Positions 1-64,000 of a DNA stretch of 64,000 nucleotides are shown here, piece after piece. A program made the translations under genes and the position numbers. Numbering within the stretch: the first letter of the stretch is position 1; every line of letters begins with the position of its first letter. Source of the DNA: Corallium rubrum (Eukaryota; Cnidaria; Anthozoa; Scleralcyonacea; Coralliidae); the NCBI GenBank assembly GCA_964035015.1, contig OZ035997.1:85557982-85621981 (forward strand), given 5' to 3'. The notes beneath the pieces were generated by a model. That model did no database searches and had not been told where the DNA came from. It saw only the letters and a program-made list of their open reading frames with translations.

Positions 1-2
1 CA

Positions 3-392
3 AGTAGCTTACTATGTCATCAGAGATGTCATGCTGGAGGGAAAGCATTCAAGTGTGATATCTGCCAGAAAGGATTCTCCCACTTATCTGGCTTAGTAGA
101 TCATAAAAGCACCCATACTGGGGAAAAATATTTTAAATGTGATGTCTGTGACAAAGCATTTACCCAATTACGTAGCTTACAAAGACACCATTTGAGAACT
201 CATACAAAAGAAAAACTTTTCAAATGTTATTTCTGCAAAAGGACATTTGGTCTTGAAATACTTGATCAACATCTGTTGACCCATGAGCTGGAAGCCACAG
301 AACCAACTGGGATGGACTACATATGTTTCCAATGTGATGCTAGATTCGACTTGATCAGTAATTTAGTAAGTCATGTGACTAATGTTCATTAA
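3..392 (+). CDS. C2H2 zinc-finger protein, 3' end only
   Basis: Open from the window edge to TAA at 390-392. It encodes the end of a finger, then four finger-like units: two with normal Cys2-His2 spacing joined by a TGEK-type linker, one whose second half is looser, and a last unit with a C-x2-C start and a His pair, ending SHVTNVH. The final two units and the C-terminus match those of the complete gene at 55,526-56,740 nearly residue for residue, so this is a third member of the same tandem family. Expected role is sequence-specific DNA binding in the nucleus; no KRAB, BTB or SCAN domain is visible in this part. The 5' end lies outside the window. Close similarity to the window's last finger segment shows the family array continues on both sides. 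Confidence 0.85.
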   Translation, partial: SSLLCHQRCHAGGKAFKCDICQKGFSHLSGLVDHKSTHTGEKYFKCDVCDKAFTQLRSLQRHHLRTHTKEKLFKCYFCKRTFGLEILDQHLLTHELEATEPTGMDYICFQCDARFDLISNLVSHVTNVH

Positions 393-1430
393 TTTGAAGA
401 AGTACTTCATAGTTTGTTTGTAAGTAGACATGTGCACCTGCTGAACTATTTTTGAACTAAAAGTTATACTATTTGCAAGTGGGCTGCTTCATAGGCAAAG
501 GCCATGCACTCTTAGTATTTTCTAAAATTCTAGTTTTCGAGTTTACATTAACTATATTAACTTGTCCTTGACTAAGAGTTTTCATTTATATTGTGACTGA
601 CTTATGTACAAGTCAATTCCAACTGCAATCACCCCCTTCCTGGGTGGGGAGTGGGGAGTGGGGATTGTGGAAGGGTGGAGGGTCATAACAGTTGGAATTG
701 ACTCATACATTAATAAAATTGTCTTTGCAAACTCAGACAGCAAAGAGTTAAACCTGTAGAGGCAGATTATTTGCACTTATTTTGTTCATGTTGTAATTAA
801 GTTCAACATTAAGTATAATAAGATTTGATTAATATTTAGGGTTAATTATTGTAGTAAGGGTTAATCAATGGTCACAAGTGTGATTATGTTATGTAATTAC
901 TTAATTTTTCAGAGCTCACATTAATGTCAGTTCCAATATATGAACTGACGTGATAAACATTTATTTTATTTTTTTGATTTTTTATTGCTCATGAAACTTT
1001 ACATTAACTTAGGTAACCATCCTATCTCATGACTGCAATGAAATCACAATTTTTTAATTTAATTTAGCAAAACAAAAGCTTTGAGGTTTAGTTAATCAAA
1101 TCAAAAGTCAATAGTATGCGTTAAGCACTGTGATGCGTGGTTATCACAATCTTTTCTATTCACACTAGTCATGTAAATAAATGAGGCATCTGTTAGAACA
1201 ATAAAATGTGGGTGTGTCATGAGATAATATTATTTATCTCAATTTATTATATAAAATAGAGTGTTTTATTGATTTTTCCGTCACTAATAAAAGTGATAAT
1301 CTCACATGTGCGATTAGTTATGATAATCGCAGATGTGACGATTATTGCTGAATCAGCATTATAGTTTAATGCAATTTTTGCAAGGCAATAGGACAATTTT
1401 TTATATAATCAACAGAACAATACATGGATG
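393..1430. other. Diverged copy A of the zinc-finger downstream flank, no gene
   Basis: AT-rich DNA without a supported gene. Stretches around 580-780 (inverted repeat around GGAATTGACT, C-rich/G-rich core) and 740-1,330 (one copy of a unit beginning GTTAAACCTGTAGAGGCAG, TTAATAAGGGTTAA-like motifs) match, with clear divergence, the DNA following the zinc-finger gene at 56.8 kb and its duplicate at 27.5 kb. It is an older copy of the same duplicated flank. Confidence 0.6.
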
Positions 1431-1600
1431 CATAGTCAATCGAGATAATGGTCTGGAAACTCAGCTAAAGTCTTTGGTCTATCATTTTGTTCGCCTTTGT
1501 GCAGTTTTGTGCACGGTGCACGGTCACTGAACACATTGTATTTTAGTATAATGAACGACTAATTGTCCAATAGCAACATTTCAGTTTCATTACTCAACCC
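1431..1600. mobile_element. Half copy of a short terminal-inverted-repeat element
   Basis: Starts CATAGTCAATCGAGATA and runs about 170 bp with strong similarity to the left half of the complete element at 26,229-26,526. The right terminus is not found here, so the copy is truncated. No coding capacity. Confidence 0.6.
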
Positions 1601-1884
1601 GATTTTAACACCGCCAATGCCTAATCTTCAACTTAGCCGATTCGGCGTCATTCCCAAGAAAAGTAAGCCAAACTCGTGGCGTTTGATTTTAGACTTATCG
1701 TTTCCTTTTGATCAGTGTTAATGATGGTATTTTTAAAGAGGAATTCCAGTGTCGTACAGCAAAGTTGACGACACCATTCGCTTATTTTTTAAAATATTTA
1801 ATATTTAATAATATAATAATAATATTTATTTATTTATATAGCGCCTATCCAGGTCTGCTCTAGGCGCTTTACAAAAGCTCAAAA

Positions 1885-2466
1885 CTAATTAAAGACAGAC
1901 TTAAATAGATGTGTTTTGATTTTGGATTTAAAAATAGAAAGACTTGGGGAAGATCTGATGCTTCTAGGTAAAGTGTTCCAGAGTTCAGGAGCGGCAACGG
2001 AGAAGGATCGATGGCCATAAGAGAGTAGATTAAAATTGACACGGTTGAGAAGAATTTCGGATGAAGAGCGGAGAGTTTTTCGTGGAATGTAGCGTGTAAT
2101 CAGGTCGGAGATGTAGACAGGAGCTTGGCCATTAAGACACTTGAATGTAAGAATGAGGATTTTAAACTTGATACGTTCTGCAACCGGTAGCCAATGAAGA
2201 TCCATAAGGATAGGAGTGATGTGATCACGTTTGCAGGAAAAAGTGATAAGACGGGCAGCAGCATTTTGTACAGATTGGAGTTTTCTTATAAGATTTTTTG
2301 GAAGGCCGTATAGGAGAGAATTGCTGTGATCGATTTTGGATGTGACGAATGCATGGATTAAGGTTTTGGTTGTCTTTACAGATAGGAATTTCCTTATGCG
2401 AGCGATATTACGAAGATGGTAGAAGGCAGTTTTACAAACAGAGTTCACATGGGCATACATCGACAT
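1885..2466 (-). pseudogene. LINE ORF2 C-terminal fragment
   Basis: A 193-residue open segment containing the region that follows the RT palm in L2/CR1-group LINEs: the LQSVQNAAARLI motif, DLHWLPV and an ELWNTLP segment near the end, then the natural stop. Upstream coding similarity continues into 2,467-2,630 but the frame changes, so it is not a functional protein. It would have been part of the reverse transcriptase polyprotein used for target-primed reverse transcription. Confidence 0.75.
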
Positions 2467-2632
2467 AGTGTTATCAAAAATAACACCAATACTTTTTGCG
2501 GAATTAGATGGTTGAATGAGGTCGGGTCCAAATCGGAGTGGAGTAAAGGTCTTTTGGGGGCTATGCTTGGAATAGAAGTAGAGTAATTCAGTTTTTTCCC
2601 TTATTTAATTTTAGTTTGTTCAAAGACATCCA

Positions 2633-2737
2633 ATTGTTAATATCTGATAAACAATTCTCAATGTTCATCATAGTGCGTTTGAGGTCCTCAAACGCACTAT
2701 GATGAACATTGAGAATTGTTTATCAGATATTAACAAT
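2633..2737. repeat. Perfect 105-bp palindrome inside the LINE
   Basis: Two 52-bp arms are exact reverse complements around a single central base at 2,685. The left arm (with its continuation left of 2,633) is the normal LINE coding sequence; the right arm is an inverted extra copy placed next to the RT fragment. Confidence 0.9.
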
Positions 2738-3288
2738 AATTGAGGTTGAGATCATCATTACAAGAGAAGGATACGTAGAGTTGAGTGTCATCGGCATATA
2801 AATGAAACAGCATGTTATGGCGTCGTAAGATGTCACCAATTGGTGAGGTATACAACAGATATAGGATTGGTCCAAGAACAGATCCTTGAGGAACACCACA
2901 TTTTAAATCAAAAATTTCAGATCTTTTACCATCAATAGAAACAAACTGTGTTCGGTTGGAAAGGTAAGACCTGAACCACTTAAGTGCATTACCACGGATA
3001 CCAAATTTGGATTTTAGACGTTCAAGTAGAATATCATGATCTACAGTGTCAAATGCAGCAGACAAATCAAGAAGGAGAAGAACCACACAGCATCGGTCGT
3101 CAATAGCACGTAATATGTCATTTTGGACACGGATGAGAGCAGTCTCACAGCTATGAAATGTTTTGTAAGCCGACTGGAGAGGTTCATGTAGGTTGTTGAT
3201 TTCAAGATAACTATTTAGTCGGACAGCCACAACTTTTTCAATGATTTTAGAGATAACTTTCAGGTTGGAAATCGGCCTGAAATTACCA
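2730..3288 (-). pseudogene. LINE reverse transcriptase fragment
   Basis: Encodes RT palm motifs in order: [22 protein letters not shown] (first catalytic Asp), [11 protein letters not shown], and LYADDTQLY (the YADD catalytic pair). The frame ends within the inverted 52-bp arm at 2,686-2,737. The residues preceding NFRPISNL derive from the A/G-run junction and are not LINE. No endonuclease domain precedes it. Clearly LINE, L2-like by motif style; the exact clade is not certain. Confidence 0.8.
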
Positions 3289-3918
3289 AAAAAAAGGGGG
3301 GGGAAAAATAGGAAAAGGAGCACTTATGGCAAAAACCGACAGCAGTGGCGCTTATCGGGTCATCCCAATACACCCGGCCCAGCAGACTGATGCCTTCTGG
3401 GCATGAAATGGCGCGACCAATGTAATACATCGATCTCGCTCTTCCTTTTGGGCTACGCTCGGCGCCCTGTATTTTCAACACTCTCGCAGACCTATTTTGA
3501 TGGGCGCTCCAGAACACTGAAATACCACGTTGAAGATTTTAGTGAATATCACTCAGAAAGTAGTGAAGGAGAATGGGGTACAGTTTTTATAGGGCATTCC
3601 CAGAGGTTGTTGAGAGGGCAACCACGCGGCGCTCTACCATTCGCCCTGGTGGTAAGCACCAAAACCCAGACTGCCGGAGGCGTTGGTTGAGAGATCGAAG
3701 TCGGAGACTGGTGCCCAGTCGGGGAGATCGAAAAAAAATACACTGGTGCCTATATGGAAGGACAAAAATCTGTTGAGGAACTTTGGCTTCAGGAACTCTC
3801 CTTTAAGTTGGTGTTATTACTGGCCTTGACACCAGCTGCACGAGCCCACGAATTGGCAGCGCTAGACTTTAAACATCTAGCTGAAAAGAAAATTCATGGG
3901 AATTTTCCTTGGCCATAC
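3289..3918 (+). mobile_element. DIRS-type retroelement fragment (RT and tyrosine recombinase pieces)
   Basis: Around 3,400-3,480 a frameshifted reading recovers an RT segment resembling the 'DLALPFGLRSAPxIFN' motif of DIRS elements. From 3,751 to 3,905 an open segment resembles the core of a DIRS tyrosine recombinase: KSVEELWLQELSF followed by LLLALTPAARAHELAALD. A related copy lies inverted at 14,650-15,010, where part of the recombinase has been deleted. The piece ends at the insertion point of the MULE-like element at 3,918. Confidence 0.6.
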
Positions 3919-4191
3919 CAATCTCGTACCCAGAGCCTTCGCCCCCGAGCAAACGAAGGCTCTGGGATAATCCATCGCCAGACAACCGAAACACCGGTTA
4001 CCGATGAAAAGAGCATGCGCCGCCAGAACTAGATTTATCTGTGATCGAGATCTTCGCAAATGGTAGGAACTATTTTTTTCGAGGGGTAGTAGTAGTGTGC
4101 GGGGCTTAATGGACCCGGTTTTATGCGAAAGTAACCCTTAATAATTCATGAGTTATGAATATTCAATGAGGTCGGAGTTCCGAAGAGTGAA

Positions 4192-4303
4192 CGAAGCATT
4201 TCCGAGTCCGATAAAACGCCGAAGCATTTCCGAGTCCGATAAAACGCCGAAGCATTTCCGAGTCCGATAAAACGCCGAAGCATTTCCGAGTCCGATAAAA
4301 CGC
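4192..4303. repeat. 28-bp tandem repeat, four units, in Polinton left arm
   Basis: Four exact 28-bp units beginning CGAAGCATTTCCGAGTCCG, about 35 bp upstream of the first gene's ATG. It is mirrored in the right arm at about 13,707-13,818. Its position just upstream of the first start codon makes a promoter or protein-binding array plausible, but no known site is recognised. Confidence 0.9.
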
Positions 4304-4338
4304 CGAGTGATTGCTGAGATTACATCATTTTTAACACG

Positions 4339-4707
4339 ATGGCCGAACAAACAATTTGGGCTGAATTGCAGGAAAATAATATCGAGATAGAGAAAGATAC
4401 GTTATGTTTTTACATGAATAGATGCTTTGGAGAGCATGATGAATTGTATGAGAGGGTTATCGACCAAATCAACGGTGATAACTTGCCGAGTAGCTTGTAT
4501 AATATTTATGAAGAGATGGATCTTGTGAATTTCGGTAGAATTATTGCTTATTTGACTCTAGTGTTGAAAGTGAGTGATTATTGCGATACCGAAACACTTT
4601 GCCAAGCTGTTAGAAGAACTGCCAAAGATTTTAGGCGAATTGACTTGAGGCAATACGAAACTGTAAAACACTCGTGGATAAAAAGACTGATTAGATTTCT
4701 AACATAA
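4339..4707 (+). CDS. Putative Bcl-2-like protein (BH1/BH2 motifs)
   Basis: 122 residues from ATG 4,339. Residues 57-72 read as a BH1-like helix hairpin, with VNFGRIIAYL in place of the VNWGRIVAFF-type signature of Bcl-2 proteins. A 'WI' at 113-114 sits where the BH2 motif starts, with a helical stretch between at normal spacing. Bcl-2 proteins regulate mitochondrial apoptosis, and Bcl-2 homologues are known in many large DNA viruses. Here the gene lies in the Polinton terminal repeat, so it occurs again complete at 13,302-13,670 and truncated at 12,194-12,451. It is shorter than typical Bcl-2 proteins and lacks an obvious C-terminal membrane anchor or BH3. The assignment rests on motif recognition only; a chance resemblance in a small helical protein is the alternative. 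Confidence 0.5.
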   Translation: MAEQTIWAELQENNIEIEKDTLCFYMNRCFGEHDELYERVIDQINGDNLPSSLYNIYEEMDLVNFGRIIAYLTLVLKVSDYCDTETLCQAVRRTAKDFRRIDLRQYETVKHSWIKRLIRFLT

Positions 4708-4837
4708 CTGTTGTGAGGGATGTTAGAGCGTTGCTAAGGCGAATTTGAATATTACAAGTTCGGGCGAAAAAAGTCATTAAAAATCGATTAAACACGGGTA
4801 ACAGATCGGTGTCGCGTTCCACCTCTCACCTTATGAT

Positions 4838-5521
4838 ATGGACGACGTCTTTGTGACTGAAATAAAATTTGCCCACGAAAAACCTGTGTTCCTAAAGCAG
4901 AATGGTCAAAACCAAGTTTACGTATATTCCGACCAGTTTTTTCAGCAGATGTATGTATGTTTCAGAGAGTTTCGGAATAGGAACGGGGTTAAACTTTTGG
5001 TGCAAGGGAGCGAAATCACATTAAATGAGTCAGTGTTTCAGAAAATGATAAATATTTTACCAATTCTTGTTGAAATTGTTCATGGAGAGGACTCTTCAGG
5101 TGAAGAAATAAAGTTTTCGTTGTTGGAGGAGGAAGGATCTTTGGTTAGACCGTATCTTTCTGCAAGTAAAGTTAATGATGTGACTCACTACAATATCGGC
5201 GTTGACAATTACGAATGGGATCGGACGTTTGGTGGTTTAAAGAGGATTCTAACTGCTAAATGCATTTCATTTACTGAAGAAGAGTTTGTGCTTGTCAAGC
5301 GAGTATTGGGAGGTATTCAGCAGAACATAAACGAAAAAAACATTCATAACCCACCAGACATTAAAACAGCGCGTGTTGTAATAAGTGAATTTGATCTAAA
5401 AGAATCTGAGCTATATAGCTTTGTTTCTGACTCTGATGAATCTGATGTGTCTGATATATTTGAACCGAAGAAGAGAAAGACTGAACTTATTAGGGAACCT
5501 TGTTTTTGTTATCGCGTATAA
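4838..5521 (+). CDS. Polinton arm protein with two PC4-like segments
   Basis: 227 residues from ATG 4,838, stop TAA, followed at once by AATAAA-rich DNA. Residues 38-80 (CFREFRNRNGVKL...SEITLNESVFQKMINILP) and 118-160 (VDNYEW...LTAKCISFTEEEFVLVKRVL) both follow the pattern of PC4/p15 ssDNA-binding domains: a strand with an RE or NY pair, a glycine turn, 'ISLT-x-E-x-F/W', then an amphipathic helix. The C-terminus has an acidic serine-aspartate tract and a basic KKRK patch that could be a nuclear signal. If PC4-like, it would bind single-stranded DNA during element replication or transcription. The fold match is inferred by eye. The gene is repeated in the right arm (11,380-12,063; 12,488-13,171) with one to two residue changes, indicating conserved coding. 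Confidence 0.5.
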   Translation: MDDVFVTEIKFAHEKPVFLKQNGQNQVYVYSDQFFQQMYVCFREFRNRNGVKLLVQGSEITLNESVFQKMINILPILVEIVHGEDSSGEEIKFSLLEEEGSLVRPYLSASKVNDVTHYNIGVDNYEWDRTFGGLKRILTAKCISFTEEEFVLVKRVLGGIQQNINEKNIHNPPDIKTARVVISEFDLKESELYSFVSDSDESDVSDIFEPKKRKTELIREPCFCYRV

Positions 5522-5613
5522 TAATAAAAAGCTGAAATAAAATGTTATTAAAACTGTGAAAGTGTTAATTTAATTGCCCGGGGCCGCCCAGACCCGAACT
5601 TGCTGACCAGGCG

Positions 5614-5776
5614 TATCATGTTGTTCGATTTGCATAGTGCTTTTATATAAAATGTCGTTAAAAAGTCATTAGGTTCCTTAATGACCAGGCTCGCCCGTTC
5701 TTGTTTTCCCTTTACACAAAAGAAAGTTTACATATAAAAGCAGATCACTTTAGCCAGTAGTTGTAATCATAATATT
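5614..5776 (+). promoter_or_regulatory. Promoter region of the GRF zinc-finger gene
   Basis: Begins just inside the terminal repeat. It holds two TATA-like boxes, TTTTATATAAAA (about 5,640-5,651) and CATATAAAAG (about 5,731-5,740), the latter about 40 bp before ATG 5,777. No operator-like repeats. Confidence 0.4.
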
Positions 5777-6424
5777 ATGGCGATGGATTGTTTGCACGGA
5801 AAACCCGCGTCTCTCGTAACAACGAAGAATGGAAAGTTTTGGCTTTGCGACAACAAGAACGAGGAAGGCTGCGAGTTCTTTTGCCCAGAACAAGACCGTG
5901 AATTGTTTGATAGTGCTTTATTCCTGTGGCGTTCAAACGGAGCTCTGCGACCAGTTTGCCATACACACCAGAGACGGGCTAAGATGAGAGTCGTGAAAGA
6001 CCCAGCGAAACCGAATTTTGGAAGACCTTTCTTTGTCTGCAGTGACCGTGAAAATCAATGTTCCTTTTGGCAGTGGGGTGATAGAGTCGAGACACCAAAG
6101 CCTACATGCAAGCACGGCCTAGTTTGTTGCATTCGCAAGGTTAAAAAAGAGGGGAGCAACCAAGGCCGTTTGTTTTACTGTTGCCCGAATGAGAAAGAAA
6201 ATTCGTGTGGCTTCTTCGAGTGGAAACCTCGCCCTCACGTCGACAGAGTTGGTTGCCTGTTTAGCTATCCACCATCATATAGCTACATGGTCTCGGACAC
6301 CGGGCTCACGTTCGTAAGTCAGAGACAAGATCCAAACGAAGCTCTCGCCGAATATAATGGAGAACTCCCTATCATGTCAGTGACAGACGCCATGGAAAAG
6401 CTAGATATCAATGAATTACCATAA
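5777..6424 (+). CDS. Triple GRF-type zinc-finger protein
   Basis: 215 residues. Three zinc-binding units of the GRF type are visible: C5/H7/C24/C32; C61/H64/C88/C95 with the family's G-R-x-F (GRPFF at 82-86) and W98; and C111/H113/C136/C144 with GRLF at 130-133 and W149. GRF fingers occur at the C-termini of TOP3A, APE2 and NEIL3, where they bind single-stranded DNA. Three in a stand-alone protein suggest a ssDNA-binding or DNA-processing accessory factor. The C-terminal 60 residues have no recognised domain. ATG 5,777 is the first ATG after the TATA box; a second ATG follows two codons later. The stop is followed by AATAAA near 6,512. It is the first single-copy gene inside the left terminal repeat. 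Confidence 0.7.
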   Translation: MAMDCLHGKPASLVTTKNGKFWLCDNKNEEGCEFFCPEQDRELFDSALFLWRSNGALRPVCHTHQRRAKMRVVKDPAKPNFGRPFFVCSDRENQCSFWQWGDRVETPKPTCKHGLVCCIRKVKKEGSNQGRLFYCCPNEKENSCGFFEWKPRPHVDRVGCLFSYPPSYSYMVSDTGLTFVSQRQDPNEALAEYNGELPIMSVTDAMEKLDINELP

Positions 6425-6525
6425 TTATAGAACACGCAAATCCAAACACTAAAGCCGAACATGAACATTAAGAACTTAACTGAAACACGTGTAAATATGT
6501 TATATAGTTAATAAAATGAAGTTGT

Positions 6526-7170
6526 TCATAACTGTTTTTCCTTTACGAATAAAGTAGATTCTTCTTCATCATCACTAAAATCAGTGTTGTACACCTCCTC
6601 TGTTAGCGCATTTAGTTCAATGGCTTCTAATGTTACAACGCGTTCTTTTCTTCCCCAACAAAAATAAGCGCCGAAAATCGCGGCCAACAAAACCAAAACC
6701 AAAATTATACCAAAGACAATCCAAAACGTCCGGGACTTTACGTTTGTTGTTTTTGACTTTGAACTTGCAGGATCGGTCTTCAAAAGTTCACTAGTCGCGA
6801 ACGGTTGATGGCGCGTGTGCAGTACGCTTTCTACTGTAGTTGATACAGGTGCCAGTGTTTTAAGAGAGCAATCCGTTAAAATGTGTGATGTCTTTAATCT
6901 AGTGATGTATTTGGAACAGTTAAGAGAATTGTTCCTCAGATCCACTAGGTCAAAACGGTGAAACGTGGCCACATCTTTATCCGTTAAGTCAGTAAACGAG
7001 TTGTAGCGTAAAATTAACAGGCTGAATCCCGTCGGAAGGTTATCCGGTACTGACTTACGGTCGGTGTTGGCGCAATTTATTACTTTACGCTTCTGCGAGC
7101 AGAAACAGCCGCCAGGACAAGCGTTTGCCGTCCACGTTACGGACAAAACCAGAAATAGAAACGACATCAT
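6526..7170 (-). CDS. Leucine-rich-repeat type I membrane protein
   Basis: 214 residues on the minus strand. Residues 1-17 form a signal peptide (hydrophobic, ending ANA). A cysteine cluster C18, C22, C24, C33 is an LRRNT cap. Two short leucine-rich repeats follow (about 47-60 and 70-83, NSF and NNSL asparagine positions), with cysteines resembling a partial LRRCT. A Ser/Thr-rich stalk precedes a single transmembrane helix at about 149-172, then a 42-residue acidic tail containing EEVYNTDF. This is the architecture of animal LRR cell-surface receptors and adhesion proteins, reduced in size. It is oriented opposite to its neighbours and intact. It is not a standard Polinton gene as far as I know, so capture from a host genome is likely. 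Ligand and role are unknown. Confidence 0.75.
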   Translation of the reverse strand: MMSFLFLVLSVTWTANACPGGCFCSQKRKVINCANTDRKSVPDNLPTGFSLLILRYNSFTDLTDKDVATFHRFDLVDLRNNSLNCSKYITRLKTSHILTDCSLKTLAPVSTTVESVLHTRHQPFATSELLKTDPASSKSKTTNVKSRTFWIVFGIILVLVLLAAIFGAYFCWGRKERVVTLEAIELNALTEEVYNTDFSDDEEESTLFVKEKQL

Positions 7171-7294
7171 GATGCGAACGCTACGGTAGAGTAACCTCTG
7201 AATGGCCGGAATGATTCTCGGTAATTCGAACCCTTAAAACGTTATGTCGAGCTATACCTGATCTCATTTCTAACACATTGCTTGATATGTCAGG

Positions 7295-7480
7295 ATGGGC
7301 CAGTGCTTTGGAAAACCGATTACACCTACCTTAAACCTAAGAGATATTTTTAAACGGATACGGTGTCTCTGTACGTGTTGCGGTGGACAGGTTTTAATCT
7401 ATCAATCGGAACTCGATGGAAAAGAAGAAGAGACAAAACCTTTTGCGGAAAATATACTACGACCCAAAACACCAAGCTAG
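7295..7480 (+). CDS. Small cysteine-rich protein with possible myristoylation signal
   Basis: 61 residues, starting MGQCFGKP. Gly2 with nearby Cys4 fits an N-myristoylation/palmitoylation pattern, and a CxCxxC-like cluster (CLCTCC) lies at about residues 30-35. Its last 65 nt overlap the start of the integrase gene in another frame. It could be a real membrane-targeted peptide, or the 5' exon of an alternative integrase form. No homologue recognised. Confidence 0.35.
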   Translation: MGQCFGKPITPTLNLRDIFKRIRCLCTCCGGQVLIYQSELDGKEEETKPFAENILRPKTPS

Positions 7481-8507
7481 TTTTAGCGGTGTGGAAAAAC
7501 TTTATCGCGCAGCCAGAGCGGCTAGTAGAGACAAGTTAAAATTGACAAGAAAAGATGTACGTGAATGGGTGCGTTCACAGGAGACTTACACATTACACAA
7601 ACCTGTTCGTAAAAACTATCCACGCAACAGAGTGTTTGTTGGAGGTATTGACGACCAGTTCGAATCCGATTTAGCTGATTTTCAGTCTTTAAGTTCGTAT
7701 AATGATAATTATAGATTTGTGTTGGTTTGCATTGACTGCTTTTCAAAATACGCGTGGGCAAGACCCCTGAAAAATAAAACGGGGCCTGTTGTTACGCGGG
7801 CGTTCCGTGATATACTAGATAAGGGACGCGTGCCGAAACATCTTCACACCGATCAAGGAACAGAGTATTTAAACGCCTCGTTTCGAGATCTTATGCGACA
7901 ATACGGCATTCACTTTTTTACGACAAACAGTGAAACGAAAGCAAGCATAGCCGAGAGATTTATTAGGACGTTGAAACAGAGGATTTACCGCTATTTCACC
8001 GCGAACAACACCACGCGCTATATTGATGTATTGCAAGACTTGGTTTTTGCTTACAACCACAGCTATCACCGTTCGATTAAAGAAATACCAGCCAACGTTA
8101 GCAGAGACAACGAATATAAAGTAAGGCAAACACTATTCGGAGAAAAGCAGAAAAGGGTAAAATTCAAATATAAAGTCGGTGACCTAGTGAAAATAAGCAA
8201 AATGCGCAGAATGTTTGAAAAGGCTTACAATCAGGGTTGGACAGAGGAGAACTTTACTATCGCAAAGCAAATTGCACGCCAACCACCCGTGTACAAACTG
8301 AAGGACTACGACGGGGAAGTACTTGAAGGTATTTTCTACGAACATGAGCTTCAGCGAGTTGTAAAAACGGACAATGTTTATCGTGTGGATAGTATTCTCC
8401 GGACTAGAACGAAAAATGGTCGAAAACAATACTTTGTGAGCTGGAAAAATTATCCGGCTAAGTTCAACAGCTGGGTTGATGAAAAGGATATAAGCCCTAT
8501 AAAGTAA
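7416..8507 (+). CDS. INT: Polinton integrase with C-terminal chromodomain
   Basis: 363 residues. The N-terminus (KIYYDPKHQASFSGVEKLY, residues 12-30) is the characteristic Polinton integrase leader. The RNase-H-fold catalytic core shows D88 (LADFQSL), D146 (HTDQGTEY) and E180 (SIAERFIRTLK), the D,D,E triad that joins element ends to target DNA and produces 6-bp duplications, as seen here. An SH3-like segment (about 248-262) and a chromodomain (about 321-360, ending NSWVDEKDI) follow; the latter probably reads histone marks at target sites. Full length for the family, no lesion. The frame opens at 7,398 after a stop, so ATG 7,416 is the first available start. This gene alone identifies the element as a Polinton. 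Confidence 0.93.
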   Translation: MEKKKRQNLLRKIYYDPKHQASFSGVEKLYRAARAASRDKLKLTRKDVREWVRSQETYTLHKPVRKNYPRNRVFVGGIDDQFESDLADFQSLSSYNDNYRFVLVCIDCFSKYAWARPLKNKTGPVVTRAFRDILDKGRVPKHLHTDQGTEYLNASFRDLMRQYGIHFFTTNSETKASIAERFIRTLKQRIYRYFTANNTTRYIDVLQDLVFAYNHSYHRSIKEIPANVSRDNEYKVRQTLFGEKQKRVKFKYKVGDLVKISKMRRMFEKAYNQGWTEENFTIAKQIARQPPVYKLKDYDGEVLEGIFYEHELQRVVKTDNVYRVDSILRTRTKNGRKQYFVSWKNYPAKFNSWVDEKDISPIK

Positions 8508-8540
8508 CCCTCGTTGATTAGTTGGGTGTTCACCGTCGCA

Positions 8541-8663
8541 ATGCAGAGGTCAAAAGGATTTTTCTTAACTTTACCTAGCAATAGTAGCTTGGACACATTT
8601 CCTTTAAATACTGTGGCCAATTTTAAGGTGCAACTCCCTGAGACCATTTCACTGGAAGGGTAG
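8541..8663 (+). pseudogene. Truncated Polinton gene stump, 40 codons
   Basis: ATG 8,541 opens 40 codons ending at TAG 8,661-8,663. The peptide (GFFLTLPSNSSLDTFP, then a strand-like KVQLPETISLEG) resembles, from memory, the N-terminus of a protein encoded in many Polintons next to the integrase and probably structural. The stop codon is supplied by the first bases of the inner inverted repeat that begins at 8,661, so the gene was cut by the rearrangement that built the repeat. Function is an inference; the truncation is seen directly. Confidence 0.5.
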
Positions 8664-8826
8664 GGCACATGCGCACAGGCTGACGTCATCATTTTTGCGT
8701 ACGTACGCGTACGTTCGCGTACGTACGCGATATCATCAAATTTCCCATAAATTTTTTTTTTTTTTTTCGGAATAAAGAACACAATGCTTATAGTTTTCAT
8801 AGAGATACCATTACTACTGCATAAAT
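8661..8826 (+). promoter_or_regulatory. Promoter of the 149-codon gene with CRE site
   Basis: Contains TGACGTCA (8,681-8,688), a canonical CREB/ATF site. Next comes a run of overlapping palindromic GCGTACGTACGC units (about 8,698-8,729), then a long T-run and the ATG at 8,827. The same block occurs inverted before the right-arm copy, where a second TGACGTCA plus ACTTCCGG (ETS-like, about 11,250-11,265) lies just outside. Confidence 0.5.
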
Positions 8827-9276
8827 ATGGATACGAAGATTACGGAATGCCGAACTATAGCCGAACTAACGAGTTTGGAAAACATGTATGTCTTGAGCGA
8901 GTACGAACAGGGTTTAGTATTTGAGAGGAAAGTGGAATTAATTACTCGTTCGCTCGAGTGGGGAGTCGAAAATGAACAACTTGGGTTAACAGCGAACCTT
9001 ACGGATTCCTGGACACCAGAAGAAAGACAACAGTTTTTGATGGACTGGCAAGATGATGAGGCATTGCTACAGAACGAACGATTAGGGCTCGCTTCAAACC
9101 ATATGGATTCTTGGACCCCTGAACAACGAGAAAATTTCATGATGGATTGGCAAGACGACGAACCTTTACTACAGACTGGCCGTGGGGAGAAGAGATCAAT
9201 CGACGACGTAGACGATGGTGCAAGTACATCTGAACAGGTTAGCGGAGCCGTTCATTTTTGTGAGATGAGAAGATGA
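8827..9276 (+). CDS. 149-residue acidic repeat protein, possible PolB N-terminal stump
   Basis: Two 34-residue direct repeats (about 51-84 and 85-118) each contain DSWTPEERQQF- and MDWQDDE-type segments. A basic/acidic linker with GEKRSIDDVDD follows before the frame ends in repeat DNA. From memory, Polinton DNA polymerase B proteins begin with a similar acidic, low-complexity leader ending in a KR-rich/DD segment, so this may be the 5' stump of the lost polymerase gene, terminated where the TGAGCA repeats begin. Seen directly: intact frame, internal repeats, identical second copy at 10,636-11,085. No enzymatic motif remains. Alternatively a genuine small acidic protein. Confidence 0.45.
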   Translation: MDTKITECRTIAELTSLENMYVLSEYEQGLVFERKVELITRSLEWGVENEQLGLTANLTDSWTPEERQQFLMDWQDDEALLQNERLGLASNHMDSWTPEQRENFMMDWQDDEPLLQTGRGEKRSIDDVDDGASTSEQVSGAVHFCEMRR

Positions 9277-9277
9277 G

Positions 9278-9412
9278 CACATGCTCATAACTGCTCATGA
9301 GCACTTGCTCATTTGCTCATAACTGCTCATGAGCACTTGCTCATTTGCTCATAACTGCTCATGAGCACTTGCTCATTTGCTCATATGGCCCGATCAGGCC
9401 CGATGGCCCGAT
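9278..9412. repeat. Tandem TGAGCA/TGCTCA repeats and GGCCCGAT repeats
   Basis: About three 36-bp units of the form CTCATGAGCACTTGCTCATT, each internally palindromic, followed by short CGATCAGGCCCGATGGCCCG repeats. The mirror block is at 10,463-10,635. They form the inner edges of the inner inverted repeat and probably mark its breakpoints. Confidence 0.75.
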
Positions 9413-9493
9413 TGCTGACTAGACGTCTAAATGTCATTTTATGAGTTATATTACACGCGCGCACTTGCGAATCAGAGAACTTCATTTCGAAAC

Positions 9494-9703
9494 ATGCCAC
9501 GAAGACGTAAAGATTGTCCCTTATGAGGGAAACAAAGTTTGGTAAAGCTATCCAACCATTTGGCTGATGTTCATCAACTTTCTCGCGAGAAAAGGCAGCC
9601 ATATCTTACTCAAGGAAGATTAAATGCGTTAGAGAATGATCGACAAAAACCGGTTGCTAAAGTTGAAATAACTATAGAAAGCATGGACGAAAGAAATTCC
9701 TAG
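9494..9703 (+). pseudogene. Small zinc-finger protein with in-frame UGA
   Basis: Reading from ATG 9,494, MPRRRKDCPL is followed by TGA (9,524-9,526), after which the same frame continues GKQSLVKLSNHLADVH and on to TAG at 9,701. C8-x2-[UGA]-...-H-x4-H is a C2H2-type finger whose second zinc cysteine is replaced by the UGA, most simply a TGC/TGT-to-TGA mutation. Total frame 69 codons. It lies just upstream of another single-finger gene (9,781). Dead unless the stop is read through. Confidence 0.45.
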
Positions 9704-9780
9704 TCCAAAAATCAAGTGGTGTTTATTAACAAGGACTTTCCGTCCCTACTCGTCATTTACAGGTTGTCTGAGCTGAAAGA

Positions 9781-10341
9781 ATGAGCTGCCAATATTGTGG
9801 GAAAATGTTTAGTAAAGGCTATAATCTAAGACGGCACGAAAACGATTATTGTCCGTCAAGGGAATACACTGACACTGAGGAGCCTGATATGGAATCTGAT
9901 GAAGAAATGTCAAGCTCGTCGTATGATGAAAACAGCCAGAGGTCCGAAGATGATGGTGAAGTAAAGGAAGAGATTGATCCTTGGGCAACCATGATTGACG
10001 ATGCAAAAGTGACGGTTCGGCCAGAATATGATGAACTGTTAAAAACGTTGCAAATGGAAGGGCAAGAAGAAAGTGTAGCTAAGCAGAAAGCCTTTGAAAA
10101 AATTCTCCCTGAACTTCAGAAAGAATTCGCTGACGTTTACGTGGATAATTTACGTTGGATGAAAGCACTTAAAAAGGATCCTGTGCATGGAAAGATCATG
10201 GAAACGAAGCAGACACTTGTGAACGAAGACTCGTTTGATCCTGATGAAGCTTTATCTGCAGCGGTTGACAAAAGAAAGTTTCTTTTGAAACAGCTTTTAG
10301 AAGATCAAGGACGTTTTTCAGATAGTGATGATGATCAGTGA
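9781..10341 (+). CDS. Single C2HC zinc finger, acidic Polinton protein
   Basis: 186 residues. One zinc finger at the extreme N-terminus (C3, C6, H19, C24: SCQYCGKMFS...RRHENDYC), then a strongly acidic Ser/Glu/Asp region (about 30-65) and a predicted helical C-terminal half with an acidic end. Such proteins, with one finger and an acidic body, occur in several invertebrate Polintons as I recall; the role is unknown, possibly DNA or capsid association. The frame is intact, with AATAAA about 25 bp after the stop. Single copy, sitting between the two arms of the inner inverted repeat. Confidence 0.6.
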   Translation: MSCQYCGKMFSKGYNLRRHENDYCPSREYTDTEEPDMESDEEMSSSSYDENSQRSEDDGEVKEEIDPWATMIDDAKVTVRPEYDELLKTLQMEGQEESVAKQKAFEKILPELQKEFADVYVDNLRWMKALKKDPVHGKIMETKQTLVNEDSFDPDEALSAAVDKRKFLLKQLLEDQGRFSDSDDDQ

Positions 10342-10462
10342 ATCGATGTAATGCTTATGTGAAATAAAAATTTATCAAAATTGTATTGTGTCTTGTTTCA
10401 TTTTTTAAGCAATAATAAGTCCTTGAAGAAAAAAAAAATGTACACCAGAATTAAGCCGTACC

Positions 10463-11250
10463 TTCTATCGGGCCTGATCGGGCCATCGGGCCTGATCGGG
10501 CCATATGAGCAAATGAGCAAGTGCTCATGAGCAGTTATGAGCAAATGAGCAAGTGCTCATGAGCAGTTATGAGCAAATGGGCAAGTGCTCATGAGCAGTT
10601 ATGAGCAACTGCTCAAAGCAGTTATGAGCATGTGCTCATCTTCTCATCTCACAAAAATGAACGGCTCCGCTAACCTGTTCAGATGTACTTGCACCATCGT
10701 CTACGTCGTCGATTGATCTCTTCTCCCCACGGCCAGTCTGTAGTAAAGGTTCGTCGTCTTGCCAATCCATCATGAAATTTTCTCGTTGTTCAGGGGTCCA
10801 AGAATCCATATGGTTTGAAGCGAGCCCTAATCGTTCGTTCTGTAGCAATGCCTCATCATCTTGCCAGTCCATCAAAAACTGTTGTCTTTCTTCTGGTGTC
10901 CAGGAATCCGTAAGGTTCGCTGTTAACCCAAGTTGTTCATTTTCGACTCCCCACTCGAGCGAACGAGTAATTAATTCCACTTTCCTCTCAAATACTAAAC
11001 CCTGTTCGTACTCGCTCAAGACATACATGTTTTCCAAACTCGTTAGTTCGGCTATAGTTCGGCATTCCGTAATCTTCGTATCCATATTTATGCAGTAGTA
11101 ATGGTATCTCTATAAAAACTATAAGCATTGTGTTCTTTATTCCGAAAAAAAAAAAAGAATTTATGGGAAATTTGATGATATCGCGTACGTACGCGAACGT
11201 ACGCGTACGTACGCAAAAATGATGACGTCAGCCTGTGCGCATGTGCCCTA
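10463..11250. repeat. Inner inverted repeat, right arm
   Basis: Reverse complement of 8,661-9,412, slightly longer because the TGAGCA and GGGCCTGATC repeat blocks have extra units. The boundary at 11,250 lies 37 bp from the start of the right terminal repeat, so this arm is probably the original location and the left arm the derived copy. Confidence 0.85.
10636..11085 (-). CDS. 149-residue acidic repeat protein, second copy
   Basis: Amino-acid sequence identical to the copy at 8,827-9,276, on the opposite strand, with the same upstream CRE-containing promoter. It lies next to the right terminal repeat and reads inwards, the position and direction where the polymerase B gene lies in many Polintons; this is the basis for suspecting a polymerase 5' stump. 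Confidence 0.45.
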   Translation of the reverse strand: MDTKITECRTIAELTSLENMYVLSEYEQGLVFERKVELITRSLEWGVENEQLGLTANLTDSWTPEERQQFLMDWQDDEALLQNERLGLASNHMDSWTPEQRENFMMDWQDDEPLLQTGRGEKRSIDDVDDGASTSEQVSGAVHFCEMRR

Positions 11251-11379
11251 TGACGTCACTTCCGGGCCCATATGTCTAGGATAATCTCGCCTGGTCAGCA
11301 AGTTCGGGTCTGGGCGGCCCCGGGCAATTAAATTAACACTTTCACAGTTTTAATAACATTTTATTTCAGCTTTTTATTA

Positions 11380-12063
11380 TTATACGCGATAACAAAAACA
11401 AGGTTCGCTAATAAGTTCAGTCTTTCTCTTCTTCGGTTCAAATATATCAGACACGTCAGATTCATCAGAGTCAGAAACAAAGCTATATAGCTCAGATTCT
11501 TTTAGATCAAATTCACTTATTACAACACGCGCTGTTTTAATGTCTGGTGGGTTATGAATGTTTCTTTCGTTTATGTTCTGCTGAATACCTCCCAATACTC
11601 GCTTGACAAGCACAAACTCTTCTTCAGTAAATGAAATGCATTTAGCAGTTAGAATCCTCTTTAAACCACCAAACGTCCGATCCCATTCGTAATTGTCAAC
11701 GCCGATATTGTAGTGAGTCACATCATTAACTTTACTTGCAGAAAGATACGGTCTAACCAAAGATCCTTCCTCCTCCAACAACGAAAACTTTATTTCTTCA
11801 CCTGAAGAGTCCTCTCCATGAACAATTTCAACAAGAATTGGTAAAATATTTATCATTTTCTGAAACACTGACTCATTTAATGTGATTTCGCTCCCTTGCA
11901 CCAAAAGTTTAACCCCGTTCCTATTCCGAAACTCTCTGAAACATACATACATCTGCTGAAAAAACTGGTCGGAATATACGTAAACTTGGTTTTGACCATT
12001 CTGCTTTAGGAACACAGGTTTTTCGTGGGCAAATTTTATTTCAGTCACAAAGACGTCGTCCAT
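11380..12063 (-). CDS. PC4-like segment protein, inner right-arm copy
   Basis: 227 residues. It differs from the left-arm protein by a Lys-to-Arg change in the INE(K/R)NIHN stretch and an Arg-to-Ser change near the C-terminus (ELISEPC). The frame is intact with the same stop. It arises from the 1,108-bp tandem duplication. Confidence 0.5.
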   Translation of the reverse strand: MDDVFVTEIKFAHEKPVFLKQNGQNQVYVYSDQFFQQMYVCFREFRNRNGVKLLVQGSEITLNESVFQKMINILPILVEIVHGEDSSGEEIKFSLLEEEGSLVRPYLSASKVNDVTHYNIGVDNYEWDRTFGGLKRILTAKCISFTEEEFVLVKRVLGGIQQNINERNIHNPPDIKTARVVISEFDLKESELYSFVSDSDESDVSDIFEPKKRKTELISEPCFCYRV

Positions 12064-12193
12064 ATCATAAGGTGAGAGGTGGAACGCGACACCGATCTGT
12101 TACCCGTGTTTAATCGATTTTTAATGACTTTTTTCGCCCGAACTTGTAATATTCAAATTCGCCTTAGCAACGCTCTAACATCCCTCACAACAG

Positions 12194-12451
12194 TTATGTT
12201 AGAAATCTAATCAGTCTTTTTATCCACGAGTGTTTTACAGTTTCGTATTGCCTCAAGTCAATTCGCCTAAAATCTTTGGCAGTTCTTCTAACAGCTTGGC
12301 AAAGTGTTTCGGTATCGCAATAATCACTCACTTTCAACACTAGAGTCAAATAAGCAATAATTCTACCGAAATTCACAAGATCCATCTCTTCATAAATATT
12401 ATACAAGCTACTCGGCAAGTTATCACCGTTGATTTGGTCGATAACCCTCTC
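12194..12451 (-). pseudogene. Bcl-2-like gene, 5'-truncated by the tandem duplication
   Basis: Carries the C-terminal two thirds of the 122-codon gene, including the BH1-like VNFGRIIAYL and the WI motif, but the first 38 codons or so and the ATG are replaced at the duplication junction (12,451). No usable ATG remains upstream of the BH1 segment in frame, so it is probably not translated. Confidence 0.6.
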
Positions 12452-12487
12452 ACAGTTTTAATAACATTTTATTTCAGCTTTTTATTA

Positions 12488-13171
12488 TTATACGCGATAA
12501 CAAAAACAAGGTTCCCTAATAAGTTCAGTCTTTCTCTTCTTCGGTTCAAATATATCAGACACATCAGATTCATCAGAGTCAGAAACAAAGCTATATAGCT
12601 CAGATTCTTTTAGATCAAATTCACTTATTACAACACGCGCTGTTTTAATGTCTGGTGGGTTATGAATGTTTCTTTCGTTTATGTTCTGCTGAATACCTCC
12701 CAATACTCGCTTGACAAGCACAAACTCTTCTTCAGTAAATGAAATGCATTTAGCAGTTAGAATCCTCTTTAAACCACCAAACGTCCGATCCCATTCGTAA
12801 TTGTCAACGCCGATATTGTAGTGAGTCACATCATTAACTTTACTTGCAGAAAGATACGGTCTAACCAAAGATCCTTCCTCCTCCAACAACGAAAACTTTA
12901 TTTCTTCACCTGAAGAGTCCTCTCCATGAACAATTTCAACAAGAATTGGTAAAATATTTATCATTTTCTGAAACACTGACTCATTTAATGTGATTTCGCT
13001 CCCTTGCACCAAAAGTTTAACCCCGTTCCTATTCCGAAACTCTCTGAAACATACATACATCTGCTGAAAAAACTGGTCGGAATATACGTAAACTTGGTTT
13101 TGACCATTCTGCTTTAGGAACACAGGTTTTTCGTGGGCAAATTTTATTTCAGTCACAAAGACGTCGTCCAT
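12488..13171 (-). CDS. PC4-like segment protein, outer right-arm copy
   Basis: 227 residues, intact. It shares the Lys-to-Arg change with the inner copy but has the left-arm C-terminal Arg (ELIREPC), so the inner copy's Ser change occurred after the duplication. Confidence 0.5.
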   Translation of the reverse strand: MDDVFVTEIKFAHEKPVFLKQNGQNQVYVYSDQFFQQMYVCFREFRNRNGVKLLVQGSEITLNESVFQKMINILPILVEIVHGEDSSGEEIKFSLLEEEGSLVRPYLSASKVNDVTHYNIGVDNYEWDRTFGGLKRILTAKCISFTEEEFVLVKRVLGGIQQNINERNIHNPPDIKTARVVISEFDLKESELYSFVSDSDESDVSDIFEPKKRKTELIREPCFCYRV

Positions 13172-13301
13172 ATCATAAGGTGAGAGGTGGAACGCGACAC
13201 CGATCTGTTACCCGTGTTTAATCGATTTTTAATGACTTTTTTCGCCCGAACTTGTAATATTCAAATTCGCCTTAGCAACGCTCTAACATCCCTCACAACA
13301 G

Positions 13302-13670
13302 TTATGTTAGAAATCTAATCAGTCTTTTTATCCACGAGTGTTTTACAGTTTCGTATTGCCTCAAGTCAATTCGCCTAAAATCTTTGGCAGTTCTTCTAAC
13401 AGCTTGGCAAAGTGTTTCGGTATCGCAATAATCACTCACTTTCAACACTAGAGTCAAATAAGCAATAATTCTACCGAAATTCACAAGATCCATCTCTTCA
13501 TAAATATTATACAAGCTACTCGGCAAGTTATCACCGTTGATTTGGTCGATAACCCTCTCATACAATTCATCATGCTCTCCAAAGCATCTATTCATGTAAA
13601 AACATAACGTATCTTTCTCTATCTCGATATTATTTTCCTGCAATTCAGCCCAAATTGTTTGTTCGGCCAT
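13302..13670 (-). CDS. Putative Bcl-2-like protein, right-arm copy
   Basis: 122 residues, identical in amino-acid sequence to the left-arm protein at 4,339-4,707. Same upstream 28-bp tandem array (about 13,707-13,818). Being in both terminal repeats gives the element at least two functional doses, and gene conversion between arms would keep them identical. Confidence 0.5.
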   Translation of the reverse strand: MAEQTIWAELQENNIEIEKDTLCFYMNRCFGEHDELYERVIDQINGDNLPSSLYNIYEEMDLVNFGRIIAYLTLVLKVSDYCDTETLCQAVRRTAKDFRRIDLRQYETVKHSWIKRLIRFLT

Positions 13671-13706
13671 CGTGTTAAAAATGATGTAATCTCAGCAATC
13701 ACTCGG

Positions 13707-13818
13707 CGTTTTATCGGACTCGGAAATGCTTCGGCGTTTTATCGGACTCGGAAATGCTTCGGCGTTTTATCGGACTCGGAAATGCTTCGGCGTTTTATCG
13801 GACTCGGAAATGCTTCGT
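13707..13818. repeat. 28-bp tandem repeat, four units, in Polinton right arm
   Basis: Mirror copy of the array at 4,192-4,303. Confidence 0.85.
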
Positions 13819-13928
13819 TCACTCTTCGGAACTCCGACCTCATTGAATATTCATAACTCATGAATTGTTAAGGGCTTACTTTCGCATAAAACCGGGTCCA
13901 TTAAGCCCCGCACACTACTACTAGGGGT

Positions 13929-14589
13929 TTTAAATTTTATCGGGCGGATAAACTTGTCAAGAACTAAACAGCATTTTAAACAACAAGCAATCGACCGCTT
14001 TTGAATGGTTCCAAGAGAGAAAGCGGTGAGTAGCAATCTTCTCGTAGCCAAGGTGGCACGGCGGCAATACGGCATATTGTCAGTGGAACTGAAGATGACT
14101 AGTAATTTAAGAACTACGTATCGTTGAAATATATTGTGTACGTATGTTGTTAGACGTTGAATGAGCTTTCATTTGATGTATAGTTCAAGATTCTGCGTTT
14201 TATGAAACTTGTTATACCGGCGTAACACTTGTGAGAAGTCAATTTCCTGTTTATTTGTAATATTTCAAACAGTGGTTCGTACATTTTGGACATTTTAATA
14301 AGTTTAATAAAACGCAGAATCTTGAACTATACAACATACGTACACCATATACTTCGACGATATGTAGTTCTGAAATTACTATATAGCCATTTTGTTCCAC
14401 AATTGAGAAGATACCGCACCTCGGGCAACACGCCACTTCAGTACTCACCACTTAATTCCCTTTCGAAACCATTCATAAGCCACCGAATACTTGATGTTCA
14501 TCTGCTGTTTGGTTCCAGAGGTTTGGTTCTTGACAAGTTTCAGTAGAGCCTCCGTTTGCGCGCGGGCGAAGGCTCTGGGTACGAGATTG
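13929..14589. other. Right part of the MULE-like element
   Basis: Non-coding. It holds a hairpin: TGTACGTATGTTG...ATAGTTCAAGATTCTGCG at about 14,135-14,205 against its complement at 14,305-14,345. The TIR at 14,563-14,589 closes the element. Confidence 0.6.
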
Positions 14590-14649
14590 TGGCCATAGCA
14601 GAAAGATATATCTTAGAGGATTATAGGACATGCGCACTTCGTTTTCTTA

Positions 14650-15010
14650 GTCGTGGTACCCAGGCCTGTCGCCGCCCGAATCTGCAATCCCAGCTAGACT
14701 GAGCGCGCCTTTCGACCACCTTGAGACAATCTGGCTCGAGATTGGTGCATGCGGAGCCACTAGAGCAAGAAGCAGTTGAGAAGAATCTGAAAGCCGGATT
14801 GGCGCTGTCCTCGCCCTATATTCTCTTAGGGTGTTTACCACACAGAGCGTTTTCTTCTGTGAATAGGCTGGCAGATATTTCTTTCTGGTAGCATGATTAG
14901 GCCGAGATTGTTTGACGTGTATGGCCAAGGAAAATTCCCAACAACTTTAAAGGAGAGTTCCTTAAGCGAAAGTTCCTCAACAGATTTTTGTCCTTCAATA
15001 TAGGCACCAG
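14650..15010 (-). pseudogene. DIRS tyrosine recombinase fragment, minus strand
   Basis: On the minus strand: EGQKSVEELSLKELSFKVV, a deletion relative to the 3.7-kb copy, then HVKQSRPNHATRKKYLPAY, CVVNTLREY, SSQLLLALVAPH and SSQIVSRWSKGALSLAGI. These are typical of the C-terminal half of DIRS/Ngaro-type tyrosine recombinases, which integrate circular DNA without target duplication. The HxxR and terminal Tyr boxes are missing, so it is inactive. Confidence 0.65.
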
Positions 15011-15616
15011 TATTGCTCATATCAGTGTACGAAAAAGTTCGGAGAACTACGTCTCCCCTTCAGGTAAGTTACCCTCCGGGGAAACTTCATTTCTTATCGC
15101 TTGCCATATCTGGGGACCTAAGTGGTCGCGCAAGCGCATTCCCTTTCACTGCGATAATAAAAGTGGTTCATGCGCTTTTTCTCATTACTGCTAAACTTAA
15201 CTTTCATGATCACGTAACCGCTGCTCATCTTCCCGGTAAAACCAACTCAATTGCTGATGCTCTCTCTCGCTTCAAATTTCAGGAATTCTTTTGTCTAGTA
15301 CCTCACGCTCAGCCGACACCAGTCGAATCCTCCAAGGAATTGCAAGCCCATCTGACTTCCAATCTCTAGACGAGAAAACAGTCGCCCTACTTTTTGAAGG
15401 CCTAGCTAAGTCGACGCGCCGAACATACAGGATGATGTTCGTTACCCACTTAGCTCGAACCCTTAAAGCCAGCACAATTAAGGTTAACTTAGCAGTGTAC
15501 GCTCACTCCATATAGAACATGACTTTTACAACCTCCTCGCGGCGTAAAAAAGGAAACAAGGTTCTGGTAGTCGTCCGCGCCTTCCTATCACCGCAGCTAT
15601 ACATCGCCGCCTCCAG

Positions 15617-16006
15617 CAACCTCGTCCCCAGGGCCATTTGTAGGGAACTGGGCCAAGATGGCGAATAAAACAAAATGGCGGGAACAAATGGCCTTGGTGG
15701 AGGCTAGCTCAAAATGCGCAGTATATTGCGCATTTTATTAACTAGAACAAAGTTCTTTACACAGTAATTATACCAAATTACACCTAATTATTGCATGGTT
15801 TAAAATATAATTTCCCGTGCCATGTGCAGGAACAACCGACAAGGTCAAAATACAATTTTCTTAAAAAAAAATACAAAATCAAACCGTCTGACTTACGCCA
15901 TAAGCTCTTGACCAATCAGAGACTGAGATAGCCTAGCCTCCACCAGGGCCATTTGTTCCCGCCATCTTGGCCCAGTTCCCTACAAATGGCCCTGGGTACG
16001 AGGTTG
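15617..16006. mobile_element. MULE-like MITE, 390 bp, exact 9-bp target duplication
   Basis: Termini CAACCTCGTCCCCAGGGCC... and ...GGCCCTGGGTACGAGGTTG, with inverted repeats extending about 47 bp (through GGGAACTGGGCCAAGATGGC). It is flanked by CGCCTCCAG on both sides (15,608-15,616; 16,007-16,015). It interrupts the recombinase gene; no coding capacity. Confidence 0.88.
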
Positions 16007-16036
16007 CGCCTCCAGCTGCTTTTAACCCTCTCTCTC

Positions 16037-17426
16037 AATTAGCCTTTCTCACGCTATGCGACCAGGCCTTATCCGCCATTTTTGGATGGCAAACCGCGCG
16101 GGGACAGAGGATGACAACAAGACGAAGTCGATATTGTAATAGGAAAACTATAACGTTTGAGTTGAAATTTTTGGTAGTTAAAAATATACAAACGCTTCAT
16201 TTTTTGCTTGGTTCGTAAAAGAGTGAAGTCACCTTGGTCCTGTAGAAATTTTAGCTGCTAACTTTCGAAATTTGAAAAGAAAACTGGTATTGAAGGTGCG
16301 AAGTGCCGTCGTCGACAATGCAACTCGAGGTGAGAATGATTTGTTTATTTTAAAGCACTGTCTTTAAACCTGAACTGTATCTACTCTGTTGCAACTAGGA
16401 TCATACAATTTGATCATAAGTTATCATGTACGATCGCTTTATCTTAATTCTGGAATAATAAAACACTAGTGCATAATATAAAAGGGTTTTTTAAGGGTTT
16501 TTTAGACTATGGTCGCCACACATTTTTCCATTCAGTTTGATGAAGTCTTCTTGGATTTGAAATCTAAGTTACAACAATAGCATTAGTAAGCCTAAAAAAA
16601 TATCCCAAATTGTTGTAAATAGTACTCATTTGACATTTATCTAGTGAACTTTATAGTTTATACTGAAATTACCTGCATGGTATTGCAAATTGTATAAAGT
16701 AGAATAAATATAAAGTAAATATAGAGTAAATATAAAGTAGAATGGCAAACTGGTTGTATATAATGTATATATTATGTTAATAACAATATAAACATTTTAT
16801 ATTTTATTATTTAATAAATTATATACTAGGTATTCATAAAATTCAATTCAATTTATAATTGAAAATATATATAAACAATTCAATGTTTACTATTTTATGC
16901 ATACTTGAATAAACAATTTAAATCTTTTTATGAACATTTTTAGTTTAAACATAATATTCATTTACATTCATTGTAATAAATTAAATGAGATTTGTCTTAT
17001 TCCCCAACCTGGTTGATTTGGGGACCAAGAGGTGGACCCATATTGACAAGAATGCCAATTAGTTTCTATGTAGGTTTAAGTAAGTCATACAGGATGTGCC
17101 AGTTTCTCATCCTTCCAATGATGCATTCAACATGAATGCATAGATCTGAGCTATGTCAAATGTTTTGGTGTAACATTGGTGGGGCAAAATGATATAGCCC
17201 CCTCTCTACACAAGTAACCTGGTAAGTGGATGATAAATCATCTAACTGTTGTCACACCTCTCCCAGGCTCTATGTTATCCAGTACACCTGATTTAATTAA
17301 GTGTTATCTCATTGCCTGATAATTTTAACTTAAACGTTATAGTTTTCCTATTACAATATCGACTTTGTGCCACCCAAAAATGACGGATAAGGCCTGGTCG
17401 CATATATAGCGTGAGAAAGGCTAATT
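16037..17426. mobile_element. 1.4-kb inverted-repeat element in the recombinase gene
   Basis: Inverted repeats of about 110 bp (16,037-16,165 and 17,325-17,426; AATTAGCCTTTCTCACGC...). The AT-rich interior has no gene. Removing it joins the flanking recombinase reading (…TCTCTC / ATTATGG…FWAACC). The target duplication is short and ambiguous (AATT). Confidence 0.7.
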
Positions 17427-17809
17427 ATGGCGACTGCTGTTCTGGGCAGCGTGTTGCAGCGGTTTCTTGGGGTTTTGGGTTTTTTTTTTGCGCTGTGGAG
17501 GATTTGCAACAACGTCGTCCTCATACGAACCCAACACATATTTATCCTTGGCAGATGTCAAATTTGAGAGCAACCGAAGTGCTGGTGGTACGCATTCCAG
17601 CATATGTGCTGTACGGACCTTGTTGACTTATCTTCACCAGCGTGGTAGCAAACCCGGAACGTTATTTATGCACAAAACCGGCCTTCCTTAACAAGAAACA
17701 TCCTGGTAGCGTGGCTAAAGTCTGCTCTGGCAGTAATTACTCTGGGGCACAGTTTTCATATCCGAGCTATCGCCACGGCGGTAACAGTGATAATCCCGGA
17801 TCACTTAAT

Positions 17810-18000
17810 ACTATATAGGCTAGCTTGGTTTCACTATTGCTCCGAGGGGCAAATCACTGATTTAAATCACGTACACTTTCAGAAAAATCACAAAAAAATC
17901 ATGAAAAAAATCAAAAAATCGCGAGAAAAATGAAAAAATCATGAAAGAAATCCCATGATTTTTTGATCACGTACACTTTTTCAGGAGTGATTTGCTCCTC
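17810..18000. mobile_element. Small insertion with 8-bp near-duplicate flanks
   Basis: 191 bp between CACTTAAT (17,802-17,809) and GACTTAAT (18,001-18,008). It contains an inverted pair, GAGGGGCAAATCACT / AGTGATTTGCTCCTC, and an A/T-rich centre. It splits the PDHLI / LIKTLGRW segment of the recombinase. Confidence 0.6.
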
Positions 18001-18085
18001 GACTTAATCAAAACATTGGGACGATGGCTCAGCGACGCTTATCAATTGTACATTCATACGCCACTGCACCAATTGCCATCAGTAT

Positions 18086-18694
18086 ACATTTGTTAAGAAT
18101 TTGGCTTCGGTTCATTGCTCTTTCGACCCAAACGTTCATCTTCGCAGCTCGAGAAACGTTCATACAAACTGAGGTGACACCAGCCATTCCTAGTACGCAT
18201 ACCGCGAGAGCTTTTGTGAAGCCAAAGACGGTTTGCATATAAACGCTTCAGTCGAGCTGCAAAGAAGATGAAAGAGCAATGAACGGAAGGTCAAGTTCTT
18301 GACGAATGCACTGATGGCACTTTTCGCGAGATCGAGCGGTATTTGTGTATTTTACGGAGCTTTAAATGATGGTCGTCAGAAATATTCTTTATGAAAGTCA
18401 CCAGCCTTTACTTATTTTTAGTATAAAGAGGTTATAATTGACCGTGAGAGGAACTCGTCGAAATATAGTCGAAACTCGATTCGGAAGTCAGAAAGAAGCA
18501 AGCATCAACAATTACAAATAGAAATTAAGCAGAAACAAGTTAAGAACATTTATTTTGAATTTATATGTGTTTTGGTATATATTCATGCATTTTACAACGG
18601 TCAATATACGCAGCCCCCCGGAAAGTAAATGAAATCAAAAGGAAACACAAAAGGAATACAACACTGCTCGCATGAAAGAGGGTGTACGTTTGAG
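18086..18694. other. DIRS 3' flank, no gene
   Basis: Contains an imperfect inverted repeat (TCATTGCTCTTTCG...CATCTTCGCAGCTCGA at about 18,112-18,155 against 18,240-18,292) that may be part of the DIRS 3' end. Otherwise nothing recognised. Confidence 0.35.
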
Positions 18695-19796
18695 TAGCCT
18701 GCGAGCAGGCTCTCTGGGAGGCACGGGAGGTGAAAAAGAGCCTGCACGAATCCCATAGAAATTTGAATGCCGCCCCTTCTTAACTATTTGCAATCTCGAG
18801 CCCATAGTCACCCCTTTTTGGTCAACGTGAGAGCGCGGGGGAGACAATGGGGAAACTGGATTGATTCTCCCTTTTGATTGGTTCATTTAAATTTATTTAA
18901 TTCATCATTCAAAACATACTGATTGTCATATACTGCTTTATTCAATAAACATATATATCTTCAAATTTAGACGCCTCGTTTACATCTCTTCTTCTCTTCT
19001 CTCCAGGTCTCAGTAGCACAAACAATTGAAACAAAGTAAAGACGAATTTCGAATAGCAAATAATTGCAATAAACGAAACAAACCTTGGTGTCATTTGTCG
19101 CTATACTTGATGTATAAATAAAACAATTTAAACAACGAAAAAGCATATATTTAAGACAATTAAAGGGTATTGCCAATAAAGATTAAGTTGATCTCATTTG
19201 AAAGAACTCGTCAAATGGTATTTGAAGACCTTTTACAATTTTTCCGTATCTGTTTTGGTTTTGAAAATATTTTGACGAAAGACAGCGTGCTGTCCGCCAT
19301 CTTGGAATTATTTTTCGATTTTATCGTCGAGACTTTATAAATTTGTCTTAACATTGAAACAACGGCTTGTTAATTAATCCAGTTTAAATATTATTTAGTG
19401 CTGCCACAGCAATAACCTGGATGCCTGTATAAACTAAAATGCAAATTCAGTGATTCAGTCATAAATAATAACGTTGGAATATAAAACATTATGTCGTATA
19501 TCCCGTGAGCTTAACAGTAAAACATCTGCCGGGTATGCAAGATTCAATGCTTTTAATATATCGTTAGACTAGATATTCATTTCACGACTGTTACCTATGT
19601 GATTTTCGCGGCGAACGTTTCAGGGTTGAACACCCGATCGAATTTGCATGTTTTGCAAAAGAAACATGGTCGGTAGATTAAAGATGTTTGTAGTTGTCAG
19701 TCGAATAAAATATCCACCAATCAGAACATTCCGACCAAATTTTGGACGTATGCATTCAAATTTCTATGGGATTCGTGCAAGCTCGCTCGCAGGCTA
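18695..19796. mobile_element. 1.1-kb inverted-repeat element with exact 9-bp duplication
   Basis: Ends TAGCCTGCGAGC...GCTCGCAGGCTA, with a second inverted block (GCACGAATCCCATAGAAATT, 18,745 on; complement at 19,752-19,780). Flanked by ACGTTTGAG (18,686-18,694 and 19,797-19,805). Non-coding. The 9-bp duplication again suggests the Mutator-like group. Confidence 0.85.
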
Positions 19797-19805
19797 ACGT
19801 TTGAG

Positions 19806-20236
19806 CTGCTGTGGTTCGGTCGCGACAAAAAAAGACTAAGACTAACATCCAAGATGACTGCATAGGGCCTGAAACTGACGTCCAAAATTAAAATTCCTCA
19901 TCTCCGCCATTTTTTGCTTTACTTTTTCGTCCAGTGATTGAATGGAGTCAGCCTTCCAGAAATTTATAGGTTAACACCTGGGTAACCGCGCGTCCCACAG
20001 GATGGACGCAATCAGCAAACAGTATGAGGGGTATGCTTGGAGACTGGGCCGAGATACCACCGCGTTATTGCTCCACTTGCTGTCACACACAATTTGGAGA
20101 GCTCCGCAAATTTCAATCACGCACCATATCCCTCCTTTCAATTCAATTTAAAAAGAATGGTAAATTTTTCTCCACCAACTTATTGGTGTGAAGGTGTTAG
20201 CTTCCCCGAGGGGCTGGTCAGCTGAAGATACCAAAC
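19806..20236. other. Intergenic, nothing recognised
   Basis: No supported gene or repeat boundary. Confidence 0.4.
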
Positions 20237-21963
20237 ATGGTTTTCACTGTGACGTCACAAAAATCTAAAATGTTTATTATTAAGCCTACAAAGCTGGTTC
20301 TTTTATATATTTTGTAGATGTCATTACAAGTTTTCCAGGAAAATTTTAAATTGATACAACAATTCCTTCTTGAGTTAGAGTTTTGAATTATATTATTGCT
20401 GACGTCAGCAAATTACTTTTTTCTTAAACTTTAAACATGAGAGAGAATAAGGTTCATATGATTAGAGTATGTGAAAGTGTGACCCAGAAAATACTGTGAC
20501 CTACTCTTGTGTTGCCATGGTAACCGTGATAATTGTTCCCCATGGTGATAAAGAACCTTTATTTTCAGAAATGATAACTCATGAAGGAATGGTCAGGAAA
20601 ATGTTTTTCATGGTTAATTTTATCAAGGAGCTGAACCTAAAAACGTGGAATATTTATCAGTTTTTTTAGACTTTGTTAAGATTTTTCACAAAAATATATT
20701 TCTTTGAAAATTAAACAAGCATGCAGTGTATTACAAATTAAAGAACTTTACAATACTTGTCTATTTTAAAGGTTTAGCTCCTAGATAATGTTTGTATCTT
20801 TTAGTATTAACTATTTCAGAACAATTGGTCAAAAGGTAATAGAAATATATTTTTGAAATATTCGGTTTTTGTTTTAATTTCGTGATTTGAGAAAAATAGC
20901 TTAAATAGTTAATATAAAATTGTTATGTTGACGTTCGTTTGGCACGTCTTACAACAGCAGTAAAATGGATTGAAATGCCATTCAGAACAAGAAAGAACTC
21001 AAAGGGAATTGCATTCTCGCGCGAGTGTTATCCCGCGGGACTGGAAGCGCCTTTTAAGCGAGAGACGTTGTAGTCAGTCCGTCGAAATAAAGTTTCGTTT
21101 CAATGTTGCGGCTGACTTAAGGAACATCATTCAAAAAACTGAGAAGTCGAACATACAACGCGGTATTTTGTCGTTGTTATTTAATATATCTGGCGGAGGT
21201 CGCATCAAGGAACCGACGGAGACCCGAATTTTAGCCTAGCTAGACCGAAACAATGTTTTTTAAATTTAGACTGGCATATTATTGAGATATGTTAGTAAGT
21301 CTCTCGCCTAGGATGTGTTTGGCTTTTTGGTTTTGACCCCAAATTAGACTTTAAGGGGTTAAGTTCCCAATTCTTAAGAATTGGGGAAGGTTCCATGTCG
21401 AATTTTCAAAATTAAAAGTATATCCAGAATGCAATTCGAGAGTAGTTTTCAGGATGGCGATGGGCTCGATGTTATTGGTGTTTATATCTGTTGAATAAAA
21501 CGCAAGTAGCGTAAGTCCATTGATTTTCGTCCTTTCTAACGTTGATGAAATATTGCTGCTAAGTTAAATAAACGACTGAGTCTCTACAGGGCTGGTCTTG
21601 ATACGATTAACAGTTTAACTGAATATTAGCACCGTGTACAGCTCCCCCCTAATAAATATATTGATCTTGGTTGCCAATTTCATATTATACGATAATTTGA
21701 ATAGCACGTGCGTTTTTATTGGTCGATAGCCATGATCTATAATAGGACAGATGCACAGATTACGGCACTGACGTGGTCTGATTTTTCTGAACCAATCACG
21801 GATCTCACTGCAACATCATGAGCCAATGACGTTGCTTGATTTGTATAGATCATGGATCACGTCAGATGAAGTGATTTATCTTTTTCAATGCCCCAGATAG
21901 AAATTCGCCGGGAAAATCTAATAAGTCCGTTAAAACATAATTTTTCTATTTTTTATTGTATAA

Positions 21964-22123
21964 AACAAATAGATTCCATTTTTTTGTTGTCTGTTCAGTT
22001 ATAAGAACATCAGTGACCCACTGACTGCGTCTCGCGGGCCACATTTTTGTTCTTACCACGTTGTGACGTCGTCTGTGCGCATCCATAACTGAACAGACAA
22101 CGGCAAAATGGAATCTATTTGTT
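21964..22123. mobile_element. 160-bp MITE
   Basis: About 39-bp inverted ends: AACAAATAGATTCCATTTT...TCTGTTCAGTTAT against ATAACTGAACAGACAACGGC...ATCTATTTGTT. Includes GACGTC near the centre. I associate this family with coral genomes, from memory. Confidence 0.8.
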
Positions 22124-22784
22124 AAACAGTTCATCTCCCTCTGGTGTAAACAGTCCCCGTTTCTTCAAATATCTCGTCGTTTGAAGAAGCACCCGACCCA
22201 CATTTTATATCTTAATAAACCGCGAAATGTGGACAATATTCTTGTTACGAGATGAAATCGCACTAAACGTTTCATAGCCAACAAATAATCAAAAAATGTA
22301 ACCTGTTTAACTATCACAATGCTTCTTGTCAAAACGAGACATGAGCATGAGAAATATTAATGATTACCAGTTTTTCAAACATCTATTTTGTGTTTCTGAG
22401 AATGCGAGTTCACAGATTTTCATGTGGTTATGGAATTTCTAAGAATTCTCAATTTAGTGACCTTAATATCTCAACAATGCCTTAGTTGTAAACCTGACAA
22501 GCGAACAAGCCAATAAGCATATTCACGCCACAGATAAATGTCGACTTCATACAGATAAAGTCAACGAAATATGTACGTTTTCTAGTGTTTTTAAATTTTT
22601 GAGACCCAAACCACCTTGAAATGTAAATTTCGTCGAAAACTTGTGTTTTTGAAATTTTGACACTTTTAAGGGAAAATACGAAAAATCAAAATTTGCAATA
22701 TAAAAAGGAACATATTTAGAGAACTGATTTAGCAGATATTTGAAAAAGTGAAAAAAAATTTTTTTAGGTGTATGCTTAGTTGCG

Positions 22785-22997
22785 CTTTAGAAGAGATGTC
22801 TAATTTTATCTGATGTACAATCTAAAGATTGTGGTTGAAACTACACTTTATATGAACATTTGTTTTTTGGCCGCCATATTTGTGTACCTCAGAGATGCCA
22901 AATAGTAACACAAACAAATGCTCGTATAAAGTGTAGTTTTTGCCAGAGTTTTCAGGTTGCACATCAGATGTACGTAATTAGACATCACTTCTAAAGC
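22785..22997. mobile_element. About 210-bp MITE
   Basis: Ends TTTAGAAGAGATGTCTAATT and AATTAGACATCACTTCTAAA, with an inner inverted block AACTACACTTTATA. It abuts the next element. Confidence 0.65.
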
Positions 22998-23187
22998 TAA
23001 AGCCTGGCTCTCATATGTCGCCGATCGTGGCCGACCCATGATTTAGATGCATGTTAAGTAAAAGAATAAAAGCACTGCTTTTCTGCATTGTTCTTTATTA
23101 CTTAACATGCTGCTGCACTTCCCGTTTTAACATGCATCTAAATCACAAATCGCCGACGATCGGCGGCATATGAGAACCAGGCTTTAA
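22998..23187. mobile_element. 190-bp MITE with AAAGCCTGG ends
   Basis: Ends AAAGCCTGGCTCTCATATG and CATATGAGAACCAGGCTTT, with an inverted inner pair (ATTTAGATGCATGTTAAGTA; ACTTAACATG). Confidence 0.75.
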
Positions 23188-23668
23188 CAAAGCTTTATAC
23201 GTTGAATTATGTACACAATGTGGTTTTTAACGACATTTGAAAATTATGCTGATGTCAGCAATAATATAAATCAAAACCCTTTAACTCAAGAAGGAAAACT
23301 TGTATCGACTTAAAATTTTCCAGGAAGACTTGTAATAATCTACAAAATATACAAAACAGCCAACCTTTTAGGTTTAAAAATAAACATTTTGGAATTTTGT
23401 GATGTCACAGTAAAAACCATCTATTGGTTGGATGTTAACTAAGGCTCCCTCGGCCGACAGCTTGGAAATTTCCTTTTTGCGAGACATTTTGACGAGATGC
23501 AGGAAATTTGCAGGAAAAACGATTCTGTAGGAAATTTGAACGAAATTTCGAAGAAATTCAAAAATTGAGTAAATTATAAATTGTCTCCAAGAAAACGATG
23601 AGAAATAGAGTTGTAGAGAATAGAGTTAATTAAAAAAAACTTTGTCTTACTTGTCTAATAACTATTAT

Positions 23669-23671
<3 letters not shown>

Positions 23672-23765
<94 letters not shown>
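23672..23765. repeat. (TA)n microsatellite
   Basis: About 94 bp of uninterrupted TA. A minus-strand frame of alternating I and Y here is an artefact of it. Confidence 0.95.
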
Positions 23766-23767
<2 letters not shown>

Positions 23768-24220
23768 ACATATGAACATATCTCAAATTCTCGGCGATAG
23801 TCTGATTCGGTGATTCTCGTGAAATGTGTCGCTTAATTACAGCCAAATTATGATGTAGACCTAACATGAAGTAGTCATGATGAAGTATTACTATTTACTG
23901 CTGATTGCCTGACTGGAGGGCCGCGGGCGCCGCGGTTATGATCTGGCCTCTGGCACTCTGATTTGGTGATTCTTGTGAACTGCGAATCAGGAGGACATGT
24001 GAGAAAATTGAGAAATATGGATAGTGACGAATCTGGCGATTCATCTTGGGTTATTTGTGATAATTCCAATAAAACTGTTAGTCTGCAAACAGGCTCTGTG
24101 GGCAACGGGCATAAAATTACAGGCTAAACGCGTTGTTCAAGCGTTATTGTGCTTATTTATGTTGGATTCGATTCGTTGAAGGAAATTTGAAGGAAATTTT
24201 TATATTTTTGGAAGGAAATT

Positions 24221-25279
24221 TTGATCAAAATAAGGATTTTTTTACTAAAAGAAAGCAAATTTCAGTTTGGCAAAGTGGAGCGAGCGCAGCCCAAACACAT
24301 CTGATTGGTCCACACAGCTAAAATTACTTCCGGCCTTACCTAGGAACTTTGGCTATAAAGACTGAAGAGTGGAGCTTTTGTGAGACTTGTTTTAATACTG
24401 TTTTTAAATTAAACTTGCCACTTCCCAAACGTCGAATTTGTCTTTTTCAAGTGTAACACATCATTTTGAGTAGAAAGACGGAAAAAGTACGCTTCCAATA
24501 CGTCGAAACAAAACTAAGGTGAGGAAAAACCGTACGAAAAAGATCAAGCGTCTCTCACCATTTTTCTTGTTGAATGCAGATGATGTCTGTATTCTTTGCT
24601 TATTCATTCATATCTTCCGTCCTTGTAATTATAAGACCCTTTTATATACACCAAGAATGTTGATAATGAATATCTCCATGTAGATGTCTGAACATCATCT
24701 CACTTTTCAACGACGACAACTTTGTTTTTGCACGACCGACAGTACATGTTGTCTGGAATGCCAGACAAATGACTACTAAAAAGTTCTCAATTTGTGATAT
24801 ATTGACTTGCAAAGTTAATATAATAAACTATTTATTGTCTTCGTTTAAATGGTCTGTTTTAGTTAAATATCAAAGTATTGTCTTTTTTGTGAAACTCTAT
24901 TTTAAAAAACGGCAAAAGACAAAGCAGCTATAAGTGACCTTCAAACATCGTTTGAAAGCAAGGTCATAATCTAAGCTTACATATTTTACAAATTCATTGA
25001 AAAAAAAATTTAATCACTTCAGAATTGTTTTTATCTAAGACTCTTATGCTTCTCTTTACAATTTACATGGGTAATTGAAAGGTAAAAAGGTTATAATTAA
25101 ATAAAAGATAATTCTCAAAACTTCACTCCAGCTCACTGACTCGTTGTTGACTTTGACTGTTGACATTTCAAACTGTCAGTGCGTAGCCGGGGGGGGCTCC
25201 CTTTTTGCGCTCGCTCCGTGTTGGTCAAAATAAGGATTTTTTTACTAAAAGACAGCAAATTTCAGTTTGGCAAAGTGGA
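24221..25279. mobile_element. 0.94-kb element (24,280-25,220) between 59-bp direct repeats
   Basis: The 59-bp stretches 24,221-24,279 and 25,221-25,279 (TCAAAATAAGGATTTTTTTA...) are direct copies with two mismatches, exactly 1,000 bp apart. Between them lies DNA whose ends are inverted (GGAGCGAGCGC... and ...GCGCTCGCTCCGTG). Its body is the inverted copy of the element at 29,466-30,405. Non-coding. Confidence 0.75.
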
Positions 25280-25369
25280 ACATTGTTACTAGGATTAATG
25301 ACCTAATCGATCGCGGGCACGTACTCAGGGGGATCCCAGTCGATAATGGGCAATTCCCCTTATAGCAAT

Positions 25370-25450
25370 GCATCATGGGAGTTGTGGTAGGCTTTCACTT
25401 TCCAGCGAAATGGCCGCCGCGAGGCGAGCATTTTGTCTGAAAGAGTAAGT
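25370..25450 (+). promoter_or_regulatory. Possible promoter and first exon with ZNF143-like site
   Basis: GCATCATGGGAGTTGTGGT (25,370-25,388) differs by one base from the ZNF143/SBS consensus in reverse (GCATYATGGGARTTGTAGT). Twenty bases on is an ATG in good context (GCGAAATGGCC, ATG 25,410) opening a short coding stretch up to AAAGA|GTAAGT, a strong splice donor at 25,445. No downstream exon was identified. It could be a host first exon or a chance composition in a locally GC-rich patch. Confidence 0.35.
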
Positions 25451-26228
25451 AGTTGTTTTACAATATTTCCTTTCCACAATGATGGTTTTAGACTTCTCAA
25501 TGGGACTGGGAGGGTGTAAACCACATTTTGTACAAAAGACAGCGAAATCGCAGTTAAAATAAGCGAGGAAATTACTTCAGAGTGACTCGACAAGCGAATA
25601 TTGATCAAATAAATACGATTCGAAGAAGGTCCTTCCCGGACGTGAACAGGTGAGTAAGTAGATCGATTATAGCTCAGTATATAATTCAGCTTTTGTGACA
25701 TGTATAAGTTGTTTGTCAGTCACGATCGCTTAGTTGTTGTGCTCGGAAGTCTTTCTTCCTGGTGTATTTGCTTGTTGAAATCAACAAGGTTGGGCGATGC
25801 CGCTCGATCTGTTGTTCGTAATTGCCTCTGTATTTACACAATGTTTTTTTAAACTTTTTGGCGCGAAAAAAACCCCGTTTCTTGAGCAAGAGTTGAGATA
25901 TTTTACAAAGACGTCAAGCGTAAAATAGTCTTGTCAGGGTTTTCGTTCGTTGTTTTCCTCTTCTGTTCCCATTGTTGTCGTCGGTTCCTATCCGCTTAGA
26001 ATAACAAGTAGGTTCTAGAATTAGTGTAGGCTGCTCTGTGTAGGCTGTAAATATAAATTTAGGACTATAAATTTACTAAATATTTTGAAAAACCGTCGAG
26101 TTTCTTGCCGTGTTGTGTGCAATAAACTTTTTAGTAAATATAAGAAATAATCAAATATCTAATTCTAATTTTATCAGTTAACTATATTGTAAATAATAAT
26201 AAACCATAGATAAATAGCATATTTAAAC

Positions 26229-26526
26229 CATAGTCAATCGAGATATGGTCTGGAAACTCCGCTAAAGTCTTTGGTCTATCTTTTTGTTCGACTTTATGCA
26301 TTTTTGTGCACGGTGCACGGTCACTGAACACATTGTATTTTAGTATAATGAACGAATTGCCCAATAGCAACGTTTCAGTTCAATCACTCAACCGTGCTAT
26401 TTAAATATTAATAAACCTAAAACAAAGGTTGTGCACGGTGTAAGGTACGGTTCAACATAGAATCACAGCTCATTATAGGAGCTTTGAAGTTTGCCGAGTT
26501 TCCAGACCATATCTCGATTGACTATG
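26229..26526. mobile_element. 298-bp MITE, 7-bp target duplication
   Basis: Ends CATAGTCAATCGAGATATGG and CCATATCTCGATTGACTATG (about 31 bp inverted), flanked by TTTAAAC on both sides (26,222-26,228; 26,527-26,533). Half copy at 1,431-1,600. Confidence 0.85.
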
Positions 26527-26626
26527 TTTAAACCATATTAAATACATAGTTAATTTTAAATAGTAGATAGTTTGTTAAAATGTACATATTTTTTTAAACA
26601 TATTTGAATAAGTTATAAATTTTACA

Positions 26627-27540
26627 ATGGAGGATGAATCTTGTACTTCAATGGAGAGTCAGAGAGAAAAACAATTGCCAGAAACCTTTAAAATTAGTAT
26701 GAGCTTGAAAAAAAGAAAAAAAGGTGGTGGTGGAACATCTTGCTGTGTCCTAACTGTGGTAGCAACTCCAGAAAAAATCATGAGCTCTCATTTTACAAAT
26801 TTCCAAGACCCCAAACTACTATAAGAAAGACTTGGTTACACTGGGTGAGTAGAGCTGACTTTACACCAAATAACCACCACAGAGTTTGTTCAAAACATTT
26901 TGAGGGAGGGAAGAAGACTTACACTGGAAACATACCAACTCTTGTACCCAAACTTATCAAGCCTACCCCAACAAAACCTCAACCAACACACAAGATGTAG
27001 AACTAACACTCTGCTGGATGCATCACAAGAAGAAAGTGAAGCCATTGAAAACACAAAAGATAAGATCCACAAACTTGAGGAAGAAGTCAAGAGATTAAAA
27101 CAACAAAATCAACAACAGGAACTTGATATTTCAACTCTAAGAGAAAAGCTTGAACAACATACATTTTCTGTGCAACGTTTTAAAAGTAGTGATGTTGATT
27201 TTGAATTGTATACTGGATTTCCAAATTACAGAACATTCAAAGCTCTATATGACTATCTTTGCCCTACATGTGAAAGATTAAGATACATTGGTGCAAATAA
27301 TACATGTAGTACCCAAAAAGAAACATGACAGAAATGTGGACAGAAGCGAGGATTATCTCCAGAAGAAGAACTATTTTTGTGTGTTTCGAGGTTTAGATGT
27401 GGTCTGTTGGAAAGGGACTTGGCAAATAGGTTCAATATATCAGTATCCCAGGTTTCAAGAATTTGGATTACATGGCTTGACTTTTTGTATAAAATGTTGA
27501 GGCCCATTCCTATTTGGCCCTCCCAAAAAAACTGGAAGTT
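26627..27540 (+). pseudogene. THAP-domain transposase 5' part, frameshifted
   Basis: Begins at ATG 26,627 with a Ser/Lys-rich leader. A THAP zinc finger (C-x2-C ... HRVCSKHF, about 26,730-26,920) is split by a frameshift just after its first Cys pair. A second frameshift leads into a coiled coil (KIHKLEEEVKRLKQQNQQQ, about 27,060-27,150) and a conserved helical module (VDFELYTGFPNYRTFKALYDYL). A third leads into an HTH segment, EEELFLCVSRFRCGLLERDL...SVSQVSRIWITWLDFLY (about 27,355-27,500), typical of PIF/Harbinger- or ISL2EU-group THAP transposases. It ends at about 27,531, where the segmental duplication begins, so the DDE catalytic domain is missing. Confidence 0.75.
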
Positions 27541-27869
27541 ACTTTTGTATAAGTGAAGCATTGCTTCCCCTGCACAGGCACTCTTTGTGTGTTCCAATTG
27601 GTTTTATCAATTGTATTAAGTTAACTTGTCCTTGTTTAAGAGTTTTCCTTGATGTCATGATTGACTTATGTAGGAGTTAATTCCAACTGCGATCCCCTTT
27701 CTGGGTGAACCCCCAGAATTTGACTTGGGTGGAATTGAACATAGGTAGGAATTTGACAAGGACCATGCCTGCCCCATCAGGTATTTGACCCTCAACATGA
27801 AATTGGTCAGTGGTAATAATGCTTACTGAAAGATTTTACCATCTCTTCCATTCTGCCAAAGTTTACATC

Positions 27870-29405
27870 AACCTCGTACCCAGGCTCTTTTCAACCTACC
27901 AAACAAATTTTGTTTGGATGGGGGTGGGGTAGAGAATGTTTGAAGCTTCTTCCCGTGAATATTTACCGTTTGAGAAAATACTTCGATCTTGGATTCAAGG
28001 GTTCAGCGCTAAATGGGGGTGATATGGCTAGCTATGATTTTCGAATATGTTCACAAACAACAGCTAACTTACAAGAGACTCGTGACGCAGTGCACAGAGG
28101 GTAAAAATTATTTTATATTTACCGTTTAAATTCTCATTCCTTCTCTAGCTGCTCAAGATTTCTCAGACTCTATTATAAATGTAATTCTGAGCTGTTAACT
28201 AATAATTCTGCCTTTACAAAACATGTATACATAGGGAAGCCATAAGCCATTTAAGTGCTTGCTACTTTTGAATCCTCCTAAAAACAATACATATATTTTT
28301 TACAACCAGATCTAGGTTTTGCTTTGATATTTTAATAAATCAATTAGTCATCCTATCCATAAATTCTATAATTATCTCGAGGATTATGATTTGTTTTAAA
28401 ATCTGTTTGTTTTTATATTGGTTGTATATCAGGAGTGTTTCAAAAAACCATTTAATAAAAGCAGGCGAGGGGTTGTTGCATTCATGTATTTCTAGTTTAT
28501 ATAAAAAAATTATCTCGTCCTGTGCGAGACATCAGTTTCCGTCTCCGTTCCACAACGCGGTATAAAGACCATTTCTCTTCGCTCCACACTTCGATATTTT
28601 GCGTAGTATTCACATCAAAACAAGTAGTGTGTGTAAGGATAGCATTATAGCAAAAAAACCTGAGCAGCTAGATAATAAATCGGAATTTCAAACGGATAAA
28701 TTATTTACCCTCTGCAGCCTGCTTCCTTGGTTCACTTGTCTGCACCCCGAGTCTCTCGTAAGTTAGACGTTTGTTTGTGAACATAATTTTATTTGAAAAG
28801 CATAGCTAGCCATATCGCGCCCACTTAGCGCTGAATCCAAGATCAAAGTATTTTTTCAAACGGTATTAAAATCTTCACGGGAAGAAGCTTCTAATCCTCT
28901 CTACCCCACACCTGTCCAAACAAAATTTGTCACAACCAGATTTTGGTAATCACGTGACCATGGCACGATCGGAAATTGCGGCTGTCGATTGGATCCTAAT
29001 CCAGGTCAACCTGGATTAGCTACGCATGCGGAGAACGAATGTCTTGCGTGTAAACGTCATCAATACACGGCCGATAGGAGCGAGGACACCCCGAGCTCAA
29101 AGTCAAATATCTCCGCTCAAAATCGTCGCTCAACCATAATTCTTCCACGAGCGCATAGCACGAAGGTTGGGCTTGCTATAAAATACGGTTTGTTGACAAC
29201 TCGTGGAATTTTCGCAATGTACGAACCCATTACCCTTCTCAAATTCATCAGTTTCAAATGTCCTCAGAATTCACTTGAGTCAGCACGCACGTGGACTGCG
29301 AACTGCCCCATGAAAGTGGCCGATTTTCTATGCGATTTCCGATCGTGTGATATACCAGTTTTTTTCTCTGCGCGGTGGGTTGAAAATAGCCTGGGTACGA
29401 GGTTG
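27870..29405. mobile_element. MULE-like element, 1.5 kb, in copy B
   Basis: CAACCTCGTACCCAGGCTC at 27,870 and GCCTGGGTACGAGGTTG ending 29,405. Left flank AGTTTACAT (27,861-27,869). The right flank is AGTCTACAT where it is undamaged (30,345-30,353, and 59,155 in copy C), an 8/9 match to the left. The 164-codon frame at 28,989-29,483 crosses its right end and is not a supported gene. Confidence 0.75.
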
Positions 29406-29465
29406 AGTCTGGAATCACCGGATTGTGAAAGCAAATCATCAATGCTGTGGTATAAATTGCTTAAA

Positions 29466-30405
29466 CACGGAGCGAGCGTATAAAAGGGAGCCCCCCCGGC
29501 TACGCACTGACAGTTTGAAATGTCAACAGTCAAGTCAACAACGAGTCAGTGAGCTGGTGAAGTTTTGAGAATTATCTTCTATTTATAACCTTTTTACCTT
29601 TCAATTACCCATGTAAATTGTAAAGAGAAGCATAAGAGTCTTAGATAAAAACAATTCTGAAGTGATTAAATTTGTTTGGTCAATGAATTTGTAAAATATA
29701 TAAGCTTATATTATGACCTTGCTTTCAAACGATGTTTGAAGGTCACGTATAGCTGCTTTGTCTTTTTCCGTTTTTTAAAATAGAGTTCCACATAAAAGAC
29801 AATACTTTGGTATTTAACTAAAACAGACCATTCAAACGAAGACAATAAATAGTTTATTATATTAACTTTGCAAGTCAATATATCACAAATTGAGTACTGT
29901 CGGTCGTGCAAAAACAAAGTTGTCGTCGTTGAAAAGTGAGATGATGTTCAGACATCTACATGGAGATATTCATTATCAACATTCTTGGTGTATATAAAAG
30001 GGTCTTATAATTACAAGGACGGAAGATATGAATGAATAAGCAAAGAATACAGACATCATCTGCATTCAACAAGAAAAATGGTGAGACGCTTGGTCTTTTT
30101 CGTACGGTTTTTCCTCACCTTAGTTTTGTTTCGACGTATTGGAAGCGTAATTTTTCCGTCTTTCTACTCAAAATGATGTGTTACACTTGAAAAGACAAAT
30201 TCGACGTTTGGGAAGTGGCAAGTTTAATTTAAAAACAGTAAACAATTCTCACAAAAGTGGCCGATTTTCTATGCGATTTCCGATCGTGTGATATACCAGT
30301 TTTTTTCTCTGCGCGGTGGGTTGAAAATAGCCTGGTTACGAGGTTGAGTCTACATGTGGAATCACCGGATTGTGAAAGCAAATCATCAATGCTAGTCGCT
30401 CCGTG
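29466..30405. mobile_element. 0.94-kb element with captured flanking DNA
   Basis: Starts CACGGAGCGAGCG after TTAAA and ends TCGCTCCGTG before TTTAAA. Copy C has an uninterrupted TGCTTAAATAATTG at about 59,199-59,212, so this is an insertion. Its body is the reverse complement of the element at 24,280-25,220. Its last part (30,254-30,393) is not element sequence but a direct copy of the left flank 29,313-29,446. Confidence 0.75.
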
Positions 30406-30848
30406 TTTAAATAATTGTTAAAAGGTAATAAAGTTGGAACATGTTGGAAGAGGAAAAAAGATGCCGTTGTGCACCACTTGCGGTTATTGGAATGAGACAT
30501 GAGAGTTGAGACACGTTACACTTGTAAAACCCAATGTGAGTTAGTAGCTTAGAATGCCCTCAACAATTGAAACTTAACAGATAGTAAGTAAGCTCGTTAA
30601 ATTATAAAACCTTGACATGCGTGGTTCGGGTTCTTGGTTTGCTTATACCAACTGTAACTCATATCTTTGCCTCCCTTCTCAGACATGGGCCTACTCAAAA
30701 AAGTGAAACATTGTAATCCTGGCACCACCCTTGCCAGATGATGGGACATGCTGGTGGGGGGGGGGGGGGGGTGATCACAGTTGGAATTGACTTTTATATT
30801 TTAAAAATTGACTTTGGAATAATGAAGACCAACTCAGATAACATATCG

Positions 30849-31132
30849 TTAAACCTGTAGAGGCAGAATATTTACACATACTGTATTTTGTTTACATTGA
30901 AATTATAATAGAGTTCAAATAAATTAAGTATACTACTGTATAATAAGGGGCAATTAATAAGGGTTATTTAATGAGGGGTAATAATTAATTGTTAAACCTG
31001 TAGAGGCAGAATATTTACACATACTGTATTTTGTTTACATTGAAATTATATTAGAGTTCAAATAAATTAAGTGTACTATAATAAGGGATAATTAATAAGG
31101 GTTAATTGATGAGGGTTAATAATTAATAAAGA
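30849..31132. repeat. About 142-bp tandem unit, two copies
   Basis: Units begin GTTAAACCTGTAGAGGCAG at 30,850 and 30,992. Copy C has three (59,652; about 59,794; about 59,937), copy A one (about 748). AT-rich with TTAATAAGGGTTAA-type motifs. Confidence 0.8.
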
Positions 31133-31503
31133 TTAATTAATAAGGGTTAATTCAAGTTTAGTTATAGGGAATTGAATGGATAACCTCTGGTGTCCTTTCC
31201 ACAACCATAGTTGTCTAGTTGTAATACTTTCATTGTGAATAAAGTTTATGTTTAAGTGTAATAAAATATTTATCATTGGTCGTGAAGCTTTAACATTCAC
31301 TCAGGTAACCATCTTATGATTCTTATCTCATCACTCTTCTGGAATGAAACTTACCAAAAAAGAAACTTCAAGATTTAGAAATCATAATACTTAGTATGTG
31401 ATAAACAGTGTTATAAGTGTTGATCACACTCTTTTCCGTACATACGGCATGGAAGTACGGCAGATACAGGAGAAGTTTCTGGCAAAAAAGACAGCACTGT
31501 TTT

Positions 31504-32405
31504 CAACCTCGTACCCAGGGTCTTATCTCCGCTCCCCCGCCCACCGCTGCGAAAAGATCCTGGTTGCTGCTGGTCACGTGCCGCCTAAACGAATTTTATG
31601 TCAAAGGAGGGGTGTTAAGCTTTAGTAAGCTGCACAGTCAATGCTACAACACAAGTCCAGTTTTATACTCGTATTCTAAAATCTTATATTAGCTTTAGCC
31701 ATTTAGGCGAAATATAAAGTTTAATAAAAAGAATGAAAGGCTCGATTCAAGAACTGTATTTACCTGAGTTTCTGTTGATGACAAATGCGACTGAAAGGAC
31801 AATCGGCTTGATGTTGTATAGTTGCAATCTTTGCCGAATCGCGTTTTTCGGCACGTTTCGCCGCGATTATACGGGCAGAGACTGAAATGTCAATGCATTT
31901 TAGTGCGAGAGAAAGCGGTTTGGCTCTCGCAAACCAATTACGTCTTGAACTTTGTGAAATGTTGTAATCGTCGCGAGGAAGTCTTTGGCGGTAAAACATT
32001 TCGGCTGAATAAAGCAGTTAGAAATTTGCCTTGTTGTACAAATTTTTAAGATACTTCACATCACCAACACTGCGACGACAAAGTCTATACGCGAGTATTC
32101 GACGGTGCATTAGACGATTGCTATATCTCCTTCGGGCCGTCGGGGTTTCTTTAACTTTTGGCTTCGATATGATCTTTGACAACGTACATCACAGAAGAAA
32201 GCAGGAGATATGTTTTGTTATAAACACTGAGTATACGTTTGTTTTTTGTTGTTTTCATTCAAACAGATATTTTGCGATCAGACAACATATTATTTGTATA
32301 AACAAATGTGAAAACCTGTAATTGTGCCTTTGTCACTCCTCCCTAAACTAACATGCCAAGGTTTTCGCTCCGGCGAGGCGGGTGAAAAGCCTGGGTACGA
32401 GGTTG
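31504..32405. mobile_element. MULE-like element, 902 bp, exact 9-bp duplication
   Basis: Ends CAACCTCGTACCCAGGGTC and AAAGCCTGGGTACGAGGTTG, flanked by CACTGTTTT (31,495-31,503 and 32,406-32,414). The duplicate locus has a single CACTGTTTT (60,459-60,467) and no insertion, which proves the boundaries. No transposase in it. Confidence 0.95.
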
Positions 32406-32414
32406 CACTGTTTT

Positions 32415-33380
32415 ATGCATTTCTGGATTTGCACAAAGCATTTGATAGGGTACCAAGAGAAGTGCATGGTTAGGTGGGCATTGTGGAAGCTGGGTGTTGA
32501 GGAATGGCTATAGTGAAAGGCTACCGGTGATGACGATGTCTGCAAAACCAAGGATAATGGTGAAAACGAAGCATGGAAACAGTGAAGAGTTTGAGGTGAG
32601 GGTTGGAGAACATCATTCAGGGGGTCAGTCCTGAAGCCATTATTGGTCGTGATTGTGATGGTGGCACTGGCACAAGAGGTCAGAGAGGGGCTGCGATGAG
32701 AGCTGTTGTATGTAGATGATTTTGTTTTGATGGCTGAGAGCATGGAGGAACTGAAGGCAAGGATATTGAAGTGGAAGGAGTGCATGGAGGCAAAGGTGAA
32801 TATTGGCAAAACTAAGGTGATCCGGTGTCTTGGAAGTATTGTGGTGATGCTGATAGGACAGGGAAGTGGCCACGCACTGTATGGTGTTGGGAGTAATTCA
32901 ATTCGATATACAGAGTGCAGGGCCCATAAGAGATGCTCGGGTGTACAGGATTCGTTGGCTAGAGTTGATTCTTTTGTGTGCAAAGTGTGTAAGAGAGCAG
33001 GTCATGGAGAGGATAGTGGCATAGATGAAAACTTGGATTTGGAAAATGGGGTGAATTTGGAAAATGCAGGAAAGTTTTGTTATCCGTGGGGGCGGAGGAA
33101 AGTTTTGTTATCAATGGCGGCGGAGCTGGTGCAAATTCGACATCTGTGGCAAGGGTGCGTTGTGCATCAGTGGAAGAAGTATAAAGAGCAAGATTGGAGA
33201 GAATAGAGATGACGATACGATGGATGTGTGGTGTACGTACCATAGTGGGCCGGGATAGAGTGCCAAGTGTCGAGTTGAGAGAAAGAATGGGGATTGAGTT
33301 GGTGACTGATGTCGTGAGGCGGAACCGGTTGAGATGCCTGGGAAATGTATAACGGAAATATGATGTAGCAGGGTGAAAAA
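32415..33380 (+). pseudogene. RTE-like LINE reverse transcriptase remnant, copy B
   Basis: Pieces in order: FLDLHKAFD (palm motif A), then LLYVDDFVLMAESMEELKARI (the YVDD catalytic box, about 32,700-32,760), KVNIGKTKV, a Cys/His segment (SLARV...[14 protein letters not shown]), and later pieces resembling VRCAS...KK and RTHHS. Frameshifts and stops throughout. The order is that of RTE-type or related LINEs with a zinc-knuckle-like insert; the clade is uncertain. It is joined directly to the MULE-like insertion site. The long minus-strand frame opposite it is its complement. Confidence 0.7.
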
Positions 33381-33436
33381 AAATCATGTCATAAAACGTC
33401 GTTATAGAAGAAAGTTTAAATAAAAGCTCGTCTTGA

Positions 33437-35027
<1,591 letters not shown>

Positions 35028-36140
35028 ACTACCCTGGTCCCAGAGGTCCTACGCCGCCCGCTCCCCCCCGAAATGCTGAAAGCGGCGAGAGAACCTCTGG
35101 TCGAAGACGCTACTAATCTCACTTTGATGTTGCAGTAATCTAATTAAATTGACCGGGGGGGGGGGGGCGTAAAACTTTTTGCACCACTAATAGAAACTTT
35201 TATATATTAAGGACGTTTGAGGCGTAGGCTAGGAGAAATAAACTATAAAAGTCCAGAAATTTGGCCGTTTTACCAGTCGAGCAAGAAAAAAACCACAACA
35301 GCCCACGAGACAAGACAAGACAAGACAAGACAACTTATTAGTTGCGCTGAATGACTCGCCCGACCGCTTCAGTGATCAAATTATTTATTCGTTTGATCAT
35401 TTCAAAATCACTTGCAAGCTACAATAACAGGAAAATTCTTATCCATAGGGCAGAATTTTTTCCCCCATGGCGCTTTAGTTTCTATACCGCTGCTATTCAG
35501 AAAAATTGCGAAAGCGAAACCGAATTTTATACGTGTACAACAACAACGCAAAAATGTCACCCGTTCACAGAAATAACAATTATTCACCGGTGTGTTTGGG
35601 GGCTTTGGGCGATAAAGATTATAACCAGACGTTTTGAACTTTTTCATGTAATGACACGAGAGAAAATACGCCGCAGCCAAATTATACAGGGAAAGTAAAA
35701 GAAATTGACACAAATAAAGCGCCATTGTTGTTTACGTTTTCTTTTGAATCAATGCGTGTGAATAATTTGCTTGTGACGTACGCGCCAAATATTCTTTAAT
35801 TTTTCCGTGCAAGTTTTTTCAAATCAGTGTTAGTTCACGTTCTCTTCTTTAATAGAGTGTTCATAAACAACGGATTTTTATTCTTTAGCATCCATGAGAT
35901 GACTGGATGAGGTCAAAATAGGAGTTAAAAAATAAACAGCTATCAATTCGTTGGTGGTTAATATAAATACAATGCATGGCGCCTTGCTTTTGGCATGCAT
36001 TATATACGACGCTGTCATTATATTCATAATAAAATTAGCGATAGGACTTATAAATTACAATCACAGAATGATATAACAAGTTGATTTATGCAACAGTTGT
36101 ATTCAAATTAAAAAAAAACACGTCATACTTGAATGCCACG
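35028..36140. other. Spacer before the giant element
   Basis: Includes an imperfect hairpin block CCAGAGGTCCTACGCCGC...GCGGCGAGAGAACCTCTGG (about 35,043-35,099), also present at 55,279-55,335 in the other orientation, a G-run, and (CAAGA)n at 35,312-35,337. Frames of 105-115 codons on both strands at 35,351-35,725 overlap each other and show no family motif, so I do not call them. Confidence 0.45.
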
Positions 36141-36146
36141 GCGAAC

Positions 36147-36775
36147 TATGGCGTGCCGAACCGGACAATAATACTTGTTGAAATTATCTATGATATATTT
36201 GAAATATTTATGACTTCTAAAGAAAATCAATATGCTTGTTGCATATATAATATTATTGAATATTTATATAGCACTAAGTTTAGATTTCTATGACTTGTTC
36301 CAAATATATGACTTGTTCCAAATATATGACTTGTTCAAAATATGACTTGTTCAAAATATAGGACTTGTTCAAAATATAGGACTTGTTTCAAATATATGAC
36401 TTGTTTCAAAATATAGGACTTGTTTCAAATATAGGACTTGTTTAATATATATGACTTGTTTCAAATATAGGACTTGTTTCAAAAATAGGACTTGTTTAAA
36501 ATATATGACTTGTTTAAAATATATGACTTGTTTAAAATATATGACTTGTTTAAAGTATAGGACTTGTTTCAAATATAGGACTTGTTTAAAATATAGGACT
36601 TGTTTAAAATATATGACTTGTTTAAAGTATAGGACTTGTTTCAAATATAGGACTTGTTTAAAATATAGGACTTGTTTAAAATATATGACTTGTTTAAAGT
36701 ATAGGACTTGTTTCAAATATAGGACTTGTTTAAAATATATGACTTGTTTCAAATATAGGACTTGTTTAAAATATG
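36147..36775. repeat. Giant element left TIR: unique head plus minisatellite
   Basis: Head 36,147-36,290, then about 27 units of the type ATATAGGACTTGTTTAAA (15-20 bp, shorter at the outer end) to 36,775. Long frames on both strands here are repeat artefacts. Confidence 0.88.
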
Positions 36776-37229
36776 GGGAGGAATAAATAAGTACTCTGCC
36801 GCCGGGGGAGTCAGAAAAGCCGTAAAGCAAACAACAGATGCCGGTTCGTTTAGTGGCGGCTGTTTAACAACAAATACAAGCCACTTTTCGTAAAAATTTA
36901 TATTTTAGGCAAATCATTGAGAGGGCGTCCAAAGCATAGAAATAATTTTTCTTTTTTTAATTTAACTTTACCTTGACTAAATAAATACAAGGATAGGAAC
37001 CCCGCAACAGCTGAGGCCGATTACTGCGGACGTCCTGAATGAATGTGGGCTCCTATCTCCTGTCAGTCAAAAAATTGTCGCCACAAAATGGCGGATTTAT
37101 AAGGGAAAAATAAAATTTAATTTGGACACCTGTCACGTGACAGAGCACGCATTCTGGGGCAACACCGCTGCCAAACGTTTGCGCATGCGTGAATTCGCTA
37201 GTAAACATTGCAAGAGAAGTGCGAACTAG

Positions 37230-37802
37230 GGTCGGCGTTAGATCATATTGAGTTAACGTACAGTGACGTCACAACTTTGCTATACCTGAAGTTTTGAGAT
37301 ACCCGGGTAGTGATGTAATTGCGGGAAGATTGCGATAAATAATTCATATTAAGTATGTATTTATAATAAAGATGCAAATGACCTTATGAGCGAAATGTCA
37401 GCACGCAAGACTCGTGGCGAGACGGTGATTAGGTCAATGCAAAATGTGCACAACTTTCAATTTGATTTTCTGCTATTTATAAAAAAAGGATGTCAGGTAA
37501 AACATTTGTATTAAGTCACGATTCATATAAAAAAACAATAATCAATATCCCGATCCTCACTCATCTGGAGTCCGTCTGCGCCGTTCGTGAGGATGGCTGA
37601 GAACTCAATGTTTTATCTTGTCGTCATTATTCGATTTGTTTGTTAGTTTTTGCATCAAAAGGTGGAAGTCGTCAAAGAAGACACGCGGACGTTTATCTTG
37701 AAACTATACTGGCCTTCGCTTTTAATACACGCACGCCAACCATTTTTAAAGTTCCAAGTTGTGACGTCATGTACGTTAATTCAATACGATCTAACGCCGA
37801 CC
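37230..37802. mobile_element. 573-bp inverted-repeat element, exact 9-bp duplication
   Basis: Ends GGTCGGCGTTAGATC...GATCTAACGCCGACC, with inverted similarity continuing through GTGACGTCACAACTT (about 55 bp). Flanked by GCGAACTAG (37,221-37,229; 37,803-37,811). Non-coding. Confidence 0.88.
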
Positions 37803-38333
37803 GCGAACTAGCCGTGGCGTAACAACCAGACAGTGAAGACTGAGTAAGACTCGACTATTCATTTGTGTTTTAAAAAAAGGGTAAAGAAAATTACGAAGGG
37901 GTAAATTCAGAATATGTTACAATATTGACAAAGAAGCCATGCACAAATTACCTACCTTATCTTTTTGGTAGTATGCTTATAATTTTAACTTTTGTGTCGG
38001 ACTCTCGGACCTGTCCAAATATTTCAACGTTTTCCCGCTCTTTTTTTGAGGACGAGCTCGGACGTCGCGCATGCGCAAAATGTTTGGCAGCAGTGTCTTC
38101 TAGATCTAGGTCTATTATTTCTATGGTCCAAAGCCATCCACGTTTCATTCTATGGCCCCAGGACACGCCCGCTTTAATACATCGAATTAACAGAGAAAAT
38201 AGCTAAATTTCGCGATACGTAACCATTATCTGATGCCTTTTCACTAGCCCAGTTGTATTCCCGGTTATAAATTGTACGTATACTAAAATACCATTTTCCG
38301 GTAGCGAAATATGCACCCGATCTAACTACTAGA

Positions 38334-39114
38334 TATTATATGCACATTGAATCCCGTGAGTTACTGGAAATTGTTTAATTGTAAGATGCGCCAATTAACG
38401 CATTAAAATTCACTGCGCATCCCACAATCTTTGCCAAGAACTGTTGACCATAAATTACCAACAATATTAGGGGGGCTGGTCTGGGAGGAGGAGGGTGAAA
38501 ACCAGGGTTGCCTAGATTGGCTTTTTCGAAGCCAAATATCTCGAATTTGGCTTTTTTTTTTCTTGATTGGCTTGGGAAAAAAGTTTTGGCCTTTTTGCCT
38601 TTTTTTGGCTTTTTAAATTATTTTTTGAATTATCAGTTCATGAGTCATGACACATATTTGCGTTTTGTTACTGATAATTGAAGACTTTTTAATTAAAGTA
38701 ATATGTAAATGTAATATGTATATAATTTAGAATCTAAATTTTAGATGGTTATATTATATATTGTACAAAGTTTAGTATATGGAAATAATAAACCTCGCAG
38801 AATATTTGGCTTTTTTTTGGCTTAATTACCAAAACATTGAGTAAGTTTGGCTTTTTTTGGCTTTTTCTCAATCGTAATTATTTGGCCTATTTTGGCTTTT
38901 TTTCAAATGGTTTTTGGCCTTGAGCATGCGCAGCAGTCTAGCAACCCTGATGAAAACCCCCCGACACTTTTCAGGTTAGGGTTAGGGTTACCCCCGGGAA
39001 ATTCACATTTTTGAGATTAGAGTTCGGGGGGGGGGAGGGTTTCATTAATAACCTCTTTATTAAACAATTTCCAGTAACTTACTGGATACAATGTGTATAT
39101 AATATCTAGTAGTT
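38334..39114. mobile_element. Inverted-repeat element with nested insertion
   Basis: Ends AACTACTAGATATTATATGC... and ...TATATAATATCTAGTAGTT (about 50-bp inverted repeats through CAGTAACTTACTGGA-like sequence). Its core (GCGCATCCCACAAT..., CCCCCGGGAAAT..., GAGGGTTTCATTAATAACC) matches the element at 58,406-58,797 in the opposite orientation, though the terminal arms differ. No target duplication found. Confidence 0.65.
38503..38949. mobile_element. hAT-like MITE, 447 bp
   Basis: Ends CAGGGTTGC...GCAACCCTG. Flanks GTGAAAAC (38,495-38,502) and ATGAAAAC (38,950-38,957), 7 of 8 matching. The interior is rich in TTTGGCTTTTTTTGGC repeats. The CAGGGTTG terminus and 8-bp duplication suggest hAT. Confidence 0.75.
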
Positions 39115-39252
39115 TATTAGGATTATTTACAAGTACATGAACCCACGGTTTACGAGCGGCTTAAGGTATATACTTCATGTTACGTTAGAGTAATGTACTA
39201 TTTTTATGTGAAAAATGGCCGAGCGATTGCTAAACAACTTGATAACAGCTAA

Positions 39253-39295
39253 AGGAGGATGTTGCGCTCTTCCCAGAATGCTTTGCGACAAAACT
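39253..39295. repeat. 43-bp inverted repeat with ZNF143-like core, left
   Basis: AGGAGGATGTTGCGCTCTTC then CCAGAATGCTTTGCGACAAAA. Exact reverse complement at 40,514-40,556. Contains TTCCCAGAATGC, matching the core of the ZNF143/SBS motif. It lies about 240 bp upstream of the small gene. Confidence 0.8.
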
Positions 39296-39494
39296 ATATT
39301 ATCAAACGCTCGCGCGAAGGATGATCATTTCCAAAGATGGAGGCGTTGAGTGAACAGGGATGGCAAGCAGACGTGTTTTCTAAATCTAACTTTATTTATT
39401 TACACTGTTGTGATTTTTCAAATAAATGTGATTTCACTGTGCCTAGTTTACCGGGTTTTTTCGGCTACAGTTGCTTTATGGTCATTTTACTTTC

Positions 39495-39924
39495 ATGGAT
39501 TTGCTAGATCAAAGCCGGCGAATGTGCATGTTTCCAGTCTGTACTAGGTTGTTGAAGAAGCTTGATAATGTAAGATCTCCATGTATTATAAAGGTTATTT
39601 CAGGCGCATACTTCGAGGTAAGATTTCATATACCATTAATTTTTAGTTTTTCGTGCTTCGGCGAAGTTTGATAATTCGAAGTGTGCAAGTTTCGGCGGAT
39701 GAATGTTTTTTTTTTATCAAAAGACAGATCCTAACGAAGTTATAGATGAAAAGGACGAGAAAATGTTACTGATTTGGGATTTTATAGTGGAAACTAATAT
39801 GTCTGTGGCCGCATCTGCTTTAGCACCAGTTAACGTGGTATCTATGGTGGATACACTGTTGACTCGTATCGTCGTTTTTCGTCGTGATTCATCTAGGAAT
39901 ATCGCTATAAATATACACAAATAA
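39495..39924 (+). CDS. Two-exon small gene of the giant element (predicted)
   Basis: Exon 1 is 39,495-39,617 (ATG 39,495; MDLLDQSRRMCMF..., ends SGAYFE, donor GAG|GTAAGA). Intron of 106 bp, acceptor AAAAG|ACA at 39,723. Exon 2 is 39,724-39,924 (TDPNEVIDEKDEKMLLIWDF, then VETNMSVAASALAPVNVVSM and IVVFRRD, stop TAA). Both sites are phase 0 and join to a 107-residue protein. No family recognised; it looks mainly helical. It sits between the left TIR and the ligase gene, same strand. An in-frame upstream extension or additional exon cannot be excluded. Confidence 0.4.
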
Positions 39925-40513
39925 CAGAAAATGACCTTAGGTGCTTTCGCACAATAGCCACAATACAAACGGTAATGAATAAAAAAGGAAACGTTGTTTT
40001 GGACAAGCTTTGAATCGTTTTACTACATTACTAATAACGATGTCTTCCTCACTGGTCTTCCTCAGCCCACACAGGAAGACAACAAAAGTCAAAAAACCAA
40101 TCTGAACCGTGTTTTACGCACGAATACAAAGATAAATATCGTGAAAAATAGTAGAGGTACAATGAGGTACAATAGAAAATTTGTATTTCTTTACTATTCC
40201 TTTTTTAAAATATTTAAATATATGTCACTTTCCTGTTCTGGAAATAGTCAAAAAACGTAAACAAAGACACGTGTAGCGACAAGTTTGAAAATGACCTAAA
40301 TAGCACCATTTTTTTTGAAACATGAAAATGCTTATAAGACTAATAAACATCAGCCCAAATTAAAACAGCAAGAGAAACATAAGAACGAGTAAAAATTTCT
40401 GAGCGAGAATGACCTACCTCGAATGTTCAATTGACAGTTTTCCTGATTTTTCTGCCGGTGAAAAACAAGATATACGACAAAAATTCCGCCATATTTGTCT
40501 TCTCCAGTTCCGG

Positions 40514-40556
40514 AGTTTTGTCGCAAAGCATTCTGGGAAGAGCGCAACATCCTCCT
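40514..40556. repeat. 43-bp inverted repeat with ZNF143-like core, right
   Basis: Exact reverse complement of 39,253-39,295. Lies within the first coding stretch of the ligase gene. Confidence 0.8.
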
Positions 40557-40590
40557 CTATAACAGCTGTCACTAACTTACGAGATAATCC

Positions 40591-40860
40591 AAGGGAGCAC
40601 GTTAGAATGTGATAGTTCTCGTAAATAAAATAAACTTTACTTACCTAAAGTTGTTGACGTTTTGTGCGAGTCGCCGAGTTCGATAAAACCGCTGACGATA
40701 TGAGCCCCCGACGAGCGAGCCGACGGAGAGTATTCGGCTCGCTCGTCGGGGGCTCATACAGTATCGTCAGCGGTTTTATCGAACTGGCGACTCGCACAAA
40801 ACAGGTAAGCAAAGTTTAGTTTATTTTACAAGAACTATCATATTCTAACGTGCTCCCTTG
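40591..40860. mobile_element. 270-bp palindromic (foldback) element in the ligase gene
   Basis: Almost entirely two inverted arms (AAGGGAGCACGTTAGAAT... and ...ATTCTAACGTGCTCCCTT) around a roughly 10-bp loop near 40,720-40,730, with GC-rich inner arms GAGCCCCCGACGAGCGAGCC. Flanked by GATAATCC (40,583-40,590; 40,861-40,868). The duplicated codons GAT AAT CC are in phase on both sides. Confidence 0.9.
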
Positions 40861-42630
40861 GATAATCCCGAAGGAAATAATAGAGTTTCATCAGGTCACA
40901 ATGGCTCTGTACAACCAGCAACAACAAGTACAATATCGGAAACAACGAATGAAGCTTTACATCGACTATATCCAAGCATTAACCAACCACCAGTTGCGGG
41001 CAATGCGTCGAATGCAACGGTGACACAACTCGCAACAACAGATCGATCATTTGTGAACGCTTTGACAAGGTTCGACCCAAACACAAATTATCGTCCAAAG
41101 AAAGGGAAAAAACATCCTGCTCGTCAGAATAAGAGAAAGCACTCAGAAAGTACTCGATCGTCGAAGGCCACACTTAAGGACGTTGTTTTACTCCCAAGTC
41201 CGAAAATTAATGTTGTCCCTCGTGGCAAAAACAGGGAGGAGTTATATACGAAATGCTTCGCCGAGTCCGCTGTAGAAATTTCGGATGACATGAGCGAACA
41301 AACCATTAAGGAAAAGTTTGCTACGATCTTTCAAAGAAAGTTAAATAGTCTGCCAGAACCGAAATTCGACTTTGTCCGCGCAATTGGAAACAAGATAATA
41401 CCAGTTCCTGTTGGTCCCTTTACTGGAAAATTGCTGAAGTATATAGCTAAGCAAGGAGCAATTTACATTCGAGCGAAGAGTGATGTTGATAAAAATTGGA
41501 GGAGTTGGTTCAAGGAAGTGATTGAAGATAACCAGATTCAATTATCTTCTGATGAATCAGATGACAACGAGTTACCATGCCCATTTGGTACTGGTATCCA
41601 AAGCAACACTGCCAACAGCTGTGCCACAAGAGACACAAAGTCATCCTCCACTAATAGCCATGCCAATACTGCCAACGGTTTTCCCACAAGAGACACTGTG
41701 TCGTCCCCACCAGCTCCTATCATATCTTGCCCAACATGCTACATTTCTTCTCTGCTGACACTATACAAGAACATGCAGACCTATGTGCAGAGGAAGCAGA
41801 TGGTATACCAGCAACAAGGCGTCGATATGTCGACCTTTTAGGGGAAGATGATCAATGTCTTGAAGTGATCAATGAAAGCACCAGTGATGGTAATCAAACA
41901 GCTGAAGATTATGAAGATCTAACTAAATATGACATAGATGAATCAAATGACACAAACAATGCCAAAGAGAGACTTTCAGTTGTATTAACAGCTTTGAAAG
42001 TCAATGTGAGTATCAGAGAAAACCGTGTACATGTACGACGCAAGAAGCTTTGGAATGACTTTCTTGAAGCCAGAAAGTCTTTGAAGTGGTTTAGACCAGA
42101 TGGTGGATTGCGAGTTGTATTCATTGGTGAGCCAGCTGTAGACGGCGGGGGCCCAAGAAGAGAATTTTTTACTGGTATGTTAAATTGTTGTACATTGGAC
42201 ATATACATGTAATAGTATTTTACAGTTGGTTAACTATTATTAAAAACTTAATCATTTACAGATTGTGAAATGTCATTAGTAAGGTTAAAGATTTGCTTTA
42301 TGTTTGTCTTTAGAATGTTTGGACCAAATGAAACTTCACCTATTTTGTGAGGGGGAACCAGTGCACAGCACGTTTGCTTTGGCATCAGGAGACTTCAGAT
42401 ATGCTGGAGAACTGATGGCAAGTAGTATTATCCAAGGAGGACCAGCACCTAACTTTTTAGCCAAATGGGTTTACATGTATATAACAGGTGGATTGGACAA
42501 AGTTGAATTATGTGTGAGTCAGATAAAGGAGGAGAAACTTAAAGACATTGTTGAGAAGGTAACACGTTGCTTGAAATTGTTAATAATCTATTATCCTTTT
42601 TATTCTTTTCTAATTAATACAAAATCAATA

Positions 42631-42706
42631 TATGGATAGGCTTCCTTCAAATACAATACAATATACATGTACTGTATTGTTTTGAAGGGAGCCTATCCAT
42701 ATACTG
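42631..42706. repeat. Hairpin in ligase intron
   Basis: ATATGGATAGGCTTCCTTCAA against TTGAAGGGAGCCTATCCATAT-like complement; small foldback element. Confidence 0.7.
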
Positions 42707-45135
42707 TACATTGTACAGTAACCAAGACAGGTATTTAAAGATTCTTAAGTACTTTACTGTACATGTATATCAGTCTATTACTGATTGCCAACAGAGTAGC
42801 TATACAGTATTTATTTTCAAGTATTGTTTTCTGTAATGCACTTAATATTTATTGTTTGTGTTTTGAACAATTTTTCATCCATGATTATACTGTATGTTAT
42901 ATGTTTTTATACAATGTTACATGTATCTTTCAATTAAACTATCTAGTCAGTTTGAGGGTAGAAGATTGGGAGAGAACAAAAACTTGATGGAGGGGAGAGG
43001 AAAGATGTCTTTTGGCCCCTTCCTCATCTAAAAGTTCATAAAAGTTCATAACTCTTGTCTTTCATGAGAAAAGTAAAAACTTGACAAAGCAAAAACACTC
43101 ACAACTGATTACACATGTGTTTCACCAGCATGTGGGTTGCCAAGCTCGTATCCAGGGTCTTATCTCCACCCAACCCCCATGTTCACTGGAAAATAAGAGG
43201 GGAGATAAGAGTCTGGGTTCGAGGTTGGTCATGGTGGGTTGCAACCCTATTAACCTAGATCCTACACTCTCAGTCAGTCCAGTTGCCCACGATTAAAGAT
43301 GATGGGACACAAATGACAATTTTTCATTTATGTTTCTAATGTAGATACAAAACACAACAAGTGATGCAGAATTCCAGAATGTCCTCATGGAGGATGAAGT
43401 TTTGTCAGTTCTTGGTAGTGTTGGCTATAGAGGGATTCCATCTAAAGATACATTATCATCCAAAGAGAAGTTGATAAAGTATGTACAGTAACCTAAATAG
43501 ATATACTAACCATGGCATAAGCTTCCAAAAGTAAGCCCAGGGATTATACATGACATAGTTTGTTCAAATAATTTTTTGGCAAGCCTATATTTGTGTAGAT
43601 ATCTCTTTTTCAGGAGAGCTTGTCTATATAATTATACGTCCTAAGGATTTTGGGTGAAGGAAAATTCGAGTGAGAATATATACATTTTTTAAGACCAAAC
43701 CGGCACCAGTTGCGAAAAATGCAACTACACAGGCCTTCTGGCAGGAGTCCACTTTGGACAAGACTGGTGCGAGAGTAGCCATTGTATTATATTTATATTT
43801 TACAACCTTACATTCGCAACCTTTAGTGGTTTTAATAATGTTTCATTACAGTTTTGCCTCGTTATTAGCATTTTCTGTCCCTCCAAAATGGTCCCTCACC
43901 CCAGGCCATCACTCCTTCTTAAAGTGGCCTATTACATAATTGTAGAGGGAATTTTAAAAATTTTTAAATGTGGTGAACTAGAACGACCACAGAAAAGAGC
44001 ATGTGAATGTTGGGATAAGGCCTACTGTATTCTGACAGTCTGAAAAAAATGTTATTGTTTTAAAGGTACTTTGTTCGGATTTAGCAAAATTGATTTGATC
44101 AATATTATTTCATGTGATTTGTGGTCATGTACATGTTATTCTTTATCTCTAGATCAATTTGTATAAAGTCATGTATAGAGCCAAAAATTCCTATGATTAA
44201 AGAGCTTGAACAAGGAATGAATCTTTTTGGTGTGTTAAATGCAGTAAGACAACAACCAAGGCTGTTTGAAGGAGTATTTGTGGAGAGTGGTCAATTTGAC
44301 ATCACTTTGGATGACCTATTAGATTCTCTTGAAGTTTGTTATAGCCAATCACAATTTCTTAAAGAAGCAGAAGAAGATGTCTTTAAATACTTCTCTGACA
44401 CCATGCAAAGCATAGCACACTCAGGTACATGGATGCCACCACTAGTTTTTGTGACTACCGCTGACCTGTCAGCGGTAGCCATAATGTCGGCGTGATCTTG
44501 CTTGAGTGTCTTGGACATCACTTACGTCATACTCGTGCAGCCATCGCCAGGTATTCGACGCCATCGCTATATAGTCGAGAAGATCCCCAGGTATTCGGGA
44601 AGTACTCGAGTTGTTTTCGTGGCCTCGCGGAGAATAAACTAAAGTGAATCTCGTCTTTGCATTTTGGTTGCTCTCTCGATGACAGTTTTGATTTTTGAAA
44701 GTGTTAATTATTACTTTGCAAATCTTTTCTTCTTGGTACGGTTTCTGTCCGCATTGATCAGTTTATACAAGGTAAGAAATAGTTTCAAAACTGTGACGTT
44801 GTTTATCTTATATACTATGTACTATACATGTATACTATATACAAAATCTATAAGTACTTGATCGGAAACAAATTCAATATCTCAAAGCCAACCTCGTATT
44901 TCGGTACTTATAGCAGTACTAGAAATATTCAGCTTATAAAGTTTGCTAGAAGTTGGGCCTTCAACCTTCTTTTATCGAAGAAATTGATATATACCTAAAT
45001 TTAGTTTTGAATTGTGTGTTGTGCTCACTGGTCAGTGACACATGTTTATACTGCATGTACAGTATATACATTTATATATCATACACCAGTGCATACACTA
45101 AGAGTGAGAAGTGTGTTTTAAACAACTTCGAGCTA

Positions 45136-45278
45136 CAATCTTGGACAATAATGTTGTAACACCCCCTCCCCCCGATTCAATGTTGACCGAAATGAAACAA
45201 TGTTGGAATGGAGTTTCATATAACAACATTGAATCGGGGGGAGGGGTTGACTGTTACAACTATTATTGTCCAAGATTG
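45136..45278. mobile_element. 143-bp hairpin MITE, copy 1
   Basis: CAATCTTGGACAATAATGTT... to ...ATTATTGTCCAAGATTG, with an inner inverted pair around CCCCCTCCCCCCGATTCAAT. Identical by eye to 46,475-46,617. Confidence 0.85.
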
Positions 45279-45608
45279 TCTAAGACCCAGTTTTCCTAAT
45301 TTTGATAAAACAACTAGTTTTTTTATGTTACGGTAGTGATGCAGCATTAAAAGATTAGTTTGCATCAAATTTTCAATATCGAGTATTAAATACCCTCCAT
45401 AGTTTGGACATCCAAATTATAAATAACATAATCTCTTCCATGGGCAAAAGAATAACAAATATTAGGGAAAGGAAAGGCCAGAGATTGAAGTATTGAAATG
45501 TAGAGTAACACTAAGACGATTGGACATTAAACTATATCTTAAAATTATGTCGGTATTCATTGTGTTTTTATAATTTATATAATAAATAGTTATCTGAACC
45601 ATTCACCA

Positions 45609-45718
45609 ACGGTCTACCACGGTCTACCACGGTCTACCACTACAATATAACAAAATTAATATACATGTAAATCCCTTTGAAACCCATGGTAGACCGTGGT
45701 AGACCGTGGTAGACCGTT
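45609..45718. repeat. Inverted trimer of a 10-bp unit
   Basis: GGTCTACCAC three times (45,611-45,640) faces its complement three times (GGTAGACCGT-type units, 45,688-45,717) across a 47-bp loop. Confidence 0.85.
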
Positions 45719-46474
45719 GCATAAGGCGGTATATAGTTGCGCAGGGGAAATTAAACGAACTGCTTATGAATAAATGTGGCTTTACAAGCATTCTATAAAA
45801 GAGGCTTAAGCTTTACACTTATTTATTGAATGATTTCAACCTCTTCCAGATTTCGCTTCGTCTAAACCGCGTGCGGCAATACGATAATTTCTCAAATTTC
45901 AACGACAAGGTAGCGGCGGGTCTTCTTAGTTTTTGAAGCTTATTAATCTTAATATAAAAATAATTATATTCCCATTAACAATTCATTGATAGTATTAGCT
46001 GGGGAAAAAATTTTTAAACTTAAATAAAACGTTCTATTATGAAATGAAATACACCGTACGTGCTTAGTTTTCCCCAATCATCACAATGTCAGATATAGAT
46101 TCAGTAAAGCGGGCTCGGATATCAATCACCCAACGGCTGAAATATGAGCGTCATCTCTAAACAATAGTAATATTATTAATACATCTCTCTTTCAACAGTT
46201 ATCCTATCCAAGTTACCAACTCTCACACTTTCTCTCGCAATACTAGTGACGTAGATATTATTGAGTGACAAAGAAAGGGCTTCAGGCAGAGAAATATGGC
46301 GGAGAAGCGTGCGTAGTAGAGCGCAATCTATATATACATTTTTAAATGCAAATATCTTTCTACTAATTGCACGAAACAGTCTCAAACTTCACCATTGTTT
46401 ATTGACTTTAATTTACAAATAGAAATCATATTTTAGCTGTATTTTATACAATATTAAGAAAAATCAGTCAAGGA

Positions 46475-46617
46475 CAATCTTGGACAATAATGTTGTAACA
46501 CCCCCTCCCCCCGATTCAATGTTGACCGAAATGAAACAATGTTGGAATGGAGTTTCATATAACAACATTGAATCGGGGGGAGGGGTTGACTGTTACAACT
46601 ATTATTGTCCAAGATTG
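46475..46617. mobile_element. 143-bp hairpin MITE, copy 2
   Basis: Second copy in the same orientation 1.3 kb away, same length, no difference seen by eye. Confidence 0.85.
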
Positions 46618-46769
46618 TAGGTGTTTTGATATTAGATCAAACACAACTTTGTTTCATAATCAAACATATCAGGAAATGAATTGTTTGATCACATATCAAA
46701 CCTTCTTCTCGCTTATGATTTTCCTATCTGTTTGGTTTACGAATTATTAATGAGTTTGAGAAGTAATAT

Positions 46770-47026
46770 TTGAACAACGAGAGCGAGTGTTTCACCGGGA
46801 TATCCAAACACGAGAAAACAATGTATGAAAACACGAGGCCGAAGGCCGAGTGTTTTTGTTAATTGTTTTTGTTAATTGTTTTCGAGTGTTTGGATATCCC
46901 GGTGGGACACGAGCTCGAGTTGTTTAAATAGCTTCTCAAATGAACACAAGTATAGTTTGCATAGGTAATTAGGATATTTGAGGAAGATCACTAGTGATCT
47001 TCCTCAAATATCCTAATTACGTATGC
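46770..47026. repeat. Two adjacent foldbacks in ligase intron
   Basis: First: GTGTTTCACCGGGATATCCA (46,788 on) against TTTGGATATCCCGGTGGGAC (46,889 on). Second: a near-perfect palindrome 46,959-47,026 centred on ATCACTAGTGAT. Confidence 0.75.
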
Positions 47027-47207
47027 CGATCAAATGTATTGTAGTGTTCTGAGACACCGTGTTTGACTTAGTTATCCAAATGCAATCCCGTGACTAGATG
47101 GGTCTTTATTATTGGATAATTAGCTCATGAATTATTAATGAGTTTGAGAAGTATATATCACAGTGCCCTGTATTTACACTATATACATTGTATATAAGAA
47201 ATTTGTG

Positions 47208-47515
47208 CTATGTGGTGTTGGTGGCATAGTGGTTAGTGCACGTGCCTTTCACCTCTGTGAGCTGGCTTCAATACCTGCACGGTGCAGTTATCTGATTAAA
47301 ATAATTCACCTTGGCCACATGCGAGAAGAGTGCTTCCAGTTTGACTCTACCAAACATGCACCACAGGTTTCCTCCGGGTACTCAGGTTTCCTCCTGTAGT
47401 AACACTGGACCAATGAGGGTGAGCCCTTACTGGTCCTCTAGAGAGAACAGTTTAGATATAACTGATAGAGTTATCCAGTATAAATAAGGTTAGTTTAATT
47501 TAGTTTAAACAAAAT
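47208..47515 (+). mobile_element. tRNA-derived SINE
   Basis: Pol III A box TGGCATAGTGG (47,222-47,232) and a degenerate B box GCTTCAATACC (about 47,274-47,284) at tRNA-like spacing. A body with repeated GGTTTCCTCCGGGTACTCAG / GGTTTCCTCCTG motifs follows, then a GTTTAATTTAGTTTA tail. No coding. Confidence 0.65.
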
Positions 47516-47984
47516 ATGTTGGCTGTTACATAAACATTACAAAACCTTGACTTGGTGCTTTGTTTACTTGTTTTAGGTGTTGTTCAATATCTTCTATAAT
47601 GAAATTTAAAAAAAAAAGTTTGTGGGCACAAGAGCTGCTACAGTGATCTGACCACAGAATAGTAGATACACCAGAAGTCTGACTCTTGTGAAAGTACTGA
47701 AACAGTCTATAATCTACGTGCCACGTATATTTTGATAAATTGTTGTAAAGCTATTGTGAACTGTTGGGAAACTTAACGCCTTGAATATGTTGAAAGCCTT
47801 GAAATGAAGAAATATATCTGTTGAAACTACAATACTGAGTATTGTTGTACTGTGTTATTTAAAATACTACCAGAATCACAAAATATCAGTGACGTGCATT
47901 ACGCTTGAATGCCACTGACAGCATATTTATGGCAGGTAAAATGTTGTTTTGGAACACAATGTTGATTATCTGGAGTGATTAATT

Positions 47985-48310
47985 CTTTTCAAGGCGATAA
48001 TGTATATAGATTATTTTTGTGGAAACACCATGAAAATTATTTATTTGCTAACAGTTTTGGCCTGAGTCAACAGGCTGAAAGCTTAGCAAATAAATATTTT
48101 ACGGTGTTTCCACAAAAATAATCTACATGTATATGATCTGGGGTGAGTTGTACAAAGCCAAGATAGCTTATCTAGTTGATAAGTTCTAGCTAAAGAACAG
48201 CACTAATCATGCTTTGAACAACCTAATGTAAAATTTTATCCACTGAATAGTTCTGTATCTGATAGTGCTGTTCAGTGGATAAAAGTTAAATTGGGTTGTT
48301 CAAAGCACCA
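47985..48310. repeat. Two hairpin elements before the last ligase exon
   Basis: AGATTATTTTTGTGGAAACACC (48,009 on) against GGTGTTTCCACAAAAATAATCT (48,102 on), and GCTTTGAACAACC / GGTTGTTCAAAGC with an inner ATCCACTGAA pair at about 48,212-48,306. Confidence 0.75.
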
Positions 48311-49193
48311 CTAGAGTGGTTCTCTAGCTAGGATTTATCCACCATTTTTTTGTGTATGTCTGTGCTTTTCACACATTTTCATGCATTTCAAGTCTATATC
48401 TCGTTCTGTACTTAACAGCGGTAGTCACATGTACGCATTGCGTACCTATTTTTAACACATGTAGTTTAAATGACCCAAACCTAAAGTGAATCAAATCAGA
48501 TGACAGATTTAAATTCATATCAGATCTTTGCACCATCATGTATAAATTAATATCTTCTACAGGTATGTTAGACATTGCTATTCAGATCTACAGTATGTGA
48601 TCCTTTACAATGCCAACTATTTTTTTCTATCTTGTAGAAACCCTGAGGTAACCTTGAAAGATTTCTTGAAGTTTGTAACTGGTACAAACCAAATGCCTCC
48701 ATTAGGCCTTCCCAAGAAAATATCAGTATGTTTCCAGCATGGATGTCATCCTGGTTGCAAATGCAGACCCAAGGCTTCAACATGTTCACTGACCTTAACC
48801 TTACCAATCCATGCTGGTAATGCTGTTAACATGCAAGAGTTACTCAAATCTGCCCTGACTGAGTGTTATGGATTTGGAAATGTCTGAACCAGTCTGGAAT
48901 ATATGGCAGTCAAATGAACTAAGACTTTAGAGTTACGTGTTGGTTACTTAAAAAGGTTACAGACACCTATAAAATCACTAAAATGTTATGGCTTTTTAAA
49001 GTCATCATTATGGTGCAGTTGAGTTTAGGATTTGGAAACTTTTGTAAATTTTCATTTAAATGTGCTTTTTCATATTGTTATACACTGTACAAGTACCTGG
49101 TTTTTGCTCTACGATAACATAAAAATAAACTGGGATTTCTATAAGGGGAGCCCTTTATAGCACCCTCTTGTATGTGCCTGTTGACTACAGTAC

Positions 49194-52100
49194 TTATACA
49201 CCATTCTTGCTTGTGTTACTGTTCAAATCACTGTTCTCCCCTAATAAAATGTTCCTCACATTGCTGTTAACTTGTTCATACAAGGTAATTCCATGGTTGC
49301 CATCATTGGCTAAAGGATTAACTAAGTTCACTAGAAAATTATATGCATTATCTGAAAGCTCGACTGTTGACCTTGGTACCTGAACGTCATTGCGTCTTTG
49401 GAGGTCAGGAAAGCGCCCATCATCATCAATTCCATAAAGCAGGAAGTTGGTGGTGTTTGGGTCTAACAGTTCCCTTACTGTAGTGTAGTCAGAGTTTGCA
49501 AACTGATAAAATCCTTCAGTCCACTTTTGTAAAGGGGTTCGGTTTCCCTCACTAGACAATGGATGGTTGTTCCATTGGCTCACAAAATGATCTAATGCCT
49601 TGTTTATGCGGGGAAGATAGACATACTGCAAAGCATAAGCATCAATCTCATCATCTGGATCAAGTACTTGTTGAGATTCAAGGTAATGAAAGAGATTCTT
49701 ATAATAGGTTAGAACAAAGGTGAACACATCACGCCACAAACGTTCTATTCTTTGATTATGCACTGACTGGCCTGTAATCACGGTGGTTTGCCAATGGACC
49801 ATATCGGTGTAGCATTTCTCTTGCAACAGCAACATTCTCTGTTCCGTGATCTGTTCGGATTCTTCTTGGATAATGAGTAGCTGTCTGAAAAAGGTGCAAC
49901 ACTGTGGATGACAGATTGTTTGAAGATGCTTTAAGGAAAACAACTGTCCTGGAGAACCCATCAATTCCTCCATGAATTACAAATCGCCACCTTATCAATT
50001 TATGGTTTCCATCCAAGTGCCTACAATGTATGTCATTAATTTCATAAGTTAAGTCATTAAATACAAGTTTGTGAATAGTTGAAAACGTAGATTTGAAACC
50101 CAAAAATGTACACATGTGCATACATACAAAACACATTCTGAGCATAACAAACTATTAAATTAAAGATAAAGAATTCTAATGGTAACAGCATATTCCAAGA
50201 TGGCTCCCAGTTATCATTCAATGTGTAACTTAATCTGAAATATTCCAGTGACCCGCATTTTTATTACAAATTTCCTTCATATAAAATTTGTAGATAGAGT
50301 AACATTTCAGTCTTCAACAAATATTTAACAGTTATACCATGAGCTCGAGTTGTATATGAGCTCATAGCCAACGAGGCGCTTCGCCGAGTTGGCTGGCTAT
50401 TAGTTCGTATACAACGAGAGCGAATGGTATAACTGTTTTATTATATAGCCAAGCACTGTACTAGAGGCAAAATTACAGCGAAATGTTTGAAACAACAAAC
50501 TTCCGGCATAGGCAACTAATACTTCCGCCATGCGTAATGATACATTCACATAGAGTTTCTCGCTGAGCTGTTCGGTAAACAGCTTCGAAATGTTGTATAA
50601 ATGTTGCTCGAGAGGCAAAAAATGTGTTAAACAGATCAACAAAAAAGATTAAAAGGTACCTTTATGAAGTCAAAAGGTGGGTCAGTTGCTTATATTAGCA
50701 TTTCTGTCGTGAAAAAGGTTTTGATTTCATGCAAAAATGAAACTGAAACACCTTCGGCAGTGAAACTAAATTACTTAGTTGGTTGTTTTTGAAAAAGAAC
50801 ATGCTTTTTACTGCTCCAAATGCTTATCTAAATCAAAAGTCTCTTTACTGGTGATCTCCTACGAAACGTGTATTGTAAGCTTGATTTTAACCGCGAGTTT
50901 CTTTGTTTAGCAACAAATTAATATCAACCCGTTAATTTAGTCGGGTTTTTGAAGTAAAATTAAAAGACGTAATTTTTAGGTGAATTTTACAATTTGACAT
51001 GCTAAATTGTGTATTTGTTAATGTATTATTACACAATTTTTTTTTATATACATTGGTTTGGGGGTGTTGATGTTTCTCTGTATAAAAATCCGTCAATTTC
51101 AACTCTTTTCAGCAGTTTAAAAAAACATGCCGCCATCTTGTTTTCCTCTACTAGTAGGATATGAGCTGATAGCCTGGTAGTAGGGAACCAATCAGATTAT
51201 GCAAAAGCTCATATCCGATAGCATGCTATATAATAATAAGTGTTTCTTGGAGTGCTTGGAGATATCCCTCCATCACAGAATATACTCCTGACTTTAACAA
51301 CTTATGCATTTATACGAACAACTTATGCATTTACACTCCTATTAAGTTATCTTTTCATACTGCTTTCCCAAGCCATATTTTGAGATTATGCATGCATTAT
51401 ATATATACTTCTTCAACTGTCTATTCTACTTTTTGCTTCTGAAATATGTTTTTTTCCTGATGATTTTTCCTGGTTGTGTACTGAGTAACCCCTCTCTTTT
51501 CAAGTAAGTTCTGCACTGCATTATTAAAATAGAAATAAAAGAAACCTATAAGGGCTACTTTTGGCTCTTACAGATAACATTAATGTCACCAAGTGAAGTT
51601 CAGTGGCAATTTTAAAATTCCCATCTGATTCGCACACTTGGTGAAACTATATGGCTATCAGCTGTAACAAATTGTAGTATACTAGAATGCATTGTGCACT
51701 ACATTGTACTATACTACAGCTTTTTTCTGTTGGTAGCCGTAGTGCGCAATGCATTGTAGTACTACACTTTGTTATGGCTGGTAGCCGTAGTGCAAATTAT
51801 TTGTGTATTTTTTTCTTCTATTCTACTGATTCTGGAGGTTTCCGATGACATTACCAAATATTTGCGACCAAATGGCTAAAATAATTACTTACGATTTCTA
51901 GCTTTTACGCGAGATAAACTGCACTCGAAACAGCCTCAAGCTAGTTTAGTATTGTGTTCAGTATTGCGTATTTCTAGAGAAGTCAAGGCCACCACCAGCT
52001 GATGACTGAGCAAAAAGCAACTTATTGCGGTTCCTAGCTGAGACCAAGTGTGTGAATTGGTGAAATTTTGAGGTTTAGTTGACCAAATAATGAATAAGCC

Positions 52101-52881
52101 TTTGTTCATATTAGCCACCCAGCTTAGGGATATGTGCCAGAGCCCAATGCCCCAAATAGTGAACTCACCATAAGGAATTAGGTGTAGGAACATTATACAC
52201 CCTTCTATAAACAACAGTATGTCGTCTGAGTGCTCGACTAACTGGATCAACACGGCCAATTGATTCCCGAACTCTTCTTCTTTGGACAATCAGTCCTCTG
52301 GCTCTGATACCTCCAACCACCATTCTCTCACCGGAGTTAGGGGAAACTTGCAAAATTGACCGAACTATTTCATCTAGTTGATCGTCTAAAACTTGAGAAA
52401 AATTTCCAAGGCTACCCAATACCATTTCATAGTCAGCTCTTCTGCGTCTGATTGTTCTTTCAGAAACACAGAGCATGTTAGCAATAGCTGACCAGGAAAA
52501 CCCTAAACCTCGTAATCCTTCTAATTGTTCCTTGGGAATCAACAGTTTTGGGCGTCCTCTTTGGACTTCGTCACCACCATCTACATTCGGACACATGTAA
52601 TGTAGCTCGTCGGTTTCGTCGAATCTATGAAAGCGTTCCTCAAAACGATTAACCAGATTCTGGAATTCCACTGCCACTTGAATAGCATTGTCAACGATGT
52701 CCGGTAACCACATGTTTTCTTGTAAAACAAGTAGTAGTGTTCCGATGAATTGTTGGGAACGACGGCAAAGTGTTTCAGCAATTGCAATGTCGGAAACAAA
52801 CAAGTTTCGCTGGGTCTCTCTGAACAGATCCTGGCCGGCTTGTAAAACGTACAAGAAACGTTGGAGCGAGTCATCGTCCAT
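49194..52881 (-). pseudogene. DDE integrase-like transposase, two exons, one frameshift
   Basis: Exon 1 (52,881 to 52,169): ATG MDDDSLQRFL, helical N-terminus, then a recombinase-type HTH (LIPKEQLEGLRGLGF, SWSAIANMLCVSERTIRRRR) and a basic region, ending VPTPNSL. Donor TG|GTGAGT at 52,168. Intron 52,168-50,021. Exon 2 from 50,020 resumes exactly (W completed, then [13 protein letters not shown]). Catalytic core: D in GGIDGFSR, D in RTDHGTEN, E in [14 protein letters not shown] frameshift lies between HRYG and [10 protein letters not shown] (about 49,770-49,800). The gene ends at 49,194, about 300 bp from the ligase gene's stop, tail to tail. It would cut and join the element's ends. Possibly of the IS3EU group; label uncertain. 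Confidence 0.75.
50328..50440. repeat. Hairpin in integrase intron
   Basis: AACAGTTATACCATGAGCTC... against ...GAGCGAATGGTATAACTGTT, with an inner GCCAACGAGGCGCTTCGCCGAG stem shortened here to its ends (GCCAAC/GTTGGC). Confidence 0.7.
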
Positions 52882-52977
52882 GACAGTCCGAAATAGAGCT
52901 GTTTAATTTAGTATGTGTTTGGCGGCCATCTTGGCTCAGTACCTCACAAATGGCATGGGTACGAGGTTGTAGTTGCA

Positions 52978-53771
52978 ATTTTAAACAAGTCCTATTATTT
53001 TTAACAAGTCCTATATTTTAAACAAATCCTATATTTTAAACAAGTCCTATTATTTTTAACAAGTCCTATATTTTAAACAAGTCCTATATTTTAAAGAAGT
53101 CCTATATTTTGAACAAGTCCTATTTTTGAAACAAGTCCTATATTTTAAACAAGTCCTATTATTTTTAACAAGTCCTATATTTTAAACAAGTCCTATATTT
53201 TAAACAAGTCCTATATTTTAAACAAGTCATATATTTTAAACAAATCATATTATTTTAAACAAGTCCTATATTTTAAACAAGTCCTATATTTTAAACAAGT
53301 CCTATTATTTTAAACAAGTCCTATATTTGAAACAAGTTCTATATTTTGAAACAAGTCATATATTTGAAACAAGTCCTATATTTTGAACAAGTCCTATATT
53401 TTGAAACAAGTCCTATATTTGAAACAAGTCATATATTTTAAACCACTCATATATTTGGAACAAGTCATATATTTGCAACAAGTCCTATATATTTGGAACA
53501 AGTCCTATATATTTGGAACAAGTCCTATATATTTGGAACAAGTCCTATATATTTGGAACAAGTCCTATATATTTGGAACAAGTCCTATATATTTGGAACA
53601 AGTCCTATAAATCTGAGTGGACAAGTATTAATTATCTAAACTTAGTGCTATATAAATATTCATAATATTATATATGCAACAAGCATATTGATTTTCTTTA
53701 GAAGTCATAAATATTTCAAATATATCATAGATAATTTCAACAAGTATTATTGTCCGGTTCGGCACGCCATA
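52978..53771. repeat. Giant element right TIR: minisatellite plus unique head
   Basis: Array 52,978-53,615 of AACAAGTCCTATATTTTA-type units, including six perfect 20-bp units with ATATATTTGG at about 53,482-53,610, then the head to 53,771. Reverse orientation to the left TIR and about 150 bp longer through array expansion. Confidence 0.88.
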
Positions 53772-53777
53772 GCGAAC

Positions 53778-54247
53778 CCACTAGAGAATATTGAAAAGCT
53801 TGCTGAACGACGTTCTCGGTATATGGTATATATAAGTTATAGTTCGGCGGTAGATTAATTTTTAGATGTTAATACTCGATCGCCCAATCCGTATGGCAAC
53901 GTAGAAATATTTCTTGAGTAAGAGAAATAATAGTTTAGTCAACGCACTGAAATAATGTTTATACCTCTCACGCGGAAATGTGCACCAGCAACGGTATTTG
54001 TTAGTTCTTGTTCTTTACGGCTTTGTTTTGCAATTTTGCTCCGGAGATTTTAACATAACGATGCTACAAACGTCTTGCAAAATGCAGGATATTTCTTCAC
54101 GCCTCCAACCGATTGCAGTTGTATAATTATTTTTTTTAATCGAAACCCCCCTAACAGATTTCTTAGCCAATCAGAAAATGGGGTCAAGATCTGACCCTAG
54201 CGACTTCATTGGCTCGGAGCGATCAAAGAAACGGCCAGTTCGACCAG
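53778..54247. other. Spacer after the giant element, nothing recognised
   Basis: No supported gene. The last 40 bp (CGACCAGAGGTTCTCT) belong to a hairpin block also seen at 35,043-35,099. Confidence 0.45.
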
Positions 54248-54256
54248 AGGTTCTCT

Positions 54257-55278
54257 CAACCTCGTACCCAGGGTCTTATCTGCTTTCAAAATGGCGAGAT
54301 GAGAAGACCCTGGCAAAGGCTGGTCACGTGATTCCAAAATACTCCAAGATTCTTGGAGTATTTGGTCACGTGGATAATTTGAGCTTCGCCCGTCCTGGGG
54401 GGAGCGGTTGATTCGGTTCTCATAAATGTAGAAGGTTGTTGCAAGTCCTGTAACGTTAAATTAATTCGAGCGGTAAATAAATGAGATATACTTCAAAATT
54501 TACGACATTTGCTGGATAATTCATATTTGTTGCTGTCAATCGCTAGAAATGAAGCCGAAGGTGATGAACGATCATAAACTGATAAACAGAAACCCGCTTT
54601 CAATAGAACTACTGCGGTTTAATACAGGTACTGCTACATACACTTAAAATATTCGAATGCTGTTGATTGTTGGAAGTTTATTTACCGTCCGGTATAGCAC
54701 ATTTATGTTTCTTGTCCACACGTTTGGGATTTGTGTTAATTTAATTGTTTATCTGTCGATTTATACTCAAACGGCATATTCGAGTCTGCTGTCCTCGTTG
54801 ACTTTGAGGTTCATGTACTTTAATACAAATATTCGATCAACAACAATACTACGATTGACGAACATTATAGATTAGCATTGAACTTTGGCTTTGTAGATTT
54901 CTAAACTTTTTAAATTAGATTCGGATAGTCCAGAAAGAAATAAACACTTCTTGCTTGCATTCAGTATAAAGCAAATATGTTTTAGTATAGACGCTTGAGA
55001 GGCGTCACGCTTCTTACTAAAGATGGTCATTAACTGATTTTATAAATTTGTTAAGAGAATGTCTTGTTATTTGTACGGTTTTTGTTATTCTTGGTTGCTT
55101 AAATAGTTCGCTGAATAACAAGCCAACTATACTTGTTTATCAGTGACTGTACCGCGCCCCCCGGTACAGTGTGAGTCACTCATCAAAATATTCCAAAATT
55201 ATTGGTGTCACGTGACCAGCCTTTGCCAGGGTCTTCTCTCCGCCCCGCCATTTTCAGAAGACCCTGGGTACGAGGTTG
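54257..55278. mobile_element. MULE-like element, 1,022 bp, exact 9-bp duplication
   Basis: CAACCTCGTACCCAGGGTC ... GACCCTGGGTACGAGGTTG, with further inverted sequence (CTGGTCACGTGA near both ends). Flanked by AGGTTCTCT (54,248-54,256; 55,279-55,287). Short internal frames show no transposase. Confidence 0.92.
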
Positions 55279-55525
55279 AGGTTCTCTCGCCGCTTTCAGC
55301 ATTTCGGGGGGGAGCGGGCGGCGTAGGACCTCTGGGACCAGGGTAGAGATATACTGGACTGGAACACTGGCCATATCGTTTTGAAGTTTTGTTCAAGCTC
55401 AAGGTAGAAATCTAGTCGACAAGGGAATTGATAAGGTTAAGAGATTTCTATTATTTTGATTGGAAAACGTCACATAACTTTAAAAGGATTTCCTACGTGA
55501 CCTTAAAAGAATTTCCTACTTCCAT

Positions 55526-56740
55526 ATGGAAAAACGTGCCCGCAAAGAGAAACCATACAAGTGTGATGTTTGTGACAAAACATTCTCTAAGTCATCTACG
55601 TTATTATGTCATAAAAGAACACATACTGGAGAGAAACCATTAAAATGTGATGTCTGTGACAAGACATTTTCCTGGTCGAGTAACTTAAGAACTCATGAAA
55701 GGACACATGCTGGAGAGAAACCATTCAAATGCGATGTCTGTGACAAGGCATTTTGTCACCCAACTACCTTACAAAATCATAAAAGAACACATACTGGAGA
55801 GAAACCATTCAAATGTGATGTCTGTGACAAGACATTCTCCCAGACAGGTCACTTAAGATCTCATAAAAGGACACATACTGGAGAGAAACCATTCAAATGT
55901 GATGTCTGTGACAAGACATTTTCCCAGTCATGCAACTTAAGATCTCATAAAAGAACACATACTGGAGAGAAACTATTCAAATGTGATGTCTGTGACAAGA
56001 CATTCTCCCAGATAGGTCACTTAGGATCTCATAAAAGGACACATACTGGAGAGAAACCATTCAAATGTGATGTCTGTGACAAGACATTCTCCCAGACAAG
56101 TCACTTAGGATCTCATAAAAGGACACATACTGGAGAGAAACCATTCAAATGTGATGTCTGTGACAAGACATTCTCCCAGACAGGTCACTTAGGATCTCAT
56201 AAAAGGACACATACTGGAGAGAAACCATATAATTGTGATATATGTAACAAGACATTCTCCATGCCAAGTAGCTTACGATGTCATCAGAGATGTCATACTG
56301 GAGAGAAACCATTCAAATGTGATGTCTGTGACAAGACATTCTCCCTGACAGGTCACTTAGTATATCATAAAAGAACACATACTGGAGAGAAACCATTCAA
56401 ATGTGATGTCTGTGACAAGACATTCTCCCAGACAAGTCACTTAGGATCTCATAAAAGGACACATACTGGAGAGAAACCATTCAAATGTGATGTCTGTGAC
56501 AAAGCATTTACCCAATTAAGTAGCTTACAACAACACCATTTGAGAACTCATACAAAAGAAAAACCTTTCAAATGTAATTTCTGCAAAGGGACATTTGGTC
56601 TTGAAATATTTGATCAACATCTGTTGGCCCATGAGCTGGAAGCCACAGAACCAACTGGGATGGACTACATATGTTTCCAATGTGATGCCAGATTTGACTT
56701 AGTCAGCAATTTAGTAAGTCATGTGACCAATGTTCATTAA
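55526..56740 (+). CDS. C2H2 zinc-finger protein, 14 finger units
   Basis: 404 residues from ATG 55,526 (MEKRARKEKPYKCDVC) to TAA 56,738-56,740, apparently a single coding exon. Eleven canonical fingers with TGEKPF linkers, one with a wider His pair (HHLRTH), and two looser terminal units (KCNFCKGTF..., ICFQCDARF...). Fingertip residues vary (QTGHL, QTSHL, QSCNL, WSSNL, HPTTL, MPSSL) while the 84-bp frame is almost constant, so fingers have been duplicated within the gene. No effector domain is attached. Expected nuclear DNA-binding protein. The upstream 100 bp is shared with the gene at 63,111. This is the only complete, undamaged family member in the window. Confidence 0.9.
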   Translation: MEKRARKEKPYKCDVCDKTFSKSSTLLCHKRTHTGEKPLKCDVCDKTFSWSSNLRTHERTHAGEKPFKCDVCDKAFCHPTTLQNHKRTHTGEKPFKCDVCDKTFSQTGHLRSHKRTHTGEKPFKCDVCDKTFSQSCNLRSHKRTHTGEKLFKCDVCDKTFSQIGHLGSHKRTHTGEKPFKCDVCDKTFSQTSHLGSHKRTHTGEKPFKCDVCDKTFSQTGHLGSHKRTHTGEKPYNCDICNKTFSMPSSLRCHQRCHTGEKPFKCDVCDKTFSLTGHLVYHKRTHTGEKPFKCDVCDKTFSQTSHLGSHKRTHTGEKPFKCDVCDKAFTQLSSLQQHHLRTHTKEKPFKCNFCKGTFGLEIFDQHLLAHELEATEPTGMDYICFQCDARFDLVSNLVSHVTNVH

Positions 56741-57133
56741 AGATGTACTGGCTAATTTGGTTGTAGTAAGTATATTCTTGCTGAAATATTTTAAAACTGG
56801 AAGTTACTTTTGTATAAGTGAAGCATTGCTTCCCCTGCACAGGCACTCTTTGTGTGTTCCAATTGGTTTTATCAATTGTATTAAGTTAACTTGTCCTTGT
56901 TTAAGAGTTTTCCTTGATGTCATGATTGACTTATGTAGGAGTCAATTCCAACTGCAATTATCCCCTTTCTGGGTGAACCCCCAGAATTTGACTTGGGTGG
57001 AATTGAACATAGGTAGGAATTTGACAAGGACCATGCCTGCCCCATCAGGTATTTGACCCTCAACATGAAATTGGTCAGTGGTAATGCTTACTGAAAGATT
57101 TTACCATCTCTTCCATTCTGCCAAAGTTTACAT

Positions 57134-59154
57134 CAACCTCGTACCCAGGCTCTTTTCAACCTACCAAACAAATTTTGTTTGGATGGGGGTGGGGTAGAGA
57201 ATGTTTGAAGCTTCTTCCTGTGAATATTTACCGTTTGAGAAAATACTTCGATCTTGGATTCAAGGGTTCAGCACTAAATGGGGGCGATATGGCTAGCTAT
57301 GAGTTTTGAATATGTTCACAAACAACAGCTAACTTACAAGAGACTCGTAACGCAGTGCACAGAGGGTAAAAATTATTTTATATTTACCGTTTAAATTCTC
57401 ATTCCTTCTCTAGCTGCTCAATATTTCTCAGACTCTATTATAAATGTAATTCTGAGCTGTTAACTACTGTAATACAGTAATTCTACCTTTGCAAAACATG
57501 TATACATAGGGAAGCCATAAGCCATTTAAGTGCTTGCTACTTTTGAATCCTCCTAAAAACAATATATATATTTTTTACAACCAGATCTAGGTTTTGCTTT
57601 GATATGTTCAACTTCCATTAAATCAATTAGTCATCCTATCCATAAATTCTATAATTATCTCGAGGATTATCATTTGTTTTAAAATCTGTTTGTTTTTATA
57701 TTGGTTGTATATCAGGAGTACTTATTTGAAATCAGGGTGGGTGGTGGGTGGGTGGGGGGTGTTTCAAAAAACCATTTAATAAAAGCAGGCGAGGGGTTGT
57801 TGCATTCATGTATTTCTAGTTTATATAAAAAAATTATCTCGTCCTGTGCGAGACATCAGTTTCCGTCTCCGTTCCACAACGCGGTATAAAGACCATTTCT
57901 CTTCGCTCCACACTTCGATATTTTGCGTACTATTCACATCAAAACAAGTAGTGTGTGTAAGGATAGCATTATAGCAAAAAACCCTGAGCAGCTAGATAAT
58001 AAATCAGAATTTCAAACAGATAAATTATTTACCCTCTGCAGCCTGCTTCCTTGGTTCACTTGTCTGCACCCGGAGTCTCTCGTAAGTTAGACGTTTGTTT
58101 GTTTGTGAACATAATTTTATTTGAAAAGCATAGCTAGCCATATCGCGCCCACTTAGCGCTGAATCCAAGATCAAAGTATTTTTTCAAACGGTTTTAAAAT
58201 CTTCACGGGAAGAAGCTTCTAATCCTCTCTACCCCACACCCGTCCAAAGTTCCAAACAAAATTTGTCACAACCAGATTTTGGTAATCACGTGACCATGGC
58301 ACGATTGGAAATTGCAGCTGTCGATTGGATCCTAATCCAGGTCAACCTGGATTAGCTACGCATGCGGAGAACGAATGTCTTGTGTGTAAACGTCATCCAA
58401 TACAGTCTCTCATTCCGTACGATGATATATAACATACAACCCAACATGCGTGTATGATGCATTTCATCATACATGTGCATGTTTTTAATAAAGAGGTTAT
58501 TAATGAAACCCTACCCCCCCCCCCGAACCCCCTAACCCTAACCCTCCAAAATGTGCATTTCCCGGGGGTAACCCTATTCCTAACTTGAAAAGTGTCGGGG
58601 GGGGGGGTTAGACACCTCCTCCCCCTCCAACCACCCTAATAGTTGGTCAACAGTTCTTGACAAATATTGTGGGATGCGCAGTGAGTTTTAATCCGTTAAT
58701 TGGCGCATCTTAGAATAAAAACATGCACATGTATGATGAAATGCATCATACATGCGTGTTGGGTTGTATGTTATATATCATCATATGGAACGAGAGACCA
58801 TGTTGCATCATCAATACACGGCCGATAGGAGCGAGGACACCCCGAGCTCAAAGTCAAATATCTCCGCTCAAAATCGTCGCTCGACCATAATTCTTCCACG
58901 AGCGCATAGCACGAAGGTTGGGCTTGCCACAGAATACGGTTTGTTGACAACTGTGAAATTTTCGCGATGTACGAACCCATTACCCTTCTCAAATTCATCA
59001 GTTTCAAATGTCCTCAGAATTCACTTGAGCCAGCACGCACGTGGACTGCGAACTGCCCCATGAAAGTGGCCGATTTTCTATGCGATTTCCGATCGTGTGA
59101 TATACCAGTTTTTTCTCTGCGCGGTGGGTTGAAAATAGCCTGGGTACGAGGTTG
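57134..59154. mobile_element. MULE-like element in copy C, carrying a nested MITE
   Basis: Same element as 27,870-29,405: CAACCTCGTACCCAGG at 57,134 and CCTGGGTACGAGGTTG ending 59,154. Flanks AGTTTACAT (57,125-57,133) and AGTCTACAT (59,155-59,163). Confidence 0.8.
58406..58797. mobile_element. 392-bp MITE with about 80-bp inverted ends
   Basis: TCTCTCATTCCGTACGATG... and ...CATATGGAACGAGAGA, inverted through ATGCATTTCATCATACATGT. Absent from copy B at the matching site (about 29,060). Its core contains CCCTAACCCTAACCCT and a C-run/G-run and is shared with 38,334-39,114. Confidence 0.8.
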
Positions 59155-59651
59155 AGTCTACATGTGGAATCACATGTAAATCATGCTGTGGTATAAACTG
59201 CTTAAATAATTGTTAAAAGGTAATAAAGTTGGAACATGTTGGAAGAGGAAAAAAGATGCCGTCGTGCACCACTTGTGGTTATTGGAATGAGACATGACAG
59301 TTGAGACACGTTACACTTGTAAAACCCAATGTGAGTTAGTAGCTTAGAATGCTCTCAACAATTGAAACTTAACAGATAGTAAGTAAGCTCGTTAAATTAT
59401 AAAACCTTGACATGCGTGGTTCGGGTTCTTGGTTTGCTTATACCTACTGTAACTCATATCTTTGCCTCCCTTCTCAGACATGGGCCTACTCAAAAAAGTG
59501 AAACATTGTAATCCTGGCACCACCCTTGCCAGATGATGGGACATGCTGGTAGGCGTAGGGGGGGGGGGGGGGGTGATCACAGTTGGAATTGACTTATATA
59601 TTTAAAAAATTGACTTTGGAATAATGAAGACCAACTCAGATAACATATCGT

Positions 59652-60085
59652 TAAACCTGTAGAGGCAGAATATTTACACATACTGTATTTTGTTTACATT
59701 GAAATTATAATAGAGTTGAAATAAATTAAGTATACCACTGTATAATAAGGGATAATTAATAAGGGTTATTTAATGAGGGGTAATAATTAACCGTTAAACC
59801 TGTAGAGGCAGAATATTTACACATACTGTATTTTGTTTACATTGAAATTATAATAGAGTTCAAATAAATTAAGTATACCACTGTATAATAAGGGATAATT
59901 AATAAGGGTTGTTTAATGAGGGGTAATAATTAACCGTTAAACCTGTAGAGGCAGAATATTTACACATACTGTATTTTGTTCACATTGAAATTATACTAGA
60001 GTTCAAATAAATTAAGTATACTATAATAAGGGATAATTAATAAGGGTTAATTAATGAGGCTTAATAATTAATAAAGATTAATTAA
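59652..60085. repeat. About 143-bp tandem unit, three copies
   Basis: Counterpart of 30,849-31,132 with one extra unit. Confidence 0.8.
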
Positions 60086-60466
60086 TAAGGGTTAATTCAA
60101 GTTTAATTATAGGGAATTGAGTGGATAACCTCTGGTGTCCTTTCCACAACCGTAGTTGTCTAGTTGTAATACATTCATTGTGAATAAAGTTTATGTTTAA
60201 GTATAATAAAATATTTATCATTGGTCGTGAAGCTTTAACATTCACTCAGGTAACCATCTTATGATTCTTATCTCATCACTCTTCTGGAATGAAATCATTT
60301 CTTTTTAATTTGACTTACCAAAAAAGAAACTTCAAGATTTAGAAATCATAATACTTAGTATGTGATAAACAGTGTTATAAGTGTTGATCACACTCGTTTC
60401 CGTACATACGGCATGGAAGTACGGCAGATACAGGAGACGTTTCTGTCAAAAAAGACAACACTGTTT

Positions 60467-61440
60467 TATGCATTTCTGGATTTGCAGAAAGCATTTGATA
60501 TAGGGCACCAAGAGAAGTGCATGGTTAGGTGGGTATTGTGGAAGCTGGGTGTTGAGGAATAGCTGGGTGTTGAGGAATGGCTAGGGAAAGGCTAGCGGTG
60601 ATGACGATGTATGCACAACCAAGGACTGGTGAAAACGAAGCATGGAAACAGTGAAGAGTTTGAGGTGAGGGTTGGAGTACATCATTCAGGGGGTCAGTCC
60701 TGAATCCATTATTGGTCGTGATTGTGATGGAGGCACTGGCACAAGAGGTCAGAGAGGGGCTGCGATGAGAGCTGTTGTATGTGGATGATTTTGTTTTGAT
60801 GGCTGAGAGCATGGAGGAACTGAAGGCAAGGATACTGAAGTGGAAGGAGTGCATGGAGGCAAAGGTGAATATTGGCAAAACTAAGGTGATGGTGTCTTGG
60901 AAGAATTGTGGTGATGCTGATAGGACAGGGAAGTGGCCATGCACTGTATGTGGGAAAGGTGTTGGGAGTAATTCAATTCGATATACAGAGTGCACGGCCC
61001 ACAAGAAATGCTCAGATGTACAGGATTCGTTGGCTAGAGTTGATTCTTTTGTGTGCAAAGTGTGTAAGAGAGCAGGTCATGGAGAGGATAGTGGCATAGA
61101 TGAAAACTTGGATTTGGAAAATGGGGTGAATTTGGAAAATGCAGGAAAGTTTTGTTATTCGGTGGGGGCGGAGGAAAGTTTTGTTATCAATGGCGGCGGA
61201 GCTGGTGCAAATTCCACATCTGTGCTAAAGATGTGAGCTTTTACATGTTACTGGCAAGGGTGCGTTGTGCATCAGTGGAAGAAGTATAAAGAGCAAGATT
61301 GGAGAGAATAGAGATGACGATACGATGGATGTGTGGTGTACGTACCATAGTGGGATAGAGTGTCGAGTTGAGAGAAAGAATGGGGATTGAGTTGGTGACT
61401 GATGTCGTGAGGCGGAACCGGTTGAGATGGTAACAGGCAG
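60467..61440 (+). pseudogene. RTE-like LINE remnant, copy C
   Basis: Same fragment as 32,415-33,380 with independent small indels: AFLDLQKAFDI, LLYVDDFVLMAESMEELKARI (about 60,770), [33 protein letters not shown]. Both copies are dead; the shared truncations predate the segmental duplication. Confidence 0.7.
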
Positions 61441-61505
61441 GGTGAAAAAAAAACATGTCATAAAACGTCGTTATAGAAGAAAGTTTAAATAAAAGCTTGT
61501 CTTGA

Positions 61506-61509
<4 letters not shown>

Positions 61510-61549
<40 letters not shown>
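61510..61549. repeat. (TA)n microsatellite
   Basis: About 40 bp of TA. Confidence 0.9.
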
Positions 61550-61551
<2 letters not shown>

Positions 61552-62960
61552 GATATTGGGTCAACAATGTATATATGGTCTTCAATTTTAAGTTTTGTTG
61601 TCAAGAGGTGGGCGTGTGGGCGGTGAAAGAATGAATGCATCCCTCAAATGGTTTTGGCCGAAAGGTGGGCGGTGGGTTCCTCAAATTCCTTTCCTTGTAT
61701 CGTCATTGAGGAAAAAGTAGGCTTTCCGTCTCATGCGTCTTATTACACTTTCGACTTTTTCAAATAATGTTCTCAAATAAGCATCCTTTGATGGTATTGT
61801 TATGTTTTTCAATGAATAAGCGAATCCAAATTGTCTGGCATACCCCCAGACCCCCCTAATAATTGGGCACTCTTACTGCCCCCCTGACTACAAAATCCTG
61901 CGGGGAGGTACGAAATGATCGCTGGATCCTCCCAACATTCCTGTGAGTGACTTAATAGATGACAATATATATAATTGGGGTCTTACTAACTGCAAGTAAT
62001 AATTTACATTACAAGCGTATTATTTCAATCACTCGAAAGTCAAGCCCACCATTTTTTTTTGGCCGAGGATTGTCGAGGTTGTTCGAAAGTATCGATGACG
62101 AATGCGATCTGACATATTTGTATAACATGAAGTACTGTGAATACTATTATGTTTTATGGTAATGAGGAAGCTCCTGGACATGTGTTTTTACAAATGTAAC
62201 TTTTCTTTATTAGCTAAACTTTCTTGTGAAACCATAGAAATATCTTTTTATGTGTACTACTTGTTATGTTCTAAATTCTTTTAACTCGAGCCCACAAAAC
62301 GCAGGAAATCACATCGCAGAGCCCCCAGAATTCAAAATTTTTCCGAGGGAGCATGCCCTCGGACCCCCCTAGGTACCTTGCGCCTTCAGCGCTCGGCCCC
62401 TCCAACGTATAGACCCTGGCTACGCCACTGTACGCTAGCTACCTCCTACGCAGATGTTTTTACTTTATTTGCAATTTTGCACCCCCTTATGAAAGAAAGA
62501 TGCTGGGAAATAAATGCCTGTGGAGGAGGTAGCTCGGCAAATATGTCAGTTTTCGGTTTTCATGGAAAAAGCGCGTAAAATGACAATCAATTTACCGTGC
62601 CTTTTTGCCCGAAATATTCGCCTGAGGGTGCTGGAAATGCAGGAATGGTGTTTCAGGGCATCGAAATTTCGAAATTTTCTTGAGGGGCATGCCCCCAAAC
62701 CCCTCTAGATAGATCCTGATCTGGGAAGGTGCATAGTTTCGACACTACTGATAAAAAAGTCGCTCCCAGAACGAAAAACACCCCCCGCCCCCCCTAAAAA
62801 AAAGTTTTGAATGTGCTCCCCTGCTTTTCAACTTGCAACGCAACAATATTGCAGGTAACATGAAACACAAGCTCAATGTTACTGGGATTACTGACCTAAT
62901 TGATCGCGGGCGCGTAGACTTGCAAAGAAATAAAATTCAGAAATCTGAACATTTGCAGGA
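61550..62960. other. Non-coding remainder of duplication copy C
   Basis: Collinear with 33,590-35,027; no supported gene. Confidence 0.6.
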
Positions 62961-63110
62961 GATATACTGGAACACTGGCCATATCGTTTTGAAGTTTTGT
63001 TCAAGCTCAAGGTAGAAATCTAGTTGACAAGGGAATTGATAAGGTTAAGAGATTTCTATTATTTTGATTGGAAAACGTTACATAACTTTAAAAGAATTTC
63101 CTACTTCCAT

Positions 63111-64000
63111 ATGGAAAAACGTGCCCGCAAAGAGAAACCATACAAGTGTGATGTTTGTGACAAAACATTCTCTAATTCATCTACGTTATTATGTCATAAA
63201 AGAACACATACTGGAGAGAAACCACTAAAATGTGATGTCTGTGACAAGACATTTTCCTGGCCAAGTAACTTAACATCTCATAAAAGGACACATACTGGAG
63301 AGAAACCATTCAAATGTGATGTCTGTGACATGGCATTTTGTATCTCAACTAACTTACAAAATCATAAAAGAACACATAGTGGAGAAAAACCATTCAAATG
63401 TGATCTCTGTGACAAAACATTTTCCCGGTCGAGTAACTTAAGATCTCATGAAAGGACACATGCTGGAGAGAAACCATTCAAATGCGATTTCTGTGACAAG
63501 GCATTTTGTCACCCAACTACCTTACAAAATCATAAAAGAACACATACTGGAGAGAAACCATTCAAATGTGATGTCTGTGATAAAACATTTTCCCGGTCAA
63601 GTAGCCTAAGATCTCATAAAAGGACACATACTGGAGAGAAACCATTCAAATGTGATGACAGTCTGTGACAAGACATTTTGTATCTCAACTAACTTACAAA
63701 ATCATAAAAGAACACATACTGGAGAAAAACCATTCAAATGTGATATCTGTGACAAAACATTTTTCCACTCAGGTAACTTACGAAAGCATAAGAGAACACA
63801 TACTGGAGAGAAACCATTCAAATGTGATGTCTGTGACAAGACATTTTCCTGGTCAAGTAACTTAACATCTCATAAAAGAATGCATACTGGAGAGAAAGCA
63901 TTCCAGTGTGATATCTGCCAGAAGGCATTCTCCCATTTATCTGGCTTAGTAGATCATAAAAGCACCCATACTTGGGAAAAATATTTTAAATGTGATGTAT
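63111..64000 (+). pseudogene. C2H2 zinc-finger gene, frameshifted, runs off the window
   Basis: ATG 63,111 (MEKRARKEKPYKCDVC, as in the 55.5-kb gene) and six complete fingers in one frame. At 63,658-63,661 four extra bases (ACAG) interrupt the seventh finger, and that frame stops at 63,668. From 63,664 a different frame continues the finger array without stops to the window end: FCISTNLQNH, FFHSGNLRKH, FSWSSNLTSH, then the QKAFSHLSGLVDH finger that also opens this window at 52-120. Without the 4-bp insertion it would be a typical family member. Probably a recent pseudogene, or a sequencing or assembly error. Confidence 0.8.

Follow-up and report, generated by a model that had tools for sequence, protein, structure and literature searches.

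The window, a stretch of 64,000 nucleotides from the genome of Corallium rubrum, contains an integrase-like gene and a ubiquitin ligase gene that face each other between inverted ends, and this arrangement raises the question of whether the two genes belong to a single transposon and, if so, whether the ligase is a resident of that transposon or has merely been picked up by one copy of it. We consider it highly probable that the element is a two-gene transposon of the IS3EU/GingerRoot kind and that, in these families, the ligase is a resident gene. The evidence bearing on this identification, and on the more tentative question of what the ligase does, is discussed below.

Structure of the Element

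The window element begins with TATGGCGTGCC at 36147 and ends with GGCACGCCATA at 53771, both positions being exact and read directly. Its inverted ends and the flanking 6-bp GCGAAC duplication, which the initial annotation had described, are borne out by this reading, and the inverted arms are 100% complementary across 111 nt. The termini have the form TATGG..CCATA, which is also found in four sister copies. All open frames of at least 120 aa in the window element belong to its tandem arrays or to the transposase and HECT genes (Table 1).

Table 1. Features of the element in the window, in order of position.
Feature	Position	Strand	Remarks
Target-site duplication GCGAAC, left copy	36141..36146	.	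Read directly
Left terminal inverted repeat, begins TATGGCGTGCCG	36147..36256	+	100% complementary arm; ten full-length genome matches
Left subterminal tandem array	36292..36774	.	18-bp unit, 26.9 copies
Segment of ~0.45 kb at alignment break vs sister copies	38504..38948	.	
Secondary insertion, 1.6 kb, near HECT gene start	39251..40860	.	Largely common to copy C39
HECT first long exon, with the N-terminal region, a UBZ-like C2HC finger, and the beginning of HECT	40861..42197	+	Frameshift near 41740
HECT gene, second mapped piece	42343..42561	+	
HECT gene, third mapped piece	44175..44444	+	
Secondary insertion, 4.0 kb, inverted ends GTGACTACC	44451..48448	.	Adjoins 3' side of third mapped HECT piece; partly common to C39
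HECT last exon: C-lobe, catalytic cysteine motif CKCRPxxSTC	48576..48884	+	
Transposase exon 2: DDE core and C-terminus	49245..50019	-	Frameshift near 49785
Secondary insertion, 0.9 kb, inside transposase intron	50326..51231	.	
Transposase exon 1, helix-turn-helix-like region	52168..52881	-	
Right subterminal tandem array	52978..53609	.	18-bp unit, 34.1 copies, opposite orientation to left array
Right terminal inverted repeat	53662..53771	-	Read directly; complementary arm; genome matches
Target-site duplication GCGAAC, right copy	53772..53777	.	Read directly

The locus had been described as a DNA transposon of 17.6 kb. A DNA transposon it is, but 17.6 kb is not its native size: the sister copies C103 and C82 measure 9.1 and 10.0 kb, respectively, and alignment with the sister copies indicates that the window copy is an element of 9–10 kb enlarged by four extra segments. 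Compared with C82, the HECT gene of the window copy is split near its start by an insertion, which separates its first ~17 codons (at roughly 39211–39250) from the remainder, and it is frameshifted at the zinc finger, while the transposase has a frameshift within its core. Both genes of the window copy are broken, and the copy is damaged.

Other Copies of the Family

When the first 204 bp of the window element were searched against the genome, ten full-length end matches were identified, which pair into five elements. The suggested check, whether the same ends bracket both genes elsewhere in the genome, comes out in the affirmative for this family, in 5/5 copies found; among the scored matches, all those at least 94% identical to the HECT or transposase gene of C82 fall within these five elements. 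The 6-bp duplications are exact in 4/5 copies, and in the remaining copy (C8) an additional G separates the 6-mer from one end. Of the 13,412 bases aligned between copy C39 and the window copy (C1w), 13,344 are identical; their duplications and flanks nevertheless differ, which indicates that the family has moved recently. Copy C82 sits inside, and is collinear with, another HECT-like gene. Eight stops interrupt the frame of that gene, which does not discriminate between a single copy of the duplication and two.

The Transposase and HECT Ligase Genes

The minus-strand gene encodes a DDE integrase core, matched by PF24764 (rva_4) in the window frames and, above the cut-off, in C82, which confirms the integrase-like gene noted between the ends. 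The DDE residues in C82 are D241, D298, and E333. For the C82 transposase, Pfam reports no zinc-binding integrase domain at E-values up to 1, and no OTU or Ulp1 domain is reported.

The window HECT frames first submitted to Pfam received no score. The exons of the C82 gene strung together (the mapped exons, without one stretch that the relative P0005 has) match HECT (PF00632) with an E-value of 3.5e-13 and 50.3 bits against a cut-off of 23.9, and the last exon of the window gene is itself a PF00632 match above the cut-off (C1:85606632-85606862); these matches establish the HECT gene convergent to the integrase-like gene. Its catalytic TC aligns to the TC of UBE3A and is invariant in 5/5 aligned C-lobes, and a pattern scan recovers it in 9 of 12 relatives. 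The second gene is, on this comparison of sequences, a predicted HECT E3 ligase in which both the domain and the catalytic cysteine are kept. A profile of its UBZ-like finger, built from 12 relatives, matches RAP80 (E 0.0014), WRNIP1 (0.023), and RAD18 (0.067); the Pfam zf_UBZ model scores below its cut-off on the finger and also touches an ordinary C2H2 array.

Co-occurrence of the Two Genes in Diverged Loci

The recurrence of integrase and HECT genes between related ends, which the initial annotation had raised, is also seen in diverged loci: both genes are present and convergent in 9/9 loci that were fetched, seven of which were chosen for a nearby rva_4 match. The duplications of these nine loci are exact in six and have an extra G beside the 6-mer in one (C37), whereas at C13 the ends are present and the duplication is absent, and at C22 the ends lie beyond the fetched stretch. 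Two further elements, nested, TACGG-ended and deeply diverged, have exact duplications around a convergent pair of rva_4 and HECT genes. Over the 16 elements examined, the 6-bp duplication is exact in 12, accompanied by an extra G in 2 (C8 and C37), absent in 1 (C13), and without its ends in hand in 1 (C22). The termini of the other families are TATGG or TACGG, except in one family (C1:38.88 Mb and C13) in which they are TATGA, and the end alignments extend over at least 270 bp in 11/11 elements compared.

Both gene families are multi-copy in the C. rubrum genome, so that their proximity might reflect a chance neighbourhood or an artefact of assembly. Among the matches listed, 31 of the 131 HECT places lie within 5 kb of an rva_4 match, all 31 of them in convergent orientation, where 0.46 would be expected; the rva_4 set for this count consists of 150 places and ten of 91 matches from a further search, merged to 156. 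When HECT matches within 8 kb are merged and host HECT genes are kept, 37 of the 200 HECT loci among the matches listed have an integrase within 5 kb (35 convergent and 2 divergent), against an expectation of ~0.9 (0.86). These counts, together with the inverted ends and the exact duplications in 12/16 elements, refute a chance neighbourhood or artefact, whose probability we regard as negligible. Among the matches listed, a HECT match within 5 kb is lacking for 117 of 156 rva_4 places, and 163 of 200 HECT loci, a list that includes host genes, have no rva_4 match within this distance, which is compatible with the presence as well as with the absence of elements that lack HECT. At a limit of 15 kb, 19 of 84 HECT loci among the matches listed have an rva_4 neighbour, the nearest being convergent for 15 of these and otherwise oriented for the remaining 4. 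The matches scored were the best 150 of 1351 candidates for rva_4 and, in the HECT searches, the best 129 of 515, 92 of 336, and 60 of 728.

Polinton/Maverick-like elements also make a 6-bp duplication and have an integrase-class enzyme. However, the open frames of at least 120 aa in the window leave no place for a DNA polymerase B or capsid gene beside the arrays and the two genes, and the termini here are TA..TA; membership of that group is thus improbable in the extreme.

Residence and Possible Role of the Ligase

The trees of the HECT and transposase proteins from eight families have an identical topology (support 90–100 and 78–100, respectively), and their distances correlate at 0.935, a value that none of 10,080 sampled permutations attained; in this comparison the HECT protein of C39-10 covers only 322 of 698 positions. 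Since physical linkage alone gives matching trees, this congruence shows long residence and not function. The recurrence of the convergent pair in diverged families and the shared topology in eight families fit a resident gene better than one-off cargo. The description of the ligase as cargo of the element therefore stands in that the transposon carries a HECT ligase, and gives way as regards its status.

A passive role, in which a captured host HECT gene is carried without any function for the element, is in some agreement with the broken genes of the window copy and with the dN/dS ratios of the HECT gene within families, which are moderately below 1 in six pairs (0.30–0.81) and above 1 in one (2.35, from seven changes), as estimated, like the values between families given below, from codons mapped piecewise onto C82, a procedure that may misalign exon edges. 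Constraint on the HECT gene within families is weak or mixed. Against passive carriage, the same gene occurs in the same place and orientation in 9/9 fetched diverged loci, the catalytic motif is kept, the two trees are congruent, and between families dN is 0.39–0.58 while dS is saturated (5/5 pairs). We accordingly consider passive carriage very unlikely.

By analogy with known integrase-class transposases, the rva_4 transposase would bind the ends of the element, and perhaps also the ~18-bp subterminal repeats, and would join them to the target DNA at staggered cuts 6 bp apart. We tentatively propose that the HECT ligase works with the transposase and may ubiquitinate the strand-transfer complex or nearby chromatin and repair proteins and so promote release and gap repair; the UBZ-like finger would recruit it to sites of DNA damage that already carry ubiquitin. 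In the nested element C161n, a zinc-ribbon-like finger that scores below the Pfam cut-offs stands at the start of both proteins; a common partner would be consistent with this.

The ligase could instead mark or remove host silencing or restriction proteins. A precedent is provided by the TET/JBP proteins of fungal IS3EU elements, for which an escape from methylation-based silencing is proposed in the relevant passages of PMC12730594, and in 28/28 family pairs the HECT protein has diverged further than the transposase, as is often the case for host-facing proteins. However, the long co-divergence with the transposase and the zinc-ribbon-like start of both C161n proteins fit a role in transposition at least as well, and we place such counter-silencing second to that role, as the next most likely and less probable than not.

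A role of the ligase in transposition itself would be of wider interest. Several transposons are known to have domains of the deubiquitinase type, and an involvement of the ubiquitin pathway in transposition has been proposed (PMC2836005). With an E3 ligase retained next to the transposase in one lineage, this idea becomes directly testable on a single protein with a single catalytic cysteine.

Relatives in Other Cnidarians

HECT relatives that share the same or nearly the same C-lobe motif (C-x3-C[KR]CRPTASTC) and a UBZ-like finger are present in Actinia, Paramuricea, Dendronephthya, and Acropora. The HECT genes of Actinia, Paramuricea, and Montipora bear the name 'G2/M phase-specific E3 ubiquitin-protein ligase-like', and those of Dendronephthya and Acropora are called 'uncharacterized'. 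The cnidarian relatives are deposited as plain genes, in contrast to the C. rubrum ligase, which is read inside a transposon. The HECT relative P0139 (gene11469-12665_t) and the transposase relative P0065 (gene11470-12666_t), both from the source eukprot, are a putative cross-species instance of the pair, judged by their gene numbers; the best local match of P0139 in the C. rubrum genome is 57% among the matches listed. A longest contig of 10,864 bases is given for P0002 (HECT) and likewise for P0018 (transposase). In viral contigs scanned with P0018, 6 stretches fit a pattern and 0 were confirmed.

There is nearly an even chance, in our estimation, that these genes represent an ancient and obligate two-gene lineage in which the UBZ-HECT protein is core to transposition, has been kept across the TATGG and TACGG classes and across cnidarian species, and is the source of many of the ligases with G2/M names. 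For annotation, cnidarian HECT genes counted as host families may partly be transposon genes.

Comparison with Known Transposons

As described in parts of PMC10045372 and PMC12730594, IS3EU/GingerRoot elements have TA..TA termini, usually 6-bp duplications, and an integrase-like DDE transposase, and in the members from rust fungi the ends are TAYGG..CCRTA and the inverted repeats exceed 30 bp. The C. rubrum element shares the TA..TA termini, the 6-bp duplication, repeats longer than 30 bp, and a DDE transposase without an upstream HHCC zinc finger; set against these descriptions, its termini, its duplications, and the length of its inverted ends agree with the IS3EU/GingerRoot kind. The initial annotation knew of no described transposon with this content, a view that has to be narrowed, the termini and duplications being already published and the ligase being the new part. 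By term search, HECT and ubiquitin are absent from PMC10045372 and PMC12730594, HECT is absent from the main text of PMC4255032 and from PMC9587614 (which has IS3EU once), and in PMC8195603 and PMC5560861 HECT appears in other contexts. No description of a HECT ligase in such transposons was found in the open-access papers searched.

Protease domains at the C-terminus, OTU or Ulp1, also tie the integrase-class transposase of Ginger1 to the ubiquitin/SUMO pathway (PMC2836005), and the target duplications of Ginger1 are given as 4 bp in PMC10045372. In Ginger1 a deconjugating protease is fused to the transposase, whereas the C. rubrum element has a conjugating ligase encoded by a separate gene. 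Membership of Ginger1 was considered and rejected on the basis of the 6-bp rather than 4-bp duplication and the transposase of C82, in which no OTU or Ulp1 domain is reported.

RAG-like transposons make 5-bp duplications and have a RING ligase inside RAG1 itself. Their transposase is unrelated to the rva_4 transposase, and they likewise have two convergent genes per transposon, as set out in part of PMC7204232. The TET-bearing IS3EU elements of fungi, in which a TET/JBP gene lies between the transposase and an opposed alpha-kinase gene (in the section of PMC12730594 on these elements), resemble the C. rubrum element in that a second gene, also for an enzyme, faces the transposase gene; that second gene is a HECT ubiquitin ligase in C. 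rubrum, in place of the alpha-kinase or TET/JBP of the fungal elements there described.

The Window Family of Transposons

The window element starts with TATGGCGTGCCG, has the inverse complement of this sequence at its other end, and is flanked on both sides by GCGAAC. Its terminal inverted arms match perfectly for 111 nt, and next to them, on the inner side, lie tandem arrays of an 18-bp unit in opposite orientations. Its minus strand carries a two-exon transposase gene with a DDE integrase-type core (rva_4, PF24764) and its plus strand a multi-exon gene for a HECT (PF00632) ubiquitin ligase, the two genes being convergent. Both are frameshifted in this copy and the HECT gene is also interrupted; their exons are open in the C82 copy. 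The C82 transposase matches rva_4 with E 5.7e-80, retains D241, D298, and E333, and has a GT-AG intron. The mapped C82 HECT exons score E 3.5e-13 against PF00632, in a map without one stretch found in the full-length relative P0005, and their TC motif aligns with that of UBE3A.

A search of the genome (474 Mb, 312 contigs) with the first 204 bp of the element gave ten full-length matches, which pair into five elements (Table), all of them carrying both genes between the same ends. The inverted ends, the GCGAAC duplication, and the recurring gene pair thus bear out the initial annotation of a transposon with integrase-class and HECT genes. Exact 6-bp duplications flank four copies (GCGAAC, GTTTTC, CAATGA, and TAATTC). 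In two insertions, the C8 copy and the diverged locus C37, the TATGG end is separated from the 6-bp duplication by an extra G, which might suggest that a base of the donor site had travelled with the element.

The window copy exceeds the C82 copy by four extra segments (about 0.45, 1.6, 4.0, and 0.9 kb), hence the annotated span holds for the window copy and the native length of the family is probably 9–10 kb. The C39 and window copies are identical at 13,344 of 13,412 aligned bases, occupy different sites with different duplications, and share the 1.6- and 4.0-kb insertions in part; the family has therefore transposed recently, apparently after these insertions. Two of the five copies interrupt or adjoin a gene belonging to another transposon of this type, so the elements may prefer to insert near their relatives or may cluster with them.

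Locations of the transposon copies and of other features
Feature	Location	Length	Ends or duplication	Observation
C1 copy (window element)	window 36147-53771			Family member
Insertion in C1 copy	window 44451-48448	4 kb	Inverted ends of its own, GTGACTACC	Adjacent to the third mapped piece of the HECT gene; probably a further DNA transposon
C82 copy	C82:578800-590800 (L009, L010)	10.0 kb		Family member; splits HECT-like gene
C39 copy		20.8 kb		Family member
C8 copy		35.6 kb		Family member
C103 copy	right flank, L019	9.1 kb		Family member; right flank adjoins rva_4 gene
Extra G, C8 copy	C8:15575026, left end	single base	CACGCG	Separates CACGCG from end
Extra G, C37 locus	C37:14666647, left end	one base	ACTGTT on both sides	
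Nested element, C8	C8:15597621-15608469 (L016-L017)		TACGG ends; exact TAATAC	Nested in TATGG-ended element
Nested element, C161	C161:9718-26308 (L033-L034)		TACGG ends; exact CCTTTG	Nested in TATGG-ended element
C2H2 zinc-finger open frame	window 55484-56740	418 aa		1.7 kb beyond right end of window element
Inverted repeats	window about 4507-13502		Perfect 24-nt segments, several candidate partners	Perhaps another inverted-repeat element
Frame with YVDD	window 32700-33206			Reminiscent of retrotransposon reverse transcriptase; no reverse transcriptase match in Pfam

Diverged Elements and the Frequency of the Gene Pair

When the N-terminal 463 residues of the C82 ligase were searched against the genome, with 92 of 336 candidates scored, at least 95 matches were obtained; among the matches listed, those outside the five copies are 26–55% identical. 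Nine further loci, seven chosen for a nearby rva_4 and two (C13 and C22) for high score, all contain convergent HECT and transposase genes. Inverted TATGG/TATGA ends and exact 6-bp duplications are present in six of them (C1:38.88 Mb, C82:1.18 Mb, C39:10.32 Mb, C195, C203, and C161); C13 has the ends and no target-site duplication at the locus, and the ends of C22 lie beyond the stretch analysed.

Because seven of these nine loci were picked for rva_4 proximity, comparison of genome-wide lists provides a less biased count. Among the matches listed in the 463-residue search, 19 of 84 HECT loci have rva_4 within 15 kb, the nearest being convergent in 15 and not convergent in 4. A second list comprised 131 HECT places (129 of 515 candidates scored) and 156 rva_4 places (150 of 1351 scored, merged with ten from another search); among these matches there are 31 pairs within 5 kb, against 0.46 expected, and all 31 are convergent. 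When the hits of the 463-residue search and of one further HECT search were merged with it, giving 200 HECT loci, 37 had rva_4 within 5 kb among the matches listed (0.86 expected), 35 convergent and 2 divergent. Among the matches listed, 117 of the 156 rva_4 places are without HECT within 5 kb, which is compatible with either the existence or the absence of HECT-free elements.

Both TACGG-ended nested elements also carry convergent rva_4 and HECT genes, their rva_4 genes being more distant (27–30% identity). The transposase and the ligase of the element nested in C161 each have a zinc-ribbon-like finger at the N-terminus that scores below the Pfam cut-offs, and an Acropora ligase relative has a similar start, also below the cut-off.

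Age and Distribution of the Pairing

Maximum-likelihood trees of HECT and transposase from eight families (C82, C1:38.88 Mb, C82:1.18 Mb, C39:10.32 Mb, C195, C203, C37, and C22) are topologically the same, with supports of 90–100 and 78–100, respectively, and the pairwise distances of the two proteins correlate at 0.935, a value equalled in none of 10,080 sampled permutations. The lowest transposase identity among these families is 43%, and HECT is more diverged than transposase in all 28 family pairs. In five between-family pairs, dN is 0.39–0.58 for HECT, with dS saturated, and 0.20–0.42 for transposase, with dS saturated in four. Within families, constraint on HECT, as estimated from dN/dS, is weak or mixed: six pairs give ratios of 0.30–0.81, and one further pair, with seven changes, gives 2.35.

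Database relatives of the ligase come from Dendronephthya, Actinia, Paramuricea, Acropora, Desmophyllum, Xenia, Montipora, and Stylophora; weak relatives also occur in Lingula and in a fish, Gouania. From these relatives a cnidarian origin of the window is inferred. The eukprot ligase P0139 (gene11469-12665_t) and transposase P0065 (gene11470-12666_t) look, from their gene numbering, like neighbouring genes; the best local match of P0139 among the scored places of the C. rubrum genome is 57%, so the two would probably come from another species. The longest contig is 10,864 for both P0002 (HECT) and P0018 (transposase), which suggests that these two lie on one contig.

Proposed Working of the Element

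From the observed layout, ends, recurrence, and retained catalytic motif of the element, we propose the following working. In five elements of the compact families (C1:38.88 Mb, C13, C82:1.18 Mb, C161, and C37) both genes begin about 0.3–0.45 kb inside the ends, in other elements up to about 1 kb inside, and the window-family HECT gene farther; where genes start this close, the inverted ends may drive both transposase and HECT. The subterminal tandem arrays vary in sequence between families and have a period of mostly 17–21 bp, which would fit a protein bound about every second helical turn; no clear subterminal array was found in C39:10.32 Mb. The transposase would carry out the 6-bp staggered joining, and the ligase, putatively guided by its UBZ-like finger, would modify either the complex itself or repair proteins and chromatin in its vicinity. 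The main rival explanation is that the ligase counters silencing, by analogy to the role proposed for fungal TET/JBP.

Relationship to Known Transposons

Published IS3EU elements have TA..TA termini, usually 6-bp duplications, and no HHCC motif; rust-fungus members have TAYGG..CCRTA termini and inverted repeats of >30 bp, and in TET-bearing fungal members the transposase is opposed to an alpha-kinase gene with TET/JBP in between (PMC10045372, PMC12730594). The window element matches the published IS3EU features among those compared, and its membership in IS3EU/GingerRoot is well supported by these features rather than by reference sequences. Ginger1 and Polinton identities were ruled out by duplication length or gene content.

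In the open-access literature searched, no paper was found on HECT together with IS3EU and no description of a transposon-borne HECT; a prior description elsewhere is possible. The initial annotation regarded the ligase as cargo of the element; the element is more interesting than a capture of cargo would be, representing a recurring transposase-ligase pair within a known superfamily. The OTU/Ulp1 domains of Ginger1 prompted the authors who described it to suggest a part for the ubiquitin pathway in transposition (PMC2836005), and the resident HECT ligase described here would be the complementary enzyme.
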